The position numbers and the translations under genes were made by a program. The notes beneath the pieces were generated by a model. It made no database searches. It had not been told where the DNA came from and saw only the letters and a list, made by a program, of their open reading frames with translations. A stretch of 64,000 nt of DNA from positions 1 through 64,000 of the forward strand of contig NZ_CAACVB010000009.1 in assembly GCF_900659635.1 (NCBI RefSeq). Reading direction: 5' to 3'. Each line of letters begins with the position of its first letter. Positions within the stretch are counted from its first letter, which is position 1. Origin of the DNA: Actinomadura roseirufa (GTDB lineage Bacteria; Actinomycetota; Actinomycetes; Streptosporangiales; Streptosporangiaceae). Below, one piece after another: positions 1 to 64,000 of this stretch.

Positions 1-1742
1 CGTCCCGCCGCGATCCACGCCCGCGCCTGCGTCTCCAGGGCGTCCGGCAGCGCGCCGATGAGGCCGTTCAGGCGGCAGTGCGCGGCCCGCGCGGCGGCGA
101 GCTCCAGCACGGCCTCGTCGTCGCCGAGGATCAGCGCGAGCCGGACGGCCTGGTCGTCGTCGGCGGCGCGGGCGGCGCGGGCCTCGGCGAGGCGCTCGGC
201 CAGCAGCGGGAGGCCGCGGGCCGGATCGCCGCCGACGAGGTGCGCGAGGCCGCGTAGCGTCCCGTCGCCGGGCAGGAGGTCGGCGGCGCGCAGGAGCGCG
301 GAGATCTCGCCGGACGTCCACGCGTACGCGGCCGCCGTGCGCAGCATCGGCGCCCGGTCGCTCGGGACGGCGTGACCGGCGTGCTCGACCAGCATGAGCG
401 CGGCCGCTCGCGGGTCGCCGCGCTCGTACTCGACGGCGGCGCGGACGCGGCCGAGGCGCGCGCGCTCGACCGGGTCTGCGGTGAGGCGCTCGGCCGTGAC
501 GGCCAACTCCTCTGCCTCTTCGGGCTGTCCGGCCTGGAGGATGAGCTCGGCCGCAGCCCCTAGCCGGGTGGCGCGCGCGCTCTGCGACGGGGTGAGTTCC
601 GCGGCCTGACGGTAAAGCGAGGCCGCGGTCGCGTAGCCGGTGATGCTCCGCGCGCGCTCTGCTGCTTCCTGTAGTTCGAGTGCGATGCCCTCGTCCGGTG
701 CCAGCGCGGCCGAGGCCCGGTGGCGCGTCCGGCAGTCGGCGTCGTCCGCTGCGGCGGCCAGGGCCTGGTGGACGGTGATGCGGCACGCCGTCACGGCGCC
801 CTGGTAGGACGCGGCCCGGATCAGGGGATGGCGGAAGGCGATGCTGCGGCCGGTCACTTCCACGAGCCCCGCGCGCTCTGCTTCTTCCAGGTCTTTCAAG
901 CCCACGCCCAGCGCGCGCGCCGCGCTGAACAGGCTCGGCATGTGTCCGCGTCCTTCGGCCGCCGCGATAAGGAGCATCAGTCTGGTGTTGTCGGAGAGCG
1001 CGTCGATCTGGCTGCGGAACGAGGCCACGACCTGGTCGGTGACGGGGAGCGGCCGGGAACCGTCGGGGAGCCGGTTCCCGGCGACGCCGAACTCCAGCAG
1101 CGCGAGCGGGTTGCCTCTCGACTCGTGGACGACGCGGTCGCGCACCGCGGGGGGCAGACGCCGCGCGGCGAGCATCCGCTCGGCGTCGGCCCGGCCCAGC
1201 CGCTCCAGGCGCAACTCGGGCAGGCCGGTCCCGAGCAGTGCCTCGTCCCGGACGGCGAACAACATCACCACGCCCTCGGCCGCCAGCCGCCGCGCGGCGA
1301 ACAGGAGCGTCTCGGTGGTCGCGGTGTCCAGCCACTGCGCGTCGTCCACCAGGCACAGCACGGGGCCGTCTTCGTCGGCGAGGTTGGCGAGCAGCGTCAG
1401 CACGGCGAGGCCGGTGGTGAAGCGGTCGCGCTCCCCGGCGGGCGCGCCGAGGGCGCCCAGGGCCGTCCGCAGCGCCGCCGCCTGCGGGGCCGGCAGGGCG
1501 TCCAGCCGGTGCCGGACGGGCCACAGCAGCTGGTTCAGCCCGGCGAACGCGATGCCCGTCTCGGCCTCGAAGCCGGTGGCGCGCAGCACGTGCGGGGACG
1601 CGGCCGCCGCGGCGTCGAGCAGGACGGACTTGCCGATGCCCGCCTCGCCGCGCACGATGAGGGCGCCGCTGCGCCGGCCGTCGCGCGCCGCGTCCAGCAG
1701 CGCGGAGACGCGCGCCTGTTCGGTAGTCCGTCCGTAGAGCAC
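1..1742 (-). CDS. LAL-family ATP-binding transcriptional regulator (C-terminus beyond window)
   Basis: Large ATP-binding regulator of the LuxR (LAL) type. The visible 580 residues hold an AAA/STAND ATPase: Walker A GEAGIGKS at residues 32-39, Walker B LCLVDDAQWLD near 130-140, then an alanine-rich helical repeat region. The LuxR-type HTH expected at the C-terminus would lie past position 1. The start is the GTG at 1742 (VLYGRTTEQ), because an in-frame TAG lies only three codons upstream. It is divergent from the old-yellow-enzyme gene with about 100 bp between them, so it may regulate it; this is inference. The family usually runs to about 900 residues, so roughly a third of the protein is missing from view. 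Such proteins are cytosolic ligand/ATP-dependent activators. Confidence 0.85.
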   Translation of the reverse strand, partial: MLYGRTTEQARVSALLDAARDGRRSGALIVRGEAGIGKSVLLDAAAAASPHVLRATGFEAETGIAFAGLNQLLWPVRHRLDALPAPQAAALRTALGALGAPAGERDRFTTGLAVLTLLANLADEDGPVLCLVDDAQWLDTATTETLLFAARRLAAEGVVMLFAVRDEALLGTGLPELRLERLGRADAERMLAARRLPPAVRDRVVHESRGNPLALLEFGVAGNRLPDGSRPLPVTDQVVASFRSQIDALSDNTRLMLLIAAAEGRGHMPSLFSAARALGVGLKDLEEAERAGLVEVTGRSIAFRHPLIRAASYQGAVTACRITVHQALAAAADDADCRTRHRASAALAPDEGIALELQEAAERARSITGYATAASLYRQAAELTPSQSARATRLGAAAELILQAGQPEEAEELAVTAERLTADPVERARLGRVRAAVEYERGDPRAAALMLVEHAGHAVPSDRAPMLRTAAAYAWTSGEISALLRAADLLPGDGTLRGLAHLVGGDPARGLPLLAERLAEARAARAADDDQAVRLALILGDDEAVLELAAARAAHCRLNGLIGALPDALETQARAWIAAG

Positions 1743-1844
1743 GGATCCAACCTACGGGGTCGGATCCCCGAATTAGTACGGATTCGCCCGTCAGGTACCG
1801 GCTCGTACCTTCATGACCAGCGATAACGCCCCCAGGAGGATGTC

Positions 1845-2921
1845 ATGCAGGAGCTGTTCGAGCCGTTGTCGGCGGGGAAGCTGGAACTGTCCAACCGGCT
1901 GGTGATGGCACCGATGACGCGGAGCCGCGCGGGGGAGGACGGCACGGTGGGCGACCTGACCGTCGAGTACTACGCCCAGCGCGCCGGGGCCGGACTGATC
2001 ATCACCGAGGGCACCCAGCCGAGCGTGATCGGCCAGGGGTACGTCCAGACGCCCGGATTGCACTCCGACGAGCAGGTGGGGGCTTGGCGCCGGGTCACCG
2101 ACGCCGTCCACGCACGGGGAGGCCGGATCTTCGCCCAGCTGATGCACAGCGGGCGGGTCGGCCATCCGAGCCTTTACCCCGACGGCGCGCTGCCGTTCGG
2201 GCCGTCGCCGATCGCCACCGGCGAGCAGATGTGGTCGCCGGACGGGATGCTCGACCACCCGACACCGCGCGAGATGAGCCTGGACGACATCGCCCAGACC
2301 TTCGCCGACTTCGCCACGGCCGCGCGTAACGCCGTCAGGGCGGGGTTCGACGGAGTGGAGCTGCACGGCGCGAACGGATACCTGATCCAGCAGTTCCTGG
2401 CCGACGGCAGTAACAAGAGGACGGACGCGTACGGCGGATCCGTTGAGAACCGCGTCCGCTTCGCCGTTGAGGCCGCACGGGCCGTCGCCGACGCGATCGG
2501 ACCCGAGCGCGTCGGATTCCGAGTGTCCCCCGGAGGCACGGCGAACGGGGTCAGTGAGAGCGACACCCCCGAGCTGTACGCGGCTCTGGTCGCCGGTCTG
2601 GCGCCCCTGGGGCTCGCCTACCTTCACATCTTGGAGGCCGGACTGCGGGAAACGACCCGGCAGATCCGCGCCGCATGGCCCGGGGCGCTGATCCTGAATC
2701 CGCACCCGACACCCGAGTCCTTCCCCTCTACGCCGGAGTACGGCGTTGAGGCCCTGCGTGAGGGACTGGCGGACGCGATCGCCTTCGCCACCCTGTGGCT
2801 CGCCAACCCCGACCTGCCAGCCCGCCTCAAGGCCGGAGGGCCCTTCAACGAGGCCGACCCGTCGACCTTCTATGGCGGCGATCAGCGCGGCTACACCGAC
2901 TACCCCGCGCTCACCGCCTGA
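1845..2921 (+). CDS. Old yellow enzyme family NADH:flavin oxidoreductase (alkene reductase)
   Basis: A 358-residue TIM-barrel FMN enzyme, full length for the family. It carries the N-terminal PMTRSRA motif (FMN contact), the substrate-binding pair in ELHGANGYL (residues ~173-181, His and Asn of the HGAN type) and the SNKRTDAYGGS loop. The HxxN-type pair is typical of N-ethylmaleimide reductase/OPDA-reductase-like enzymes that reduce activated C=C bonds of enones, maleimides or nitro compounds using NAD(P)H. A perfect AGGAGG lies just upstream of the ATG at 1845. It stands alone on its strand and is divergent from the LAL regulator. The physiological substrate cannot be told from sequence. Confidence 0.92.
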   Translation: MQELFEPLSAGKLELSNRLVMAPMTRSRAGEDGTVGDLTVEYYAQRAGAGLIITEGTQPSVIGQGYVQTPGLHSDEQVGAWRRVTDAVHARGGRIFAQLMHSGRVGHPSLYPDGALPFGPSPIATGEQMWSPDGMLDHPTPREMSLDDIAQTFADFATAARNAVRAGFDGVELHGANGYLIQQFLADGSNKRTDAYGGSVENRVRFAVEAARAVADAIGPERVGFRVSPGGTANGVSESDTPELYAALVAGLAPLGLAYLHILEAGLRETTRQIRAAWPGALILNPHPTPESFPSTPEYGVEALREGLADAIAFATLWLANPDLPARLKAGGPFNEADPSTFYGGDQRGYTDYPALTA

Positions 2922-2990
2922 CCCATACCGACCGAAGGCCGTGTGGACTGGGGCTGTGAGAACGTGACCTCAGCGTTCACACGGGCGCGT

Positions 2991-3097
2991 GATCAGCCCG
3001 CTTGGGCGACGCCGAAGGCGAGTCCCAGCGGGCTGATCGCGAAGCGGTGCCCCGCCCGCGCGAGATCGATCAAGGGCGAGCCCTTGGGCCGATCTCG
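2991..3097. terminator. Two adjacent hairpins between convergent genes
   Basis: Hairpin 1 has arms 2991-3001 and 3028-3038 (GATCAGCCCGC and its complement, 11 bp). Hairpin 2 has arms 3061-3067 and 3091-3097 with an inner AAGGGC/GCCCTT stem. They lie between the reductase (+) and the NlpC/P60 gene (-), which converge here. No T-run follows, as is usual in high-GC actinomycetes. Confidence 0.55.
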
Positions 3098-3126
3098 CCG
3101 TGCACGCCGCGGCGAGTGCGTACGCC

Positions 3127-3660
3127 TCAGTAGCCGGGGCGTACGGCGCCGTTGAAGTTGCGCTTGTAGTAGCTGTTGATCTTGACCCGCTTGACCCGCT
3201 GGCCCGAGCTGGGCGCGTGGATCATGTAGCCGTTGCCGACGTAGATGCCCATGTGGGACCTGCCGCCGTAGAAGAAGAGCAGGTCACCCTTGACCGCGCC
3301 CTTCAGCGAGACCTTGTACTTGACCGCGCGGTAGATCTGCTGGGTGGTCCGGGGGAGTTTCACCCCGGCCTTGCGCCAGGCGCCTCCGGCCAGCCCGGAG
3401 CAGTCCCACGAGCCGGGACCGGTGCCGCCGTAGCGGTACGGGTCGCCGATCTGCTTGTAGGCGTAGCCGACGGCGTAGGCGGCCCGCTTCTTCTGCCGGG
3501 CCTTCCGGGACGAGGAGATCTTGGTGGTCGCGGCGGCCGCGAGCGCGACCTTCTGCGACGGTGCCGCCGCCTCCGAGGGGGCGGCCACGAGGAGGGTCGC
3601 GCCGAGCGCGGCCGTCGTGGTGAGCGCGATGCCACCGGCCAGCCAGGCGCGGGTGGACAT
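3127..3660 (-). CDS. Secreted NlpC/P60 family peptidoglycan endopeptidase
   Basis: 177 residues: an N-terminal signal peptide (hydrophobic stretch to ~27, then an alanine-rich AAPSEAAAP cleavage zone), a short basic linker (~50-60) and an NlpC/P60 domain. The catalytic Cys is in DCSGL (Cys87), the first His in SHMGIY (His136) and the second in MIHAPSS (His148). Family members cut gamma-D-Glu-diaminopimelate bonds in the cell wall. The domain is alone, with no SH3 or LysM module, so it resembles the small NlpC hydrolases of actinomycetes. The ATG at 3660 is chosen because the signal peptide begins there. The upstream leader is long and GC-rich; see the leader entry. Confidence 0.9.
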   Translation of the reverse strand: MSTRAWLAGGIALTTTAALGATLLVAAPSEAAAPSQKVALAAAATTKISSSRKARQKKRAAYAVGYAYKQIGDPYRYGGTGPGSWDCSGLAGGAWRKAGVKLPRTTQQIYRAVKYKVSLKGAVKGDLLFFYGGRSHMGIYVGNGYMIHAPSSGQRVKRVKINSYYKRNFNGAVRPGY

Positions 3661-3840
3661 GGTCTTCAGGGGCTTCCGGGGGGTATGCAGGATGACTCCA
3701 GAGCTGGCGGACGATGCCTACCGGGCAGCCGTCACCGCGGGCGGGGGTCCGCCCGGGGGTCGGGATGCCGCGACCGCCTCGGACCGGGGCGTCGTCGAGA
3801 CGCCGCGGGCGGCGGCCGCATTCCGGCTCCGTGCCTCTTG
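3661..3840 (-). promoter_or_regulatory. Structured 5' leader of the NlpC/P60 gene, candidate c-di-AMP (ydaO-type) riboswitch
   Basis: Read on the minus strand, the leader contains a CCGTGC/GCACGG hairpin near 3850-3829 followed by GGAGCCGGAATGCGG, several GC-rich stems, then GCCCGGTAGGC and CCGCCAGCTCTGG shortly before the start codon. Actinomycete cell-wall hydrolase genes are often preceded by ydaO/c-di-AMP riboswitches, whose 3' core reads like CCGNCAGCT and which also contain a GTAGGC element. The match here is partial and the order of elements is not canonical, so this is a lead rather than an assignment. Confidence 0.3.
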
Positions 3841-4947
3841 GCTGCACGGATGCGGCGTTGACGGCGGGTTGGTCGGCGGCGCTCCGTCCGCGGGACGGTC
3901 CGGGGTCCGTGAGGGGACCGGGGATCGCCCGGGACGGCCCGGGCCCCGACAGGGGGCGAGGCCGGGACGCGCCGCTGCCGCGCGTCGGGTTCCGTGTTCT
4001 GTTGTGCGGGGCGGCGTGGCGTGCCGCACGAACCGGGCAGGAACGTAGCCACATCTCCCTCGAATTGGCAAATCTCCCGACGATTTCTGCATTGGACGTT
4101 CGTCCGGAGAAGGTGGGAGATCAAGCGCTCTGCCTGCATGGATCGGGCGAACATTCCCTCGAATGTGAATTGGGTCACAGACCCTCTTCGAGGCCCGATT
4201 CGGAGGAGTGCTCCGTGTGCGCACGGTGATCGAGAGTGTCGGCGGCCGGCCTCCGAGAAACGGATCATGGGCACCAAACCCTGCGAGGACGCCCTGTCAA
4301 GGTCGAAAGTCCGGCCGGAATAAGCCGTTACGAAGGGTGATATCCGCAGCCCAGAGTGCGGATATATTTATCTGACTGTGATGCGGACCACACTGCCGGA
4401 TATGTTCCTTCAATGTCGCTGGCATTCCGGAATGTCTGGTTCTCCGGGTGTGGGGTGGAGCGGTCCATTCGGCTGTGGATTCCACGGCCCGGCTCGGTCG
4501 TGCGAGGGTTGCTCCGCGGTCTTAGAGGGGTTGCCGCAGTGGACGTAAAGGGGGTCCTGTGAGTTCCATCGCAGCCGATCACGGTTGTGTCAATTCACTT
4601 ACTTTCCGTGTGTTCGCCGTGGTGGCCGGGGTGTGAGGTTGCCGGATCCGGCCAGGAAACGGGCCTTGGTGCCCCTCTTCGGCGCCGTCGCCGGCCGCCG
4701 GTGTCGCGGAGGCGTCGGTTCGGTGTCCTGCGGGTGAGGTGGGTCGGACCCCTGTTTCGGTCGCTGACCCTGCTTTATGGACAGTTCGCGTGATCAATGG
4801 CGATTCAGGACGATCCATGCATCAATCAGCGCTTTCGGGGCTAGTGTCCAAAAGGGGACAACACTCCCGCCGGATGGCTATGGAATGAATATCGTTTCCA
4901 TGGGACCCTGGGGCCTGTCCCAGACAGGGTGAGAGGGGAGACCGGCC
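3841..4947. other. Long non-coding stretch with a lower-GC core
   Basis: No convincing gene on either strand. The part from about 4040 to 4900 is visibly less GC-rich than its surroundings and carries stops in all frames. It holds an inverted repeat with arms ATATCCGCA (4340-4348) and its complement (4357-4365). It must contain the promoter of the minus-strand NlpC gene and that of the plus-strand SCO5389 gene. A small RNA is possible but not shown. Confidence 0.5.
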
Positions 4948-5343
4948 ATGTCCTTGACCGTCGACGATCGGCTGCTGGAGCGGGCGCGCGAAGGCGAGGT
5001 GGACGACGCCGCCTTCGTCGCGTGCGTCCGCGACTCGCTGCCGTACGCGTGGAAGGTCGTCAGCGAGGTGGTCGAGCGGATGCGCGAGGGCGCCTCCGGG
5101 TTCGCCGACAACCAGACCCCGCCGCCGGACGAGCGGGCACGCGGCCAGCTCCTGCGCGCGCTCGCCAGCGACGCGATGCGCGGAGCCCTGGAGCGGCACT
5201 TCGGCGTCAAGCTGGCGTTCCAGAACTGCCACCGCCTCGCGGCGTTCGACTTCGCCGCCGACGGCGTCGCCGAGCGCTATGACCGCTTCGTCTCGCCGCG
5301 GGCCCAGCTCCTGAACCAGTCGCCCGAGCTCGTCGACTGCTGA
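4948..5343 (+). CDS. SCO5389 family protein
   Basis: 131 residues that I recognise as the actinomycete SCO5389 family. Characteristic stretches are FADNQTPPPDERARGQLLRA (residues ~52-71), RGALERHFGVKLAFQNCHR and the C-terminal QLLNQSPELVDC. It is small, soluble and has no membrane segment. The function is not established as far as I know; in Streptomyces it lies near conserved core genes. GGGGAGA lies upstream of the ATG at 4948. The length matches the family. Identification is from memory of the family, not a search. Confidence 0.85.
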   Translation: MSLTVDDRLLERAREGEVDDAAFVACVRDSLPYAWKVVSEVVERMREGASGFADNQTPPPDERARGQLLRALASDAMRGALERHFGVKLAFQNCHRLAAFDFAADGVAERYDRFVSPRAQLLNQSPELVDC

Positions 5344-5413
5344 CGCCGGGCCGGTCCCCCGTCCCGCTCGGTCGGAGGCGGAACGGGGCGGGGGGCGAGC
5401 CCGTTGAGGCGGT

Positions 5414-5731
5414 ATGGCGACCATCGCGTTCCTGACGGTTCCCGGGCTGGTGATCGGCCTGTTCGCCCTGGCCGTCCTTGACCGGGTGGGGCTGTGGGCC
5501 AATGCCCGCTTCCGGCTGCCCTGGCGGCGCGACGAGGTGGGCCGGCCCGCCTCGGCCGTCGCCCTCGACCAGCTGGACGAGCTCTTCTACGCCACCAAGC
5601 GCCACGAGCTGGATCAGCGACGCACTTCCTTGATGTTGCGGGACGAGGAGGAGGACGGAGCGCTGCCCACCAGCCGCGTCGACCTCGACGGCGGCACGGC
5701 CGTCATCCGCAGGACCTCCGGTCCCGCGTAG
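5414..5731 (+). CDS. DUF6191-type small membrane-anchored protein
   Basis: 105 residues with an N-terminal membrane segment (TIAFLTVPGLVIGLFALAVL, residues ~3-22), a basic stop-transfer region, then a soluble tail with the conserved-looking run LDELFYATKRHELDQRR followed by an acidic LRDEEEDGA. This tail matches what I remember of DUF6191 proteins of actinomycetes; function unknown. It starts 70 bp after the SCO5389 gene on the same strand and could be cotranscribed. A weak GAGGCGG precedes the ATG. Confidence 0.7.
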   Translation: MATIAFLTVPGLVIGLFALAVLDRVGLWANARFRLPWRRDEVGRPASAVALDQLDELFYATKRHELDQRRTSLMLRDEEEDGALPTSRVDLDGGTAVIRRTSGPA

Positions 5732-5870
5732 GACGCGGCACGAGGACCTCGCGGGGGGCGGTCCCCGTCCCAGCCCTCGCCGACGGTGGCCGGCGGTCGC
5801 CCGAAGGCATGCGAAATGCTGAATGACCTGGGCAAACGCGGGTACGCCCCCGGCACGAGACGAGGAACGC

Positions 5871-6497
5871 GTGGGGGATGTGCACACCGAGCCGAGGGCC
5901 GCGCCCGACGGCGTCACCGGCGGCGTGAACGCGCCGGAGGCCGGGACGCCGGACGGGCTGCTGCCCACGCTGAAGCGCGCCGCCGCCGCCCTGCGGTCCG
6001 CGGGCGTCGGCTTCGCGCTCGCCGGCGGGTTCGCCGCGTACGCGCACGGGGCGGCGGTGTCGACGCACGATGTCGACTTCGCGGTCGGCGAGCGGGATCT
6101 CGACGCCGCGCTCGCGGCACTGCGCGCGGCGGGGATGCGGCACGTGGACAGCCCGGAGAACTGGCTGGAGAAGGTCTACGACGGTGACCGCCTGATCGAC
6201 CTGATCCACACCCCGTCCGGCCGCCCGGTGGACGCGGATCTGCTCGGGCGCGCGGAGGAGATGGCCGTCGGGGCCGTGTTCATGCCCGTCCTGCCCGCGA
6301 CCGACCTGGTCGTGATGCGGCTGCTCGCCTTCAGCGAGACCGCCTGCGACTTCGGCCGGTTCCTGCACGTCAGCCGGGCGCTGCGGGAGCAGGTGGACTG
6401 GCCGTACGTGGCGGCGGAGACGGCGGCGTCGCCCTACGCCCACGCGTTCCTGACGCTGCTCGCCGGGCTCGGCGTGATCGAGGGGAGCGTACCGTGA
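5871..6497 (+). CDS. Nucleotidyltransferase-fold family protein
   Basis: About 208 residues. The core runs from GVGFALAGGFAAYAHG through STHDVDFAV, the G-G then D-x-D pattern of the minimal nucleotidyltransferase (aminoglycoside nucleotidyltransferase/MNT-like) fold, with a third acidic position in the RLIDLIH strand. The start at GTG 5871 is preferred because GAGGA lies 6-10 bases upstream; an ATG at 5823 in the same frame has no ribosome site. It overlaps the next gene by GTGA, so the three genes to 7485 form an operon. The substrate is unknown; there is no clear antitoxin partner of the MntA/HepT kind beside it. Confidence 0.8.
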   Translation: MGDVHTEPRAAPDGVTGGVNAPEAGTPDGLLPTLKRAAAALRSAGVGFALAGGFAAYAHGAAVSTHDVDFAVGERDLDAALAALRAAGMRHVDSPENWLEKVYDGDRLIDLIHTPSGRPVDADLLGRAEEMAVGAVFMPVLPATDLVVMRLLAFSETACDFGRFLHVSRALREQVDWPYVAAETAASPYAHAFLTLLAGLGVIEGSVP

Positions 6498-6739
6498 ATG
6501 ATGCGTCCGGATATGTGTCCGCCCACGTCCAGGAACGTCTCGCGGCGCGCGCGCACGAGCTCGGCATCCGCGTGGACGTCCGAGGGGACGTCCTGTACCT
6601 GCGCGGTGAGGTGGTGAGCGAGGAACGGCGGCGGGAGGTCGAGGAGGCCGCCCGCGTCGCCGCCGAGGGGCGTCAGATCCGCAACGAGATATCGGTCGTC
6701 GCGGTCCGGGAGCCGGACGGCGAGGAGTGGCTGTCATGA
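6494..6739 (+). CDS. BON domain protein
   Basis: 81 residues forming almost exactly one BON domain: HVQERLAARAHELGIRVDVR, then DVLYLRGEVVSEERRREVEE, then AEGRQIRNEISVV. BON domains bind phospholipid or partner proteins. There is no signal peptide or membrane segment, so it is probably cytosolic. It starts at GTG 6494 inside the stop of the nucleotidyltransferase (GTGA) and overlaps the phosphoesterase start by ATGA. The tight coupling suggests equimolar production with its neighbours. Confidence 0.85.
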   Translation: MNDASGYVSAHVQERLAARAHELGIRVDVRGDVLYLRGEVVSEERRREVEEAARVAAEGRQIRNEISVVAVREPDGEEWLS

Positions 6740-7485
6740 TCCATGTGGCCGCGGCCGGAGACCTGCACGTCGGGCCCGAGGAGGCCGCCGGAGCGTACCG
6801 GGAGCGGCTGGCGGGCCTCGCCGACCAGGCGGACGTCTTCCTGGTCGCCGGCGACCTGACCAGGCACGGGACGGTCGAGGAGGGCCGGGTCGCCGCGGCC
6901 GAGCTGCGCGACCTCGGGCTGCCCGTGATCGCGGTGCTCGGCAACCACGACTACCACTCCGACGCCCAGGAAGAGATCACCGGGCTGCTGCGGGACGCGG
7001 GCGTCACCGTCCTGGAGGGCGACGGCATCGTCCTGGAATGCGGCGGGAAACGGCTCGGGATCGCGGGCGGGAAGGGCTTCGGCGGCGGGTTCCAGGGCCG
7101 ATCCGCCAGCGACTTCGGCGAGCCGGAGATGAAGGCGTTCGCCGAGCACACCAGGGACTTCGCCGGACGGCTCGGCGCCGCGCTCCTGCGGCTGGACGCT
7201 GACGTACGGGTCTGTCTGACCCACTACGCCCCGGCCGAGGACACCCTTGAGGGCGAATCGCCGGAGATCTACCCGTTCCTCGGCAGCTACCTGATCGGTG
7301 AGGCGATCGACGCGGCGGACGCGTCGCTGGCGATCCACGGGCACGCCCACAAGGGAACGGAGAAGGGCCTCACCCAGGGCGGCGTGCACGTCCGCAACGT
7401 GGCGCTCCCCGTGATCCAGCACGCCTACGCGCTGTACTGCCTCGACACTGTGCTTGCTGCAATCCCGGCCCACTTCGCTCGCTAA
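6736..7485 (+). CDS. Calcineurin-like metallophosphoesterase
   Basis: 249 residues with the full metallophosphoesterase motif set: GDLHVG (residues ~8-13), GDLTRHG, GNHDYH, THYAP and HGHAHKG. These supply the Asp, His and Asn ligands of a two-metal centre. Such enzymes hydrolyse phosphomonoesters, phosphodiesters or nucleotides; the substrate cannot be assigned. The ATG at 6736 overlaps the BON gene stop and is preferred over a GTG nine bases upstream. It is the last gene of the three-gene operon, and a hairpin follows at 7537. Confidence 0.9.
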   Translation: MIHVAAAGDLHVGPEEAAGAYRERLAGLADQADVFLVAGDLTRHGTVEEGRVAAAELRDLGLPVIAVLGNHDYHSDAQEEITGLLRDAGVTVLEGDGIVLECGGKRLGIAGGKGFGGGFQGRSASDFGEPEMKAFAEHTRDFAGRLGAALLRLDADVRVCLTHYAPAEDTLEGESPEIYPFLGSYLIGEAIDAADASLAIHGHAHKGTEKGLTQGGVHVRNVALPVIQHAYALYCLDTVLAAIPAHFAR

Positions 7486-7536
7486 GGCTCGCTTCGTGAC
7501 CGTGCTTGTGCGAGCGCGAATCGCTTCGCGATCTTC

Positions 7537-7572
7537 CCGGCGGGGGCTCGCCTTCGGCGTCGCCCCCGCCGG
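7537..7572. terminator. Strong hairpin after metallophosphoesterase operon
   Basis: A perfect 11-bp stem, CCGGCGGGGGC at 7537-7547 with its complement at 7562-7572. The loop itself folds as CGCC-TTC-GGCG. It lies between the plus-strand operon and the converging topoisomerase gene and would act on both. There is no U-tract. Confidence 0.6.
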
Positions 7573-7636
7573 TCAGGTCGCGCGCTCGCGTGATGGCTGA
7601 GGGCCGCGCTTGTTTTGCTGGTTGGTCATGGCGTTA

Positions 7637-7807
7637 GGGGGCTGGGTCGCGGGTTTGTCGCGGCTCGCCTTCGGCTTCGTCATGTTGGTCAGGTCGTGTT
7701 CGGGTGACGGCTGGGGGGGCGAGCCTGTCCCGGTGGTCGGTTTCACGTGAGGGGGCTGGGGCGGGCGTTTGTCGCGGCCTGGCTTCGGCTTTGGTGTGTT
7801 GGTCAGG
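7637..7807. repeat. Degenerate 57-bp direct repeat, two copies
   Basis: Copy 1 at 7637-7693 and copy 2 at 7751-7807 share GGGGGCTGGG, TTTGTCGCGGC, CTTCGGCTT and TTGGTCAGG in the same order and spacing. The region 7486-7819 between the convergent genes holds only this repeat and the hairpin at 7537. No function is evident. Confidence 0.55.
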
Positions 7808-7819
7808 GCGCGAGGTCGG

Positions 7820-8824
7820 TCAGGTGTCGCGTAGGAGGTCTAGGACCGCGTGTTCCGCGGGGCCCTGTGTGGCCAGTTCGCCCGCGGAGGTGTCGACGCC
7901 GAGCGTGCCGAGGGTCGGCGCGATCGTCCGGCCGTTCTCGTACAGGTCGATGATCCGCGGGTCGATGTAGGAGGCGCGGGCGACGGCGGGGGTGTTGCCG
8001 AGGTAGCCGGCGACCTCCTTGACGACGCGGACGACGGCGCGCCTCGTCCCGTCGGCGTGCTCGGACACCGCGAGGCCGACGGCGGCGAGGACCGTGGCGT
8101 GCCAGGTCCGGAAGTCCTTGGCGGTGAAGTCGCCGCCGGTCACCTCGCGGACGAACGCGTTGATGTCGGACGTGGTGACATCGTGCCAGCCGGAGCGGGT
8201 CCGGTGGGCCAGCAGTTCGGGCGAGTCGTCCGCGCGGCGCGTGAGACCGGCGACGACCTTGCGCACCTCCTCCTCCGCGACCGAGCGGTGGAGCGGCTTG
8301 GCGCCCTTCGCCGGATACTCGAACACGATCTCGCGGCGGCCGCACGTGACGTGCTCGCGCAGCACGGTGGCGAGGCCGAAGGTGTTGTTCTCCGCCGCGT
8401 ACTCCTCGCCGCCGATCCGGAAGAACCCGAGGTCGATCAGCCGGACCGCGGCGGCCAGCACCCGCTCGCGTCCGTACCCCCGGCCGGCCAGGTGCCCGGC
8501 GAGCACGTCGCGCACCTTCGGCAGCCGCTCGGCGAGATCCAGGACGTGCTCGTGCTTCTCGCGGTCGCGCCGCTCCCGCCAGTCCGGGTGGTACAGGTAC
8601 TGGCGGCGGCCCGCGTCGTCGGTGCCGACCGCCTGGATGTGCCCGTCCGGGTCCGGGCAGATCCACACCTCGCGCCACGCGGGCGGGATGACCAGGGCCT
8701 TGATCCGCTTCTTCACCGCGGCGTCCGCCAGGGGACGGCCGTCCGCGCCGAGATAGCGGAAGCCGCGGCCGCATCTGCGCCGTCCTAAACCGGGCCCGGC
8801 CGGGTCGCTGCGCTGGAGCTCCAT
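7820..8824 (-). CDS. DNA topoisomerase IB (poxvirus-type)
   Basis: 334 residues. The N-terminal domain begins GFRYLGADGRPL and has IPPAWREVWICPDPDGHIQA, the typical opening of bacterial TopIB. The catalytic domain contains the KDFRTWHATV motif and the nucleophilic tyrosine in ARASYIDPRI (Tyr286). The enzyme relaxes supercoils through a 3'-phosphotyrosine intermediate without ATP. The length matches bacterial members. It ends 6 bp before nothing on its own strand and follows the SDR gene (8831-9679) closely, so the two are probably cotranscribed with the SDR first. Confidence 0.93.
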   Translation of the reverse strand: MELQRSDPAGPGLGRRRCGRGFRYLGADGRPLADAAVKKRIKALVIPPAWREVWICPDPDGHIQAVGTDDAGRRQYLYHPDWRERRDREKHEHVLDLAERLPKVRDVLAGHLAGRGYGRERVLAAAVRLIDLGFFRIGGEEYAAENNTFGLATVLREHVTCGRREIVFEYPAKGAKPLHRSVAEEEVRKVVAGLTRRADDSPELLAHRTRSGWHDVTTSDINAFVREVTGGDFTAKDFRTWHATVLAAVGLAVSEHADGTRRAVVRVVKEVAGYLGNTPAVARASYIDPRIIDLYENGRTIAPTLGTLGVDTSAGELATQGPAEHAVLDLLRDT

Positions 8825-8830
8825 CGCCGG

Positions 8831-9679
8831 TCAGCCGGGGTGGATCTCGCCGCCGGCGGGGACCAGCGTCTGGCCCGAGTAATAGGACGACAGCCGGTTG
8901 GAGGCGAAGAAGACGTAGGACGGCGCGATCTCGTCCGGGTCGGCCGCGCGGCCCATCGGCGCCTGCTCGCCGAAGCCCTCCACCCGCTCCTCGTCGAACG
9001 TCGCGGGGATCAGCGGCGTCCACACCGGGCCGGGCGCGACGCAGTTGACGCGGATCTCGCGGTCCATGAGGTTCTGCGCGAGCGATGTCGTCAGTGCCAT
9101 CGCCGCGGCCTTGCTCGCCGAGTAGTCGATCAGTGTCTTGTTGCCGCGCAGGCCGTTGATCGACCCGGTGACGACAATGGACGAGCCCGCGCCCAGATGG
9201 TCCAGCGCCGCCTGGACCGTCCAGAACAGCGCGAAGACGTTCACCTCGAACGTCCGGCGGAGCTGCGCGTCGTCGATCTCGCGGACGTCCTTGACCGGTG
9301 TCTGCGTGCCGTGGTGCAGGACGAGGACGTCCAGCCCGCCGAGGTCGCGGACGGCGTGCTCGACGACCTCGCGGCAGTGCCGCTCCTCGGCGAGGTCGCC
9401 GCCGAAGGTCACGCAGCGGCGTCCCGCCGCCTCGATGAGGTCGGCGGTGCGCCGGGCGTCGTCGTCCTCCTCCAGGTAGGTGATCGCGACGTCGGCGCCC
9501 TCCTTGGCGAACGCGACCGCGACCGCGCGGCCGATGCCCGAGTCGCCGCCGGTGATGAGGGCACGCCGCCCGTCCAGCAGGCCGCGTCCGGTGTAGTCGC
9601 GCATCTCGTCGCGCGGTTCGGGGGTCATCTCGCGGGTGCGCCCGGGGTAGGACTGGCTCTGCGCGGGGTGCTCGCTCAT
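8831..9679 (-). CDS. SDR family oxidoreductase (general stress protein 39/YhdG-like)
   Basis: 282 residues. Rossmann motif ALITGGDSGIGRAVAVAFAKEG, the DVLVLHHGTQ strand in place of the usual NNAG, the YSASK catalytic motif and the PGPVWTPLIPATF tail are those of the extended SDR group including Bacillus general stress protein 39. The N-terminal segment YPGRTREMTPEP also fits that group. NAD(P)H-dependent carbonyl reduction is likely; the substrate is unknown. The ATG at 9679 (MSEHPAQ) is chosen over an upstream in-frame ATG because family homology starts here. The topoisomerase gene follows 6 bp downstream. Confidence 0.88.
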   Translation of the reverse strand: MSEHPAQSQSYPGRTREMTPEPRDEMRDYTGRGLLDGRRALITGGDSGIGRAVAVAFAKEGADVAITYLEEDDDARRTADLIEAAGRRCVTFGGDLAEERHCREVVEHAVRDLGGLDVLVLHHGTQTPVKDVREIDDAQLRRTFEVNVFALFWTVQAALDHLGAGSSIVVTGSINGLRGNKTLIDYSASKAAAMALTTSLAQNLMDREIRVNCVAPGPVWTPLIPATFDEERVEGFGEQAPMGRAADPDEIAPSYVFFASNRLSSYYSGQTLVPAGGEIHPG

Positions 9680-9810
9680 GCCCGGCCGTTGCCCGGAGCG
9701 GCCGGAGGCAAACCTTGCGGATTTCCGGAAGGGGTGTGCGCGGAGCGGGCGGCGGCGTCCGGCTACCATCATCCCGAACCACATTCGGTCCCTCACGTAA
9801 GGTGCTGCTT

Positions 9811-10584
9811 ATGGACCTGAACGGAGTTTCCGCCGTCGTATCCGGTGGCGCGAGCGGTCTCGGTGAGGCCACCGTCCGCGCGCTGGCCGCCGAGGGCGTC
9901 AAGGTGGTCGTCGCCGACCTCAACGAGGACAAGGGCAAGGCGCTGGCCGACGAGGTCGGCGGCGTCTTCGTCAAGACCGACGTCTCCAGCGAGGAGCAGG
10001 CGCGGGCCGCGGTCCAGGCCGCCGTCGACACCGGCGCACCGCTGCGCGTCATCGTCAACAGCGCCGGCATCGGCTGGGCCGCGCGCACCGTCGGCCGCGA
10101 CGGCGCCCCGCACGACCTGGGCCAGTACGAGACCGTCATCCGCATCAACCTCATCGGCACCTTCAACCTGATGCGCCTCGGCGCCGCCGCGATCGCCAAG
10201 ACCGAGCCGGTGGACGCCGACGGCCAGCGCGGCGTGGTCGTCAACACCGCCTCCATCGCCGGCATCGAGGGACAGACCGGGCAGGTCGCCTACTCCGCCT
10301 CCAAGGGCGGCATCATCGGCATGACCCTGCCCGCCGCGCGCGACCTCGCCGCCATCGGCGTCCGGGTGAACACCATCTGCCCCGGCATCATCGATACCCC
10401 CATCTACGGCGAGGGCGAGGCCGCCGAGGCGTTCAAGGCCAAGCTCGCCGCGCCCGTCCCCTTCCCCAAGCGCATGGGCCGGGCGTCGGAGTTCGCGCAC
10501 CTCGTGAAATCCCTGATCGCGAACGACTACGTGAACGGGGAGACCGTCCGCTTCGACGGCGGCATCCGTTTCCAGCCGAAGTGA
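9811..10584 (+). CDS. SDR family 3-hydroxyacyl-CoA dehydrogenase-like protein
   Basis: 257 residues, resembling type II 3-hydroxyacyl-CoA dehydrogenase (HSD17B10-like). It has VVSGGASGLGEATVRAL (NAD-binding glycine motif), VVVADLNEDKG (Asp after the second strand indicating NAD preference), the NSAGIGWA strand and the catalytic YSASKGG near residue 160. It would oxidise 3-hydroxyacyl-CoA to 3-ketoacyl-CoA. An enoyl-CoA hydratase starts 7 bp downstream, so two consecutive beta-oxidation steps are coupled. The ATG at 9811 is where the Rossmann domain begins; a longer in-frame extension upstream is unlike the family. Confidence 0.9.
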   Translation: MDLNGVSAVVSGGASGLGEATVRALAAEGVKVVVADLNEDKGKALADEVGGVFVKTDVSSEEQARAAVQAAVDTGAPLRVIVNSAGIGWAARTVGRDGAPHDLGQYETVIRINLIGTFNLMRLGAAAIAKTEPVDADGQRGVVVNTASIAGIEGQTGQVAYSASKGGIIGMTLPAARDLAAIGVRVNTICPGIIDTPIYGEGEAAEAFKAKLAAPVPFPKRMGRASEFAHLVKSLIANDYVNGETVRFDGGIRFQPK

Positions 10585-10591
10585 GGCCCGA

Positions 10592-11371
10592 ATGACCGAC
10601 GCAGCACCGGCCGAGGCCGTCCTCACCGAGGAGGACGGCGCCGTCCTCGTCATCACGATCAACCGTCCCGCGTCCCGCAACGCCATCAACGGTGAGGTCG
10701 CCCGCGCCATCTCCGCCGCCCTGGACGAGCTGGACTCCCGCAAGGACCTGTCGATCGGCGTCCTCACCGGGGCGGGCGGCACGTTCTCCGCGGGCATGGA
10801 CCTCAAGGCCTTCCTCACCGGCGACAGCGCCGTCGTCGAGGAACGCGGGTTCGCCGGGATCGTGGAGCGCCCGTCGGCCAAGCCGCTGATCGCCGCCATC
10901 GAGGGCTACGCCCTGGCCGGCGGCTGCGAGGTCGCGCTGTCCTGCGACATGGTCGTCGCGGCCCGGGACGCCCAGTTCGGGCTGCCCGAGCCGAAGCGCG
11001 GACTCGTCGCCGCGGGCGGCGGCCTGCTGCGGCTGCCGCGGCGCATCCCGTTCCACATCGCCATGGAGATCGCTCTCACCGGCGACAAGTACCCGGCGGA
11101 GCGGATGGCCGAGCTCGGGTTCGTCAACCGGCTCACCGAGCCGGGCGGCGCGCTCGCCGCGGCCAAGGAACTGGCCCGCAAGGTCGCCGAGAACGCCCCG
11201 CTGGCGCTCGCGGCCACCAAGCGGATCATCGTCGAGTCCGCCGGCTGGACGGCCGAGGAGGCGTGGCGCCGGCAGGGCGAGATCACCCTGCCCGTCTTCA
11301 CGTCCAAGGACGCCCAGGAAGGCCCCGCGGCCTTCGCCGAAAAGCGCAAGCCGAACTGGTCGGGCGAGTAG
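10592..11371 (+). CDS. Enoyl-CoA hydratase/isomerase (crotonase family)
   Basis: 259 residues. Oxyanion-hole segments are SAGMDLKAF (~residues 65-73) and GYALAGGCEVALSCDMVVA (~107-125), followed by FGLPEPKRGLVAAGGGLLRL, which has the Glu position of hydratases. It converts trans-2-enoyl-CoA to 3-hydroxyacyl-CoA and works directly with the dehydrogenase encoded just upstream. The family length is 255-265. A 12-bp-stem hairpin follows ten bases after the stop. Confidence 0.92.
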   Translation: MTDAAPAEAVLTEEDGAVLVITINRPASRNAINGEVARAISAALDELDSRKDLSIGVLTGAGGTFSAGMDLKAFLTGDSAVVEERGFAGIVERPSAKPLIAAIEGYALAGGCEVALSCDMVVAARDAQFGLPEPKRGLVAAGGGLLRLPRRIPFHIAMEIALTGDKYPAERMAELGFVNRLTEPGGALAAAKELARKVAENAPLALAATKRIIVESAGWTAEEAWRRQGEITLPVFTSKDAQEGPAAFAEKRKPNWSGE

Positions 11372-11380
11372 CGTCCCACC

Positions 11381-11416
11381 GAGAACGCCCGGAACCTCCA
11401 GGTCCCGGGCGTTCTC
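11381..11416 (+). terminator. Rho-independent-type hairpin after the enoyl-CoA hydratase gene
   Basis: Perfect 12-bp arms GAGAACGCCCGG (11381-11392) and its complement (11405-11416), with a 12-nt loop that can fold further (ACCT/AGGT). No T-run. Confidence 0.7.
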
Positions 11417-11566
11417 GCATTCCTCGGATCATTGTCGTCATTCGGTCACTTTCCGTGAAGTGGCGACGGGCGCCGCGCATCCGGAGGGAGACTGAGAAGG
11501 CGGGGGGAGCAGAGGCAGGGAAGGCGGCACCGTCTTTCCTGAGGTCGGCGAGAGGTGCTTCGCGAC

Positions 11567-12799
11567 ATGTCCCCCGACAAGAAGGCCATCGGCGCGCGGC
11601 TGCGCGGGCTGCGCGAGGAGCCGCGTGACCGGCATGGTCGTCCCCGCCGCTCGCGCGAAAAGTGGGCCATGACCCTGCGCGCCGCGGCGGGTCCGGCCGC
11701 CGCGGAGCTGCCGGGCGTTCCGAGTCTCGCCAAGATGATTCAGCAGTGGGAACGCGGCGATCACGTCCCGGGCCCGATCTACCGTCCGCTGTACGCCCGC
11801 GTGACCGGCCAGACCGAAGCCGAGCTCTTCGGTGCGCCGAAGGAGGTTCCTCACCCCCGTGTCCCTGCGGTCGATGACGAGTTGGAAGCCCTGGAACTCG
11901 CTCGGCGGGTCGGGGTGAGTGATGTGGGAGGGGGCGTGGTGGTCGGGTTGGAGATGGCCGTGGACGATCTGGCGTCCGCTTATCCGCGGTCGGCGCCGGG
12001 TGAGTTGCTGGCCCGTACGCGGCGGCACCTCGGTTATGTGCAGCGGCTCCTGGACATGCGGATGACGCTGGACGAACGGCGCCGCCTCGTGGTCGTCGGG
12101 GCCTGGATGTCACTGCTGGCCGCGACCTGCGACGTCGACCTGGGACGCCCGGCGGTCGCCGCCGCGCGGCTGCGCACGGCCGCGCTGCTGGCCGAGCACG
12201 CCGGCCACCCCGAGATCATCGCCTGGACGCTGGAGACCCGCGCGTGGCAGGCCCTCGTCGGCGGGGACCACCGGCGGGCCGTCGCCTTGGCGCGAGGGGC
12301 GCAGGAGGTCGCGCCGCGTAACGGTTCGGCGTTCATCCAGGCGACCGCGCAGGAGGGGAGGGCGTGGGCCCGGCTCGGCGCCGTGCGGGAGACCAGGAAC
12401 GCCCTGTCCCGCGTGGAACGTCTTGTGGCGCCCCTGCCAATGCCCGACAGGCCGGAGCACCACTTCCGCTATGACCCGGCCAAGAGCGACGCCTATACGG
12501 CCACCACTTTGGCGTGGACGGGGGATCCGGCGGCCGAACGCCATGCCAGGGGCGTGCTGGCCCGGCTGGAGGAGTCACCGGCCCGGCCGCGCCGCGCTGC
12601 CACCGCGCGGCTCGACCTCGCCTTGGCTCTGCTCGCCGCGGAGCGGGCGGACGAGGCCGCGCACACCGTCCGGGAGGCGATGGCGAGCGGGCGCCTCGTT
12701 TCTTCGAACCGCTGGCGGGCCGCCGAGATCATCAGGGCCGTCCAGGCGCGCGGTCTCCCGGAGGCGGACGACCTACGCGAGGTGTACAGGAGCCTCTGA
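11567..12799 (+). CDS. XRE-like HTH protein with helical-repeat C-terminus
   Basis: 410 residues. The N-terminal part (KAIGARLRGLREE, then SLAKMIQQWERGDHVPGPIYRPLYARVTG) reads as a helix-turn-helix domain in which the recognition helix is followed by WERGDHVPG, as in actinomycete XRE regulators with TPR-like tails. The rest is alanine/leucine-rich helices (for example AAARLRTAALLAEHAGHPEI and LDLALALLAAERADEAAHTV) consistent with TPRs. The ATG at 11567 has GAGAGG about 11 bases upstream; a GTG four codons earlier is possible. Such proteins are common developmental or antibiotic regulators; the target is unknown. Confidence 0.78.
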   Translation: MSPDKKAIGARLRGLREEPRDRHGRPRRSREKWAMTLRAAAGPAAAELPGVPSLAKMIQQWERGDHVPGPIYRPLYARVTGQTEAELFGAPKEVPHPRVPAVDDELEALELARRVGVSDVGGGVVVGLEMAVDDLASAYPRSAPGELLARTRRHLGYVQRLLDMRMTLDERRRLVVVGAWMSLLAATCDVDLGRPAVAAARLRTAALLAEHAGHPEIIAWTLETRAWQALVGGDHRRAVALARGAQEVAPRNGSAFIQATAQEGRAWARLGAVRETRNALSRVERLVAPLPMPDRPEHHFRYDPAKSDAYTATTLAWTGDPAAERHARGVLARLEESPARPRRAATARLDLALALLAAERADEAAHTVREAMASGRLVSSNRWRAAEIIRAVQARGLPEADDLREVYRSL

Positions 12800-12803
12800 A
12801 AGG

Positions 12804-12839
12804 GAGCAGGGCGTATGCCGGGTGGCATACGCCCTGCTC
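12804..12839. terminator. Perfect 16-bp bidirectional hairpin
   Basis: Arms at 12804-12819 and 12824-12839 are perfect complements (GAGCAGGGCGTATGCC) with a 4-nt loop. It lies between the convergent regulator and chitinase genes, so it can end both transcripts. Confidence 0.85.
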
Positions 12840-12851
12840 AGGGGTGCTGGG

Positions 12852-15800
12852 TCAGCGGTGGAGGCCGCCGACCGAAGCGGTTCTCGGGTTGTCCTGGGAC
12901 AGGACGTACGACTTGCCTCCGAAGGTGAGGACGAAGTTGGACGGTGTGGAGATGGGCAACTGGTAGCTCAGCGCCACCTCGACGGACTGGCCGTTCGCGA
13001 TGGTCGTGGAGCTCGGGACGGTCAGGGTCGCCCTATGGAAGTCGCCCTTGAGGCCGCCGGTGTTGTTGCCGCTGTGGCCCGCCTGGACGGAGAGCGTCCA
13101 GCCCGACTGCTGCGTCATCGTGGCCGGGGCGGAGGTGCCATAGTCGAACTTGAAGACGGCGCCACCCGGGATGGTCTGGCCCGAGTTGTTGGTGATGCGC
13201 ATCTTCGGGGTGATGGGGTAGTTGTTGTCGCCGACGGGGAAGTTGACCAGGTCGACCTTCACGTTGAGGACGTCGGTCGGCATCGCGTGGTCGGACTTCT
13301 TGTTCTGGTACGGGCCGGCGTTCTTCAGGTTGTCGTTGATCAGGTTCGTCAGGGTGTTGCCGATGAAGTACTCGCCCTTGCCGCCGTTGCGGGCGGGGTC
13401 CCAGGCGTAGTCACCGGCGAGCTCCCAGAACATGACGCCGCCGATGCCCTTGTCGGCCACCCATTTGGCCTTGGTGGCGATGGACTGGTCGTCCTCGGTG
13501 GACAGGAACACCTTCTTGGTGCTGTTCCACAGCCACGGGGCGGCCATCGTGTTGTCGTACTGGCGGGTGTAGGTGCCGGTGAGCCGGTCGTCGGGGTCCT
13601 TGTCCGGGTCGAGACCGTAGTCGCGGATGTAGGTGCCCGGCAGGCCCTTCTCCAGGTTCTTGGCGTGCCACATCGGGTTGCTGCCCGACGCCTGTTCGAC
13701 GCCCTTGTCGTCGGTGTCGTGCCAGAGGTTGTCGAGGCCGATCGCGCCGTTGCCGCAGGGTGTCGAGGAGCCCACGCTGCTGCCGGTGCCCGGCGGGCAC
13801 TTGGTCTGGTCGGGTAGGGCGGCCTTGCCCCACAGTCCGTTCGTCCCGCCGGAGACACCCTGCCAGCCGCGGGTGTAGAACGGCACGCCGATGTTGATGC
13901 GTCCGGCCTGCATCGAGCCATGGAAGTAGTGGTAGGCCCAGTCGGTGTTCAGATAGCCCATTCCGTACGTGCTGTAGACCGCGCCGTCGACCTGCTCGTT
14001 GTCCTTGGCGTCGTCGAACAGGGCGGCGTTGGGGCCGACGAAGTGGTTCCACGAGCCGTGCAGGTCGTAGGTCATCAGGTTGGCGTAGTCCAGGTACGGG
14101 ACGACCTGGTAGGTGTCGTGCCCGCGCAGGATCCAGCCGGAGGCCGAGACGGCGGCGGTCAGCATGTAGTACTTGCCGTCGGCGGCGCTGGCCGCGTCCA
14201 GCTTCTCGCGCAGGGTCTTCATGAGCGCCACGTAGCCGGCCATCAGCTTGGCGCGCCGCGCGTTGGAGAAGGTGAAGTCGTCGGGGTGCCCGGCGAACTT
14301 CATCGACGTGGCGTACTCGTAGTCGATGTCGGCGCCGTTGAACCCGTACTGGCGCAGGAACGCCACGACGGAGTCGGCGAAGGTGTTGATGTTCGCCTGG
14401 CTGTCGGTGAGCGTGTAGAAGCCGCCGGACGCGACGCGCTTGCCGTTGTCGTCGAGGTAGCCGCCGCTCTCCGCCCAGCCGCCGATCGAGACCAGCGTCT
14501 TGACGTTCGGGTGCTGCTTCTTGAACTTGTTGAGCAGGTTGAAGTGGCCCTTGTACGAGTAGGCCGGGTCCATCTCCGCGCCGGGCACGTTCGGCCACTC
14601 TTCGCCGATCGACGGGTTGTTGGCCGAGTTCCCGCCGACGGAGACCTTGTTCTGGCCGTCGATGTGGGCGAAGGCGTAGTTGATGTGGGTCAGGTTGTTC
14701 CACGGGATGTCACTGGCGAGGTAGCGCGGCGCGCCGTTCTTGCCGTCCCGCCAGCTGGTGAAGTAGCCGATGGAACGGCGGTTGTGGCCCGCGCCCATCT
14801 TCTCGCGGCCGTCGTTGTCGTAGACGTCGCAGTACGGGGGCGTGACGCCCGGCGTCTGGTAGAGGCCGTCGGGACGGCAGCCGCCGGTGCCCGGGCCGAT
14901 GGTCGCGGTGACCTCGTTGCTGAGCTCGGAGGTCTGGCCGATGGTGTCCTTGGCGCGCACCGTGAACTTGTAGCTTCCCGCCGCCAGGCCGGAGACGGTG
15001 GTGGTCGTGCCGGTGACCGTCTGGACGACCGAGCCGTTCTGCAGCACGTCGTACCCGGCCACGCCCTTGTCGTCGGTCGAGGCGCCCCAGGCGAGGGACA
15101 CCGCGTCGCCGGTCGTCTTGGTGATCTTCAGCTCGCCGGGCTTGGACGGCGGAGCGTCCTCACCGCTGCCGGGGGTGGTGACGGTGATCGCGTCGCCGGC
15201 GGGCGAGACCTGGTCGGCGGTGTCACGGGCGCGCACGCTGAAGGCGTAGCGGTTGCCCGGGGTCAGGCCGCTGATCTTCGCGCTGGTGCCGGTGACGGTC
15301 GCGGCGACGGTGGTGCCGTTCAGGACGTCGTAGTTCTTGATGCCCTTGTCGTCGGTCGCGGCGTCCCAGGCCAGCGAGACCGAGGTGGAGGTGACCTCGG
15401 TGGTGCGGAGGTTGCCCGGCGTGCTCGGCGGGGCGTCCACGGACCCGCCCTCGCACGGCTGGCCGTCGAGCCGGCAGTTCTGCGGCTCGCCCAGCGTGCC
15501 GCTGTAGGAGACCAGGAACCCGAAGGTGGCGGTGGCGCCGGCGGCGACCGTGCCGTTGTAGTCCCGGTTGACGAACGTCTGGTGGTTGCCCGAGCTGGTG
15601 AGGACGGCGTCCCAGTAGGAGCCGACCTTCACCGTGGAGGCGAGGTCCAACTCCAGTTTCCAGCCGGACATCGAGGAGGTGCCGCCGTTGCTGATCGTAC
15701 AGGCGTACTGCGCGCCACCTCCCCATTCCTGGACGGTGCGGCAGGCGGCCGTCGGGCCGGCGGCGTTGGCGGGTGTGGTCAAGGCCAGGGAAAGGCCGAG

Positions 15801-15869
15801 AGTCAGGATGAGTGCGGTACACCCCGCGAGGAGTGTCCGGAGCGGAGAGCGGCTTGAGGCCACGGCCAT
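12852..15869 (-). CDS. Secreted multidomain chitinase (CBM2-FnIII-FnIII-GH18)
   Basis: 1005 residues. Order: signal peptide (1-~37, ending TPANAA), a CBM2-type carbohydrate-binding module (~40-140, with conserved Trp and Cys), two fibronectin III domains (~145-230 and ~240-325, both with DDKG loops), a GH18 barrel (~360-840) and a C-terminal beta-sandwich (~865-995) with a second polysaccharide-binding look. The GH18 signature is GADIDYEY, with the catalytic Glu at about 518. It hydrolyses beta-1,4-GlcNAc links of chitin by a retaining, substrate-assisted mechanism and acts outside the cell. GAAGGGA precedes the ATG. Regulation probably comes from the upstream repeats. Confidence 0.95.
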   Translation of the reverse strand: MAVASSRSPLRTLLAGCTALILTLGLSLALTTPANAAGPTAACRTVQEWGGGAQYACTISNGGTSSMSGWKLELDLASTVKVGSYWDAVLTSSGNHQTFVNRDYNGTVAAGATATFGFLVSYSGTLGEPQNCRLDGQPCEGGSVDAPPSTPGNLRTTEVTSTSVSLAWDAATDDKGIKNYDVLNGTTVAATVTGTSAKISGLTPGNRYAFSVRARDTADQVSPAGDAITVTTPGSGEDAPPSKPGELKITKTTGDAVSLAWGASTDDKGVAGYDVLQNGSVVQTVTGTTTTVSGLAAGSYKFTVRAKDTIGQTSELSNEVTATIGPGTGGCRPDGLYQTPGVTPPYCDVYDNDGREKMGAGHNRRSIGYFTSWRDGKNGAPRYLASDIPWNNLTHINYAFAHIDGQNKVSVGGNSANNPSIGEEWPNVPGAEMDPAYSYKGHFNLLNKFKKQHPNVKTLVSIGGWAESGGYLDDNGKRVASGGFYTLTDSQANINTFADSVVAFLRQYGFNGADIDYEYATSMKFAGHPDDFTFSNARRAKLMAGYVALMKTLREKLDAASAADGKYYMLTAAVSASGWILRGHDTYQVVPYLDYANLMTYDLHGSWNHFVGPNAALFDDAKDNEQVDGAVYSTYGMGYLNTDWAYHYFHGSMQAGRINIGVPFYTRGWQGVSGGTNGLWGKAALPDQTKCPPGTGSSVGSSTPCGNGAIGLDNLWHDTDDKGVEQASGSNPMWHAKNLEKGLPGTYIRDYGLDPDKDPDDRLTGTYTRQYDNTMAAPWLWNSTKKVFLSTEDDQSIATKAKWVADKGIGGVMFWELAGDYAWDPARNGGKGEYFIGNTLTNLINDNLKNAGPYQNKKSDHAMPTDVLNVKVDLVNFPVGDNNYPITPKMRITNNSGQTIPGGAVFKFDYGTSAPATMTQQSGWTLSVQAGHSGNNTGGLKGDFHRATLTVPSSTTIANGQSVEVALSYQLPISTPSNFVLTFGGKSYVLSQDNPRTASVGGLHR

Positions 15870-15880
15870 CCCCGTCCCTT

Positions 15881-15984
15881 CTAATTGTTAAGAAACTATA
15901 CTAATTGAACGGACCATAACCGCAGCGCAATCGGGGGGCAAGAAGTGAAATTTAACTGGATCATTCGAAGTGAATCGGTCCAGT
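15881..15984 (-). promoter_or_regulatory. Chitinase promoter region with direct and inverted repeats
   Basis: The heptamer CTAATTG occurs at 15881-15887 and 15901-15907, exactly 20 bp apart (two helical turns). A dyad at 15955-15984 has ACTGGA and TCCAGT ends plus two more paired bases (one wobble). Streptomyces chitinase promoters carry operator repeats of comparable size, but this is not the consensus direct repeat I know, so the regulator is not named. The stretch 15985-16338 shows no gene. Confidence 0.4.
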
Positions 15985-16338
15985 AAGCGGGCCATACCAC
16001 TGAAAAAGACGCGGTCGCGATGAGCACTTCCGTTCTGATGGCCGTTGTCATCGAAGGGGGTGCGGCGCCGTCGCGCCTTCCGGCCGCCGGAGGCGCCCGT
16101 TCGTCCCGGCCCTGAACTGGTCTGGTGTTCCACCTGGAGTGGTCGGGCAACCGGCCCGCGAGCGGTCCGCCGGGAAATGGCTGGTCAGATGCTGTTCGGC
16201 GGATTTTCCCGCAGGTCAGGAAGGCTCTCGCGGGACGGGTCGCGCGGTGTTCCGGCAGCCGGCACGCGGCCGTTGTGAGCGTCCGTCCGCGTGGTTATTG
16301 TCGGCCCGGTGCCCGATTCCTCCCGAAGGGAGCGAGCC

Positions 16339-17440
16339 ATGGAGGTCCGTGCCGAGATGTCGGTGGTCCGGCAGGGAGCGCCGCCCGCACCGGTGGGGCG
16401 CTCCGCCGCACTCGCGTCGGTGGAGGCCCGGCTCGCCGCGAACGGCAGCGTCATCCTGACGGGTCCGAGCGGCATAGGGAAGACGACGCTGCTGGAGGCC
16501 GTCGGCGCCGCGGCCATCGCCCGCGGGGAGCTCGTCCTCGCGGTCGCCGGAACCGAGACCGAGCGGTGGGTGCCCTGCTCGGGCCTGGCCGAGCTGCTCG
16601 ACCAGCTGCCCGACACCCTCACCGCGGAACTGCCGCGCGAGCAGCTGACCGGGCTGCCCGAACCGCATCCGGCGGGGCCCCCGCGCCACCAGGCCCGCCC
16701 GGCGGCGGATCGTTCCATGGACCATCTCGCGTGCCGGCTGGCCTTCCGCGGGATGCTCGCCCGCTGTGCCGGGGAACGCCCGGTGCTGCTGCTCATCGAC
16801 GACGCCCAGTGGGTGGACACCGAGTCCGTCCACGCGATCCGCTACACGGTCCGCAGGCTCGCCTCGCGCGGCGTCCGCGCCGTCGTCGCCGGACGCTGGC
16901 CGGACGGGCTCGCCACGGCGGACGGGGGAGGCGCCCCGTGGGCCCCGTTGCCCGACGCCCTCCATCTGCCCGTCCCGCCCCTGGGCCCGGACGAGTTAGC
17001 GGAGATGTTCGATGGCTACGGGCTCCCCGTCCGGGTGGTGAACACCCTGCACTCCGACTCGGGGGGCAACCCGTACCTCGCCTTGGCGCTCGCCGGGGCG
17101 TTCACCGACCGGATCCCGCGGCACTGGCGGCCCGCCCCGCTGCCGCAGCGCGTCCGGGGCGTGATCGTCGAGCGGCTCGGCCGGCTGCCCGCCCAGGCCC
17201 GCGAGACGCTGCTGATGGCGGCGCTGGCGATCCGGCCGACGGCCGACCTGCTGCGCCGCGCCGGACGGGTCGAGGCGGCGCGCGACATCGCGCAGGCCGC
17301 CGGGCTCGGCCTGCTGATCAGCGAGGGCGGCGGGGTGCGGTTCACGCCGCCCGCCGTCGGGACCGTCCTGGCCGAGTCCGCCGACGCCCAGCGCCTCGCG
17401 CGGGCGCACCGGGCGCTCGCCGCGGTCGTGCCGGACGCGG
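16339..17440 (+). pseudogene. LAL-family regulator truncated by a Tn3-family element
   Basis: About 367 residues of a second LAL-type ATPase regulator: Walker A GPSGIGKT at 42-49, Walker B LLLIDDAQWVD near 149-160, and the SGGNPYLALALAG sensor region. At about 17440 homology stops and the antisense of a serine resolvase begins, so the tetratricopeptide and LuxR HTH parts are gone. The remainder is not found elsewhere in the window, which implies deletion as well as insertion. GGGAGCGA precedes the ATG at 16339. Without the HTH it cannot act as a regulator. Confidence 0.85.
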
Positions 17441-17841
17441 GCCCGCGCCGAGGCCAGCCCGTCCATGGTGTTGGCGAGGATCAGTTCGCGCTGCAGCTCG
17501 GCCAGGACCGACAGCATGCCGAACATGGCGCGGCCCTCGGCCGTGGCGGTGTCGATGCCCTGCTCGATCACGTGCAGGCCGATCTCCCGCTCCCGCAGCT
17601 CCGCCCCGAGCGTCACCAGATGCAGCACCGACCGGGACAGCCGGTCCAGGCGGGTCACCTTCAACGTGTCACCCTCGCGCAGCAGCTGCAGCACCAGATC
17701 GAACTTCGGGCGCGAGGCCTTCGCGCCGGACGCCTTGTCGAGATAGATGTTCTCGCGGGACACTCCAGCCCGCAGGAGCGCGTCGATCTGGTGGTCGGGA
17801 TTCTGGTCGGCGGTCGACACCCGCGCGTAGCCGAAGAGCAT
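17441..17841 (-). pseudogene. Truncated Tn3-family serine resolvase (tnpR), HTH lost
   Basis: The catalytic domain is intact: MLFGYARVSTADQNPDHQI has the nucleophilic Ser, and LREGDTLKVTRLDRLSRSV has the conserved Arg cluster. It is about 85% identical by eye to the complete resolvase at 35999-36601. The frame runs to GLASARAR and there leaves homology; in the intact copy this point is followed by the hinge and the helix-turn-helix. The lost C-terminus means it cannot bind the res site by itself. The junction lies in the palindromic run GCGGGCCCGC at 17438-17447. Confidence 0.85.
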
Positions 17842-17942
17842 GCGTCGAAATCTACTCCCGCGACCGTTCACCGACATTGAAAACCGACACAAGTTCCCGA
17901 CGCTTCATGATCTTGGTGAGCTGCGGTTCCGTGATCGGGTCG

Positions 17943-17978
17943 CCCAGTGTCGGCAAACGAACGTCTGCCGACACTGGG
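17943..17978. promoter_or_regulatory. Resolvase recombination (res) dyad of element A
   Basis: A 36-bp dyad lies directly between the transposase stop and the resolvase gene, with one mismatch per arm. Half-site core: AGTGTCGGCA. The same half-site and the same AAACG inner sequence occur in the perfect 36-bp dyad of transposon B at 35872, which supports a shared resolvase-binding function. Confidence 0.65.
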
Positions 17979-17984
17979 CCGGGG

Positions 17985-20900
17985 TCACGCCGCAGATGGT
18001 TGAGGGCCGGTGACTGGTGCGTCCCCGAGGTCGAGCTGTTTGCTCATGTCGAGCTCGAACCGCCCGTACAGGTTGAGATGTGACCAGAAGAGGGCGGACA
18101 GGGCTCTCCGGTCGGCGTCGGTGAGTTTCTTCTGCCACTTCGGCTCGGCCAGCACGATCTGGACCATGCGGGTGTTGAGGTAGACGATCGCGGCCTGGAC
18201 CAGGTGCAACGCGAGCGCGGAGACTTCGACGTGCTCGCGGTCGTCGCCGGTGAGGTCGCCGGCCTTGCCGTAGAAGATGTCCTTGTTGGCGGAGTTCCAG
18301 TTCTCGACCACGTTGAGGCCCTCGTGGATCTCCCGGCGGAGTTCCTCTTCGGCGAGGTAGTCGCAGATGAACACGGTCCTGATCACGCGTCCGAGTTCCT
18401 CGATCGCGCGGTAGGTCGGGTGCTTGGGGCCGCCGCGGGTGAACCGGCGCAGCATCTGGTGGGCCTCGGCCGTTCCCAGCCGCAGCGCGGTCGCGTATTT
18501 GATCATCTGGTCGTACTGGTTGGAGATCAGCTCCCAGTCGATCGTCTTGCCCGACAGCACGGTGTCGAGCTGCGGCCACGCCTCGCCCTCGGTCAGGCCG
18601 GGCCGGTACAGGCGCGCGGACCCGATGTTCTTCAGCCGGGGCAGCAGCTTGAAGTCCAGCAAGTGGCTGAACGCGAACCCGACGATCGAAGCACCGTGCG
18701 TATCTGTGTACTGGCGGTCGATCTCCGCCGAGGTGAGGTGCCGGAGCAGGCCCTCGATCATCGAGGCGACCTCGGAGTCCGTGGTGGACCGGACCTGGGA
18801 GTAGATGCAGACGTTCTTCCGTTCGACGTGCCAGTACACCATGATCCCGGCGCCGCCGTACCGCTGGTGCCACTCGGTCATGTGGTTGGCCGACCAGGAT
18901 CCGAACTTGCGGGAGTCCGACGCGCACGCCGTCCCCGGCCCCCACAGCGAGACGTCGCGGGCGTCCAGGGTCTTGTTGACCACGGTGCGGATCGCGGCGC
19001 GCAGGTTGTCGCGGTTGACGAACAGGCGGCGGGTGCGGCGCAGCGCGACCTCGGTGTCGGCCTCCATCCCCGGGATCGCGGCGGTGCCGTCGGCGACCCG
19101 CTTGATGCCCATGTTCGTGCCGAGCCCGAACGTGCACAGCAGCAGCCGGCGGCGCAGCACGTCAGGATCGGTGACCGTGCGGGAGGCCACCGAGGTGAAC
19201 TCGGACGTGAACTCCGTGGCGTGGTCGACGTTCTTGATCAGGTCCAGGAGGTCGATGACGCCCCACCGGGAGGCGATCTCCTCTTTCAACTTCTGCAGGT
19301 TCTCCGGCTCGGGCTGCTTACCGATGGGCGGGACGCTGATCCACGGCTCGCCCTTCTTCTTCGTGATCTTCACGCCGCCGGTGGTGTTCTTCTTCAGCCC
19401 CTTGTTCAGCCGGTCCAGCGCGGCGACGTGCCGCTTCTTCAGATCGGCGATGAAGTCGGCGGGGTCGCGGGGCTTCTTCAGCGCCTCGTAGTGGACGTCC
19501 CGGTTGTCCTCGAAATCCTGCGGCAGGTCGTGGTCGGGGTTGCGCCAGGTGTTGCCGCCCTCCACCCAGATCTCCCGCCGGCGGATCGCCTTGCGCAGCG
19601 CGACCAGGACGCACAGCTCGTAGGGGATGCGCTCGACCAGCCAGGTGTCGGGGTCGACGACCGCTTCCTTCCAGTCCTCGGGCACCACGTGCTCGAACGG
19701 GACGACGTCGGAGGCTGCGTAGTAGTCCTCGTCGGAGTCGGCGTACCGGTCCAGCAGGTCCAGGGCGTCCATGACCGGCCGGAACACCTCGTTGTTACAT
19801 CCGAAGGTGACCGCCCGCAGCAGCTTGGGCAGCCCCCTGCGGTAGTGGTGGGAGTAGGAGCCGCGCAGCTTGGTCCGCACCCGGGTGTTGAACTGCTTCT
19901 CGTTCGCCTTGGCCTCGGCGAGGATGTCCTCCAAAGTGCGCTTGCCGACCACCGGATACAGGGCGGTGCGGACGATCTCCTCCGGCATGGCCAGCGCCGC
20001 GGTCGCGAGCTTCACCAGGATCCCGTTCTTGCCCGCCACCCGCCGGAACTCCGCGTTCAGCTCGCCCTCGACCTTCTTCTCCGCCCGCACACTGATCTTG
20101 TGCACGAGCTGGATCAGCAGCTCGACCAGGCCGTCGGTGATCTCGGCCTGGCGGACGTGGCACAGCGCGGCCAGCAGCGTGATCCGGATCGGCTGCGGCG
20201 CCGCCTCGAAGTCCGAGGGGTACATCTTCATCGCCCGGGCCCGCCACCCCGCCACGACCTTCTCCGACACCCCCTCGAACAACCCTGCGGGCAGGCCGAT
20301 CGCGTTCACCCGCTCCAGTTTCACGATCTCCGCCAGCAGCGTGTCCAGCTGGACCGCGCCCGGATCCTCCTTCAACTCCTGTAGGAACGCCCGCCCGGCC
20401 GCCGCCTTGGCCGCCTGCTCCGCGCCGTCCCCGGCGCTCTGACCCTCGCCTGCGGCGTCCGCGGCGGGGCTCTCGACGACGATCAGCTCCTCCAGCTTGC
20501 CGACCGACGTCGCCGACAGCCGGTCCACGGTCCGCTCGGTGAAGTGCCGCTCGAACATCGACTCCGCGCTGCCCAGGACCCGTTCGATCCGGGTCGTCTT
20601 CGGCGGCTCGATCTTCTCCTCGCGGCACCGCGTCAGCAACGCCGACCGCAGCCGGTCCCGCGACATCTCCACCGGGCAGATCTTCTCGGCCAGCCAGTCC
20701 GCGAGCTTGTCCTCATCGCCCACCGTCGGCTCACGGAACCCGTGGTAGTCCCGGACCTGCGCCCGGTGGTTCTTGATCGTCCGCCCGGACCAGTCGTAGG
20801 CGGCGAACAGCTCCGCGTCGACCTTCACCTGCCCGGCCATGAACTCCACCGCCGCCCGCGGGATGTCCTCCCGGCGCGGGAACCTCGCCTCCAGCTCGAA

Positions 20901-21023
20901 GAACTTGAGCATCAACCCGAACCCCAGCCGCGTCGCCCCGGTCTTGTTCGCCAGCAGGGCGACCTCCTCCGGATCCAGCGTCCAGCACTCGATCAGGTCT
21001 TCCAGCTCCCACTCACGCTTCAC
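17985..21023 (-). CDS. tnpA: Tn3 family transposase
   Basis: 1012 residues, full length for the family. The N-terminal DUF4158-type domain starts [14 protein letters not shown]. The C-terminal catalytic domain has the DDE triad: Asp in [12 protein letters not shown] (~702), Asp in QYTDTHGAS (~774) and Glu in [10 protein letters not shown] (~904). It catalyses replicative transposition by single-strand cleavage at inverted repeats. No frameshift is visible, so the protein may be active in trans even though element A has lost one end. It is clearly related to, but distinct from, the transposase of B (30705-33699). Confidence 0.95.
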
Positions 21024-21141
21024 GCCCGCACCTTTTCTCCCGAGCTACGACGAAGGTCGGAAGAAACATGCTTCGTAACCGAGTGGCTACTGCTCGGTAT
21101 GCCCGAGCCGTGATCACGGCGTGGCGACGCTGAAACGGAAC

Positions 21142-21225
21142 GCTCAGTTACATTGCCCCGGCACTCGCCCTGGACAACCCATCACCATCTACACGAACGC
21201 CGATCACGCAGAGCTACATTGCCCC
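21142..21225. repeat. Pair of 18-bp direct repeats near the end of element A
   Basis: GCTCAGTTACATTGCCCC (21142-21159) and GCAGAGCTACATTGCCCC (21208-21225) are 66 bp apart and upstream of tnpA, where the right inverted repeat of element A should lie. They may be transposase-binding sites or remnants of successive ends. The left end is missing, so the test by comparison cannot be made. Confidence 0.45.
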
Positions 21226-21253
21226 TGGTGACACGGACCCGAGTGGGGGGCCA

Positions 21254-21397
21254 GCTACGGCGAGCCGCCATTCGGCGCGCATGGGGTGGGTCGCCGTGGA
21301 TTGTCTTGTGATCGTGTTCCTGTCCGTTGGTGGGGGGTTTGGTGAGCACGGCGAGGTGCCGGGATGCGTGCGCAGTGGGAGCCGGGAGGATCTGATC
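21254..21397 (+). repeat. Copy 1 of a ~144-bp direct repeat (5' end of a Tn3-type tnpA)
   Basis: Nearly identical to 39611-39753, with about three substitutions and one extra G. It begins GCTACGGCGAGCCGCC and ends in TCTGATC, inside the first codons of a Tn3-type transposase (GTG at 21368, reading RSGSREDLI). After 21397 the coding frame breaks off and a resolvase gene follows. In copy 2 the transposase reading frame continues further. Confidence 0.85.
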
Positions 21398-21495
21398 GGC
21401 CCGCGAGGAGGCTGAGTGCGGAAAATAGCGGTAGGCCGTGCGGGCGCCCGTACGCTGCCGGAATGATCTTGGGGCTATCCGGAACACTTGAGGGC

Positions 21496-21891
21496 GTGAA
21501 CGCAGCGCCCTCCGGCACGGCTCCCGGCGCCGTCCGGGTCGGATATGCCCGCTGCTCCACCGACGGGCAGGACGTCGTGGTCCAGACCGAGCAGCTCCTC
21601 GGTCTGGGTGTGTCCGAAGACCGGATCTACATCGATCGGGGCTTCTCCGGGACCACCGGCCGCAACCGCGGCGGCCTGGACCAGGCCCTGACCGCGGTGT
21701 GGCCGCCCAGCGTGTTCACCGTGACCAAGTTCGACCGGTTCGCCCGCAACATGGCCGAGGCCAACCAGATCCTCACCGACCTGTCCGACCGGGGCGTGCC
21801 GTTCGGGCTGGGCGCCTCGGTCTACGACTGGAACGACCCCTTCGGCCGGCTGTTCCTACAGACCCTGGCGATGGTCGCCGAGTTCGAGGCC
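21496..21891 (+). pseudogene. 5' part of a serine resolvase split by inserted cargo
   Basis: GTG at 21496 begins a resolvase catalytic domain: VGYARCSTDGQDVVVQTEQ with the nucleophilic Ser, YIDRGFSGT, and VTKFDRFARNMAEAN. It is about 90% identical to the intact copy at 37298-37921. Homology stops after MVAEFEA at 21891; nine foreign codons follow to a stop at 21918. The missing C-terminal HTH reappears at 24313-24408 in the same orientation, so the gene was split by about 2.4 kb with loss of roughly 43 codons. Confidence 0.88.
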
Positions 21892-21948
21892 GGCTATGTA
21901 GGTGGATCCGAGAGCTAGATGCAGGCAGATGCACAGAGGTCGGTTGGG

Positions 21949-22971
21949 TCAGGTGATTGTGATCACGACCTTGCCGAAGGCGCCGCGTTCGAGGTGGTCG
22001 AGGGCAGAGGGGAGGTCGTGCAGGGCGTATTCGGCTGCGATCACAGGGTGCAGGGCGATGTGGTCGGCCGCGCGGACGAGGTCCTCCAGCGCCCGCCGGT
22101 GGCCGACCTGTAGGCCGTCGATGCGTAGCTTCTTGCGGGCCAGGTGAGCGACATGGCCGGAGATCTCGTATCCCTCGAGAATGCCGATGAGCGAGATGTG
22201 GCCGCCGACCGCTGCCGCCTCGATCGAGCGGGCGAGGTGGTGCGCGCCGATGGTCTCCAGGATGTGGTCGGCCCCACGGTCGTGGGTGGCTTCGTAGACG
22301 GCCTCGACCCAGTCCCGGGTCGTCCTGTTGATCAGATGGGTGGCGCACAGGTCCTTGGCTCGGGCGAGTTTGGCGTCGTGGCCGGAGACCACGATGACCT
22401 CGGCGCCGTGCGCCGCGGCGATCTGCAGGCCGAACAGGGCGACCCCGCCCGTGCCCAGTACGACCACCGTCTGGCCCGCATGCACTCGGCCCTGCCCCAC
22501 CAGGGCGGTCCAGGCCGACAGGCCGGCCATCGGCAGCGTGCTCGCCTCGACGTCGCTGAGGCTGGCCGGTGCCCGTACGGCCCACTCCTGATCGAGGGCG
22601 ACATACTCGGACAAGACCCCGAGGTAGTATCCGCTCCCGAGAGCCTCCGGGCCGCCCATCCGGGCATTGCCCGGACCGGGCCCGTCGAGCCAGCCTGGCA
22701 AGCAGACGGAGATGACGCGATCCCCGGGCGCGAAGCGGTCGGTTCCTGTCCCCACGGCGACGACCTCGCCCGCCATGTCGGAGCCGGGCACGAACGGGCC
22801 GTTGCCGGGGAAGGTCATGGTCAGACCCTCGTCGATGGCGAGCCTGTCGCGGTAGTTGAGCGCGACCGACGAAACCTTGACCAGGATCTCGCCGGGCGCG
22901 GGATCCGGGATGGGGGCCTCGGTGAGTTCCAGGTTGGCGCGGCCGTTCGTCTTCATCGTCCATTGCTTCAT
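21949..22971 (-). CDS. Zinc-independent MDR-superfamily oxidoreductase (quinone reductase-like)
   Basis: About 340 residues. It has a GroES-like N-terminal domain (PGEILVKVSSVALNYRD, FVPGSDMAGEVVAVG) and a Rossmann domain with VVLGTGGVALFGLQIAAAHGA. The catalytic zinc Cys of alcohol dehydrogenases is replaced by Asn-Tyr (ALNYRD), so it belongs to the zinc-free group that includes NADPH:quinone reductases. The start MKQWTMKT (22971) is preferred; an in-frame ATG six codons upstream also exists. It is divergent from the XRE regulator at 23089, with about 117 bp between. Both lie in the cargo that splits the resolvase gene, so it is probably acquired. Confidence 0.88.
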   Translation of the reverse strand: MKQWTMKTNGRANLELTEAPIPDPAPGEILVKVSSVALNYRDRLAIDEGLTMTFPGNGPFVPGSDMAGEVVAVGTGTDRFAPGDRVISVCLPGWLDGPGPGNARMGGPEALGSGYYLGVLSEYVALDQEWAVRAPASLSDVEASTLPMAGLSAWTALVGQGRVHAGQTVVVLGTGGVALFGLQIAAAHGAEVIVVSGHDAKLARAKDLCATHLINRTTRDWVEAVYEATHDRGADHILETIGAHHLARSIEAAAVGGHISLIGILEGYEISGHVAHLARKKLRIDGLQVGHRRALEDLVRAADHIALHPVIAAEYALHDLPSALDHLERGAFGKVVITIT

Positions 22972-23088
22972 GGCGTCTAGATTCGCCACCGCGCGCGGTT
23001 GCTTCCAGACCCGGGCGTGGGTGGTCAGCGGCTGCCTGGCATCGGCAGGGTCAGGCAGCAGGGTGGCCTGCGCGGCACTATAGGAGAC

Positions 23089-23919
23089 ATGGCAGACACC
23101 GCGACGCTAGGGGAGTTTCTGCGCCTTCGGCGAGGCAGGCTTAAACCGCAGGACGTGGGCATCGCCTCATATGGCGAGCGCCGGGTGCCGGGGCTGCGCC
23201 GTGAGGAACTGGCCCAGCTCGCGGGGGTGAGCGTCACCTACTACACGCGACTGGAGCAGGGCCAGAGCCACCAGGCGTCGGAATCGGTCATCGAGGCGCT
23301 CGCCCGCGCGCTGGAGCTCAGCGACGACGAGCGCATCTACCTGCACAATCTCGCCAGGCCCAGGACGGCACGCCCGCGCACCCCCGCACCTGCGACCGTG
23401 CGTCGGGCCACTCGGCAGCTCATCGACTCCCTGGAGTGGCCCGCCGTCGTGACCGGGCCGCGCACCGAGGTGCTGGCGTGGAACTCCCCAGGGCATCGGC
23501 TCCTGGCGGGGCACCTCGATCGGGACGCGCCCGATCACGTTGAGCGGCGCCCCAACCTGACCAGGATGCTGTTCCTGGATGCGCACCATCGTGACCTCTA
23601 CCCGCGCTGGGACACCTCGGCATCCTGCGCCGTCGCGTCGCTGAGACTCACCGTCAGCCGGGATCCCGACGACACTGAACTGGCCGCGCTGATTGGAGAG
23701 CTGATCATGAAGAGCGAGGAGTTCGCCGCGCTGTGGTCCGCACACCCAGTCGCCGAACACGCCTCTGGACCTCGTCACCTGCGGCATCCCGAGATCGGCG
23801 AACTGGTTCTGGAGCTGGAGACGCTGTCGCTGGTCGACGAGCCCGACCATCGCCTGCTCATCTTCAGCGCCGCGGAGGGAAGCCCATCCCAGGCTGCGCT
23901 GCGGCTGCTGTGGGTCTGA
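23089..23919 (+). CDS. XRE-family regulator with MmyB-like ligand-binding domain
   Basis: 276 residues. The N-terminal HTH (VPGLRREELAQLAGVSVTYY, TRLEQGQ) is the standard opening of MmyB-type regulators of actinomycetes. The C-terminal domain (WPAVVTGPRTEVLAWNSPGH ... LWSAHPVAEHASG) is the MmyB-like PAS-fold domain, which binds fatty-acid-like ligands in known members. AGGAGA precedes the ATG at 23089. In this family the regulator normally controls the divergent oxidoreductase gene, here 21949-22971, and this pair fits that pattern. Confidence 0.92.
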   Translation: MADTATLGEFLRLRRGRLKPQDVGIASYGERRVPGLRREELAQLAGVSVTYYTRLEQGQSHQASESVIEALARALELSDDERIYLHNLARPRTARPRTPAPATVRRATRQLIDSLEWPAVVTGPRTEVLAWNSPGHRLLAGHLDRDAPDHVERRPNLTRMLFLDAHHRDLYPRWDTSASCAVASLRLTVSRDPDDTELAALIGELIMKSEEFAALWSAHPVAEHASGPRHLRHPEIGELVLELETLSLVDEPDHRLLIFSAAEGSPSQAALRLLWV

Positions 23920-24013
23920 ACCAAGGACACGAGCCTCAGCTATTCACAGCTGCCCCCTCTACTTTTCTAGCCGTAGGTAACGGTGCACTCCAGGCGGTAC
24001 GCCGACAAGTGGG

Positions 24014-24312
24014 TTAGCTGGCTCGTTCGGCTCTAGCTCGGGTTTGGGCGAGGCGGTAGGAGTCCGTGCCTGTCTCGATGATGTTGCGGGCGAAGGTGAG
24101 ACGGTCGACGATCGCGGCGCAGAGACGCGGGTCGGTGAAGGTGCGGGTCCAGTCTGAGAACGACTCGTTGGAGGCGATGGCGACGCTGTTCTTCTCCTCG
24201 TTCGGTGAGGACCTGGAAGAGGAGTTCAGCGCCGTGCCGGTCGAGTTCCATGTGCCGAGTTCGTCGATGCAGAGCAGGTCAACGCGTCCGTAACGGGCAA
24301 CGGTCTTGGCCA
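24014..24312 (-). pseudogene. Fragment of an IS21-family IstB ATPase with two frameshifts
   Basis: Read on the minus strand in three frames, this gives VDLLCIDELG, then MELDRHGAELLFQVLTER, then SVAIASNESFSDWTRTFTDP and IIETGTDSYRL, the C-terminal third of IstB. One base is missing after the DELG codons and another shift occurs at the GAGGAGAAG run. The Walker A part is absent. It abuts the resolvase C-terminal remnant exactly at 24312/24313 and so marks one edge of the cargo. Confidence 0.8.
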
Positions 24313-24408
24313 GGCGAGGTGTCGCTGGCCGACCTGGCGACCGAGTACAGCGTCGGCCGCTCCACCATCCACCGCATCATCCACGGGCCGCCGGCCGGGC
24401 AGGGCTGA
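24313..24408 (+). pseudogene. 3' part (HTH) of the split serine resolvase
   Basis: Encodes SLADLATEYSVGRSTIHRII and a short tail, the helix-turn-helix that ends the intact resolvase at 37298-37921. It is the displaced C-terminus of the gene starting at 21496. The stretch 24409-24610 that follows contains no gene I recognise. Confidence 0.85.
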
Positions 24409-24610
24409 CGCTGACGTCGGGGAGCCGATGACGGCGGTGGAAGCCGCGGTCTCGCAGGCCCACGATTGGCACGGGCGGTGCGCCGACTACCAGGCCGAGC
24501 ACCTCGCGCAGGCCGCCGACGCAGCGGACCATGGTGCAGAACTGGTTCCAGGATAAGTCGGAAAGGGGCAAGCCGCAGGTCAGCGGGGTGTCTGGACCTG
24601 CGGCGCTGAC

Positions 24611-25468
24611 TCAGACGGTGACGCGGTCGGTGAGCAGGTCGGCGACCGTCCGTGGTTCGCGGCCGAGGAGTTCGGCCAGGAGCGGGTCGACTTCTGTGAA
24701 ATGGCCACTTCGCGCGGCCTCGAAGAACGGCAGCAGCAAGCGGGCCATGGACTCCGACATGCCGGCCGCGACATGGTCGGCGATCCATTGCTCGTCTTCC
24801 ACGACGACTCGCCTGATGTCGCGGCCGGTGATCTGCGTGGCGATCGTGGCGATGTCGTCGAAGGTGACGGCGCGGCGGGCGGTGAGCGTGACGGGACCGT
24901 CGAACGGGCGCTGCCCGGCGAGGATGATTGCGGCGGCCTCGGCCTCGTCGGCGCGGTCCGTCCACGAGACGGGGCCGTCCGCCGGCGCGGCGATGACTCC
25001 TGTCTGCCGCCAGGGGCCGAGCAGCCAGTGGAGGCTGTGGGAGTAGAAGCCGTTGCGCAGCGAGGTCCAGGCGGTTCCCGAGTCCGCGAGCAGCGCCTCG
25101 GTGGCGGCGTGTTCACGCGCCGGGGCGAACGGACTGTCGCTGCGCACGTTCTGGTGACCGGTGTACAGGATGCGCCGGGCGCCCGCGGCGACCGCGGCCT
25201 CGATCGCCGTGCGGTGCAGACCGACTCCGTCGCCGTGGGGGTCGTTCTGGGACACCAGCAGCACTTGATCGGCGCCCTCGAACGACTCACGCAACGCGGA
25301 CGGGTCGTCGTAGGAGCCACGCCGTACGCGCACGCCCCGGTCGGCGAAGTGCTGTGCTTTGGCGACGTCGCGCACGCTGACGCCGATCTCGTCTGCGGGG
25401 ATGCGCTTGAGCAGGTGCTCGACGGTGGCGCCGTTGAGGGCGCCGGTCGCGCCGGTGATGACGATCAT
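24611..25468 (-). CDS. NmrA-like/atypical SDR NAD(P)H-binding protein
   Basis: 285 residues. N-terminal MIVITGATGALNGATVEHLL is the NAD(P)-binding motif (TGxxGxxG form), followed by VRDVAKAQHFADRGVRVRRG and QVLLVSQNDP. It belongs to the NmrA/QorB group of atypical SDRs, which act as quinone reductases or redox sensors. The YxxxK catalytic pair is not obvious. The ATG at 25468 has an AAAGGCGTG ribosome site. A TetR gene (25618-26223) lies about 150 bp upstream on the same strand and probably regulates or is cotranscribed with it. Confidence 0.85.
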   Translation of the reverse strand: MIVITGATGALNGATVEHLLKRIPADEIGVSVRDVAKAQHFADRGVRVRRGSYDDPSALRESFEGADQVLLVSQNDPHGDGVGLHRTAIEAAVAAGARRILYTGHQNVRSDSPFAPAREHAATEALLADSGTAWTSLRNGFYSHSLHWLLGPWRQTGVIAAPADGPVSWTDRADEAEAAAIILAGQRPFDGPVTLTARRAVTFDDIATIATQITGRDIRRVVVEDEQWIADHVAAGMSESMARLLLPFFEAARSGHFTEVDPLLAELLGREPRTVADLLTDRVTV

Positions 25469-25617
25469 GATCACGCCTTTCTGTGGATGTCTCGCGTTGG
25501 ACCACGTGGTCGGGCGCCGAGGCGTTCGGTGGTCGCGAGGACGTGTGCCGAAGGGGAGGGACAGCCGGTCCGGGCTGCGGCCGTCCACGGGGGGGCGAGG
25601 ACGGCGATGCGCCGTTC

Positions 25618-26223
25618 TCACCCGCGCCGTAGCAGGGGCAGGAGGATGTCGTCGACGAGGTGAGCGAGGAATCGCTGGTCGCAGGGCTCGCCGGCGAAGA
25701 TGAGCCGGTGAACGATGACGGCCGGGGCGATCTCGGCGAACAGCCCGGCCGCTCCGGGCACCAGGTGTTCGCCGGCCTCGGTCGCGCTGCGAAACGGCTG
25801 TTCGGTCATCATCGCCCCATCGCGACGCAGGATCCGCCGCATGGCCGCGGCGAGCTCCGGGTCGCTGCGCATGCCCGCGAACAGGGCGCCGAGCAGCCCG
25901 ACCTCCTGTTCACCGATCTGTCGCGCCAGCCACCGCACGAGCTCCAGCAAGACCTCGCGAAGATCACCTGTCCAGGTGACCGGCGGGGTGTCCACCGCGC
26001 GGCGCTCGACCGCCGCGGCCACCAGCGCGGCCTTGCCGGCGTAGCGCCGGTAGACCGTCGGCTTACCGACCCCGGCCCGGGTCGCGACCGCCTCGATGGA
26101 CAGCTGGTCGTACCCGACTTCGGTCAGCAGACGCAGCGTCGCGTCGAGAATGGCGACGTCACGGCCGCTGTCACGCGGCCTGCCCCGCGTCGGCGAAGCC
26201 TCACCCGCCCCTGACACACCCAC
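25618..26223 (-). CDS. TetR/AcrR family regulator
   Basis: About 201 residues. The N-terminal HTH reads [39 protein letters not shown]. The C-terminal domain is of the TetR_C_11-like type ([20 protein letters not shown]). The start is GTG 26223 or 26217, both weak. Upstream (26229-26262) lies an A/T-richer run with TTTACGAAACGGAACTGG and ACGTAACGAAA, which looks like promoter plus operator. The likely target is the NmrA-like gene directly downstream. Confidence 0.88.
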
Positions 26224-26396
26224 CCCTGATTTACGAAACGGAACTGGTACGTAACGAAAATAGGGTCGGGCGGGGGAGCCGGTCAAGGCCTCCGATTCCC
26301 GAAGCTGTCCTGAGCCACAAAGTGGAGTCTTTTGCGCAGGTCGGCCCGCGAGGAGGATCGGAACGACCAGTAGCGACAGGCGGCTGACGCCGACGG

Positions 26397-27350
26397 TCAG
26401 CGGGGGTGTCGGCGAGCGGCGGAGTCGGTATCTGCGGTGACGCGGGCGGAGGTGTGTTCGCCGAGGCGGACGTAGGCGCCGAGGCTGGCCAGGTGGGCGT
26501 GGCGGGACTTGGCTTGGAGTTCGGCGGCGGTGCGGCCGGCGGCCGCGAGGTGCTGCAGCGCGGAGTGGCGCAGCTGGTGGAGCGTCCATCCGTTGCCGTG
26601 CGGGTCGAGGACGCGGGTGGCGGTCTTGAACAGGTACTCGGCGCGGGGGTAGGAGAGTCGGCCGTGTCCGGTGGTCGGGCAGATGTCGGCGGCCGCGGGC
26701 GCGCGGGGTCCGGTGGTGGGGGCGCGGCGGTCTGCCAGGAACACCGGCCCGGCGGTGCGGCCTTTGAGTAGGCGGGGTAGCAGCCGTGCGGTTCCGGTGG
26801 CCCAGTGCACGTACTCGATCGCGCCGCCCTTGGAGACCACCCGGGCGCGGCGGAACTCGGGGTCCAGATCCTCGACATTGAGGGAGAGGATCTCTTCGGC
26901 GCGGGCGGCGGTCTCGTACAGCATCCGCCACAGCACCCGCTCGCGCAGCCCGTGCGCGTCATCGCCGAGCAGCTTGTCCAGCCGGGCACGCGGGACGGCG
27001 CGGTCACCGCGACGGGCGGGCTTGCGGCGGGTCAGCCGCCGCGCCGGGTTGGTGGCCAGCAGCTCCTGGCGCTGCGCCCAGGTGGTGAACGAGGTGAGCG
27101 CCGACAGGTGCCGGTTCCAGGTGGCGGCCGCCGCGCCGTTCCACCGCTGCATCACCGCGGCGAAGTCCTCGGGTGCCAGGTCGGCGACCGGGCTGGCGCC
27201 GCCGGCGACGTCGATCAGCCGGGCGAGGGTGTCGTCGTAGCTGGCGCGGGTGGTGAGGACCGGGATCTGATCGAGGTAGCGGTCGATGGCGGCTGCGAGG
27301 GTGCAGGCGCCGGATGGGCTCGGCCGGCCGGGGAACGCTACGACGGGCAC
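26397..27350 (-). CDS. Tyrosine recombinase (phage-integrase family)
   Basis: 317 residues. It has an N-terminal SAM-like core-binding domain (~17-105) and a catalytic domain with the complete tyrosine-recombinase set: Arg150 in ETAARAEE, Lys174 in VVSKGG, His258 and Arg261 in LHQLRHS, His284 in SRHAH and Tyr293 in LGAYVRLG. It cuts and rejoins DNA through a 3'-phosphotyrosine. It is divergent from the Ser/Thr kinase gene, and the 150 bp between them hold two inverted repeats. No attachment-site pair was recognised, so its substrate is unknown. Confidence 0.92.
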
Positions 27351-27367
27351 CGGTGACCTCCGCGGGG

Positions 27368-27384
27368 GTTATGTGACACATAAC
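27368..27384. promoter_or_regulatory. Perfect 17-bp palindrome upstream of the recombinase gene
   Basis: GTTATGTGACACATAAC is perfectly symmetrical about its central A, 18 bp upstream of the recombinase start. It is a strong candidate operator or recombinase/excisionase site. Confidence 0.6.
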
Positions 27385-27448
27385 GTTGCCGACTCGCTTG
27401 CGCCGCGGCGGATGGCGAGCTGGGCGAAGGGGAGCCAACGTGGGCCAG

Positions 27449-27478
27449 TGTGACAGGTAATGCAGATTCCCTGTCACA
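27449..27478. promoter_or_regulatory. Inverted repeat upstream of the kinase gene
   Basis: Arms TGTGACAGG (27449-27457) and CCTGTCACA (27470-27478), 9 bp, perfect, with a 12-bp spacer. The arm TGTGACA resembles the half-site in the 17-bp palindrome at 27368, so one protein may bind both. Confidence 0.55.
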
Positions 27479-27498
27479 TCTGATCGTCCCTGGCTACG

Positions 27499-29556
27499 GT
27501 GATTGGTGTGAGGACGGGGATGGTGCTGGCTCAGCGGTACCGGCTAGACCGACTGCTGGGCCGGGGCGCGATGGGCCAGGTGTGGGCCGGGTTCGACGAG
27601 CGGTTACGCCGGCGGGTGGCGGTGAAGCTGATGCTGGCTGATCTGCTGGGCCACGACCGGCGGTCCCAGGAGGTGCTGGTGCGGTTCCGGCGGGAGGCCG
27701 AGGCCGCGGCCCGATTGTCTCACCCCAATATCACCACCATCCACGACATGGGCGAACACCGCGAGATACGCGGCGATGCGGAATGGATCCACCCCTACCT
27801 GGTACTGGAACTCCTGGACGGCAGGGACCTGAGGACCGTGCTGGCCGGGTGCCCGGGAGGCTTGCCGGTGACGGAGGCGCTGGAGTATGGGGCGCAGGTC
27901 TGCGACGGCCTGGCCGCAGCGCACGCTGCCGGGGTCGTGCACCGCGACATCAAACCCGCCAATCTCATGTTGCTGGCGGACGGGACGGTGAAGATCTCCG
28001 ACTTCGGGATCGCCTGCCTCAGCGATGGCACCGCGATGTACGTCGGCCGCGCCCAGATCGGGACTCCGGCCTACATGGCGCCCGAGCAACTCGACGGCCG
28101 AGAACTCGACGGCCGCGCCGACCTGTACGCGCTGGGCGCCACGTTCTACCACCTGCTCACCGGCAAGACCGTCTTTCCCGCCAACGACCTCCAGGTCCTG
28201 GCCTACCAGCACGCGGCCAAGACACCCGATCCGCCCAGCGCCCTGCGCTCTGGCATCGATGCCGACATCGACCGGCTGATCGGCTCCTTGCTCGCCAAAC
28301 ATCCCGACGGGCGGCCCGCCGATGCCTCCCGGGCAGCCGTGGGCTTTCGTGCCGTCGCCGCTCGCCCCCGCCATCATCGCTTGGCCGAGGCCGAGCGCCT
28401 CGCCCGTGTTTGCGTCGATCCCGAAGCCCAGTCGCGTGCGTTGATGAAGGTCGCAAAGGTCATCGTCGGCCACGAGCCAGATCGCTCACGGACCCTGCTG
28501 ACCGATGCCGAGCGCATCGCCCGATCCATCACCCATCCGCCCTCGCAGGCTGCAACGTTGCGGGATATCGCGGAGGTGGTCGCCGAACACGATGCGGACG
28601 ACGCCGAGCACATCGCCCGCTCTATCACCGAGCCCGTCCGGCAAGCACAAGCGTTGGCGAAGGTCGCCAAGGTGGTGGCAGGACGCGACCTGAGGCGAGC
28701 CCGGAAGCTGCTGACCGAAACCGAGCACGCCGCGCTCTCCCTCACTGGGTGGCAGCGGGCAGTTGCATTACAGGGTGTCGCCGAGGTGGTCGCCGAACAC
28801 GATGCGGACGACGCCGAACGCATCGCCGGATCCATCACCGAATCTGACTACCGGGCAATGGCGTTGGCGAAGGTCGCCAAGGTGGTGGCGGGACGCGACC
28901 GCCAGCGGGCCCGGAGACTCCTGGGCAACGCCGAGCGCATCGCTGGCTCGGCGGGCCGGCCCCACGAAATCGGGTTCGCCTTGACGGCTGTCGCCGTGGT
29001 GGTTGCCGAGCACGACCCGCAGTGGGCGGAACGCATCGCCCGATCCATCATCAGCTCTGATTACCAGGCGGCGGCTTTGAGGGATACCGCCAAGGTGATC
29101 GCCGAGTACGACCCGAGCCGGGCTGGACGCATCGCCCGATCTATCGCTGATTCTCCTTACGATCACCCGGCGTGGGTGCTGGCCAAGATCGCCCCCGTGG
29201 TCGCCCGGCACGACGTCGTCGAAGCCGAGCGCGTCGCCCGATCCATCACCATGCCTCTTGCCCGAGCAGAAGCGCTGTGCGGGATCGCTGAAGCGGTGGC
29301 AGGGCACGATCCGGGCCGGGCGCGCAAGCTCTGGGCCGACGCCGAACACGCCGCGCGGGTCGACTCCAACGATCCGGGGTTGGGGTTGACGGGGGTCGCC
29401 CCGTCGGTTGCCGGACACGACCTACCATGGGCCGAACGCATCGCCCGCTCTATACCCCCCCTCATCTTCGGGGGAGAGAAGGCTGTTTGGGGCGATATCG
29501 CCGAGGTGATCGCCAGGCAGTGCTGCTCCCCTTCCAGCCACGGACACGGCCGCTGA
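27499..29556 (+). CDS. Ser/Thr protein kinase with long helical-repeat C-terminal domain
   Basis: 685 residues. The kinase domain (~10-280) has the glycine loop LGRGAMGQVW (20-29), Lys43 in AVKL, HRDIKPAN (Asp150, an RD kinase), DFG (168-170) and YMAPEQ. From ~residue 285 to the end there are about eleven copies of a 31-38 residue helical unit of the form AERIARSIT-x-QAxALxxIAxVVAxHDxxRA. No membrane segment, PASTA or sensor domain is present, so it is cytosolic. The kinase is bacterial STPK type; the repeat tail is probably an alpha-solenoid scaffold. Start GTG 27499 is used; GTG 27508 or ATG 27520 are alternatives. It sits divergent from a tyrosine recombinase inside mobile DNA. Confidence 0.9.
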   Translation: MIGVRTGMVLAQRYRLDRLLGRGAMGQVWAGFDERLRRRVAVKLMLADLLGHDRRSQEVLVRFRREAEAAARLSHPNITTIHDMGEHREIRGDAEWIHPYLVLELLDGRDLRTVLAGCPGGLPVTEALEYGAQVCDGLAAAHAAGVVHRDIKPANLMLLADGTVKISDFGIACLSDGTAMYVGRAQIGTPAYMAPEQLDGRELDGRADLYALGATFYHLLTGKTVFPANDLQVLAYQHAAKTPDPPSALRSGIDADIDRLIGSLLAKHPDGRPADASRAAVGFRAVAARPRHHRLAEAERLARVCVDPEAQSRALMKVAKVIVGHEPDRSRTLLTDAERIARSITHPPSQAATLRDIAEVVAEHDADDAEHIARSITEPVRQAQALAKVAKVVAGRDLRRARKLLTETEHAALSLTGWQRAVALQGVAEVVAEHDADDAERIAGSITESDYRAMALAKVAKVVAGRDRQRARRLLGNAERIAGSAGRPHEIGFALTAVAVVVAEHDPQWAERIARSIISSDYQAAALRDTAKVIAEYDPSRAGRIARSIADSPYDHPAWVLAKIAPVVARHDVVEAERVARSITMPLARAEALCGIAEAVAGHDPGRARKLWADAEHAARVDSNDPGLGLTGVAPSVAGHDLPWAERIARSIPPLIFGGEKAVWGDIAEVIARQCCSPSSHGHGR
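28573..28992 (+). repeat. Tandem 210-bp (70-codon) internal duplication in the kinase tail
   Basis: Units 28573-28782 and 28783-28992 both begin GAGGTGGTCGCCGAACACGA and share the later block GCGTTGGCGAAGGTCGCCAA. The conserved nucleotide identity over parts of the units shows recent duplication within the solenoid; other repeats have diverged. Confidence 0.75.
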
Positions 29557-29885
29557 ACAGGCGTCCTTCTCCTGGACGTGGCCCACGCCGCCAACTGAAC
29601 GGCTGGCCGAGGTCACGGGCGGTGAAGCGAGACCCCGGCGAACGGGTGGTTCCGGTCCGAGCGCGGCGGGATAAGTCCGGCACGACGCGCGTGGGCCGGA
29701 CCGGATAACGGCACGGCGGCACCTTGGACGCTGTCGGGCGTGTGAAACCGGCGCTGGTCAGGGCGGGTGTTCGGCGGCGGCCGCGCGTCCCGGTCGCCGG
29801 TCGGGTTCGGACACTATGTCGAGTCGCACGTCACGCTCCGCTACATGGCGGCTGGGGCCACCTTCGGGAGGAGGACGCCGTTCGG
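29557..29885. other. Non-coding stretch after the kinase
   Basis: Nothing recognised. It should contain the left end of Tn3-family element C, whose transposase stop is at 29886, but no inverted repeat could be matched to a right end. Confidence 0.4.
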
Positions 29886-30568
29886 TCAGTGTTCCTCGCT
29901 GGAGTCATGGAAGGCGCGCAGGCCAGCGGCGACTTCAGCGCGGGTGAAGGCGTAGCGGCCCAGGAAGTTGATGTGCTCGTAGGCGATGGGCGAGAGCCGG
30001 GCGCACATGGCGTCGGTGGCGGGGAACCCGTCCGCCCGGATCTTTTCGACAGCGGCGTCCAGGTAGAGGGTGTTCCACCACACCACCGCGTTCAGGGCGA
30101 GGCCGAGCGCACCGAGCTGGTCCTCCATCCCTTCGCGGTAGCGCTGGCGGAGCTGGCCGCGGTTGCCGAAGGCGATCCGGCGCGCGAGGCGGTGGCGGGC
30201 CTCCTGGGTGTTGAGCTGGGTGCCGATCATGCGGCGGTAGACGTCATCGGACATGAACTGCAGCAGGTGCAGGGTCTTGAAGATCCGGCCATAGTGCGCG
30301 AACGCGTCGCCCAGGCCGGTGGGGCGGCCGTCGTGTGACAGCATCCGGATCAGGTCGTAGGCGCGTACGGTGCCGGTGGTGAGCGAGCCTGCGACGCGCA
30401 GCATGTCGGCCCAGTGCGCGCGGATGCGGTTCAGGCGGACGGTGTGGCGGGACATGTGGTCCAGCGGCCCGTAGGTGGCGTGGGTGTTGGTGCGCCACAG
30501 GCGGGTGTCGGCGAGGTCGGCGATGCGCGGGGAGAACTGGTAGCCGCAGATGGCGAACAGGCCGAACA
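29886..30568 (-). pseudogene. C-terminal part of Tn3-family transposase C, split by transposon B
   Basis: Encodes the last ~225 residues of a Tn3 transposase: FGLFAICGYQFSPRIADL, TRLWRTNTHATYGPL, LNAVVWWNTLYLDAAV and the HINFLGRYAF tail. The 5' side is interrupted exactly at the left inverted repeat of transposon B. Removing B and one copy of the GAACA duplication joins it in frame to the fragment at 36644-37245, giving SYSDIVFG-LFAICGYQF. Confidence 0.93.
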
Positions 30569-30605
30569 GGCCCTGTAGTCCCAGCTCGGACACCAGCCGC
30601 AAGGT
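30569..30605 (+). repeat. Left terminal inverted repeat of transposon B
   Basis: 37 bp, begins GGCCCTGTAGTCC and ends CAGCCGCAAGGT. It pairs with 36607-36643 with four mismatches. Confidence 0.93.
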
Positions 30606-30704
30606 GACCAGCGGGTAGCTTTCGCGTCGTCAGACGGCCCGTTTCCTGACGCCGGGCGCTTCGTTGGGTTGGTCGAGTGAATCGGGCGGTTCGGCGAGGA
30701 AGGG

Positions 30705-33699
30705 GTGGGTGTGCGTCAGGAGTGGTTGCCGGAAGACGTGGTGGCGTGCTGGACGCTGGTGGACGGCGACTGGGATCTGGTGGCGAACAAGACTGGGGCC
30801 ACACGGCTCGGCTTCAGCCTGTTGCTGAAGTTCTTCGAGATGGAGGGCCGGTTCCCCGATCTTCTGGAGGAGGTCCCGCAGGCCGCCGTGGAGTACGTCG
30901 CCGGACTGGTGAAGGTCCCAGCCGAGGACTTCACGAAGTACGCCCTGGTGGGCCGCACGGCTGAGTACCACCGCAAACAGATCCGGGAGGCGCTGAAGTT
31001 CCGGCCGGCGACGCTGGAGGACGAGGAACAGCTGACCGCGTGGCTGGCTGCGGAGGTGTGCCCGGTCGAGCTGGTTGAGGGCCGCCAGCGGGAGGCCCTG
31101 CTCGTGGAGTGCCGGGCAAGGAAGATCGAGCCGCCGGGCCGGACCCGGATCGAGAAAGTGCTGGTTGCGTCCCGCAACCGGTGGGAGAAGGTGTTCTGCA
31201 CGCGGACCATCGAGCGCCTGGGCGACGCGGGCACGACCCGGCTGCTGACGCTGGTGGCGGAGGACAACGAGGACGGTGCCGCCCTGCTGGCCTTGCTCAA
31301 GCGCGACCCGGGCGCGGTCGGTCTGGACTCGCTGCTGACCGAGATCACCAAACTGAACGACGTGCGCAAACTCGGCTTGCCCGACGGGTTATTCGCGGAC
31401 TGCTCGGAGAAGCTGCTGGCCGCATGGCGGTCGCGGGGCGATCAAGATGTACCCGTCGGACTTCCGTGACACCGCCGAGGAAGCGCGGATCACGCTGCTT
31501 GCGGCGTTGTGCTCCTCCCGGCAGGCGGAGATCACCGACGCGCTGGTGGACCTGCTGATCGCCCTGGTGCAGAAGATCAATGCCCGTGCTGAGCGGCGGG
31601 TGGAGAAGCAGCTCGCTGCGGAGCTGAAGAAGGTCCGCGGGAAGGAAGGCATCCTCTTCAAGCTGGCCGACGCGGCGATCGGCAAGCCCGACGAGGTGGT
31701 GCGCACAGCTCTGTACCCGGTCGTCGGGGAGAAGACGCTGCGCGACCTGGTGGCCGAGGCGAAGGCGAACGAGAGGGTGTTCAAGGCCAAGGTCCGCACC
31801 ACCCTGCGGTCGTCGTACAGCTCGTACTACCGGCAGATGCTGCCGCCGCTGTTGAGAACGCTGGGGTTCAAGTGCGACAACACCGCCTACCGGCCGGTGA
31901 TGGACGCGCTCGCGCTGCTGGAGAAGTACGCCGGGGTCGACGGCAAGACTCGCTTCTACGACGCCGCCGACGAGGTGCCGATGGACGGGGTCGTGCGCAG
32001 GGACTGGCGCGAGGCCGTCGTGGACGACAAGGGCAAGGTCGAGCGCATCCCGTACGAGCTGTGCGTCCTGGTGGCGCTGCGGGACGCGATCCGGCGCCGG
32101 GAAATCTACATCGAGGGCGGCCTTCGCTGGCGCAACCCCGAGGACGACCTGCCCGGCGACTTCGAGGCCACCCGCACCGTGCACTACGCAGCGATCCGCC
32201 GGCCCATGGACCCCGAGGCGTTCATCGCCGACCTGAAGCGGCGGATGACCGCCGGCCTGGACCGGCTCGCGGCCGCACTGGCGGACGGCTCGGCGGGCGG
32301 GGTGAAGGTGACCACGCGGCACGGCGAGCCGTGGATCACTGTGCCGAAGCTGGAGAAGCTGGACGAGCCCACCGGCCTCCAGGCGCTCAAGGAGGAGGTC
32401 GTACGCCGCTGGGGCGTGCTCGACCTCCTGGACGTGCTGAAGAACGCCGACTTCGACACCGGCTTCACCGACGAATTCGCCTCGGTCGCCGCGTACGAGC
32501 GCATCGACCGCGCCACCCTCCAGCGCCGGCTCCTGCTTGCCCTGTTCGCGCTCGGCACGAACATGGGCATCCGCGCGATCGTGGCGTCCGGCGAGCACAG
32601 CGAGACTGAGGCCGCGCTGCGGCACGTGCGCCGCCACTTCATCACCGTCGACAACCTCCGGGCCGCGGTCACCCGACTGGTGAACGCCACCTTCGCCGCC
32701 CGCGACGCCGCATGGTGGGGACAGGGCACGGCGTGCGCCTCGGACTCGAAGAAGTTCGGCTCCTGGTCGTCCAACTTCATGACCGAGTACCACGCCCGCT
32801 ACGGCGGCAACGGCGTGATGATCTACTGGCACGTCGAGCGCAAGAACGTCTGCATTTACTCCCAGCTCAAGAGCTGTTCGTCGTCCGAGGTCGCGGCGAT
32901 GATCGAGGGACTGCTGCGGCACTGCACCGATGCCGAGATCGAGTCCAACTACGTCGACACGCACGGTGCCTCGGTGGTCGGGTTCGCCTTCACCGAGCTG
33001 CTGAACTTCCGGCTACTGCCCCGGCTGAAGAACATCGGCAGCATCCGCCTGTACCGGCCGAACGACGACCCGCCCGGTTGGCCGGCCCTCGGCACCTCGC
33101 TGACCCGGCCGATCCGCTGGGACCTGATCGAGCAGCAGTACGACCAGATGGTCAAGTACGCCACCGCCCTGCGCCTGGGCACTACGGAGGCCGAGCAGGT
33201 GCTGCGGCGCTTCACCCGCGGCGGACCGAAGCACCCCACCTACCAGGCGCTCGAAGAACTCGGCCGAGCCGTACGTACGATCTTCGCGTGCGATTACCTG
33301 GCCAGTCCCGACCTGCGGCGTGAGATCCACGGTGGGCTCCAGGTCGTGGAGAACTGGAACAGCGCGAACACCGTCATCCACTACGGCAAGGACGGCGCAC
33401 TGACCGGCCCGGACAAGGAACACGCCGAGACCTCGATGCTCGCCCTGCACCTGCTCCAGTCCTCGCTCGTCTACCTCAAGACCCTGCTGCTTCAGCAGGT
33501 CCTCGCCGAACCGGCCTGGGCGAAGAAGCTGACGGATGAGGACCGGCGCGGACTGACCGCGCTGTTCTGGTCGAACATCAACCCGTACGGCACGTTCCGC
33601 CTCGACATGGACAAGAGGCTCGATTTGTCGTCCGCCACGGTGCCTGTCCCGCGCCGTGCGGCGGACGACGCTGCCCGCCCGGCGGGCTCGGCTCCATGA
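30705..33699 (+). pseudogene. tnpA: Tn3 family transposase of transposon B, single frameshift
   Basis: Two overlapping frames together encode a ~997-residue transposase. The first runs from GTG 30705 (MGVRQEWLPEDVV) to about residue 244, the second from there to 33699. The shift is an extra G in the GGGG run at 31435-31438: dropping one G restores [13 protein letters not shown], as in transposase A ([13 protein letters not shown]). The DDE residues are present ([29 protein letters not shown]). It is either a real inactivating mutation or a sequencing error in a short homopolymer. No slippery heptamer or stop-proximal signal suggests programmed shifting. Confidence 0.9.
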
Positions 33700-33936
33700 C
33701 GCAGCGGATGAGACGCGAAATTCGCAGTGAGCACTGGCTCATGAGACCAGAACATGCCGGGTGCCCCGGCAGAGGCGAGGCGCCCCTACCCGGCGCCTGA
33801 AGCGTACGTGCTCGGGGTCGAGGAACCCCGGAACAGCCATTGGCGCCGAGAACGATCCTGACGCCGCTGGCGAAGGTGGCGCGTGCCCGGCCTATGTAGC
33901 GAACCGTGCCACGGTCTGTCAGGGGCTCAGCGATTG

Positions 33937-34917
33937 TCAGACCGGTCGTCGGTAGATGCGGGTTAGGGCGTCGAGTGTTTGGGCGATGTGTTCGCGGAGT
34001 TCAGCCGGAGTGAGGATCTCGGCGTCGGCGCCAAGTTTGAGGAATTCGGGAAGGGCTTGTTCAACGGACTCGATCGGGATCGTCACCCGAGTCCAGCCAT
34101 CGGGATCTGGCGGCGTGGCGGTCCGATGGGCGGCGTCGGACATGGCAGAGTCCCACAGCTGAGGCAGCTGGTCGAAGATCCTCGGGGACAGGCGGAGAGT
34201 CGCCTCGCCCTGGTGGCGGCGCGCGTCGAAGGATTTCAGGTAGTGGTGCCAGTAGTCGGCAAGGTCAAAGCCGTTGGGCCGATCGAAGCGTTCGTCGAGG
34301 ACACGGAGATCCATGATCCGCGCGATGCGGTAAGTGCGGAGTTGTTCGCCGGCGCCGGCCACGAGGTACCAGTGCCCGGCCTTGAGCACCAGCCCGTACG
34401 GTTTCACGGTCCGGGTGATCTCGTGAGGTTCGGCCCAGCGCAGGTAGCGCATCCGCACGGCGCGGTCATTCCACACCGCGTCCGCGACCACGCCCAGGTG
34501 GGGAGTGCGGTCGCCATCGCGGTACCACGCCGGGGCGTCGAGGTGGAACCGCTCAGCGATGCGGCTGGCGCGGTCGCGCAGTTCGGCGGGCAGGGAGGCC
34601 ATGAGTTTGAGCTGCACAGCGGTCACGAGGGCACCCATGCCAAGGTCGGCGGCAGCTGTGGGCAGCCCCGTCAGGAACAGCGAGTCGGCCTCATCGGCGG
34701 TCAGCCCCGTCAGCCGGGTGCGGAAACCGCCGAGCAGTCGGTACCCGCCGTCGTGGCCGGGTTCGCCATACAGCGGTACACCCGCCGCGCTGAGGGACTC
34801 CATGTCGCGGTAGACGGTGCGAGCAGACACCTCCAGCGCGTCGGCCAGTTCTTGTGCCGTCATCCGTTCCCGGGTCTGCAGGAGCAACAGGATGGACACC
34901 AGCCGGCTCGCACGCAT
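33937..34917 (-). CDS. WYL-domain DeoR/YafY-type transcriptional regulator (passenger)
   Basis: 326 residues. The N-terminal winged HTH reads RASRLVSILLLLQTRERMTA, then VSARTVYRDMESLSAAGVPL. The WYL domain has GHWYLVAGAGEQLRTYRIAR, the ligand/nucleic-acid-sensing core, and a C-terminal WCX part. The start MRASRLVS at 34917 matches the family opening; an upstream ATG falls inside the palindrome at 34940. It is divergent from the SnoaL protein, and the palindrome lies between them, so it most likely represses itself and that gene. It is a passenger between tnpA and tnpR of transposon B. Confidence 0.92.
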   Translation of the reverse strand: MRASRLVSILLLLQTRERMTAQELADALEVSARTVYRDMESLSAAGVPLYGEPGHDGGYRLLGGFRTRLTGLTADEADSLFLTGLPTAAADLGMGALVTAVQLKLMASLPAELRDRASRIAERFHLDAPAWYRDGDRTPHLGVVADAVWNDRAVRMRYLRWAEPHEITRTVKPYGLVLKAGHWYLVAGAGEQLRTYRIARIMDLRVLDERFDRPNGFDLADYWHHYLKSFDARRHQGEATLRLSPRIFDQLPQLWDSAMSDAAHRTATPPDPDGWTRVTIPIESVEQALPEFLKLGADAEILTPAELREHIAQTLDALTRIYRRPV

Positions 34918-34939
34918 GCGGTCAATTCTATCCCAGTCT

Positions 34940-34958
34940 ACTGACATGAGATGTCAGT
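34940..34958. promoter_or_regulatory. Operator palindrome between WYL regulator and SnoaL gene
   Basis: ACTGACAT-GAG-ATGTCAGT: perfect 8-bp arms with a 3-bp centre, 23 bp from each start codon (34917 and 34982). The position fits a shared operator for the divergent pair. Confidence 0.75.
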
Positions 34959-34981
34959 GGAGTCGGAATAGCGTCCCGCCC

Positions 34982-35797
34982 ATGGACATCGACATTGATA
35001 TCGACCAGTTCGTCAACCGATACGTCGCGGTATGGAACGAGTCTGACCCGGTTGCGCGCCGACGTGCCATCGCCGGACTGTGGGACGCGGACGGCATACA
35101 GGTCATCGAATCCACGCGATACCACGGTCATGACGCCCTTGAGGCCCGGATCGCCGAAGCTCATAACAATTTGGTGCGGGACGCAGGATTCGTCTTCCGG
35201 TCCGCGGGCGACGCGACCGGTCACCATGACACGGTCACCTTCACCACCCACATGATCCCCGCAGCCGGAGGGAACATCGCCTGGACCGGCCGCATCTTTC
35301 TCACCCTCGGTGAGAACAGGCTCATCCGGCACGAGTACCAGTTCGCCATGAATACGCCGAACGAGACGAAGTCGAGCACTCGTGCCACGACAGAGGAGTT
35401 CCTTCGCCGACTGGGCGAGGGCGAGCCCGACCGGATCGCCGAGCTGTTCGCCGAGCGCGTCGACTGGCAGTTGGACTGGCCGGAGGACGGTCATCCAGCG
35501 GTGCCGTGGATCCGCCCTCGCTCCACCCGCGCCGACGTCGCCGACCACTTCCGGGAAATAACCGCTTTCCATGTCCCCGAAAAGTCGGCCGGAGGAGTGT
35601 CCCGCGTCCTCATCGACGAAACGGAGGCGGTGGTGCTCGGCGACATCCAGCAGACGGTGAAGGCCACCGGAAGGCAATACACGGCCCTGTGTGCGCTTCA
35701 CCTCACCGTCGAGGACGGGCTGATCACCCGCTACGCCGTCTATGAAGACAGCCTCACCGTCGCCGAAGCCCTTGCCAACCAGCCGGTTAACCGCTGA
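34982..35797 (+). CDS. Tandem SnoaL/NTF2-like domain protein (passenger)
   Basis: 271 residues made of two NTF2-like domains. The first (~8-125) has DQFVNRYVAVWNESDPVARR, LWDADGIQVIES and the C-terminal strand RLIRHEYQF. The second (~135-270) has ATTEEFLRRLGEGEPDRIAELF, RVDWQLDWPE and TRYAVYEDSLTVAEAL. Such domains form cone-shaped pockets and act as isomerases, cyclases or hydratases of small hydrophobic molecules, or only bind them. A fused pair is less common than single domains. The repeat MDIDIDIDQF at the start is low-complexity. It is controlled, by inference, by the divergent WYL regulator. No substrate can be named. Confidence 0.85.
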   Translation: MDIDIDIDQFVNRYVAVWNESDPVARRRAIAGLWDADGIQVIESTRYHGHDALEARIAEAHNNLVRDAGFVFRSAGDATGHHDTVTFTTHMIPAAGGNIAWTGRIFLTLGENRLIRHEYQFAMNTPNETKSSTRATTEEFLRRLGEGEPDRIAELFAERVDWQLDWPEDGHPAVPWIRPRSTRADVADHFREITAFHVPEKSAGGVSRVLIDETEAVVLGDIQQTVKATGRQYTALCALHLTVEDGLITRYAVYEDSLTVAEALANQPVNR

Positions 35798-35871
35798 ACA
35801 CGCGGCCGCCCCGCAGTGCCTGTCCGCCCTCACTGAGAGGATGCATGGGTGGGGAAGCGTTTCCGTGCTCC

Positions 35872-35998
35872 GCGAGTGTCGGCAAACGACCGTTTGCCGA
35901 CACTCGCGTCCGTGATCGTGAACCCGCAGGTGGGCAGTGTCGGCAACTTGCGTCGGGAATCAACGTCGGTGAACGGTCCGGCCGATAGATTCCGACAC
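35872..35998. promoter_or_regulatory. Resolvase recombination (res) region of transposon B
   Basis: A perfect 36-bp dyad at 35872-35907 with 17-bp arms containing AGTGTCGGCAAACG. Further half-sites AGTGTCGGCAA at about 35936 and TTCCGACACA at about 35990 follow before the resolvase ATG. This is the arrangement of a multi-subsite res, and the half-site is shared with element A. Confidence 0.8.
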
Positions 35999-36601
35999 AT
36001 GCTCATCGGCTATGCGCGGGTCTCGACCGCCGACCAGAACCCCGCTCATCAGATCGACGCCCTGTTGCGGGTTGGCGTCGACCGCGACAACATCCACGTC
36101 GACAAGGCCAGCGGCGCGAAGGCGTCCCGTCCGAAGCTCGACCTCGTCATAAAGCTGCTGCGCGAGGGCGACACGCTGAAGGTCACCCGGCTCGACCGGC
36201 TTTCTCGCTCCGTGCTGCACCTGGTGACCCTCGGCGCCGAGCTGCGCGAGCGCGGGATCGGGCTGCACGTCATCGAGCAGGGCATCGACACCGCCACCAT
36301 GGAGGGCCGCGCCATGTTCGGCATGCTGTCGGTGCTCGCCGAGCTCCAGCGCGAGCTGATCGTGGCGAACACCAACGACGGACTCGCCTCCGCTCGAGCC
36401 CGCGGCCGGGTCGGCGGACGCCGGCCCAAGCTCACCCCCGACCAGGCCGGACTCGCCCAGGAGCTGTACGACGCGCGCGAGAAGACCGTCCAGCAGATCG
36501 CCGACCTGTTCGGCGTGTCCCGGTCAACGGTGTACGGGCACCTCGACAAGACCAAGACCGTCCCCCGCCAGGCCAAGAAGACCGCGGTCACAAAGCCCTG
36601 A
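35999..36601 (+). CDS. tnpR: Tn3-family serine resolvase
   Basis: 200 residues, complete. Catalytic domain: MLIGYARVSTADQNP with the nucleophilic Ser, KVTRLDRLSRSVLHL with the active-site Arg residues, and the long E-helix AMFGMLSVLAELQRELIVAN. The hinge GRVGGRRPKL is followed by the HTH VQQIADLFGVSRSTVYGHL. It resolves cointegrates at the adjacent res site. The stop lies five bases before the right inverted repeat. Two other copies in the window lack the HTH or are split, so this may be the only working resolvase of its type here. Confidence 0.95.
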   Translation: MLIGYARVSTADQNPAHQIDALLRVGVDRDNIHVDKASGAKASRPKLDLVIKLLREGDTLKVTRLDRLSRSVLHLVTLGAELRERGIGLHVIEQGIDTATMEGRAMFGMLSVLAELQRELIVANTNDGLASARARGRVGGRRPKLTPDQAGLAQELYDAREKTVQQIADLFGVSRSTVYGHLDKTKTVPRQAKKTAVTKP

Positions 36602-36606
36602 CCGCT

Positions 36607-36643
36607 ACCTTGCGGCTGGTGTCTGAGCTAGGACTCCGGGGCC
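36607..36643 (-). repeat. Right terminal inverted repeat of transposon B
   Basis: 37 bp, complement of 30569-30605 with four mismatches, followed directly by the GAACA target duplication at 36644-36648. Confidence 0.93.
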
Positions 36644-37245
36644 GAACACGATGTCGGAGTAGGAGGCGGTGTCGGTCACCACGGTCTCGGGGCGGGATCC
36701 GCCGTCGATGGTGTGGATGGCGTCCAGGATGAACAGCGAGTCGCGCAGCGTGCCGGGCACGACCAGGCCGCCGATGCCCATCACCTGGTCGTTGACCACG
36801 TTCAGCCAGGTCGCGCCGCGCTGGCGGCCGAAGTAGATCGGGTTGTGGCCGGAGTGCAGGTTGGCGCCCGGGACCACGAACCGCAGCCCATCGGCCGAGG
36901 CGATCTGCCCGCCGCCCCAGGGGCGCACGATGTCGACCCCGGCCTGGGCGGTGATCAGGCGAGCGTTGGCCGCCGAGATCGTCTCGGCGCGCAGGTATCC
37001 CTGGTCGACCTGCTGGAGGCGGGCACGGGTGAGGGCGGGCACGTTCGGCTTCTCGATCGGCACCAGGCCGACGTTGTACGCCTCGGCCACCAGCACCCCA
37101 CACAGACTGACCGCGAAGTCCTCCAACGCGGGGTCGGCGCCGGAGATGTGGGTGAAGTCGGCGGCCAGCCCGGTCCGGTCGAACACCTCCAGCAGCAGCT
37201 CGGGGAAGTCCATCCGCGGCAGCATCTGACCGATCAGGGGGCACG
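36644..37245 (-). pseudogene. Central part of Tn3-family transposase C
   Basis: About 200 residues of a Tn3 transposase: MLPRMDFPELLLEVFDRTGL, FVVPGANLHSGHNPIYFGRQ, WLNVVNDQVMGIGGLVVPGT and TVVTDTASYSDIVFG, where transposon B interrupts it. The N-terminal half (some 500 residues) is absent: the frame begins near 37245, only about 50 bp from the resolvase stop. So element C was defective from a deletion as well as from the insertion of B. Confidence 0.92.
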
Positions 37246-37297
37246 GCCGGGATACGCCGGAAAGGGATCACGGACGGGCGTTGTAGCTGATTGATCG

Positions 37298-37921
37298 TCA
37301 GTGCGGCTCGGTGGGCGGGCCGTGGATGATGCGGTGGATGGTGGAGCGGCCGACGCTGTACTCGGTGGCAAGGTCGGCGAGGGACGCCTCGCCCTCGGCG
37401 TAGCGGCGGCGGATGGATTGCCGCGCGGGCTCGGGCAGTTTGGGCTGCTTGCCTTTGAGCTTGCTGTTCTTCTTGGCCAGAGCCATGCCCTCGCGGGTGC
37501 GCAGGTGGCCCAGGTTGGCCTCGAACTCGGCGACCGTCGCCAGGGTCTGTAGGAACAGCCGGCCGAAGGGGTCGTTCCAGTCGTAGACCGAGGCACCCGG
37601 CCCGAACGGCACGCCTCGGTCGGACAGGTCGGTGAGGATCTGGTTGGCCTCGGCCATGTTGCGGGCGAACCGGTCGAACTTGGTCACGGTGAACACGCTG
37701 GGCGGCCACACCGCGGTCAGGGCCTGGTCCAGGCCGCCGCGGTTGCGGCGGGTGGTCCCGGAGAAGCCCCGGTCGATGTAGATCCGATCGGCCGGGACGC
37801 CGAGCGCGAGGAACTGCTCGGTCTGGACGACGACGTCCTGCTCGTCGGTGGAGCAGCGGGCGTAGCCGACCTGGACGGTGCCGGGGGTCGTGCCAGAAGC
37901 GGGGGCGTTGGCGGCGTTCAC
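37298..37921 (-). CDS. Serine resolvase of element C
   Basis: 207 residues, intact. Catalytic domain VGYARCSTDEQDVVVQTEQF with nucleophilic Ser, IYIDRGFSGTTRRNRGG, KFDRFARNMAEANQIL, then a basic segment KKNSKLKGKQPKLPEPAR and the HTH SLADLATEYSVGRSTIHRII. It differs clearly from the TnpR of transposon B and is the reference for the split copy at 21496/24313. It starts at GTG 37921. Upstream are repeats of CGGAACAC that may be its res site. Confidence 0.93.
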   Translation of the reverse strand: MNAANAPASGTTPGTVQVGYARCSTDEQDVVVQTEQFLALGVPADRIYIDRGFSGTTRRNRGGLDQALTAVWPPSVFTVTKFDRFARNMAEANQILTDLSDRGVPFGPGASVYDWNDPFGRLFLQTLATVAEFEANLGHLRTREGMALAKKNSKLKGKQPKLPEPARQSIRRRYAEGEASLADLATEYSVGRSTIHRIIHGPPTEPH

Positions 37922-37962
37922 GCCGTCCAGGTTTCGGATACGGCCCCGTCACCGGGACAGTT

Positions 37963-38084
37963 CGCGGAACACTCTTACGGAACACCTTGACCTGGCGGCG
38001 TTCCCGGCTGGCGGGTTTTCCGGTGGGGGATCCCCTAACGGAACACCCGCCAACAGAGGCGGGGCGCGGTTTACCGCGCCCCGC
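37963..38084. promoter_or_regulatory. CGGAACAC repeats and a 12-bp hairpin upstream of the element C resolvase
   Basis: GCGGAACAC at 37963, TTACGGAACACC at 37975-37986 and TAACGGAACACC at 38036-38047 are direct repeats upstream of the resolvase, and a related CCGGAACACTT lies before the split copy near 21477. They may be resolvase-binding half-sites. A perfect hairpin follows, arms GCGGGGCGCGGT (38059-38070) and complement (38073-38084), which could terminate the gene at 38191. Confidence 0.5.
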
Positions 38085-38190
38085 CAGCGCAGTCAGAGTC
38101 GATCCGTTCGTTGGTGCTGAGAGGGTTAGAGCGGGTTGCTGGATCCTCGGTCATGTTGCCGAAAGCTGCGGCCCTTTTTGGGCGGCCGGG

Positions 38191-38613
38191 TCAGGCACTT
38201 GCGATCGGTGTTGTCTGCGCAAGAGCGATGCGCCAGCCGTCCTGCTCCTCGACCAGGATGTAGGTGAGGCTGCCCGACGGCGGCAGGCTCGCGCCGCCGG
38301 GGTTCTTCGAGGCTGGATCCCGTTCGTCGGATATGTGCTTGAGACAGCTCACGATCGCGACCCCGGAGCCGGCGAAGCGCACGTCCACGATCTCCTGCCT
38401 GTTGCGCACCTGCGCCAATGGGCCCGCCAGGGCCGCCTCCATGGCCTGCCGCAGCGCGTCCCTGCCCAGAACTCGCCGTCCGGCGATGTTGACGATGATC
38501 GTTCCGGGCGTGTGCAAGGCGAGGAACGGTTCGAGGTCGTTCTGATGCTTCTCGGCCTCGGCTATCACCTGCTTGATGGCGGCGAGCCGCTCTATGCCGG
38601 CCTGTTCGTTCAT
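38191..38613 (-). CDS. SgcJ/EcaC-type NTF2-like protein
   Basis: 140 residues, one NTF2-like domain: AIKQVIAEAEKHQNDLEPFL, TIIVNIAGRRVLGRDALRQA, VAIVSCLKHIS and the C-terminal strand DGWRIALAQTTPI. This matches the SgcJ/EcaC group, small stand-alone SnoaL-like proteins often tied to secondary metabolism or stress. It is divergent from the TetR gene at 38810 across two operators, so it is probably that regulator's target. The ATG at 38613 is where the domain begins. Confidence 0.85.
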   Translation of the reverse strand: MNEQAGIERLAAIKQVIAEAEKHQNDLEPFLALHTPGTIIVNIAGRRVLGRDALRQAMEAALAGPLAQVRNRQEIVDVRFAGSGVAIVSCLKHISDERDPASKNPGGASLPPSGSLTYILVEEQDGWRIALAQTTPIASA

Positions 38614-38741
38614 CCGTGGGCTCCCTGCTGTGCGTGGGCTCGGGTCGGGCGAGTCGCCTGTTGAAGAGGCTGCTCGAAGGTCGGTCGCGCCGGTGACTGG
38701 GATGGCGTGGGAACGGACATGGCTGTCCCACCCCTCCCAAA

Positions 38742-38790
38742 ACTCGGAGTGACCCGCTCCGAGTAATTTAACTCGGAGCGGTTCACTCCG
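38742..38790. promoter_or_regulatory. Two oppositely oriented operators of the TetR regulator
   Basis: CGGAGTGACCCGCTCCG at 38745-38761 (within a 23-bp dyad, 38742-38764) and CGGAGCGGTTCACTCCG at 38774-38790. The second is the reverse complement of the first with one mismatch. Centres are 29 bp apart. They fill the space between the divergent NTF2-like gene and tetR. Confidence 0.8.
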
Positions 38791-38809
38791 CAATTGGTAT
38801 CCTCAGTCC

Positions 38810-39451
38810 ATGGACGACGCCCCGACGCCGCGCAAGCGGGGGCCTCAGGCCCGTGCCGCACGCAACGACCAGGCGCTGATCGAGGCGGCCCGCGAGGTCT
38901 TCATCACCCAGGGGTTCGACGCGCCGGTGTCGGCCGTCGCCGAGCGGGCCGGGGTGGGGATGGGCAGCCTGTACCGCCGATACCGCACCAAGGAGGAACT
39001 GCTCCAGCGGCTGTGCGCCGACTCCATGCAGCGCCTCGCCGAGACGGCCCGCGCCGGCCTGGCGATCAACGACCCGTGGCAGGGTTTCGCCCACTACGTC
39101 GTCGAGTGCGCCCGATTCGGCTTCGGTGCGCTGGCCCCCCTGGCGGGGACCATCGATGTCACACCACAGATACGGCAAGCCGCCGAACAAGCCCAGCAGT
39201 TCACCGATGAACTGATCACCCGAGCCCAGGACGCGGGAGCCCTTCGCGCTGACGTGACCGCCATGGACATCCACCTGCTCATCGGGCGGTTCAGCCGGCC
39301 AGGTCCCGCACCGTCCCGGCACGCCGAGGAAGAGACCAGGTCCCGCCTGCTGGCGATCGTCCTGGACGGCCTCAGAACCCACAACGCCGGTTCTCTCCCG
39401 GGCGCCCCGCCAGACCCCCGGCAGTACCACGCCATGTGGGCCGCCGACTGA
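38810..39451 (+). CDS. TetR/AcrR family regulator
   Basis: 213 residues. HTH: LIEAAREVFITQGFDAPVSA, VAERAGVGMGSLYRRYRTKE. The C-terminal domain is of the SCO1712-like kind (WQGFAHYVVECARFGFGALA). The ATG at 38810 lies 20 bp after the second operator, so it probably autoregulates and represses the divergent SgcJ/EcaC-type gene. Nothing recognised lies between its stop and the repeat at 39611. Confidence 0.92.
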   Translation: MDDAPTPRKRGPQARAARNDQALIEAAREVFITQGFDAPVSAVAERAGVGMGSLYRRYRTKEELLQRLCADSMQRLAETARAGLAINDPWQGFAHYVVECARFGFGALAPLAGTIDVTPQIRQAAEQAQQFTDELITRAQDAGALRADVTAMDIHLLIGRFSRPGPAPSRHAEEETRSRLLAIVLDGLRTHNAGSLPGAPPDPRQYHAMWAAD

Positions 39452-39610
39452 CCGACGGCGGACTCGATCGCGCCGAAGGCCTCCACCCAAGCCGCACCGC
39501 ACTCTCCCCTCGGGCACGACCTCAGTCCGAACCGTGGCTGGTCGTGCCCGCCGCGGAACTCACCGCGCCGCACCGCGTGATGCGCAGCGTCCTGGCCCCG
39601 AACCCCTATA

Positions 39611-39753
39611 GCTACAGCGAGCCGCCATTCGGCGCGCATGGGGTGAGTCGCCGTGGATTGTCTTGTGATCGTGTTCCTGTCCGTTGGTGAGGGTTTGGTG
39701 AGCACGGCGAGGTGCCGGGATGCGTGCGCAGTGGGAGCCGGGAGGATCTGATC
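39611..39753 (+). repeat. Copy 2 of the ~144-bp direct repeat
   Basis: Matches 21254-21397 with about three substitutions and one deleted G, in the same orientation 18,357 bp away. Here the transposase reading frame that starts at its 3' end (GTG 39724) continues past the repeat. Confidence 0.85.
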
Positions 39754-39862
39754 AGCGCGTGGACGCTGGTGGGTCGGGACCGGGAGCTGGTCGGCGACAA
39801 GCGGAGGACGGGCAGGCTCGGGTTCGCCGTGCTGCTGAAGTTCTACGAGATCGAGGGCCGCC
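39724..39862 (+). pseudogene. N-terminal fragment of a Tn3-type transposase
   Basis: GTG 39724 begins RSGSREDLISAWTLVGRDRE, then TGRLGFAVLLKFYEIEGR, the opening of a Tn3-family transposase (compare [13 protein letters not shown]...[16 protein letters not shown] in transposase A). It breaks off at about 39862, where an antisense resolvase fragment begins. Confidence 0.85.
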
Positions 39863-40039
39863 GACTTCGGCCGCGGCGGTCCCTTCGGCGGTCAGTTCGC
39901 TTTGCAGGTCGCGGCAGAGGCGAAACAGCTCTGACATGGTGAGGGTGTCGCCGGGGTGCGCGGCGGAGGCGAGCTTGGCGAACGCGGGCCGTTTCAGTGC
40001 GGGGATCTTGGAGGTGGTCGCCAGGTCCTCGAACAGCCC
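39863..40039 (-). pseudogene. Serine resolvase/invertase fragment
   Basis: About 59 codons: LFEDLATTSKIPALKRPAFA, KLASAAHPGDTLTMSELFRL, CRDLQSELTAEG. This is the middle of a resolvase catalytic domain of another type than those of A, B or C. Both ends are missing. Confidence 0.7.
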
Positions 40040-40136
40040 CCCGGCCGAGTCTGGCCGTCTTGGCGTGCTTCGCGTGGGTGTCGTCAAGCCTTCTAATCCC
40101 GGCACCCCGGCATGAAGCCCGTCCGGGCCTCGAAGG

Positions 40137-40937
40137 TCATCGGGGATTCCTGGGAGGCTCGTGGAGGAGGGGTTCGAGGCGGGCGGCGGTCTGCCGGTAT
40201 CGACTGACGGGTACGAGGTGGACGCCGTCGAAGGCGCCGCTGTCGCGGATGGCCAGGACGTGGTCGCAGGCGGCGGCGATGCCCGCGTCGGGGTCGGCTT
40301 CCACGGCTTGGACGAGTGCGTCGGGGATGGTGATGTCGGGGATGGTGGCGGCGAGGTTGCGGGCCATGGTCGCGCTGGCCAGGACCATCACTCCGGCGTA
40401 GACGGGTGCGTTGACGGTGATGGTCTCGCGCCAGCGCAGCAGGTCGTCGAGGCTGTAGCTGACCTGGGCGAACACGAAGTCGGCCTGCTGCTTCCAGGCG
40501 GGCAGCGGCCGCAGGCCGGAGGCGACGCCGATCTGGAACTCCGGATGCCCGGTGAAGACGGGGTCGGAGGTCGCGGCGCGGGCTTGGTCGAGCATGGACC
40601 GCACGTTGAGTTCGCCGGTGCGGTTGCCGGAGGCGGGCTTGTCGCCGTAGACGAACAGGAACCGCTGGACACCGTAAGCGGCGGCGGTCAGCAGGTCCCG
40701 TTGAAAGCCGAGCAGGTTGCGGTCGCGGGCGTTCAGGCAGGCGATCCCGGTCGCTCCCATCGCCTGCACCTCGTGGGCGACCGCGACGCTCGACACCGTC
40801 GCCCGCCCGATGTGGTTGTCGGGGATCAGAAACGCGTCCGCGACGGCGTCCAGTATCCCGATCTGGTGTCGTACCCGCCGAAGATCCGGTCGGGTCGGCG
40901 GCTCGATCTCACACACCACCTCGAACCCACGTGTCAT
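40137..40937 (-). CDS. Methylenetetrahydrofolate reductase-like protein
   Basis: 266 residues. It begins FEVVCEIEPPTRPDLRRV, like the EP motif of MetF, then DAFLIPDNHIGRATVSSV, MGATGIACLNARDRNLLGFQ (folate/flavin barrel motif TxRD equivalent) and FLFVYGDKPASG. A TIM-barrel FAD enzyme of the MTHFR family that would reduce 5,10-methylene-THF, though several loops differ from housekeeping MetF, so it may be a divergent paralogue. ATG 40937 chosen; three codons longer is possible. It sits between transposase and resolvase fragments, so it was probably carried by, or trapped among, mobile elements. Confidence 0.82.
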   Translation of the reverse strand: MTRGFEVVCEIEPPTRPDLRRVRHQIGILDAVADAFLIPDNHIGRATVSSVAVAHEVQAMGATGIACLNARDRNLLGFQRDLLTAAAYGVQRFLFVYGDKPASGNRTGELNVRSMLDQARAATSDPVFTGHPEFQIGVASGLRPLPAWKQQADFVFAQVSYSLDDLLRWRETITVNAPVYAGVMVLASATMARNLAATIPDITIPDALVQAVEADPDAGIAAACDHVLAIRDSGAFDGVHLVPVSRYRQTAARLEPLLHEPPRNPR

Positions 40938-41013
40938 GCACCTCACCCTAGACGACCGGCCACCAGGCCCGTAGAGCCATAATCAATCGAACCGGCTCGC
41001 TATCGCCGTTAGC

Positions 41014-41216
41014 GCTGTGGCATGTGCGCGCCACCTATATCACCCGCGAGAACCTGCGTGTGGCGATCGTGGCGGTGGTCAACGCCACCCTGGAGGCCCG
41101 CGAGGAATACTGGTGAGGCAAAGCGACCTCCACCGCCTCGGACTCCAAGCGGTTCGGCTCCCGGGAGGCCAACCTGATGACCGAGTTCCACGCCCGCTAC
41201 GGCGGCGACGGAGCGG
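41014..41216 (+). pseudogene. Tn3 transposase catalytic-domain fragment with in-frame stop
   Basis: Reads LWHVRATYITRENLRVAIVA, VVNATLEAREEYW, stop (TGA at about 41114), then GKATSTASDSKRFGS and NLMTEFHARYGGDGA. This is the region around the first catalytic Asp of a Tn3 transposase. Its missing 3' continuation lies at 41421. Confidence 0.82.
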
Positions 41217-41219
41217 AAC

Positions 41220-41417
41220 AGGGGGCGGCGTCGCGATGCGGATGGTGTCGCCGACGGCGGCCTCGTGCAGGAGCGTGGTGAATCCGGCGCGGTCCAAAGA
41301 GAGCTGACGGCTGGGGGTCGCAGGCGCCTCATAGGCGGGAGCGGCGGTGGTCAGCAGGTCGGCCAGGGCGTGGCGTTGACGTGCGTCGGTCTGTTTGTCG
41401 GTGGAATGCCAGAAATA
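41220..41417 (-). pseudogene. Serine resolvase fragment lodged between two transposase fragments
   Basis: 66 codons: FWHSTDKQTDARQRHALADL, YEAPATPSRQLSLDRAG, LLHEAAVGDTIRI. The STDKQTxARQRHAL run is typical of resolvase N-termini. The codons before the Ser-containing strand are missing, and the C-terminal half is absent. Confidence 0.75.
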
Positions 41418-41420
41418 GGT

Positions 41421-41594
41421 GCCGCCGTCCGCCAACTCAAGGCCCAGGGATACCCGACCCGAGATGAGGACATGGCCCGACTCGGCCCGGTCGCGCGCAA
41501 GCACCTCGGCGTGCACGGCGTCTACAACTTCCTCCTGCCGGATCTGGCCTCCGGCGCCATCCGCGAACCCGACGCGCCCGATGATGAGGAATGA
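41421..41594 (+). pseudogene. C-terminal end of a Tn3 transposase
   Basis: 57 codons ending AAVRQLKAQGYPTRDEDMAR, GVYNFLLPDLASGAIREPD, stop. This is the extreme C-terminus of a Tn3 transposase, collinear with the fragment at 41014-41216. Confidence 0.8.
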
Positions 41595-41668
41595 GGCTTC
41601 TAGGGAGCCCATTGCGAGATCTCGTTGATGATCACAAATGTCGTACGGCTCGGGCATAGTGCCGAGCC

Positions 41669-42838
41669 ATGGAGTGGAAACCGTGGCTGACCCGCTGGAG
41701 CCAGGAATGGGTCTCCAGCGCCGATCCCGCCGAGCTGGACTCGGAGGTGGCCCGCGCCAGTTGGCTCGGATTCGCGGCCGCCTCCCCTGAGGACGTCGCT
41801 GCCGTCGAGGCCAGGATCGGCGTTCGGTTACCGCCGTCGTACCGGGACTTCCTGTTGACGACGGATGGGTGGCGGAACGCTGGGATGTTCGTGTGGCGGA
41901 TGCGCGACACCTCCACCCTCGGCTGGCTCCGCGACATCGAGCCGTTCTGGGGCGAGGGATGGGAGGAGTTCTACGACGAGGGTGTCGAAGGTGAGGAGGC
42001 GAGCAATCCGTTTGACCAGGCGCTGATGATCTCGCAGGAGGCGGATGCGGGCATTCTCTTCCTCGATCCCACCGACGTGGACGAGAACGGGGAGTGGGCC
42101 GCCTACAGCCACTTCTCGTGGCGGGCCGAGCCGCCCACTCGGCTTCCGTCGTTCACAGCGCTGATGGAGGATCTCTACGCCCAGTTCCACCAGATGCGCC
42201 AGCCGGAGGGCGAGACCCGCGACTCGTGGGACGCCAAGGTCGAGCAGGCTCGGCTCGACACCTTCGCCGGGGACGTCGACGCCCCGAACTCGGTCCTGGA
42301 ACAGGCCGGGGAATTCGGCAGGAGCCGCGCCGCGGTCCTGCGAGCTCAACTGCTCGTCTTCCTGACGCACGAATACGAGGCCCTGCAACTGCTGGGACAG
42401 TTGCTGCACCCCTCCTTCATGCCCGAGGGTTTTCTTGCCGATCCGCTGTTCGCCGAGGAGTTCCTGCCCCTGCTGTTCGTGGAGCACGCCCAGAACGCCT
42501 CGAGGGGCCACAACTCGATCCTGCAGTCGGCGATGCTCGGCGAACGGCCCGAGATCCACCTGGTCATCGCCGATTACCAGGCCCGGCTACGGCGGTCGGG
42601 TCAACCGCTGAGCTACGGCAACCCCGAGTTCGACTCCCTGGTGAGAGCTGCCCTGGCGGCGCATCGGCACGACCCTGATGCGCTGTGGGACAGGCTGAAG
42701 GCCGCCCTGCCGCAATGGCGGCCCAGAACCGCCGACCACATCGCCCCGATCGTGCTGCTGGCCGACCCCATCCTGGCCGCCGCGATCACTCCTGAGCGCG
42801 GGCGCGAACTCCTTTCCCAACCGCGAGGTAACCGGTGA
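41669..42838 (+). CDS. SMI1/KNR4 (SUKH) domain protein
   Basis: 389 residues. The SUKH domain is N-terminal: LGFAAASPEDVAAVEARIGV, RLPPSYRDFLLTTDGWRNAG, then ISQEADAGILFLDP and FTALMEDLYAQF (~to 185). The remaining ~200 residues are helical with no known domain. SUKH proteins often act as immunity proteins against polymorphic toxins, but larger members have other roles. It overlaps the next gene by four bases (GTGA), so the two are a unit. No toxin gene is visible nearby. The neighbours on both sides are transposase and resolvase fragments. Confidence 0.88.
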   Translation: MEWKPWLTRWSQEWVSSADPAELDSEVARASWLGFAAASPEDVAAVEARIGVRLPPSYRDFLLTTDGWRNAGMFVWRMRDTSTLGWLRDIEPFWGEGWEEFYDEGVEGEEASNPFDQALMISQEADAGILFLDPTDVDENGEWAAYSHFSWRAEPPTRLPSFTALMEDLYAQFHQMRQPEGETRDSWDAKVEQARLDTFAGDVDAPNSVLEQAGEFGRSRAAVLRAQLLVFLTHEYEALQLLGQLLHPSFMPEGFLADPLFAEEFLPLLFVEHAQNASRGHNSILQSAMLGERPEIHLVIADYQARLRRSGQPLSYGNPEFDSLVRAALAAHRHDPDALWDRLKAALPQWRPRTADHIAPIVLLADPILAAAITPERGRELLSQPRGNR

Positions 42839-43644
42839 TGATGCCCTTCCCGAGCCGCGACGACGTGGCGATGGCGCAGATCCTGCGTGATTGCCGCGAC
42901 GGCCACGACCTCCCCGACACGCGACTGGAGGTCACCGGGACCGAAACCGGTCCGGACGGCGAGACCGTCAACGTCAACCGGGTCGCCTGCCGGAAGTGCG
43001 GGACGGTGAGGGTGACCCGGTGGCGGCCCCCGGATCCGTCGGCGCAGGCCCAGCTCATTACCGCCATGGGGACGTATGAAGCACCGGAGCCGGGAGACGT
43101 GCCGGGCCTGGCCGAGCGCGCCTTGCTCGTCACCGACGCGGAATACGCCGAGTTCATCGCCCAACGAGGCTTTCCGGGCGGCATCCCTTCGCACTTCGCG
43201 CCCGACCGGCGTACGGTGGCCGAACTCGAGAGGCTCAACCTCGCGCTGCAGATCCGAGCGGGCCAGTTCGGCCTGACCGACCGCGGCCGGTCGCTGGGCG
43301 AGATCCTGCCGGTGCCCGGCTACGCCGAATCCGCCGGCCTGATCGACGCCGTCTCCGGGGCGGCTCTGTTCTGGCCTCCGGTCGAGGACGGGGAACTCTC
43401 ATTGACCGTGGTGATCTCCCCGCACGATCCGGGACCCGACCGGTCATACGCCTCCGTCGCGGAGGTGAGCTGCCGCTTCCACACGGGCTATATCTCGCTG
43501 CGGGAGATCGCGGGCCGCGAGATCGAGCTGCCGCCGCTGGCCGCGGGACACGGCGACTACCGGCTGCGCTTCCACGCCGGTGAACCCGTCTGCCTGCTAC
43601 AGATCTGGCCGCAACCCCGACGGAAACCTCAAGTGGGCGTTTAG
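42835..43644 (+). CDS. Protein of unknown function paired with the SUKH gene
   Basis: About 269 residues, not recognised. It starts GTG 42835 inside the stop of the SUKH gene; ATGs at 42838 and 42841 are equivalent. A short region has two cysteine-containing motifs (ILRDCRDGHDLPD and VACRKCGTVRVTRW) that could form a small zinc site. The middle has AERALLVTDAEYAEFIAQRG and the last third is beta-rich (YASVAEVSCRFHTGYISLRE). No signal peptide or membrane segment. The overlap implies coupled translation and related function. It could be another immunity or accessory protein; this is speculation. Confidence 0.75.
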   Translation: MMMPFPSRDDVAMAQILRDCRDGHDLPDTRLEVTGTETGPDGETVNVNRVACRKCGTVRVTRWRPPDPSAQAQLITAMGTYEAPEPGDVPGLAERALLVTDAEYAEFIAQRGFPGGIPSHFAPDRRTVAELERLNLALQIRAGQFGLTDRGRSLGEILPVPGYAESAGLIDAVSGAALFWPPVEDGELSLTVVISPHDPGPDRSYASVAEVSCRFHTGYISLREIAGREIELPPLAAGHGDYRLRFHAGEPVCLLQIWPQPRRKPQVGV

Positions 43645-43649
43645 CAGAG

Positions 43650-43985
43650 GCGTGGCAGGTGCCCAAGCGTGGCGTAGATCGGCCGTATGTGCAGGTCGGT
43701 CATGACCTGAGTGAGGTGGTCGGAGGCGAAGTCGGCGCCGTGGTCGAGATGAAACGCGGCCGGGATGCCGCGCACGCGCCAGCAGGGTTCGGTCTTGCAC
43801 CAGATCGCGTGGCGGAACGCTAGCGCGACGGTGAGCGCTGAGGGACGTCGAGGATGACGGCATACCCGGCGGCAGCGTGGGAGTAGTCGTCCTCGATCGC
43901 GGCCAGCCACGGCCAGGCGGGCTTGCCTGTGACTTGGATTTCTTGATGACAGGGCTTCTTGGTTCGGTAGTCGTCACGCTCAGAC
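43650..43985 (-). pseudogene. Fragment of a Mu/IS481-type transposase (rve integrase core)
   Basis: Two minus-strand frames give PAWPWLAAIEDDYSHAAAGY then, after a shift near 43855, AFRHAIWCKTEPCWRVRGIP and AFHLDHGADFASDHLTQVMT. These are the first and second Asp strands of a DDE integrase core. The N-terminus and the Glu helix are missing. Confidence 0.72.
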
Positions 43986-44062
43986 GTTCGAAGCGCCCCG
44001 TGGCAAGTTGATCTAGGTCGGGGTGGCTGTGTGATGTCGTGTGCTGGTTCGTTCAGGGTGGC

Positions 44063-44407
44063 GTGGTGGCTCGGACGTCGTCTTACCCCTCGGACCTGAC
44101 CGATGAGGAGTGGGCGCTGGTGAAGCCGCCCGACGGCGGTGGCCGCCCCGAGAAGCGCTCGCGGAGCGAGATTGTGGACGCGGTGCTGTAGGTGGTGCGC
44201 ATCGGCTGCCCGTGGCGGCAGCCGGGCTGAGGGCCGCGATGCCGACCCCAGCGTGGGCATCATCGACTCCCAGAGCGTCAAGGCCGCCGACACCGCCGGC
44301 CGCGGGTATGACGCGGGCAAGAAGGTGGCGGGACGCAAGCGCTTCATCGTCACCGACACCCTCGGTCTGCTCCTTACGGTGACCGTGTGCGTCCAGGACC
44401 GCGAGGG
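44063..44407 (+). pseudogene. Decayed IS5-family transposase
   Basis: The start VVARTSSYPSDLTDEEWALV, with [16 protein letters not shown]-like continuation, is the opening of an IS5-group transposase; a TAG interrupts it at about 44190. After an internal deletion and frame change come [20 protein letters not shown] and [19 protein letters not shown], the first DDE strand region. The rest is absent. Confidence 0.8.
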
Positions 44408-44509
44408 GTGCCATAGGGCTCAGCTATCTGAGGCATTGATCGTCCCGGGATGGATGAGAAAGGTGCGGGCATCTCACCCCGTTGGTCAAGGGGATCGACC
44501 CGCACAAGG

Positions 44510-44720
44510 TGAGCTAGACCACGGCCCTCGCGGACTCCGACGGCGGGCTCGTGCAGCAGGCGGGTGAGTCCCGCCCGGTCCAGGGAGATCCGGCGCTGGA
44601 GGTCGCCGGGTCCTCGTAGACGGGGGCGCCGGAGGCGATCGGCGCGGCCAGAGCGCCCCGCTGGCGGGTATCGGCCTGCTTGTCGTGGAGTGCCGGAGGT
44701 AGATCCGGTCGGACGCTCTT
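44510..44720 (-). pseudogene. Decayed serine resolvase fragment
   Basis: Across two minus-strand frames: DKQADTRQRGALAAPIASGA, PVYEDPATSS, then [17 protein letters not shown]. It is collinear with the fragment at 41220-41417, so both descend from the same type of resolvase and bracket the SUKH unit in the same orientation. At least one frameshift is present. Confidence 0.65.
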
Positions 44721-44879
44721 GCACTCGACCGACAAGATGACCCTCGACCTGCCCGGGTACCGGCGACGGCTCCCTGCGCCAACAGGAAGCCGTCCATGCC
44801 CCGTGTCGTCATCGAAGGTGTTCCGGTGATGCCCGAGACGCGTTGGGCGCGTGATTGGGCGGGCGGGTGATCCGGTCTT

Positions 44880-45767
44880 TTAGAGATGGTGTCTGCTCGC
44901 GAGGTACGGCGCCGGCTCGGGGACGCCGCGCACGGCGAGGTAGCCGTCCCGGCCGAGGTCGAGCCGCGCCGCCAGGCCGACGTCGATGGCCCAGTGGTTC
45001 GCGGTCGTGATGTGGCCGACGGCGGCCGTCTCGCCCGTGTGTGCGAGGGCCTCCCAGAGGAGATTCTCGGCGGTCTCGGCCTGCGCGGCGGCCAGCAGGA
45101 TGGGACCGCCCCGGTTCGCGTCGAGGTAGACGTAGCCGGGACGCTCGCCGGGCGAGGACGAGACGATCAGCGGCATGCGCTCCAGCATGTGCGGATGGTC
45201 GGCGCCGTGGGGGCCGCCGCGCAGGGTCACATCGAGCGCGTCCATCCATTCGAAGTCGTCGGGGCGTCCCTCGCGCAGCCCCTCGGTCTTGGGGAGGACG
45301 CTGCGGTCGAGGCGTCCGGACATGCGCATCAGCGGGTGCAGGGTGAAGCCCGCGAGGCGGTAGCGACGGGTCGCGCCCGGATGCGGGCTTGAGGAGATCA
45401 GGCAGACGCGATCGCCCGCGTGGGCCAGGGCCGCGTCGATGAGCATGCGGCCGACGCCCTTGCCCTGGAAGCCCGGCAGGACGCCGAAGACGGCCAGGTA
45501 CCAGACGGTGCCCCGGTTCTGCGCGACCGCGAGGCCGGCGATCTCGCCGCCGTCGGTCTCCGCGACCCAGCAGCCGCCGGGGTCGGTCGCGATGTGGTGG
45601 CCGATTCCCTCGATCCAGGCGCGGGCGGCGGGCTCGTCCGACGGTTCGGGCTCCGGATCGTTCCAGCGGCGGTCCCTCCGCTCGGCCTCCAGGAAGGCGG
45701 CGTCGCAGGCGCGCTGGGCGGCGGGCAGGTCGTCCGGTGTCATGGGTCTGATCCACTCGGAACTCAT
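44880..45767 (-). CDS. GNAT family N-acetyltransferase
   Basis: About 295 residues. An N-terminal GNAT domain has WIRPMTPDDLPAAQRACDAA and the acetyl-CoA motif VLPGFQGKGVGRMLIDAAL (V/I-x-x-x-x-Q/R-x-x-G-x-G/A). The second half (MPLIVSSSPGERPGYVYLDA ... LAAAQAETAENLLWEALAHT) is a degenerate second GNAT-like fold, giving a two-domain protein. Substrate unknown. ATG 45767 (MSSEWIRP) is preferred over ATG 45776. It lies between the decayed resolvase and an integrase remnant. Confidence 0.87.
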   Translation of the reverse strand: MSSEWIRPMTPDDLPAAQRACDAAFLEAERRDRRWNDPEPEPSDEPAARAWIEGIGHHIATDPGGCWVAETDGGEIAGLAVAQNRGTVWYLAVFGVLPGFQGKGVGRMLIDAALAHAGDRVCLISSSPHPGATRRYRLAGFTLHPLMRMSGRLDRSVLPKTEGLREGRPDDFEWMDALDVTLRGGPHGADHPHMLERMPLIVSSSPGERPGYVYLDANRGGPILLAAAQAETAENLLWEALAHTGETAAVGHITTANHWAIDVGLAARLDLGRDGYLAVRGVPEPAPYLASRHHL

Positions 45768-45849
45768 GGCACGCATGATCGGCCAGGAGTGGGGCGGACG
45801 TCATCCGCATTTTCGACGAGAATCGAACGCATCGAGACCGCCTAAAAGT

Positions 45850-46023
45850 GGGCTGATCGACCGCGTCGGCGGCCCTCTTGCCAAGGTCGTCGTCGCCCTC
45901 ATCGCCATCCACGGCCTGGGCAAAACGCGAGACCACCGAACTGCTGGTGGCCGACCTCGACCTGGCGCGCGGCAAACGCGTCATCCGCCTCGACGTCCTC
46001 AGCCACCGTGCGTGCGGCACCTA
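45850..46023 (+). pseudogene. Site-specific integrase remnant
   Basis: Short frames LIDRVGGPLAKVVVALIAIH and, after a shift, RETTELLVADLDLARGKRVI resemble the central part of actinomycete tyrosine integrases (ALxAxHALxxxxxRxLLxxDLDLxxG). No catalytic residues remain. Assignment is tentative. Confidence 0.4.
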
Positions 46024-46387
46024 GATGGGTCAGCGGGTCGGTGAAGGGTCGGCCACAGTGATCCGGCAGCGAGCCCCAGCTTGCCCTTGATCGGGCTGCC
46101 GGGGCTCAGATCGTCCGCAGTGCCGACCGTGTCGGCATCCCATTCCCGAAGCTGACTCCGGCCGTCAGGTGGGTCTTGATGTTGAGCGACGGGTGGATGT
46201 CCGAGCGATGCCAGGTTGTCTGCCACGCCGCGCCAAGTCGTTTTCTGCCACCGTGGACGCTGCCTTGGACGGGATGTCACTCACGTCGAGGTGTTCATGG
46301 GTGACCAGCCCCACCACGACTGCAATGATCCCGGCTCGTGCCTAAATCGTGTTGACCGTCCCTGGCAGGCAGTGCTGGAGTCGGCAG
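46024..46387. other. Non-coding stretch
   Basis: I see no gene, repeat or recognisable remnant here. It must hold the promoter of the methyltransferase gene. Confidence 0.4.
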
Positions 46388-47128
46388 GTGGACAGCATTC
46401 CCGCCAACCGGCGGTACTGGAACCAGATCAGTAGCGCCTACCAACACGAGCACGACCCGCAAATCGGCGCCGCGCCTCGGCTGTGGGGCATGTCCTCCGT
46501 CCCCGACGCGCACCTGCAGGCCCTGGGCGACGTTTCCGGCAAGCGCGTCCTCGAACTCGGCTGCGGCGCCGGCCAATGGTCCAGGTCACTCGCCGCCGAG
46601 GGCGCCATCGTGGTCGGGCTCGACCTGTCCGAAGCCCAGCTCACCGCAGCAGCCCGCGAAATGGGAGCGGCGCGCTACCCGCTGGTGCAAGGCGCCGCCG
46701 AACAGCTCCCGTTCGCCTCCGGCAGCTTCGACCTGGTGTTCTGCGACCACGGCGGGCTGAGCTGGGCGCCCCCGCACCTGGCCGTCCCGCAGGCCGCACG
46801 CGTCCTGCGCAGCGGCGGGCGCCTGGTGTTCAACGTCGCCAGCCCATGGTTCGAAGCCTGCTACGACAACGAATCCCGCCGCGTCACCACCACGCTGCAC
46901 CGCGACTACTTCGGGCTGAACACCATCGTGGAAGAGCACGGCGCGGCCAGCTATCAGCTCACCTACGGCGACTGGATCAAGACTCTGCGCGGCGCGGGCC
47001 TCATCATCGACGACCTCATCGAGCCGCGACCCGAGCCCGGAACACCCAACGGCTACAACGAAACCGACCCGCCCGACTGGGCCTACCGCTGGCCAGCAGA
47101 AATGCTCTGGGTAACCCACAAACCGTGA
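46388..47128 (+). CDS. Class I SAM-dependent methyltransferase
   Basis: About 246 residues. SAM-binding motif I is VLELGCGAGQWSRSLAAEGA, motif II VVGLDLSEAQLTAA, motif III VQGAAEQLPFASGSFDLVFC. The N-terminal NRRYWNQISSAYQHEHDPQI is typical of small-molecule methyltransferases of the UbiE/Methyltransf_11 type. The start GTG 46388 (DSIPANRRYWN) suits the fold. The acceptor is unknown. It stands alone next to mobile debris. Confidence 0.9.
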   Translation: MDSIPANRRYWNQISSAYQHEHDPQIGAAPRLWGMSSVPDAHLQALGDVSGKRVLELGCGAGQWSRSLAAEGAIVVGLDLSEAQLTAAAREMGAARYPLVQGAAEQLPFASGSFDLVFCDHGGLSWAPPHLAVPQAARVLRSGGRLVFNVASPWFEACYDNESRRVTTTLHRDYFGLNTIVEEHGAASYQLTYGDWIKTLRGAGLIIDDLIEPRPEPGTPNGYNETDPPDWAYRWPAEMLWVTHKP

Positions 47129-47146
47129 CCCCGCCAATACTGACGC

Positions 47147-47422
47147 TCAACATTTGAACGTGCGAAGGAGGCTTCGCTTGGGTGACGGAATTCGGCGATT
47201 CCCCGACAGATAGAAAGGGCTCCGCAAGCAGTTGAGCAGGTACCGGCCGCGGCCGCGCGGGGCGGCGGCCCGGCCCAGCTCGTAAGCGACATCGGCCAGC
47301 CGCGCCTCATGGGCGGCGGTACGCTCGCGGCGGTCTTGGTCCTGGGCGGTGTCGCGTAGCGCCTCCGTGTACTTGGCGGCCTGGCGCGCGGCCTCGGCGG
47401 CTGTCGACTGACGTCGAGGCAT
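47147..47422 (-). CDS. Small hydrophilic protein of unknown function
   Basis: 91 residues. MPRRQSTAAEAARQAAKYTE resembles the N-terminus of small proteins common in Streptomyces accessory DNA (a basic start, an alanine-rich helix, then KYTxALR). The C-terminus (FYLSGNRRIPSPKRSLL) looks unrelated, so it may be a truncated member fused to other sequence. No ribosome site is clear. Confidence 0.4.
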   Translation of the reverse strand: MPRRQSTAAEAARQAAKYTEALRDTAQDQDRRERTAAHEARLADVAYELGRAAAPRGRGRYLLNCLRSPFYLSGNRRIPSPKRSLLRTFKC

Positions 47423-47766
47423 CTCGGTCTTCTACGGCGAGAGCCGCGTCCCGCCCGGAGTGACGCCGGACGGGACGGAAAGGAACGTGGGCCCCGGGAG
47501 ACCTTGGCCACTGCCACCGGGCGGCGTGGGCGACCCGGAAGCGGCGGGGGGCGTGCACAACCTGCCGTACCCACACGGCAACGCCGGGAGCCGACGCCCG
47601 TCCGGCGGACGGGCCTGCGGCAGGGGTTTCGGGACATACCCAGCGCGCGTGCGAGGGGCCTCCGCGATTTTCGCGACGCGCCTACGCGTGTGTGCGCATG
47701 AGGTGTCGAAGAAGTCGAGAAACCTGGTGAGGGTGCCGACGAGGCCGGTGAGGGCGGTGGGTTGGT

Positions 47767-48351
47767 TTACAGGCCGGCGATGACGGCGGTGACGGTGCCG
47801 TCTTGGCTGGTGAGGCCGCCGGGGGCGAGGCAGTTGAGGGGGCTGGGTGGCAGGTAGGCCCAGGTGAAGACGGCGGTGTCGCCGTTGAATTCACCGGAGG
47901 TGACGGTGCCGGTGCCGACGTACTGCTGGACCCCGGCGACGACGGTGGCCTCGGTTTGGGTGAAGGCGATGATGGAGGTCTGGCCGTTGTTCCAGATGAC
48001 GGGGTAGCGGTCGGGCCCGGCGGTGACGTTGGCGCAGGACAGTCCGGCGACGGTGAAGGAACCGGAGATGTGCCCGCTGGTCAGGGTGGGGTCGCTGGAG
48101 GCGCAGGAGGTGTAGGTGTCGGTCTCGGTGATGGTGACGCTCTGGGGGGTGAAGGTCAGGCCGGGGCTGTAGGCCAGGTGGCTGGTGCCGGTGCAGGTGA
48201 CGGAGCCGAGGGCGGCGTCGGCGGCCTGGGCGGGGAGCAGGGTGGTGAGCGCGGCCGTCAGGAGCAGGGCGGCCGGGGCGGCGGCCCGGCGGGCTCGCCG
48301 GCCTCGACGCGCCTGCGAGGGTTGCGGGGCGGTGGTACGGCTGGTGGTCAT
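47767..48351 (-). CDS. Secreted protein of unknown function
   Basis: 194 residues. A Tat-unlike Sec signal peptide: a basic N-region (RRGRRARRAAAPAALL), a hydrophobic core and cleavage after AADA near 47. The mature part is beta-rich with four cysteines (VTCTG, SCASSD, LSCANV, LNCLAP) that may form two disulfides. GAAAGGGA precedes the ATG at 48351. I recognise similar small extracellular proteins in actinomycetes but no named domain. It is transcribed in the same direction as the glycine-rich secreted protein upstream at 49109. Confidence 0.75.
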   Translation of the reverse strand: MTTSRTTAPQPSQARRGRRARRAAAPAALLLTAALTTLLPAQAADAALGSVTCTGTSHLAYSPGLTFTPQSVTITETDTYTSCASSDPTLTSGHISGSFTVAGLSCANVTAGPDRYPVIWNNGQTSIIAFTQTEATVVAGVQQYVGTGTVTSGEFNGDTAVFTWAYLPPSPLNCLAPGGLTSQDGTVTAVIAGL

Positions 48352-48965
48352 CGGTGTGTCCCTTTCGCGTGTGGGCGCCCAGGCCAGGGGTGCCCTGACC
48401 CGGCGGTGAAGGTCAGGGGCAGGTGCCGCTGTCGTTGGCAGGGTCGGGGTCTGCGACGGAACGGCGGTGACTTGACGCTCCGGGGCGTGCGCGGCCTCCG
48501 GTCCGTCAGCGTGCGGGGGCCGGTCAAGGACTCCAACCCACCGTCCATTACCGAAACAGATCATCTGCCTACCTTGAGTGATATGGCCAGATTCTTTGCC
48601 GTCCCGCATGAACACCAGGGGATCGCTGTCCTCATCGGATCGGGACACCTGTCCCGGCCGTGCGGGCGATGCCCCACACCGCTCTGCACTCAGCAACGCC
48701 CCCACCAGGGGCTGCATCCGATCCCGGAGCCGCCGGGCGGGGCGGCCGCCACGGCCTGAAGACCCCGCCGACGCCCTGACCGCTTGCGGCCCGGCCCTCA
48801 TCGCCCGAGCCGCCTTCCCTCGCCGAACGTGTCTTGCCGCGACGGGGGCTTCCTCGCGCGCCGTGTGCGATGTCTCCGGCCGCGGGTTCTTCTTTCTGGA
48901 ACTGCGCGCGGGCGCGCGGGGCAGAAGACCGCCATACGGGGCTGGGCTGGGGAGAGGTGAACAGT
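48352..48965. other. Non-coding stretch upstream of the secreted protein gene
   Basis: No gene recognised. The frame of the secreted protein stays open for 150 codons upstream, but the sequence there lacks protein-like features and a ribosome site lies at the chosen start. Confidence 0.4.
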
Positions 48966-49063
48966 GCTAACGCAGCCGTTCGAGCTCGGCGAGGCGGCCC
49001 TGGGTGCGGTCACCGGTTCGGCGTTGGGCTGCCTCGGCGTGGGCGTTCCGCGTGGAGGTGGTG
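48966..49063 (-). pseudogene. C-terminal coiled-coil remnant (copy 1)
   Basis: A minus-strand frame ending EAAQRRTGDRTQGRLAELER, LR, stop. A near-parallel end occurs at 52302 (VAEPTAELERLR, stop). Both look like the last codons of a charged coiled-coil protein. The rest of the gene is missing. Confidence 0.35.
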
Positions 49064-49098
49064 GTGACGGCCCCAGGCGCGCCGCCCGGGGCCGTCAC
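49064..49098 (-). terminator. Perfect 11-bp hairpin after the glycine-rich protein gene
   Basis: Arms GTGACGGCCCC (49064-49074) and complement (49088-49098), ten bases beyond the stop codon of the minus-strand gene. No U-tract. Confidence 0.75.
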
Positions 49099-49108
49099 GC
49101 AGTGGTGG

Positions 49109-50338
49109 TCAGTTGAATTGGAAGTTGGCGGTGTGGTCGGTGCCGTCGGTCAGTTTGAGGTGGAGGGTGCGGCAGGTGCCGGCCCAGTCCTTGTCGGTCT
49201 TCCACACGTAGGTGTATTGGCCGGTGCTGGGGTTGTAGGTGAGTCCGGAGTTGGAGTCGGTGGTGGTCTCGATGGGGTCTTGGGTGCCGGTGCCGCAGGT
49301 GGTGGCCTGGGAGTAGGGCGAGCCATCGGCCAGGATGTTCAGGCCCTGGTCGCCGCCGAGGGAGAACTTGATCGGGATGCTGCGTCCGGCGTTGACGGTG
49401 TTGATCACGGGCGGGTTGTCGACGGGGGCGAAGAACCCGGTGAAGGTGTAGGAGGGGCCGGAGGTGTAGGTGATGGTCACCGCGCCGTCGCCGGAGCGGA
49501 CACCGGCGGTCAGGGTGGTTCCGGCCGGGCCGTGGCCGCTGCCACCGGCCGAGTTGGAGATACCGGGACCGCCGGCGCCCTGGCCTCCGCCTCCGCCTCC
49601 GCCGAACCAGCCGCCTCCACCGCCTCCGCCGCCGGTGCCGGGGATGATGTTGGGCGTGGAACCGCCCGCGCCCCCGGTGCCGGAGGCCCCGGCGGTTCCG
49701 CTGCCGCCGCCGGCGCTTCCGGTGCCGCCGGCGCCGCCGGTGGTGGCGGTGCCGCCGCCGCCCGGGCTACCGCCCTGGGGGACGCCTGCGGTGCCGTCGG
49801 CGCCCGAGGCGCCCCCGCCCGCGCCGCCGATGCCGGGCTGAGGAACGTTGCAGAAGCAGTTCCCGCCGCCGCCTCCGCCGCCCGCGACCAGGATCCGGTC
49901 GGCCAGGCCGAAGGAGCCGGTGCGGATGTCGGTGGCGCCGCCGCCGCTGCCGCCACCGGCGCCGGGGGCGGCAGGGCCGCCCGCGCCGCCGCCCCCGAAG
50001 CCGCCGGACCCGCCGACGTTGACCTGGAGGACCTGTCCGGGGGTGACGGTCAGGGTGGCCTGGGCCTGCCCGCCCAGGCCGCCCGCGCCGCCGCCCTCTT
50101 CTCCCGCCGAGCCCTGGGCGCCGGAGGCGTCCACGGTGATCGAGGTGACCCCGGCCGGGACGGTGAAGGTCTGCGCCGCTCCGGTGTAGGAGAAGGTCGC
50201 GGTGTCGGCCAGGGCCGGCGTCGCCACGGCGGCCAGTCCGGCGGCGCCGAGCATCACGCTCGCGGCCATGGCCGCCAGCCGCCTGCCCGGCCTGCCGCGC
50301 CTTGCGCGCGGGGCCGGAACTTGAGGAGTCGGTGACAT
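49109..50338 (-). CDS. Secreted glycine-rich protein with PxKF-type C-terminal domain
   Basis: 409 residues. Signal peptide to about residue 44 (VATPALA), then a beta-rich domain (FSYTGAAQTFTVPAGVTSIT), a glycine-rich tract of ~190 residues with runs of up to eight Gly (~75-265), and a C-terminal domain with FFAPVDNPPVINTVNAG, RSIPIKFSLGG and a Cys pair (ATTCGTG, AGTCRTL). The IPIKF run matches the PxKF domain of actinomycete surface proteins. It is probably an extracellular or cell-surface structural protein. GGGAGA precedes the ATG at 50338. It is divergent from the pentapeptide-like membrane protein at 50738. Confidence 0.85.
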   Translation of the reverse strand: MSPTPQVPAPRARRGRPGRRLAAMAASVMLGAAGLAAVATPALADTATFSYTGAAQTFTVPAGVTSITVDASGAQGSAGEEGGGAGGLGGQAQATLTVTPGQVLQVNVGGSGGFGGGGAGGPAAPGAGGGSGGGATDIRTGSFGLADRILVAGGGGGGGNCFCNVPQPGIGGAGGGASGADGTAGVPQGGSPGGGGTATTGGAGGTGSAGGGSGTAGASGTGGAGGSTPNIIPGTGGGGGGGGWFGGGGGGGQGAGGPGISNSAGGSGHGPAGTTLTAGVRSGDGAVTITYTSGPSYTFTGFFAPVDNPPVINTVNAGRSIPIKFSLGGDQGLNILADGSPYSQATTCGTGTQDPIETTTDSNSGLTYNPSTGQYTYVWKTDKDWAGTCRTLHLKLTDGTDHTANFQFN

Positions 50339-50737
50339 GGGGGTCGTCTCCCATTTCCGATCGGTGCGCCGCCCGGCGGCCCCGGATGGGCCGGCCCGAC
50401 ATCGCAGCGCGCCGAAGGCCCGCCGACCGTCCCCACGACACCGGGCCGCGGGAGACGGGACCGGACGAGCCCCGTTCGGCACACCCCCTGGCCGACGGTG
50501 CTTCGAAGGCACCGACCCCACCTGGCACGATCACCTGGTGAGATCATTTGTGCACTTTTGGTCACCGAGAAGAGAATCCCGCGGCACCGGACCCAGCCCC
50601 AAGGAGCCCGAGCGGCCGACCCCGGCCACCACTCTCGGTGGGCCGCTGCCTCGATCGGGGGCCGCCGCCCCGGCCAAGCCGAACAGTAGGCGACTTCCGG
50701 AAACGATCGTCGCGGCCAGGTCCGGGCGTGCGGTCGG
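50339..50737. promoter_or_regulatory. Divergent promoter region between the glycine-rich and solenoid genes
   Basis: About 400 bp without a gene. It contains the 11-bp palindrome TCACCTGGTGA at 50531-50541 and an A/T-richer stretch after it (to about 50575), likely where the promoters lie. Confidence 0.45.
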
Positions 50738-52219
50738 GTGAACCGGCCGGTGGGGGCTGGGCGTCTGAGCGGCGTGGGTGAGGTGGCGCCGAGCGGCGCG
50801 GGTGAGGGCCCGGGCAGACCTGCCGGGCGCGTGACGCGGGTTGGGTTGGTGGCCGGCGGCATCGCCGTGGTGGCGGTGGTGGTGTGGGTGTTAGGGCCGG
50901 GTGCCCGGTGGTGGCTGGTGCACGTCGATGGGGTGAAGATCGGAGGCAAGGACGGCCTGACCGGTAAGGACCTGGCGGAGGCGCTGGACACGGTGCGGGG
51001 CCGGGCGATGGCCCTGGGAACCGGGCTGCTGGCCGGGGCGGCGATCTACTACACCGCCTCCAACGCCGCCTCGGCCCGCCGCTCGGCACAGGCCGCGATC
51101 GAGGGTGTGGAGGCGGCGCGGCGCAGCGCCGAGGCCACCGAGACGAGCCAGCGCCGCACGTTCGAGCTGACCGAGCAGGGGCAGCGGCGTTCGCATGAGC
51201 TGACCGAGCAGGGGCAGCGCACCGACCGGTTCACCGCCGCCGTCGCCCAGCTCGGCGACCTCTCACCCGCGATCCAGCTCGGCGGCGTCCACGCCCTGGC
51301 CGGCCTGGCCGACGACGCCCCCACCCGCGAGTTCCGCCAGACCTGCATCGACGTGCTGTGCGCGTTCCTGCGCCTGCCCTACGACCCCGACCCCGGCGAC
51401 GAACCCGCCGAGGGCCAGGACCCGGCCGAGCACACCGCGGCCCGCAAGAGCTACCGGGCGGTCCGCGAAGTCCGCCACACCGTCATCCGCATCATCGGCC
51501 ACCACCTGCGCGACGGTGCGCCGGTGTCCTGGCAGGGCCACGACCTGGACTTCACCGACGCCGTCTTTGACGGCGGCGACCTCTCCTACACCGTCTTCAC
51601 CGGTGCCACCGTGTCCTTCCGCGGCGCCCGGTTCGTGGGCGGCAAGGTGGACCTCCGTGGCGCCCGGTTCGTGGGCAGGAAGGTCGACCTCAGGTACGCC
51701 CGGTTCGAGGGCGGGAAGGTCGACTTCGTGAACGCCTGGTTCGAGGGCGCTGTCGACTTCGGGAGCGCCCGGTTCGTGGGCGGTACGGTCGACTTTGGGA
51801 GCGCACGATTCAGGAGCGGTACGGTCGACTTCCGGAGCGCCCAGTTCGGGAGCGGCACGGTCGACTTCGAGAGGGCCCAGTTCGGGAGCGGCACGGTCAG
51901 CTTCGGGCACGCCCAGTTCGAGGGCAGCACGGTCAGCTTCGGGCACGCGCGGTTCGAGGGCGGCACGGTCAGCTTCGAGTACGCCGAGTTCGAGGACGAC
52001 ACGGTCAGCTTCAGGGGCGCCGAGTTCGTGAGCGGCACGTTCGGCTTCAGGGATGCGCGGTTCGAGGGCGGGAAGGTCGACTTCGGGGACGCGCGGTTCG
52101 AGGGCGGTGCGGTCGACTTCGTGAGAGCCCGGTTCCGGGACGACACGGTCGACTTCAAGTGGGCGGTCGGCCGGCGGCCGGCGGGGTTGCCGGGTGGTGT
52201 AGCCGATCACCTGTCGTAG
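50738..52219 (+). CDS. Membrane-anchored pentapeptide-like repeat protein with 12-residue period
   Basis: 493 residues. Order: N-terminal membrane segment (VGLVAGGIAVVAVVVWVLG, ~35-53), a second hydrophobic stretch (MALGTGLLAGAAIYYTA, ~90-106), a charged coiled coil with TEQGQRRSHELTEQGQRTDR (~145-170), a helical domain (~175-265), then a solenoid of about fifteen units, mostly 12 residues, of the form ARFxGGxVDFx (~285-475). Phe recurs at +7 and +5, so each unit resembles two pentapeptide faces with a two-residue insertion. The solenoid is probably cytoplasmic. Function unknown; pentapeptide proteins can mimic DNA or act as scaffolds. GTG 50738 has only a weak ribosome site. Confidence 0.85.
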   Translation: MNRPVGAGRLSGVGEVAPSGAGEGPGRPAGRVTRVGLVAGGIAVVAVVVWVLGPGARWWLVHVDGVKIGGKDGLTGKDLAEALDTVRGRAMALGTGLLAGAAIYYTASNAASARRSAQAAIEGVEAARRSAEATETSQRRTFELTEQGQRRSHELTEQGQRTDRFTAAVAQLGDLSPAIQLGGVHALAGLADDAPTREFRQTCIDVLCAFLRLPYDPDPGDEPAEGQDPAEHTAARKSYRAVREVRHTVIRIIGHHLRDGAPVSWQGHDLDFTDAVFDGGDLSYTVFTGATVSFRGARFVGGKVDLRGARFVGRKVDLRYARFEGGKVDFVNAWFEGAVDFGSARFVGGTVDFGSARFRSGTVDFRSAQFGSGTVDFERAQFGSGTVSFGHAQFEGSTVSFGHARFEGGTVSFEYAEFEDDTVSFRGAEFVSGTFGFRDARFEGGKVDFGDARFEGGAVDFVRARFRDDTVDFKWAVGRRPAGLPGGVADHLS

Positions 52220-52301
52220 ATCGATCGGATCTGAGGCTGCCGCCAGATCGTCCGCCTGGCGGGTGTTCGTGCAGGTCTCGGTGTCTCAGAAGCCGCGTTC
52301 G

Positions 52302-52470
52302 CTATCGCAGCCGTTCAAGTTCGGCGGTCGGCTCGGCGACGCGAGCCTCGGTGCGGTCTGCGGCGGCTTGGGTATGGTCGGCGGCTGCTTCGGCGCGCGC
52401 GGCCGAGGCGGCGATGGCCCGGCATCGCCGCTCGGCAATCGGCCGTGGGAAGTCGCTCTCGGCATGGGCG
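52302..52470 (-). pseudogene. C-terminal coiled-coil remnant (copy 2)
   Basis: A minus-strand frame reads CRAIAASAARAEAAADHTQA, then DRTEARVAEPTAELERLR, stop at 52302. It is similar to the remnant at 48966. The frame decays upstream of about 52470. Not a complete gene. Confidence 0.35.
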
Positions 52471-52564
52471 ACGCCCGGGCGACACGTGGGCCCGCGCCGT
52501 TTCCGACGGGGAGCAGGCGAGCGGCGCCGTTCATGTCGCCCCAGTTCAGCCGGCGTTTCTGGCT

Positions 52565-52975
52565 TTAGCTTCGTGTCGCGTGCTGGAGTTCATCCAGGTG
52601 CAGAGTGATGACCGTGCGCATGCGGTGCGGGGTGCCGTGGTCGGGGCGTGTCGCGGCGTGGACGGCCAGCCCGTCGACCAGGGCGTGCAGCCGGTCGGTC
52701 TCGCGCTGGATGTCGTGGTCGGTGTGGCCGGGCAGCAGCCTGCGTACGAGGTCGCGGCAGCCGTCGCGCAGCCTGTCGTGGGCCTCGTCGCGGATCGCGC
52801 GGAGTTGGGGATCCACCAGTGCTCTGGCGGTGAAGACGAGCAGGTCGGACTGGGTGGCGAAGTAGTGCCGCAGCGAGCCCATCGAGAGTTCCGCCTCGCG
52901 GGCGCCGCGGGGCTTCAGGCCGGCTCTGGCGGCGACTTCGGCACGCCCCGGTACCGGCTCACCAGTGCCACCACC
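52565..52975 (-). pseudogene. TetR-family regulator lacking its N-terminus
   Basis: The C-terminal ~120 residues of a TetR protein remain: LSMGSLRHYFATQSDLLVFT (end of the HTH), then DPQLRAIRDEAHDRLRDGCR and HALVDGLAVHAATRPDHGTP. The first helices of the HTH are garbled or missing, and the sequence joins a truncated membrane-protein gene running the other way at about 52980. Confidence 0.72.
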
Positions 52976-52984
52976 GCCTTGAAG

Positions 52985-53378
52985 GCCGACGGACACAGCC
53001 GTCCCCCTGTTCGTGGGCATCGGCCCCAAGTCCCGGGTCGAGCAGTATCTGCGGAACGTGGCCCATGACCAGTTCACCTCCGCACGCCTGCACCCGTTCA
53101 CGGCCAGCTTCCGCCGCACTCCGGGCGCCGCCACCGCCCCCGCCGCCCAACCTTTCTGGGTCGCCACGTCGGAGGGCAAGGGCACCCGGACCCTGAACTG
53201 GAACAAAACCCACGGCGCATGGTCGGCCGTCGTACTGCGCCAAGACGGCCGGCCGGGACTGGACGTCCACGCCTCCATCGGCCTGCGCTTCGGATTCCTC
53301 CTCCCCGCCGGCCTCGGCCTGCTGGTCATCGGAACAGCGGTGATCACCTACCCGGCCATCACCCGCAGATCCCATTGA
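52985..53378 (+). pseudogene. C-terminal part of a conserved actinomycete membrane protein
   Basis: About 130 codons: PLFVGIGPKSRVEQYLRNVA, LHPFTASFRRTPGAA, PFWVATSEGKGTRTLNW, and a C-terminal membrane segment LPAGLGLLVIGTAVITYP. I recognise the family (proteins with FVGIAxxxDVxxYL...HDE and a single C-terminal TM), but the N-terminal part and start are missing. It was probably the divergent neighbour of the TetR gene before a deletion fused them. Confidence 0.7.
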
Positions 53379-53694
53379 TCGGCGCTGGTAATCGACCCAC
53401 TGGCCCCCAGCGGCGGGGACGGCGCCAGCCGCTCCCAGTCGACATCGGTCAGATCACCACGGCCCATCGACCGACAGCGACCTCCAGGGCGGCGGCCCCG
53501 CGCAGGCGATTGGCGGTCTGGTCGCGACGCTCGGGGTTCGCGCAGCCGAGGACGCGGCGGCGCAGGTGGTCGCGGACCCGCCGCGCTGAGTAGCCCTTTC
53601 GCTCAACACCCGGCCGGGTAGGGGGGTCTGGGGTTGCTTACCTAGCCCGGACGACTGCGACGGCCGCCCAACTGTTGGCGGTCGGAGACGATTC
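53379..53694. other. Stretch with no recognised gene
   Basis: A minus-strand frame from about 53595 to 53450 (RRVRDHLRRRVLGCANPERR ... VGRWAVVI, stop) is open but not recognised; it may be a remnant. Nothing else is seen. Confidence 0.35.
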
Positions 53695-54147
53695 TCAGGG
53701 CTCGTCGTTGTGGGGATCGTCTAGAGACCGCCTGGCGCGCCACATTCCGACCACGATAGCGACCGAAAGCACGCCGACCTCCGTCACAGCCCATCCCGCA
53801 CTTTCAGGATTGAAGTACGTGATCAAGGCGGAATATGCCATCGTCTGCCCGCTGGCCGTCAGTCCGGACACCAGACGGTTCGACCAGGTGCCCATGAAGA
53901 ACGCCAGTACTGCCAGCGGGTAGGCCGCTCCTCCGAGCAGGGGCACCATCATCCAACGCGAGTCCCATGGCGCCGTCCGCGTGACCGAAGCCCACGCCGA
54001 AACCGCCATCGCCGCAGTCTGCACCATCCATATCGCCGAAGACCGCACAAAGATTGAAAAATCGGTTTCCTGGCCGGTCCCGGGCGTGGTAGCTGGTTCA
54101 CTGAAGCTGAATCGGGGGCGGCCAAGACCCGTGCCCTCACCATCCAT
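53695..54147 (-). CDS. Small multi-pass membrane protein, unknown function
   Basis: 150 residues with an N-terminal soluble segment and about four hydrophobic segments: SSAIWMVQTAAMAVSAWASV, MMVPLLGGAAYPLAVLAFFM, LTASGQTMAYSALITYF and WAVTEVGVLSVAIVVGMW. It ends with a charged tail (RARRSLDDPHNDEP). ATG 54147 is the most plausible start. No family is recognised. Codon use is less extreme than in the neighbouring genes. Confidence 0.6.
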   Translation of the reverse strand: MDGEGTGLGRPRFSFSEPATTPGTGQETDFSIFVRSSAIWMVQTAAMAVSAWASVTRTAPWDSRWMMVPLLGGAAYPLAVLAFFMGTWSNRLVSGLTASGQTMAYSALITYFNPESAGWAVTEVGVLSVAIVVGMWRARRSLDDPHNDEP

Positions 54148-54473
54148 GCCGAGTATCACAACACACCAAGCCCGGGACGAGTACCAGGTCGGGCAGCCAC
54201 GCAAGTGCCTTGCTCCCCTGGAGTGACACGTGTGATCACCGGAGCTGGAACTGGGGCCCGTCTCGCTACGGCTGTATACGTCTGTTCCCGGTGTCCGGTC
54301 TACGGTTGGTGATCTTTGGCGGGTGGGGCGATGCACCTGGGCGAGGATGGCGGATTCGGTTCCCCGGCGGTTGTCTGCTTGTGGCATGAAGGCCGAGACG
54401 CGGCAGCGTTGGCTGGCTTGGGGGCGGGCGTACCGGTCCACCTCACGTGCCGTCCACAATGACAGGAGTTTCC
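54148..54473. other. Non-coding stretch between divergent genes
   Basis: Contains the palindrome ACACGTGT near 54225 within GTGACACGTGTGATCAC. No gene recognised; presumably the promoters of the membrane protein and the secreted protein. Confidence 0.4.
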
Positions 54474-54938
54474 ATGAGGCAAGCCTTACGCAATTCTCTC
54501 GGGATGATGCTCGGGACGGTGACACTGTCGGCGACGTTCATGGGACCCGCGAGTGCCGATGTGGCGGCCTCGCCTCCCGGAGCACCCGCTGTTCAGGCTC
54601 AAAAGCACTGTCGCGTGGTGATCGAGAAGGTGAAGCCGGGCGAAAGGTCTTCGCGAATGCGCTTCCGCAAGTGCTCCAATGACCCGTCTCCACCTTCATG
54701 GAGGGAGTGGGGCCCGTGCGACAGCGAGGGATACAGAATTGTCGACACCGGGGGCGGGGGTTGGGATCCGAAGTGGCGCAACATCATCTCTTCGTTCAAA
54801 GTCTGGAACGGGTGTGACATCGTCAACACCTTCTCGGAGGAAGATTTCCAAGGTGAGAGCGCCTGGTACGTCGGCAACCGCGCATACCTGGGTGACATGA
54901 ACGACAGAATCCGGTCGCTCGCGATCAAGGCATCCTGA
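54474..54938 (+). CDS. Small secreted protein, beta/gamma-crystallin-like ending
   Basis: 154 residues. Signal peptide 1-~35 (LGTVTLSATFMGPASA). The mature part has several cysteines (HCRVVIEK, KCSNDP, GPCDSEG, NGCDIVN). The end, FSEEDFQGESAWYVGNRAYL then MNDRIRSLAI, has the pattern of the last strands of a beta/gamma-crystallin or I36-inhibitor fold (DFxG...NDRxxSI). AGGAG precedes the ATG at 54474. It is probably extracellular; the function is unknown and the fold call is by pattern only. Confidence 0.7.
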   Translation: MRQALRNSLGMMLGTVTLSATFMGPASADVAASPPGAPAVQAQKHCRVVIEKVKPGERSSRMRFRKCSNDPSPPSWREWGPCDSEGYRIVDTGGGGWDPKWRNIISSFKVWNGCDIVNTFSEEDFQGESAWYVGNRAYLGDMNDRIRSLAIKAS

Positions 54939-55314
54939 CCACAACATGGGCGGTCCGGGGAATTCTGGGCCGCCCCGGCGATGTTGGTCGAAGGTCTTGA
55001 CGCAGAAACGAATGCGTGGAGGGGCGGCGCGGCCTACCCCCTATGCGGCGGGTCTCGGCGGCGATCTCCTCGCTCCGCGCCCAGGTGAGGTGGGCGTGCT
55101 CGCAGGCTAGGGCCCAGACCCGCAGGCTCCGCGTGCCGACGGGGCCCTGCCCGCCGCGACCGACGACAAGTCGCGTGTGGGAACCCGTGAGTCCGGCATG
55201 GGGCACCGGCTCGATCTCGGCCTTGTGGCCTGACCTGGCTCGCCCCCTCGAGCATCTTTGATCGAGGGGGCGAGCTCGTGCTGGCCGGGGTCTCTGATCA
55301 GCTACGAACGGCTG
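54939..55314. other. Non-coding stretch with terminator
   Basis: No gene recognised. It holds the hairpin at 55239-55274. Confidence 0.4.
55239..55274. terminator. Perfect 13-bp hairpin
   Basis: Arms CTCGCCCCCTCGA (55239-55251) and complement (55262-55274), loop GCATCTTTGA. It lies between the secreted protein gene and the hydrolase fragment, which converge. Confidence 0.75.
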
Positions 55315-55599
55315 TTACGACCAGGGGTGCCGGCAGCGAATTTGCCTCGAGACGGCCTGGTCCAGGACGACGCTGTTGTCCTTGGTGCCGTGCAGGTAGA
55401 GCGTCCGCTGCTGGGGGAGCGGTCCCCACAGTGCGCCCTGCTCCGCCTGCCACTCCGGGGTTCCCATGATCTTGGCACCGAAGTTCTGCCGGTACAGGCC
55501 CAGGGCCGCCCGTAGGCGTTCGGGCTCGCCGAGAGCCTTGCGGGTGGCTTCGAAGTCCTCCGCGCCATCGTAGTCGGGGGCCGTCCACTTGTTCTGCAT
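55315..55599 (-). pseudogene. Alpha/beta-hydrolase fragment
   Basis: About 94 codons: YDGAEDFEATRKALGEPERL, RAALGLYRQNFG, then QQRTLYLHGTKDNSVVLDQA, the late part of an alpha/beta-hydrolase (cap end and the strand before the catalytic Asp). The N-terminal half with the Ser elbow and the C-terminal His region are both lost, and the last residues diverge. Confidence 0.65.
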
Positions 55600-55841
55600 G
55601 ACCGGTCTCGTCGTCGCCGTCCTCGCTTTTGAGTCCGGTTCGGGTGGCGACTGTCGGATTTGTCCAATCCCGCCGACCGCCATCGAGGTCGCTCGGCTGT
55701 TCTCCGGCCGGACGTCCTCCACGGCATCCTGCTCCCGGACGTCTTCGGCGTCGCGTGGACGCGGCGCACATCTCGGAAAGGGGCGGTCGTCACCGGCGGG
55801 CGTCACTCCTCTTGGTGCTCTCTGATGGTTAGTGTGGTGGG

Positions 55842-56303
55842 ATGGTGAGAACTCCACCCGTGCGGCGGCCCAGGCCCGGGTCGCCGGGACGGGCCGCGCT
55901 GGCCTGGCTGCCGGACGGCAAGCCCGCCGATGTCTACAGTGCGCCGTGCCCCTCGAGGGCGGCGCTGGACCGGATCGCCGACAAGTGGACCGCGCTGATC
56001 GTCGGGGCGCTGGCGGACGAGGACGGCCTGCGCTTCTCGGAGCTGAGGGCGCAGATCGACGGGGTCAGCGACAAGATGCTGACGCAGACGCTGCGCAGCC
56101 TGGAGCGGGACGGGCTGGTCGCGCGGACGGTGTATCCCACGGTGCCGCCCCGAGTGGAGTACAGGCTGACCGAGCTGGGGCGGACGCTGGAGGAACCGCT
56201 GGCGGCGGTGCGCGACTGGGCCGAGCGCAACATCAACGCGGTCGAGCGCGCACGTCTGGAGTACGACGGGGACACGCACTTGCAAGTGCGTACTTCCCAA
56301 TAG
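55842..56303 (+). CDS. HxlR-family winged-helix regulator
   Basis: 153 residues. HxlR core: PCPSRAALDRIADKWTALIV, LRFSELRAQIDGVSDKMLTQ, TLRSLERDGLVARTVYPTVP, PRVEYRLTELG. The N-terminal Cys in APCPSR sits where redox- or electrophile-sensing HxlR proteins have theirs. The gene is followed 56 bp later by a metallo-beta-lactamase-fold hydrolase on the same strand. The gap contains a direct repeat CCAATAGT (near 56297 and 56317) that may be its operator. Confidence 0.9.
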   Translation: MVRTPPVRRPRPGSPGRAALAWLPDGKPADVYSAPCPSRAALDRIADKWTALIVGALADEDGLRFSELRAQIDGVSDKMLTQTLRSLERDGLVARTVYPTVPPRVEYRLTELGRTLEEPLAAVRDWAERNINAVERARLEYDGDTHLQVRTSQ

Positions 56304-56359
56304 TTAGTGACTCGCCAATAGTGGGTGTGGAAGCGATCAACACCTGCTGTTGGGAGACG

Positions 56360-57244
56360 ATGATGACGCAGCCCGCGACCCGAGCCCAGGTCGAGCTCGG
56401 TGACACGACGGTGACGTTCCTGCCGGACGGCTACGGCCGGGTCGACCCGGAGGCGGCCTTCCCGCTGAGCGCGAACGGCGGATGGGCGACACACGGCGAG
56501 TTCCTCGACGCCGACGGGTGGCTCCCGGTCAGCGTCGGCTCGTTCCTGGTCCGTACGCCGGACCAGGCCGTCCTGGTCGACCTCGGACTGGGCGTGGTGG
56601 ATTTCGAGGTGCCGGGGATGGCGTCCTTCAAGGCCGGGGCCCTGCTCGACAGCCTCGCGGCCGAAGGGCTGCGGCCCGCGGACATCGACACGGTCGTGTT
56701 CACCCACCTGCACCATGACCACGTCGGCTGGACCAGCGAGGTCGCGCCCACCCCGGAGACCCTCGGGCGGCGTCCCGCTCAAGGGCTCACCTTCGCCAGT
56801 GCGCGGCACCTGGTGTCCGAGGCCGAATGGAAGCACTGGTCGGGCACGTCGTCGCCCATCGGGCCGGACCCGCTGGCGGTGCAGGGACCGCTCGAGGGCC
56901 GCCTGGAGCTGGTGTCGGACGGCCAGGAGGTGGCGGCCGGGGTCAAGATCATGGCGACCCCCGGACATACCCCCGGGCACCAGAGCCTCGTCATCACCGA
57001 CCGCCGGGACGGCCGCCGCCTGATCATCCTGGGCGACGTGATGCACTGCCAGGTCCAGGTGGCCGAGAGCGAATGGGGCTTCGTGTTCGACGTCGACGCC
57101 GAGCAGGCCGGTGAGACGCGCGAACGGCTGCTGCGCGAGTTGGAGAGCGGTGAGACCATCCTGGCCGCGGGCCACTTCACCGGGCACGTCTTCGGGCGGG
57201 TCCTCCCGCCCGTCGCCCGGCGCGCCTGGGCCGGCGGCAGGTAA
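56360..57244 (+). CDS. Metallo-beta-lactamase fold hydrolase (AHL-lactonase-like)
   Basis: 294 residues. Metal motif THLHHDHVGW (HxHxDH), then a His in TPGHTPGHQS and an Asp in ILGDVMHC, and a late His in AAGHFTGHVFG, a full set of di-zinc ligands. The layout matches MBL hydrolases related to N-acyl-homoserine lactonases and quercetin-like enzymes. GGGAGA precedes ATG 56360. It is cytosolic with no signal peptide. Probably controlled by the HxlR protein encoded upstream. Confidence 0.9.
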   Translation: MMTQPATRAQVELGDTTVTFLPDGYGRVDPEAAFPLSANGGWATHGEFLDADGWLPVSVGSFLVRTPDQAVLVDLGLGVVDFEVPGMASFKAGALLDSLAAEGLRPADIDTVVFTHLHHDHVGWTSEVAPTPETLGRRPAQGLTFASARHLVSEAEWKHWSGTSSPIGPDPLAVQGPLEGRLELVSDGQEVAAGVKIMATPGHTPGHQSLVITDRRDGRRLIILGDVMHCQVQVAESEWGFVFDVDAEQAGETRERLLRELESGETILAAGHFTGHVFGRVLPPVARRAWAGGR

Positions 57245-57328
57245 GGGACGGTGAGGTCGGTGGGCCGAGCGCCGGGGGAGCCGCCAAGGCGCCCCGGCGC
57301 TCGCCCTGACCACCACCGTCACCCGCGG

Positions 57329-58114
57329 CTATGGTGCGGCGGGCGACACCGACCCGAGCAGAGGGCTGCCTTCGCCGTCCCGCGCGCCGTTCTTCGTGCG
57401 CGGCACTGAAACGTCGCTCAGGCCCAAGCCTTTGATCAGGTCGAACGTCTCGTCGTGGTAGATCCTGGCGGGGTCATGGGTCTGCCCTCGAAGGTGCCCG
57501 TAGACCTCCAGGGTGACGAGGCCGTGCATGCGGCCCCATAGGCGCACGGCGAGCGCCACGCCCGCGGGCGGCAGGCCGGGGAACTCCTCGCGGACCGTGG
57601 AGACGAGCTCGTCGTCGAAGTCCGACCACTGGTAGCCGTCGGGCTGGTGCCGTCCGGCCCGCGGCCAGGCGAGGGCGATGAGGCCGGTGAGCCCGGCGCA
57701 GGTGCGGTGCTCGGCCTCCGGCGCCGCGCCGCCCTCCGGGACCTGGTACCCGGGCACCGGGTCGCCGTAGATGAGCCGGAAGCCCTCCGGGTTGGCGACC
57801 GCCCACTCCCGGTACGCCAGGGCCCAGGCGTGGATCCGGCCCGCCGCGTCGTCGGCCGGACGAGCGTCGCGTGCGGCCTCCAACGCCACGAGGAGCGAGG
57901 TGTGCACGTCGTTGATCAGCGTGGTGACCAGCTCGTCGCGGGTGGCGAAGTAGCCGTAGATGGCGTTGGCGGTCATCCCCATCTCGCGCGCGATCGCGCG
58001 CAGGGAGATCGCGCCGGGGCCGCCCGTGGCCATGAGCGTGAGGGCGACGGTCTTGATCTCTTGGGAGGTCTCGGCCCGCAGGCGCTCCCGCCGGGTCAGG
58101 GGCTGGTCGGTCAC
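57329..58114 (-). CDS. TetR/AcrR family repressor of the divergent exporter operon
   Basis: 261 residues. HTH: VALTLMATGGPGAISLRAIA, REMGMTANAIYGYFATRDEL. The C-terminal WHG-type domain has YREWAVANPEGFRLIYGDPV. It is divergent from the MFS gene with 91 bp between, filled by a 51-bp dyad, so autorepression and repression of the exporter operon are likely. The ligand is probably the exported compound. Confidence 0.92.
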   Translation of the reverse strand: MTDQPLTRRERLRAETSQEIKTVALTLMATGGPGAISLRAIAREMGMTANAIYGYFATRDELVTTLINDVHTSLLVALEAARDARPADDAAGRIHAWALAYREWAVANPEGFRLIYGDPVPGYQVPEGGAAPEAEHRTCAGLTGLIALAWPRAGRHQPDGYQWSDFDDELVSTVREEFPGLPPAGVALAVRLWGRMHGLVTLEVYGHLRGQTHDPARIYHDETFDLIKGLGLSDVSVPRTKNGARDGEGSPLLGSVSPAAP

Positions 58115-58140
58115 GTTGACACTCTACAACGTGGCTCATA

Positions 58141-58191
58141 CTATGCGGCGCATCGAAACTTCACGGCGTATTGTTTCCGTGCGCCGCATAG
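58141..58191. promoter_or_regulatory. 51-bp dyad operator between tetR and the MFS operon
   Basis: Outer arms CTATGCGGCGCA (58141-58152) and complement (58180-58191), 12 bp, perfect. Inner arms GAAAC (58155-58159) and GTTTC (58173-58177) share the same centre (58166). It lies 27 bp from the tetR start and 15 bp from the MFS start. Confidence 0.88.
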
Positions 58192-58205
58192 AGAGTGGCC
58201 CCGAC

Positions 58206-59648
58206 ATGAACGAGTCCTCCGCCCGATCACGATTGGCGTTGCTGGCGTTCGCCCAGCTGATCATCGCCATCGACTTCAACATCGTCTACGTCGCCCTGCC
58301 CGACATCGGCCGTGAACTCGGCTTCTCCACGCAGTCACTGCAGTGGGTGGTCAGCGCCTACGCCGTCGGCTTCGGCGGCTTCCTGCTCCTCGGCGGCCGG
58401 GCCGCGGACCGGTTCGGGGCACGCCGCCTGTTCGTCTTCGGGCTGCTGCTCTTCGGCCTCGCCTGCCTGGCGGGCGGGCTCGCGGTCACGCCCGCGATGC
58501 TCATGGCCGCCCGCGCGGTCCAGGGACTCGGGGCCGCGCTGCTGACCCCGGCGATGCTGGCGCTGGTCTACGCGAACTTCGCCGAGGGCCCCGAACGCAC
58601 CCGCGCGATGGGGGTCTGGGGCGCCGCGGGAAGCGGCGGGCTGGCCGCCGGTTCGCTGCTGGGCGGTGTCCTGACCAACTACCTCGGCTGGGAATGGGTG
58701 TTCTTCGTGCTGACGCCCCTGGCGCTCGGCGCGGCGGCGCTCGCCCCGCGCGTCCTGCCCGCCGATCCGCGGCGCGCCGACGGCGGGTCCTCGTTCGACC
58801 TGCCGGGCGCGGTGACCGCCACCGCCGGTTCCTCACTGGTGGTCTTCGGCCTGGCCAACGGCCCCGACGCCGGATGGGGTTCGGCCAGGAGCGCCGGCGC
58901 CCTGGTGGCCGGCGCCGCGCTGCTCGGCGTCTTCGTCCTCATCCAGTCGCGGACCCGCGACCCGCTCGTCCCGCCGCGCATGGTCCGCAACCGCAGTCTG
59001 GCGACGGCCGTCCTGGTGATCCTCATCTTCCAGAGCGCGCTCCTGGGGACCTACTACGTGCTGACGACCTATCTCCAGGGCGTGCTCGGGTACAGCGCGC
59101 TCGAAGCCGGCCTGGCGTTCCTGCCTCTGACGCTGGTGTCGATGTTCGCCTCCCTGCGGCTGACCGGCCTGGCGATCAGCCGATGGGGCGTTCGCGTGGC
59201 GCTCTTCGCCGGGATGGGAGTGAACGCGGTCGGCTCCGCCGTACTCCTCCTGGGCATGTCCGCGGACGGATCGTTCTGGGCGCTCGTCCCCGGCATCGTC
59301 ATCTGGGGCATCGGCGGTGGCACGACCTTCCCCGCGATGTTCGTCGCCGCGGGCTCGGGCGTGGCTCCGGACGAGCAGGGCGTCGCGTCCGGGCTGGCGA
59401 CCACCTCTCAGCAGATCGGTGGCGCGGTCGGGCTCGCCATCCTCCTCGCCATCGCCAACGCGGGGCTGAACCACCACGCGGGCACGCCCGGACCGACCGC
59501 GACGCAGGTGGTCGCCGGACTGCACACCGCGCTCTGGGTCGCCGCGGCGGCCCAGCTCGTCGGCGCGCTCGTCGCCCTGACCATCAAGGGCCGGCCGGTG
59601 GCCGGCGTTCCCGCGGCGGCCACCGACACCCTCGACGTTCCCGCCTGA
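58206..59648 (+). CDS. MFS drug exporter (DHA2, 14-TM type)
   Basis: 480 residues, about 14 membrane segments. Motif C-like region RAVQGLGAALLTPAMLALVY, motif A-like GGRAADRFGARRLFVFGLLL, and the first-helix Asp in IIAIDFNIVYVALPDI are those of DHA2 proton-drug antiporters. It exports small, often hydrophobic compounds through the inner membrane. First gene of a three-gene unit with an SDR and an epoxide-hydrolase-like lipoprotein. ATG 58206 follows the dyad operator directly, so TetR binding would block transcription or translation initiation. Confidence 0.93.
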   Translation: MNESSARSRLALLAFAQLIIAIDFNIVYVALPDIGRELGFSTQSLQWVVSAYAVGFGGFLLLGGRAADRFGARRLFVFGLLLFGLACLAGGLAVTPAMLMAARAVQGLGAALLTPAMLALVYANFAEGPERTRAMGVWGAAGSGGLAAGSLLGGVLTNYLGWEWVFFVLTPLALGAAALAPRVLPADPRRADGGSSFDLPGAVTATAGSSLVVFGLANGPDAGWGSARSAGALVAGAALLGVFVLIQSRTRDPLVPPRMVRNRSLATAVLVILIFQSALLGTYYVLTTYLQGVLGYSALEAGLAFLPLTLVSMFASLRLTGLAISRWGVRVALFAGMGVNAVGSAVLLLGMSADGSFWALVPGIVIWGIGGGTTFPAMFVAAGSGVAPDEQGVASGLATTSQQIGGAVGLAILLAIANAGLNHHAGTPGPTATQVVAGLHTALWVAAAAQLVGALVALTIKGRPVAGVPAAATDTLDVPA

Positions 59649-59683
59649 TCTGTCACACCTCACACCGAGAACTGGAGATTCAA

Positions 59684-60445
59684 ATGGAACTGCGACTTTC
59701 CGGCAGGACGGCCGTCGTCACCGGTGCCAGCCGGGGAATCGGCCTCGCCACCACCCGGACGCTGATCGAGGAGGGCGTCCGCGTGGTGGGCGCCGCCCGC
59801 ACGGTCACCGCCGAACTGAAGGACAGCGGCGCCATCGCGGTGTCCGCCGACCTCAGTACCCCCGACGGCGCGCAGCGGTTCATCGAGCGGGCACTTTCCG
59901 AACTCGAAGGGATCGACCTGCTCGTCAACAACGTCGGCGGCGGGGACTCCTACGCGGCCGGCGGGTTCCTCAGCGTTGACGACGCGACCTGGAAGCGGGC
60001 CTTCGACGTCAACTTCTACAGCGCCGTCTGGGCGTCCAAGGCCGCGCTGCCGAGTCTCGTCGAGCGCAAGGGCGCGATCATCAACGTCTCCTCGGTCGTC
60101 GCCCACGCGCCCAGCGCCGGGACGATGGACTACGCGGTGCCGAAGGCGGCGCTGACCGCCTGGAGCAAGGCGCTCGCCGAGGAGTTCGGTCCCCAGGGAG
60201 TGCGGGTCAACACGATCTCGCCCGGTCCGGTGCGCACCGCCTTCTGGGACGTGATGGCCGGCGCCTACGGTTCCGATCCCGCCGAGTTGCTGTCCCAGCT
60301 CCCGGCGATGGCCGGAATGCTCACCGGAAAGGTCATCGAACCCGAGGAGGTCGCGACCCTGATCGCGTTCCTGGCCTCCGACCATGCCCGCAGCATCGTC
60401 GGCGCGGACCAGCTGATCGACGCCGGCGCCATCAAGACTCTCTGA
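59684..60445 (+). CDS. SDR family oxidoreductase
   Basis: 253 residues. Rossmann motif VVTGASRGIGLATTRTL, LLVNNVGGG strand, catalytic Ser in NVSSVVAHAPS, and the pair in DYAVPKAAL (Tyr and Lys). The PGPVRTAFW and ASDHARSIVGADQLIDAG ends are standard classical SDR. NAD(P)-dependent dehydrogenase, substrate unknown. CTGGAGA precedes the ATG. It lies 35 bp after the MFS gene and 9 bp before the hydrolase gene, so it belongs to the TetR-controlled operon. Confidence 0.92.
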   Translation: MELRLSGRTAVVTGASRGIGLATTRTLIEEGVRVVGAARTVTAELKDSGAIAVSADLSTPDGAQRFIERALSELEGIDLLVNNVGGGDSYAAGGFLSVDDATWKRAFDVNFYSAVWASKAALPSLVERKGAIINVSSVVAHAPSAGTMDYAVPKAALTAWSKALAEEFGPQGVRVNTISPGPVRTAFWDVMAGAYGSDPAELLSQLPAMAGMLTGKVIEPEEVATLIAFLASDHARSIVGADQLIDAGAIKTL

Positions 60446-60454
60446 ACCCGCGTG

Positions 60455-61594
60455 ATGAACCGAGTAACGAGCGTGGGCCGGGACGCCGCGGACCGTCCGG
60501 CGTCGCACGGCGACCGCCCCGGCGTCTCCCGCCGCGGATTCCTCCGCGGGCTGGAGGGCTTCGGCCTGGCCGCGATCCTCTCCGCCTGCGGCGGACCGGC
60601 GCACTCCCGTCCGGTCACGTCGCCGACGCGAACACCGACGATCAAGCATCGTTTCGTGAACGTCAACGGCATCCGGATGCACATCGCCGAGGCGGGCACC
60701 GGGCCGCTGGTCCTCCTGCTCCACGGCTGGCCGGAGTTCTGGTACTCCTGGCGCCACCAGATCCCGGCACTGGCGGCCGCCGGGTACCACGTCGTCGCCC
60801 CCGACCAGCGGGGATACGGCCAGACCGATCGCCCGGCCAGGGTCGGGGACTACGCGATCACCCGGCTCGTGGACGATGTCACGGGGCTCATCGACGCCCT
60901 GGGGGAGCGGCGCGCGGTCGTGGTCGGCCACGACTGGGGAGCGATCGTCGCCTGGAACACCGCGTTGATGCGGCCCGATCGCGTCAGGGCGGTGTCGGCG
61001 CTGAGCGTCCCGCACCGGTGGGCCGAGCCGCAGGGGGAGTCGACCCCGGTCGCCTCCCTTCGCTCGGCGTACGGGGATCACTTCTACATCGTCCATTTCC
61101 AGCAGCCCGGTGTGGCCGACGCCGATATGGCGCGCGACCCCCGTGCCTTCTTCCGCGGGATCCTCTATAGCGGATCAGGTGACGGGCCGGGATGGAGCGC
61201 GACCATTCCCAAGAGCGGGAGGATCCTGGACTCTTTGACCGAGCCCCGCGCTCTGCCCGCGTGGCTGAGCGAGCGGGACGTGGACACCTACGCGGCGCAG
61301 TTCACGAAAACCGGATTCACCGGTGGGCTCAATTGGTATCGGAACTTCGACACCAACTGGACGCAGACCGCGCGCTGGCGGCGGACCCCGATCCAGGCGC
61401 CCGCGCTCTACATCGTCGGCGACCGGGACAAGATCTCTGAGTCGCCGCAGGCCAAGGAGTTGATCACTGGACGGTCACCATCCGTGCCCAATCTGAAACA
61501 GGCGGTCGTCCTGCCCGGCCGGGGGCACTGGATCCAGCAGGAGGAGCCGGACAAGGTCAATGAGTCACTGATCCGCTTCCTTCGTTCGCTCTAA
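60455..61594 (+). CDS. Tat-exported lipoprotein alpha/beta-hydrolase (epoxide hydrolase-like)
   Basis: About 379 residues. The N-terminus has a twin-arginine motif SRRGFLRG (~26-33), a hydrophobic stretch, and a lipobox LSAC, so it is probably exported folded and lipid-anchored. The hydrolase part has HGWPEFWYSWRHQIPAL (oxyanion HGxP), the nucleophile elbow GHDWGA (Asp, ~160), two cap Tyr candidates and the catalytic His in GRGHWIQQEEPD. An Asp nucleophile points to epoxide hydrolase or haloalkane dehalogenase. GTG 60452 one codon earlier is an alternative start. Last gene of the MFS operon; a terminator follows. Confidence 0.9.
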   Translation: MNRVTSVGRDAADRPASHGDRPGVSRRGFLRGLEGFGLAAILSACGGPAHSRPVTSPTRTPTIKHRFVNVNGIRMHIAEAGTGPLVLLLHGWPEFWYSWRHQIPALAAAGYHVVAPDQRGYGQTDRPARVGDYAITRLVDDVTGLIDALGERRAVVVGHDWGAIVAWNTALMRPDRVRAVSALSVPHRWAEPQGESTPVASLRSAYGDHFYIVHFQQPGVADADMARDPRAFFRGILYSGSGDGPGWSATIPKSGRILDSLTEPRALPAWLSERDVDTYAAQFTKTGFTGGLNWYRNFDTNWTQTARWRRTPIQAPALYIVGDRDKISESPQAKELITGRSPSVPNLKQAVVLPGRGHWIQQEEPDKVNESLIRFLRSL

Positions 61595-61679
61595 CAAGCT
61601 CTCCGCTCCCCATTGACGCAGGGGTGGCGCGGTTCGGACCCGAGCCGGCCCCTCGTCGGGCAGTTCCAAGGGAAAAGGA

Positions 61680-61716
61680 AACCTCCAGCAGCCGGCCAAC
61701 GCGACTGCTGGAGGTT
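61680..61716. terminator. Strong hairpin with T-run
   Basis: Perfect 12-bp arms AACCTCCAGCAG (61680-61691) and complement (61705-61716), followed by TTTC on the plus strand and, on the minus strand, by a T-rich run (TTTCCTTTTCCC). It ends the MFS operon and the converging liv operon. Confidence 0.88.
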
Positions 61717-61741
61717 TTCTCGGGCGGATACCGCCACGAAA

Positions 61742-62842
61742 CTACGAGCGCACACCCGAGGGGGACTCCGCCGGTTCGTCCGCCGCCGGTGCAGGCGGCG
61801 GCCCCTTTCGGCGGGCGCCGATCCGGGCGGGCAGCGAGAAGCCGAGCTCGCGACCGGAGGTGATCCCGCCGGGACGCAGGAGCAAGGTCAGCAGCAGCGT
61901 CAGGGCGAGGATCAGCTGCTGGATGCCAGGGTGCGGGTGGAGCTCGATCGGGCCCACCCCGCCTCCCGCCTCGATCCTGCGCAGCAGTTCGGCCAGCACG
62001 GAGATGAAGACGGTCCCGATGACGGCCCCGCTCAGGCTTCGTATTCCGCCGACGATCAGCATCAGCAGCGTGAGCAGCGTGAGCTGAAGATAGACGTCGC
62101 CCGGGGTCAGCGCCCCGAGGAAGCGGACGTACAGCCCACCGCCGACGCCGCACACGAACGCGCTGATGACGAGCGCGATCGAGCGGTCGCGGCGGATGCG
62201 GACGCCCAGCGCTGCGGCGGCGACGGGATCCTCGCGGGAGGCGCGCAGCCGGAAGCCGGGCCGGCTCAGCTGGTAGGCCATGGCGATGGCGATCGCGCCG
62301 ATGAGCCAGGGGACCGTGGCGCCTATGGTGAGGTCGGCCGGGATCCCCACGATCCCCTGCGAGCCGCGCGTGACCGCGTCCCAGTTGCTGATCACGACGT
62401 TGACGCTGATGAGCAGCGCCAGGCTCGCGATGCCGGCCGCCATCCCGTCCAGGCGCAGGGTCAACAGCGCGAAGACGGCCGCGACCAGGACGGAGAGCAG
62501 GCCGGAGAAGAGCAGCGCCACGGGTAGGGCCAGCTCCAGGTCCGCGAGCCAACCCGGAAGCGCGGGCAGCAGCGCCTGCTTCAGGGCGTGGGGCATGGTC
62601 GTCAGCGCCGTGGCATACGCCCCCACGGCGACGAACACGACGTGACCGAAGGACAGAACGCCCGAGTTGCCGACGAAGATGTACGTCCCGACGGTGATGA
62701 CGCCCATGACGAGCATCTGCGTGGCCGTCCGCTGGGTCGTCTCCGAACCGAGGAGGGCCAGGCCGCTGACGACGAGCACCAGCAGCGTGCACGTGACGGC
62801 GGGTGCGCCGCGCGAAAGCAGGGGAAAACGCGTGTTCGTCAT
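61742..62842 (-). CDS. livM: Branched-chain amino acid ABC transporter permease LivM
   Basis: 366 residues with about ten membrane segments. The permease signature is VGNSGVLSFGHVVFVAVGAY near the N-terminus and the EAA-like loop GFRLRASREDPVAAAALGVR (~210-230), typical of LivM. Inner-membrane subunit for import of Leu, Ile and Val or related substrates. The ATG at 62842 overlaps the LivH stop by ATGA. The C-terminal tail after GGITSGRELG is hydrophilic. Last gene of the visible liv operon. Confidence 0.93.
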   Translation of the reverse strand: MTNTRFPLLSRGAPAVTCTLLVLVVSGLALLGSETTQRTATQMLVMGVITVGTYIFVGNSGVLSFGHVVFVAVGAYATALTTMPHALKQALLPALPGWLADLELALPVALLFSGLLSVLVAAVFALLTLRLDGMAAGIASLALLISVNVVISNWDAVTRGSQGIVGIPADLTIGATVPWLIGAIAIAMAYQLSRPGFRLRASREDPVAAAALGVRIRRDRSIALVISAFVCGVGGGLYVRFLGALTPGDVYLQLTLLTLLMLIVGGIRSLSGAVIGTVFISVLAELLRRIEAGGGVGPIELHPHPGIQQLILALTLLLTLLLRPGGITSGRELGFSLPARIGARRKGPPPAPAADEPAESPSGVRS

Positions 62843-63720
62843 ACGCGCACCGCCCCGGGGCGGCCCGCGATGCCGTGCGGACGGAACATGAGGATCACGA
62901 CGATTCCGAGGTAGACCAGAGCGTCCTGGTAGGGGGCCACCCCACCGGGCAGATACGCCTGAAGCATGACGGTGAGCAGGGCGAGGACGTACGCGCCGAG
63001 CGCCGCCGCCCACAGCCGGCCGAGCCCGCCGAGCACGATCGCGACGAAGCCGACGAGCACCGGTCGCAGGCCCATGCTCGGCGTCAGCGAGCCCGTGCTC
63101 GCCACCAGGAAGATCGCGGCGATCCCGGCGAACGCGCCGCTCACCCCGAACGCGCTGGCGACGACGAGGTTGGCGCGCACCCCGAGGGCGCGGGCCATCG
63201 TGAAGTCCTCGGCGGCGGCGCGCATCTGGACGCCGAGCGACGTCGCGCGCAGGAACCACGCGAGCCCCGCCAGCAGCACCGCGGTGACACCGATGATCGC
63301 GAAGTCGAGCTTGCCGACCGACAATCCGGCCACCTTCACGCTCGCGCCGAGGTTCCCGAGCACGTCGGTGCTCTTCGGGTCGGCGCCTTCGAACAGCAGC
63401 ACGCCGCCCTGGATGAACAGGCTGAGGGCGAAGGAGGTCATCAGCAGCGTCTCCCCGCTCGCCCCCCGCACGGAGCGGAAGGCGAGCCGTTCCATCGCCA
63501 GCCCGAACCCGATGACGACGGCCACCACGAGCACCGCCGTCACGGCGAACGGCAGCGAGGAGAACCACAGCAGCGCGTACCCGCCGATCATGATCAGTTC
63601 GCCGTGCGCGAAGTTGATCAGCCCCATGATGCTGAACAGCAGGGCGACGCCGAGGGCGATCAAGGCGTAGAGGCTGCCCAGGCTGAGCGCGTTGACGAGG
63701 TTCTGAGCCATCGCGCTCAC
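62839..63720 (-). CDS. livH: Branched-chain amino acid ABC transporter permease LivH
   Basis: 293 residues, about eight membrane segments. It opens with LVNALSLGSLYALIALGVAL and SIMGLINFAHGELIMIGGYA, the LivH signature; the EAA-like loop reads ATSLGVQMRAAAEDFTMARA. It pairs with LivM to form the membrane channel. The GTG at 63720 overlaps the stop of the ATPase gene (GTGA); ATG 63711 is an alternative. Confidence 0.94.
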   Translation of the reverse strand: MSAMAQNLVNALSLGSLYALIALGVALLFSIMGLINFAHGELIMIGGYALLWFSSLPFAVTAVLVVAVVIGFGLAMERLAFRSVRGASGETLLMTSFALSLFIQGGVLLFEGADPKSTDVLGNLGASVKVAGLSVGKLDFAIIGVTAVLLAGLAWFLRATSLGVQMRAAAEDFTMARALGVRANLVVASAFGVSGAFAGIAAIFLVASTGSLTPSMGLRPVLVGFVAIVLGGLGRLWAAALGAYVLALLTVMLQAYLPGGVAPYQDALVYLGIVVILMFRPHGIAGRPGAVRV

Positions 63721-64000
63721 CCCATTCCCAGGTGCTTGGCGCGGAACGAAGGGTTCCGCAGCAGCTCGTCCGGCTCGTCCACGCGCTCGATCACGCCTCC
63801 TCGCAACGAGAACAGATGGTCGGCGAGCTTCACCGCGCGCGCGACGTTCTGCTCGACGAGCAGGATCGTCAGCCCCTCGTCGCGGAGCGCGGCGAGGGCG
63901 GCGAACAGCTCGTCGAGCACCACCGGGGCGAGCCCGAGCGAGGGCTCGTCCAGGACCAGCAACTCCGGCGCGGCCACCAGCGCCCGGCCGATCGCGAGCT
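63717..64000 (-). CDS. livF: Branched-chain amino acid ABC transporter ATP-binding protein LivF (N-terminus beyond window)
   Basis: The last ~94 residues: LAIGRALVAAPELLVLDEPS contains Walker B, followed by LGLAPVVLDELFAAL and the switch His region replaced by LLVEQNVARAVKLADHLFSL, which has the EQN motif of LivF (LivG has EHDM). It ends RAKHLGMG. The Walker A and signature motifs lie beyond position 64000. Translation is coupled to livH by overlap. Confidence 0.92.
   Translation of the reverse strand, partial: LAIGRALVAAPELLVLDEPSLGLAPVVLDELFAALAALRDEGLTILLVEQNVARAVKLADHLFSLRGGVIERVDEPDELLRNPSFRAKHLGMG

What the first reader, a model, noticed from the sequence alone, without database searches (positions are those of the whole stretch)
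27499..29556. Ser/Thr kinase fused to an ~11-unit helical solenoid beside a tyrosine recombinase
The repeat unit AERIARSIT...ALxxIAxVVAxHD is regular, partly from recent tandem duplication of 70 codons, and replaces the usual sensor/TM domains. Kinases with repeat scaffolds in mobile DNA can act in defence or conflict. The kinase is divergent from a recombinase across two palindromes with related TGTGACA half-sites. The combination is unusual and could be a regulated island module; function is inference.
Basis: partly seen in the sequence, partly recalled or inferred. Interest (0 to 1): 0.66.

Follow-up and report, generated by a model that had tools for sequence, protein, structure and literature searches.

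The report
Transposon-borne kinase with helical repeats
A protein kinase with an eleven-unit helical repeat domain of the kind that caps some bacterial immune-type proteins is carried as cargo beside the recombination site of a broken jumping element; this is a new variation on known parts, with a possible but unproven role in defence.

Summary
ORF 27499-29556 (homologous start 27508) encodes a Ser/Thr kinase with all catalytic motifs plus 11 predicted helical hairpins, partly built by a 210-nt spaced duplication. The recombinase and both palindromes are real, but they are a unit of their own: they look like the resolution module (TnpI-like tyrosine recombinase, core palindrome, accessory half-site) of a Tn3-family transposon. 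17 of 18 recombinase loci aligned keep both sites; in 13 of 16 the match to the window stops in or just past the core, with other cargo beyond. The kinase is the cargo here; the transposase is split by a second Tn3 and truncated. The recombinase-kinase pair does not recur (0 of 10 kinase relatives; 0 of 17 other recombinase loci). Yet 2 of those 10 kinases keep a core-like palindrome at their promoter; 37 other kinase upstream regions do not. The window repeat reaches no Pfam cut-off. A related solenoid caps TIR-, EAD1- and HTH-STAND ATPases, and 2 of 8 repeat-kinase relatives adjoin restriction or HmaA genes. A defence role is plausible, unproven. Verdict: new variant of known kinds.

The parts
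26343..26358 (+). left terminal inverted-repeat remnant of the transposon (16 nt identical to the IR of relative L196)
   Evidence: colinear with L196 IRL 7486-7524; only the outer 16 nt are conserved
26397..27350 (-). TnpI-like tyrosine recombinase (317 aa), presumed resolvase of the transposon
   Evidence: (PF00589); 89% identical to the L196 protein
27369..27383 (.). accessory half-site (direct repeat of the core's left arm); the conserved form is GATGTGACACATAAYGTTGCCGAG, and two local bases make it palindromic here
   Evidence: recognisable in 20 of 21 aligned loci (17 of 18 with a recombinase)
27449..27478 (.). core recombination palindrome IR1-IR2 (13-nt arms, 4-nt centre); border between transposon skeleton and cargo
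27472..27500 (+). predicted kinase promoter: -35 TGTCAC inside IR2, 17 nt, -10 TACGGT (27495-27500); leaderless start expected
   Evidence: read from sequence; same arrangement in L014 and L128. Inference
27508..29556 (+). Ser/Thr kinase with C-terminal solenoid (682 aa; ORF opens at 27499)
27538..28320 (+). kinase domain, catalytic motifs present
28372..29526 (+). 11-hairpin solenoid, TPR-like by shape (residues 289-673)
28545..28943 (+). tandem duplication, two copies 210 nt apart, 76-84% identical
29886..30602 (-). 3' part of the transposon's own Tn3-type tnpA (homology to L196 over 29892-30568)
   Evidence: 91% to L196
30577..36635 (.). second Tn3-type element inserted in tnpA (inverted repeats 30577-30605 and 36607-36635, 27 of 29 identical; its tnpA 30705-33699)
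36640..37242 (-). middle part of the first tnpA; no further match to L196 was found in the window
   Evidence: 94% to L196 11553-12155

Best explanation
The kinase is cargo of a broken Tn3-family transposon. The recombinase and the two palindromic sites are the transposon's TnpI-type resolution module: the recombinase binds the core palindrome (27449-27478) and an accessory half-site (27369-27383) and would resolve the fused replicons made by transposition. The kinase is read outward from this module, from a promoter whose -35 box is the outer arm of the core, so recombinase binding should also hold kinase expression down (inferred). The kinase is a soluble, active-type enzyme whose sensor is an 11-hairpin TPR-like solenoid, related to the solenoid that caps TIR/EAD1/HTH-STAND ATPases in actinomycetes. 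Most likely (inferred) the solenoid binds a cue of invasion or stress and switches on phosphorylation of host targets, so the transposon carries a conflict or stress-response kinase. Shown here by sequence: transposon context, site architecture, catalytic motifs, predicted fold, solenoid similarity. Inferred: resolution activity, promoter use and repression, ligand sensing, defence.
For: Relative L196 (same genus): IRs 7486-7524 and 13912-13950 bracket an 89%-identical recombinase, the same kind of core, other cargo and tnpA. In L201, 53-nt IRs bracket tnpA and the recombinase; IRs of that type lie 0.1-0.8 kb past the recombinase stop in 6 further loci (L198, L200, L202, L206, L207, L211). A Rhodococcus plasmid record annotates a Tn3 transposase 17 bp from a 43%-identical recombinase. 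Core and half-site are both present in 17 of 18 recombinase loci aligned; the match to the window ends at 27461-27483 in 13 of 16; cargo differs. tnpA remnants 91% and 94% identical to L196 flank a second Tn3. L014 and L128 kinases have core-like palindromes at 17.4 and 31.1 bits against at most -8.9 in 37 other kinase upstream regions. Solenoid profile matches in 8 of the 393 other genomes searched in the class, E down to 8.7e-55, on STAND proteins with TIR_2/EAD1/HTH N-termini. Two of 8 repeat-kinase relatives beside a type ISP restriction enzyme or HmaA.
Against: No transposase or recombinase match near 10 of 10 kinase relatives, so cargo status is shown once only. The right IR and the 5' part of tnpA were not found, and the left IR keeps only 16 nt. 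The accessory site is one copy about 80 bp from the core, unlike Tn4430 with two direct repeats. In at least 9 of the 19 loci the nearest gene that I called points towards the core, so an outward promoter is not a general feature of the module. 5 of 16 fetched recombinase loci show no Tn3 transposase match. 6 of 8 repeat-kinase relatives show no clear defence neighbour (PADLOC was run on 6 chosen neighbours in 4 of the 8 loci; the rest by eye; an IrrE-like neighbour in L224 gave a weak capP hit, 2.8e-6). PD-T4-6 hits of the kinase are unspecific (5 of 5 control kinases alike). The solenoid similarity carries large composition-bias corrections, and one of 8 STAND proteins (L258) was not matched by the window repeat alone. 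Repeat kinases do not form one clade in the tree. Relatives with HSP70 fit general stress signalling as well. No expression, binding or phage data.
Confidence: 0.62

Rival explanations
1. The kinase is an ordinary regulatory or stress kinase of an actinomycete that hitch-hikes in the transposon; its solenoid is a general protein-interaction scaffold and it has no role in defence.
For: The genome gives 59 Pkinase matches; relatives carry HSP70 or, by plasmid annotation, TPR in place of the solenoid; 6 of 8 repeat-kinase relatives have no clear defence neighbour; none of the 10 cargo proteins scanned from 9 loci is a named defence family.
Against: Outside the kinases the 8 solenoid proteins that I looked at are STAND-type, seven of them tested, five with TIR/EAD1/HTH N-termini, and two relatives adjoin restriction/HmaA genes.
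Confidence: 0.33
2. The palindromes are operators for a host regulator that controls kinase and recombinase together; their resemblance to recombination sites is secondary.
For: The core lies in the kinase promoter at the same distance in the window and L014, and L014's genome has no close recombinase (three matches, 30-37% identical).
Against: Core and accessory site stay with the recombinase in 17 of 18 loci while cargo changes; the genome assembly has one exact such palindrome, odd for a host regulon.
Confidence: 0.08
3. The kinase was joined to the transposon by TnpI-mediated recombination at the core site, i.e. the core is a docking port for cargo cassettes.
For: Skeleton homology stops in or just past the core; L014 and L128 kinases carry core-like sites without a transposon in the stretch held; L210 and L214 share cargo-side DNA from the first base after the core while their left sides gave no blastn match.
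Against: L214 has lost its recombinase, which by itself weakens the left-side comparison; 4 of the 11 pairs that share cargo-side DNA share the left side as well over that border, as plain copies would; deletion, homologous exchange or decay could give the same borders; no circular cassette or second flanking core was seen.
Confidence: 0.2

Closest known systems
Tn3-family transposons with a TnpI tyrosine recombinase and irs site (Tn4430, Tn5401; PMC7157771, passages seen)
   Same: Tn3 DDE transposase, terminal inverted repeats (in relatives), tyrosine recombinase, site upstream of the recombinase with an inverted-repeat core plus accessory half-site; promoters inside the site are reported for Tn5401
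   Different: One accessory copy about 80 bp from the core; recombinase near the element's end, cargo on the far side of the core; found in actinomycetes. No sequence comparison with the Bacillus TnpI was made
Actinobacterial PknB/StpK7-like Ser/Thr kinases
   Same: Kinase domain (NF033483 269 bits, NF052427 173 bits)
   Different: Below both cut-offs (450 and 900); no TM helix; solenoid instead of PASTA
STAND_TPR conflict ATPases (PADLOC PDLC01173) with TIR/EAD1/HTH N-termini
   Same: Related C-terminal helical solenoid
   Different: No P-loop ATPase in the window protein; the kinase takes its place
Toxin-antitoxin cargo next to res sites in Tn3 transposons (PMC7157771, passages seen)
   Same: Cargo gene beside the resolution site, potentially regulated by the resolvase
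   Different: Cargo is a single large kinase, not a toxin-antitoxin pair
S/T/Y kinases in VMAP/iSTAND conflict systems (PMC7159879, PMC8195603, passages seen)
   Same: Actinobacterial kinases in conflict settings with repeat superstructures
   Different: Most kinases there are said to have disrupted catalytic residues; here the motifs are intact. MoxR-vWA partners were not searched for
TON_1535 of Thermococcus onnurineus (PDB 3zpj)
   Same: Best natural solved relative of the solenoid by sequence profile (E=5e-6) and first in Foldseek (E=9.1e-5)
   Different: Archaeal, a solenoid alone; function not given in the output

Membership tests
Tn3-family transposon | Tn3 DDE transposase | tested here: met
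   PF01526 E=3.7e-74 for 29886-30602; further part at 36640-37242; gene is broken
Tn3-family transposon | Terminal inverted repeats on both sides | tested here: inconclusive
   Left end keeps 16 nt at 26343; right end not found; both present in relative L196
Tn3-family transposon | 5-bp target duplication | not tested
   Right end not found
TnpI/irs resolution module | Tyrosine recombinase | tested here: met
   PF00589 E=3.7e-13; R, HxxR and Y motifs read by eye
TnpI/irs resolution module | Inverted-repeat core upstream of the recombinase plus accessory half-site | tested here: met
   Both in 17 of 18 recombinase loci aligned
TnpI/irs resolution module | Two direct repeats DR1 and DR2 as in Tn4430 | tested here: not met
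   One accessory copy about 80 bp away; hence called TnpI-like, not filed as a Tn4430-type irs
TnpI/irs resolution module | Cointegrate resolution at the core | not testable with these tools
   Needs in vitro or in vivo recombination
PknB-type PASTA kinase | Full-length model score with PASTA repeats | tested here: not met
   269 bits against cut-off 450, match ends at residue 293; no PASTA model matched
PD-T4-6 defence kinase | Specific match to the family | tested here: inconclusive
   E=8.2e-86, but 5 of 5 control kinases match alike
TPR family (Pfam) | Match to a TPR model | tested here: not met
   No TPR model up to E=1 for the window repeat; 3 of 7 STAND relatives match TPR models
TPR/PPR-like solenoid fold | Structural match to solved TPR/PPR proteins | tested here: inconclusive
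   Best Z 15.1 (designed PPR, rmsd 9.1 over 315) and 13.8 (OGT TPR, rmsd 20.7 over 330); the tool warns that about 13 is common for repeats
STAND_TPR conflict ATPase | P-loop STAND ATPase with this solenoid | tested here: not met
   Solenoid related, no ATPase model matched

The most novel reading that the evidence does not exclude
The TnpI-type core is a cargo port. Kinase genes of this group move as units that carry, or dock at, the core, whose outer arm becomes their promoter, so the transposon's recombinase both installs the gene and gates its expression. Kinases left behind without the transposon keep the site (L014, L128). The kinase is then a mobile immune-type sensor in which a kinase replaces the STAND ATPase under a shared solenoid, held off by the recombinase and released when the element enters a cell that lacks it.
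Probability: 0.17. Interest if true: 0.75.

Novelty: new variant of a known kind. Interest (0 to 1): 0.5.

Why it matters
It links three things usually studied apart: Tn3-type resolution sites, actinomycete Ser/Thr kinases, and the sensor-position solenoids of immune-type STAND proteins. If the solenoid senses invaders, the same sensor feeds either an ATPase-TIR switch or a phosphorylation switch, which can be tested by domain swap. If the core site gates the kinase, a resolvase is also the repressor of its cargo.

Tried and rejected
Regulated recombinase-kinase module: rejected, because the sites follow the recombinase and not the kinase and the pair did not recur.

PADLOC PD-T4-6 label: rejected as unspecific.

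Own-genome copies: the recombinase has only one distant match (30%). A second kinase with similar repeats on contig C100 is diverged and cut by an IS. Neither helped the function question.

Phage records: no match for the recombinase. Plasmid records: none where one place covers 80% of the kinase protein; four Streptomyces plasmid kinases of 57-58% domain identity, two of them annotated as TPR proteins, lack the core.

Foldseek of the whole model gave mixed kinase and solenoid hits. No AlphaFold DB was on hand. The kinase half of the model is poor (2 sequences in the alignment), so nothing was drawn from it. The solenoid was not folded alone.

Kinase tree (21 domains that I chose): the three core-bearing kinases fall in three places, but support next to the window is weak (0.46), so the number of acquisitions is open. 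Against a single family: the repeat kinases L226 and L130 group with an own-genome kinase L010, and L129 with other kinases, so 'relatives' here means best matches, not one clade.

Limits of the searches: the genome search scored only the best few first-look candidates per genome (7, 4), so all genome tallies are lower bounds; lists were cut. G066 comes (E=2.3e-89, just outside the limit).

Dropped rows: L205 has neither site and is the one miss of 18. L213-L215 were picked for the palindrome, so for them only the half-site counts as a finding; L212 was not in the alignment; L205 and L209 were not. In one search, 8 of 46 loci given (L108, L110, L113, L002, L004, L008, L042, L045) printed no row because the start motif was not found, and L127 and L130 were done; the 37 others are rows, not loci (L003 and L041 give two each, L135, L269 and L270 are near copies). 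The score matrix used 13 recombinase-linked and 3 palindrome-picked cores, not the window. G592 (231-aa frame) was not examined and L258 was left out of the Pfam and PADLOC scans for size. L223 is the same locus as L014 and was counted once.

One other member of the repeat alignment matched Pfam Spectrin at 7.6e-7 (cut-off not shown); taken as a coiled-helix look-alike, not followed.

No control for the defence-neighbour rate was run; 2 of 8 is suggestive only.

Papers: the listings showed no title or abstract start about a kinase as TnpI-transposon cargo or this solenoid on kinases; the queries did not cover every wording. PMC7157771, PMC7159879 and PMC8195603 were seen as passages; all others only as search listings. 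Most subscription papers are not held.
Full report
What is there. The ORF at 27499-29556 is real. Alignment to a 53%-identical protein of Actinomadura sp. NBRC 104425 (L014) puts the start at GTG 27508. Residues 14-274 of the ORF are a protein kinase (PF00069, E=1.5e-42) with the catalytic motifs and no sign of a membrane helix. Residues 289-673 (counted from 27508) are predicted as 22 helices, 11 hairpins, in units of 32-39 residues. A 210-nt spaced duplication (84% over 128 nt, 76% over 189 nt) made part of it.

The recombinase side. The divergent gene 26397-27350 is a tyrosine recombinase. Relatives are common in the family: at least 141 of 298 genomes have a match at E<=1e-30, many of the listed ones under 60% identical. 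I fetched 16 recombinase loci (L196-L211) and 4 loci chosen for the palindrome (L212-L215), and one plasmid record with a mer operon (L133). Upstream sequences of 21 loci (window, L133, L196-L211, L213-L215) were aligned. Two elements are conserved: GATGTGACACATAAYGTTGCCGAG near the recombinase start and a 30-nt core TGTGACAG(A/G)TAAT-N4-(A/G)TTC..TGTCACA. 17 of the 18 loci with a recombinase have both (L205 has neither; L133's core is 31 nt; L209's is shortened), and so do the 3 palindrome-picked loci. The window's first palindrome is the first element; two local bases make it palindromic. The first element repeats the core's left arm directly, an arrangement that fits a tyrosine-recombinase resolution site.

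The transposon. L196 (same genus, 89% identical recombinase) has inverted repeats at 7486-7524 and 13912-13950 (84% over 37 nt) that bracket the recombinase, the core, a methyltransferase, an APH-family gene and a Tn3-type transposase that reads in two frames. The window matches L196 in three blocks: 26335-27478 (84%), 29892-30568 (91%) and 36640-37242 (94%). The last two are one transposase gene split by a second Tn3-type element with its own repeats (30577-30605 and 36607-36635, 27 of 29 identical). The window keeps the outer 16 nt of the left repeat at 26343. In L201, 53-nt repeats bracket another tnpA and its recombinase, and repeats of that type lie 0.1-0.8 kb past the recombinase in L198, L200, L202, L206, L207 and L211. 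A Tn3 transposase match lies somewhere in the fetched stretch of 11 of the 16 loci L196-L211 and not in L133, up to several kb away and not always in the same element. A Rhodococcus plasmid record annotates 'Tn3 family transposase' 17 bp from a 43%-identical recombinase.

The core is the border of the cargo. In 13 of 16 loci the DNA match to the window stops between 27461 and 27483, in or just past the core (L198, L205 and L210 stop earlier). Beyond it come different genes: mercury resistance, methyltransferase, APH, hydrolases, a sigma factor, a desaturase, a histidine kinase, an oxidoreductase, WYL and BTAD regulators (10 proteins from 9 loci). In at least 9 of the 19 loci the nearest gene that I called points towards the core, so an outward promoter cannot be a general rule. 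Of 231 pairs of 22 core-bearing loci, 11 share cargo-side DNA: three are the kinases window, L014 and L128; four share both sides as plain copies would (L200-L202 and the three pairs among L204, L208 and L212); three match only in part (L197-L201 in the first 104 nt, L198-L207 and L201-L208 at shifted places). L210 and L214 share it from the first base after the core with no blastn match on the left, where L214 has lost the recombinase.

The kinase and the core. A weight matrix from 16 cores (window excluded) scores the window 48.8, L128 31.1 and L014 17.4 bits, and no other kinase upstream region above -8.9 (37 rows). L014 and L128 were fetched for their kinases, not for the site. Neither has a recombinase or transposase match in its stretch. 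L014's genome has only recombinases of 30-37% identity; L128's genome does have relatives (4 matches), one of them a degraded close copy beside another core (L262). In all three a TACGGT box follows 17 nt after the TGTCAC or TTTCAC arm, which fits a promoter whose -35 box is the core's outer arm. TACGGT also occurs near other kinases (L268, L226, L010), so the -10 box alone is not transposon-specific.

The kinase relatives. A search of 341 genomes of the family, plus G066, gives 10 relatives, a lower bound because only the best candidates per genome were scored: 8 with the repeats (L014, L125, L126, L127, L129, L130, L224, L226) and 2 with HSP70 instead (L128 by Pfam; L225 read by eye). They are best matches, not one clade: in a tree of 21 kinase domains L129, L130 and L226 fall elsewhere. 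None of the 10 has the recombinase or a matching Tn3 transposase in the stretch held, 6.9-19 kb. Of the 17 other recombinase loci none has the related kinase; L196 has a 34% kinase outside its repeats. So the pair occurs once.

The solenoid. For the window protein no Pfam or NCBIfam model reaches its cut-off in this region. A profile of four repeats finds it in 9 of 394 genomes of the class, own included, although TPR proteins in general are widespread (established knowledge). I looked at 8 proteins from 7 of these genomes. All seven scanned match PADLOC STAND_TPR (E<=4.5e-106), with TIR_2 (2), EAD1 (2) or HTH (1) at the N-terminus. The window repeat alone matches 7 of the 8 (E 7e-17 to 5e-44, with large composition-bias corrections) and not L258. 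The fold resembles TPR/PPR solenoids (best Z 15.1), which for repeats is not strong by the tool's own guide. The best natural solved relative by sequence is TON_1535 (E=5e-6).

Defence? L126's kinase starts about 100 bp downstream of HmaA (1275 bits) on the same strand, with a DpdE/DrmD-like gene beyond. L125's follows a type ISP restriction enzyme (2218 bits) by about 1.4 kb. For the other six I saw no clear defence neighbour: L014 (2 neighbours scanned, none), L224 (1 scanned, weak capP hit at 2.8e-6), L127, L129, L130 and L226 by eye only. No control rate was run. The kinase's own PADLOC label is unspecific. In print, conflict systems of actinobacteria do use S/T kinases, mostly with broken active sites (PMC7159879, passages); this one has its motifs intact.

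Reading. The transposon and site reading rests on several independent lines, and I hold it at about 0.85. Gating of the kinase by the recombinase is inferred from overlap and from the reported role of TnpI in Tn5401 (PMC7157771, passages). The sensor-kinase-in-conflict reading is about 0.4. The whole statement is given 0.62 as a compromise. What is new is the combination: a kinase under a STAND-type solenoid, as cargo at a TnpI-type core, with core-like sites kept by two relatives that have no transposon in the stretch held.

Noticed in passing
window 17985-21023 and 21398-21434: Another Tn3-type transposase (23% to the L196 tnpA) and a 37-nt copy of the L196-type inverted repeat; the region is layered with Tn3 elements.
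   Followed up: partly
window 51624-52156: Tandem array of a 36-nt unit, about 15 copies, 78% matches.
   Followed up: no
L124 331-3118 (own genome, contig C100): Diverged kinase with similar repeats cut in two by an insertion sequence.
   Followed up: partly
L125 10063-11279: An IS3-type insertion (read by eye) lies inside the repeat domain of the G123 kinase; more repeats resume at 11341.
   Followed up: no
L128 8285-10648 and L225 about 6971-9142: Same kinase domain fused to an HSP70 chaperone (Pfam for L128, by eye for L225); unusual and worth its own look.
   Followed up: partly
window 30705-33699: The second Tn3 transposase is coded in two overlapping frames (30705-31469 and 31447-33699); L196's tnpA also needs two frames. 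Frameshift or programmed slip not decided.
   Followed up: no
L213 8505-8534, L214 8062-8091, L262 1501-1530: Core sites with the recombinase absent (L213, L214) or degraded (L262); possible landing scars of TnpI-type elements.
   Followed up: partly
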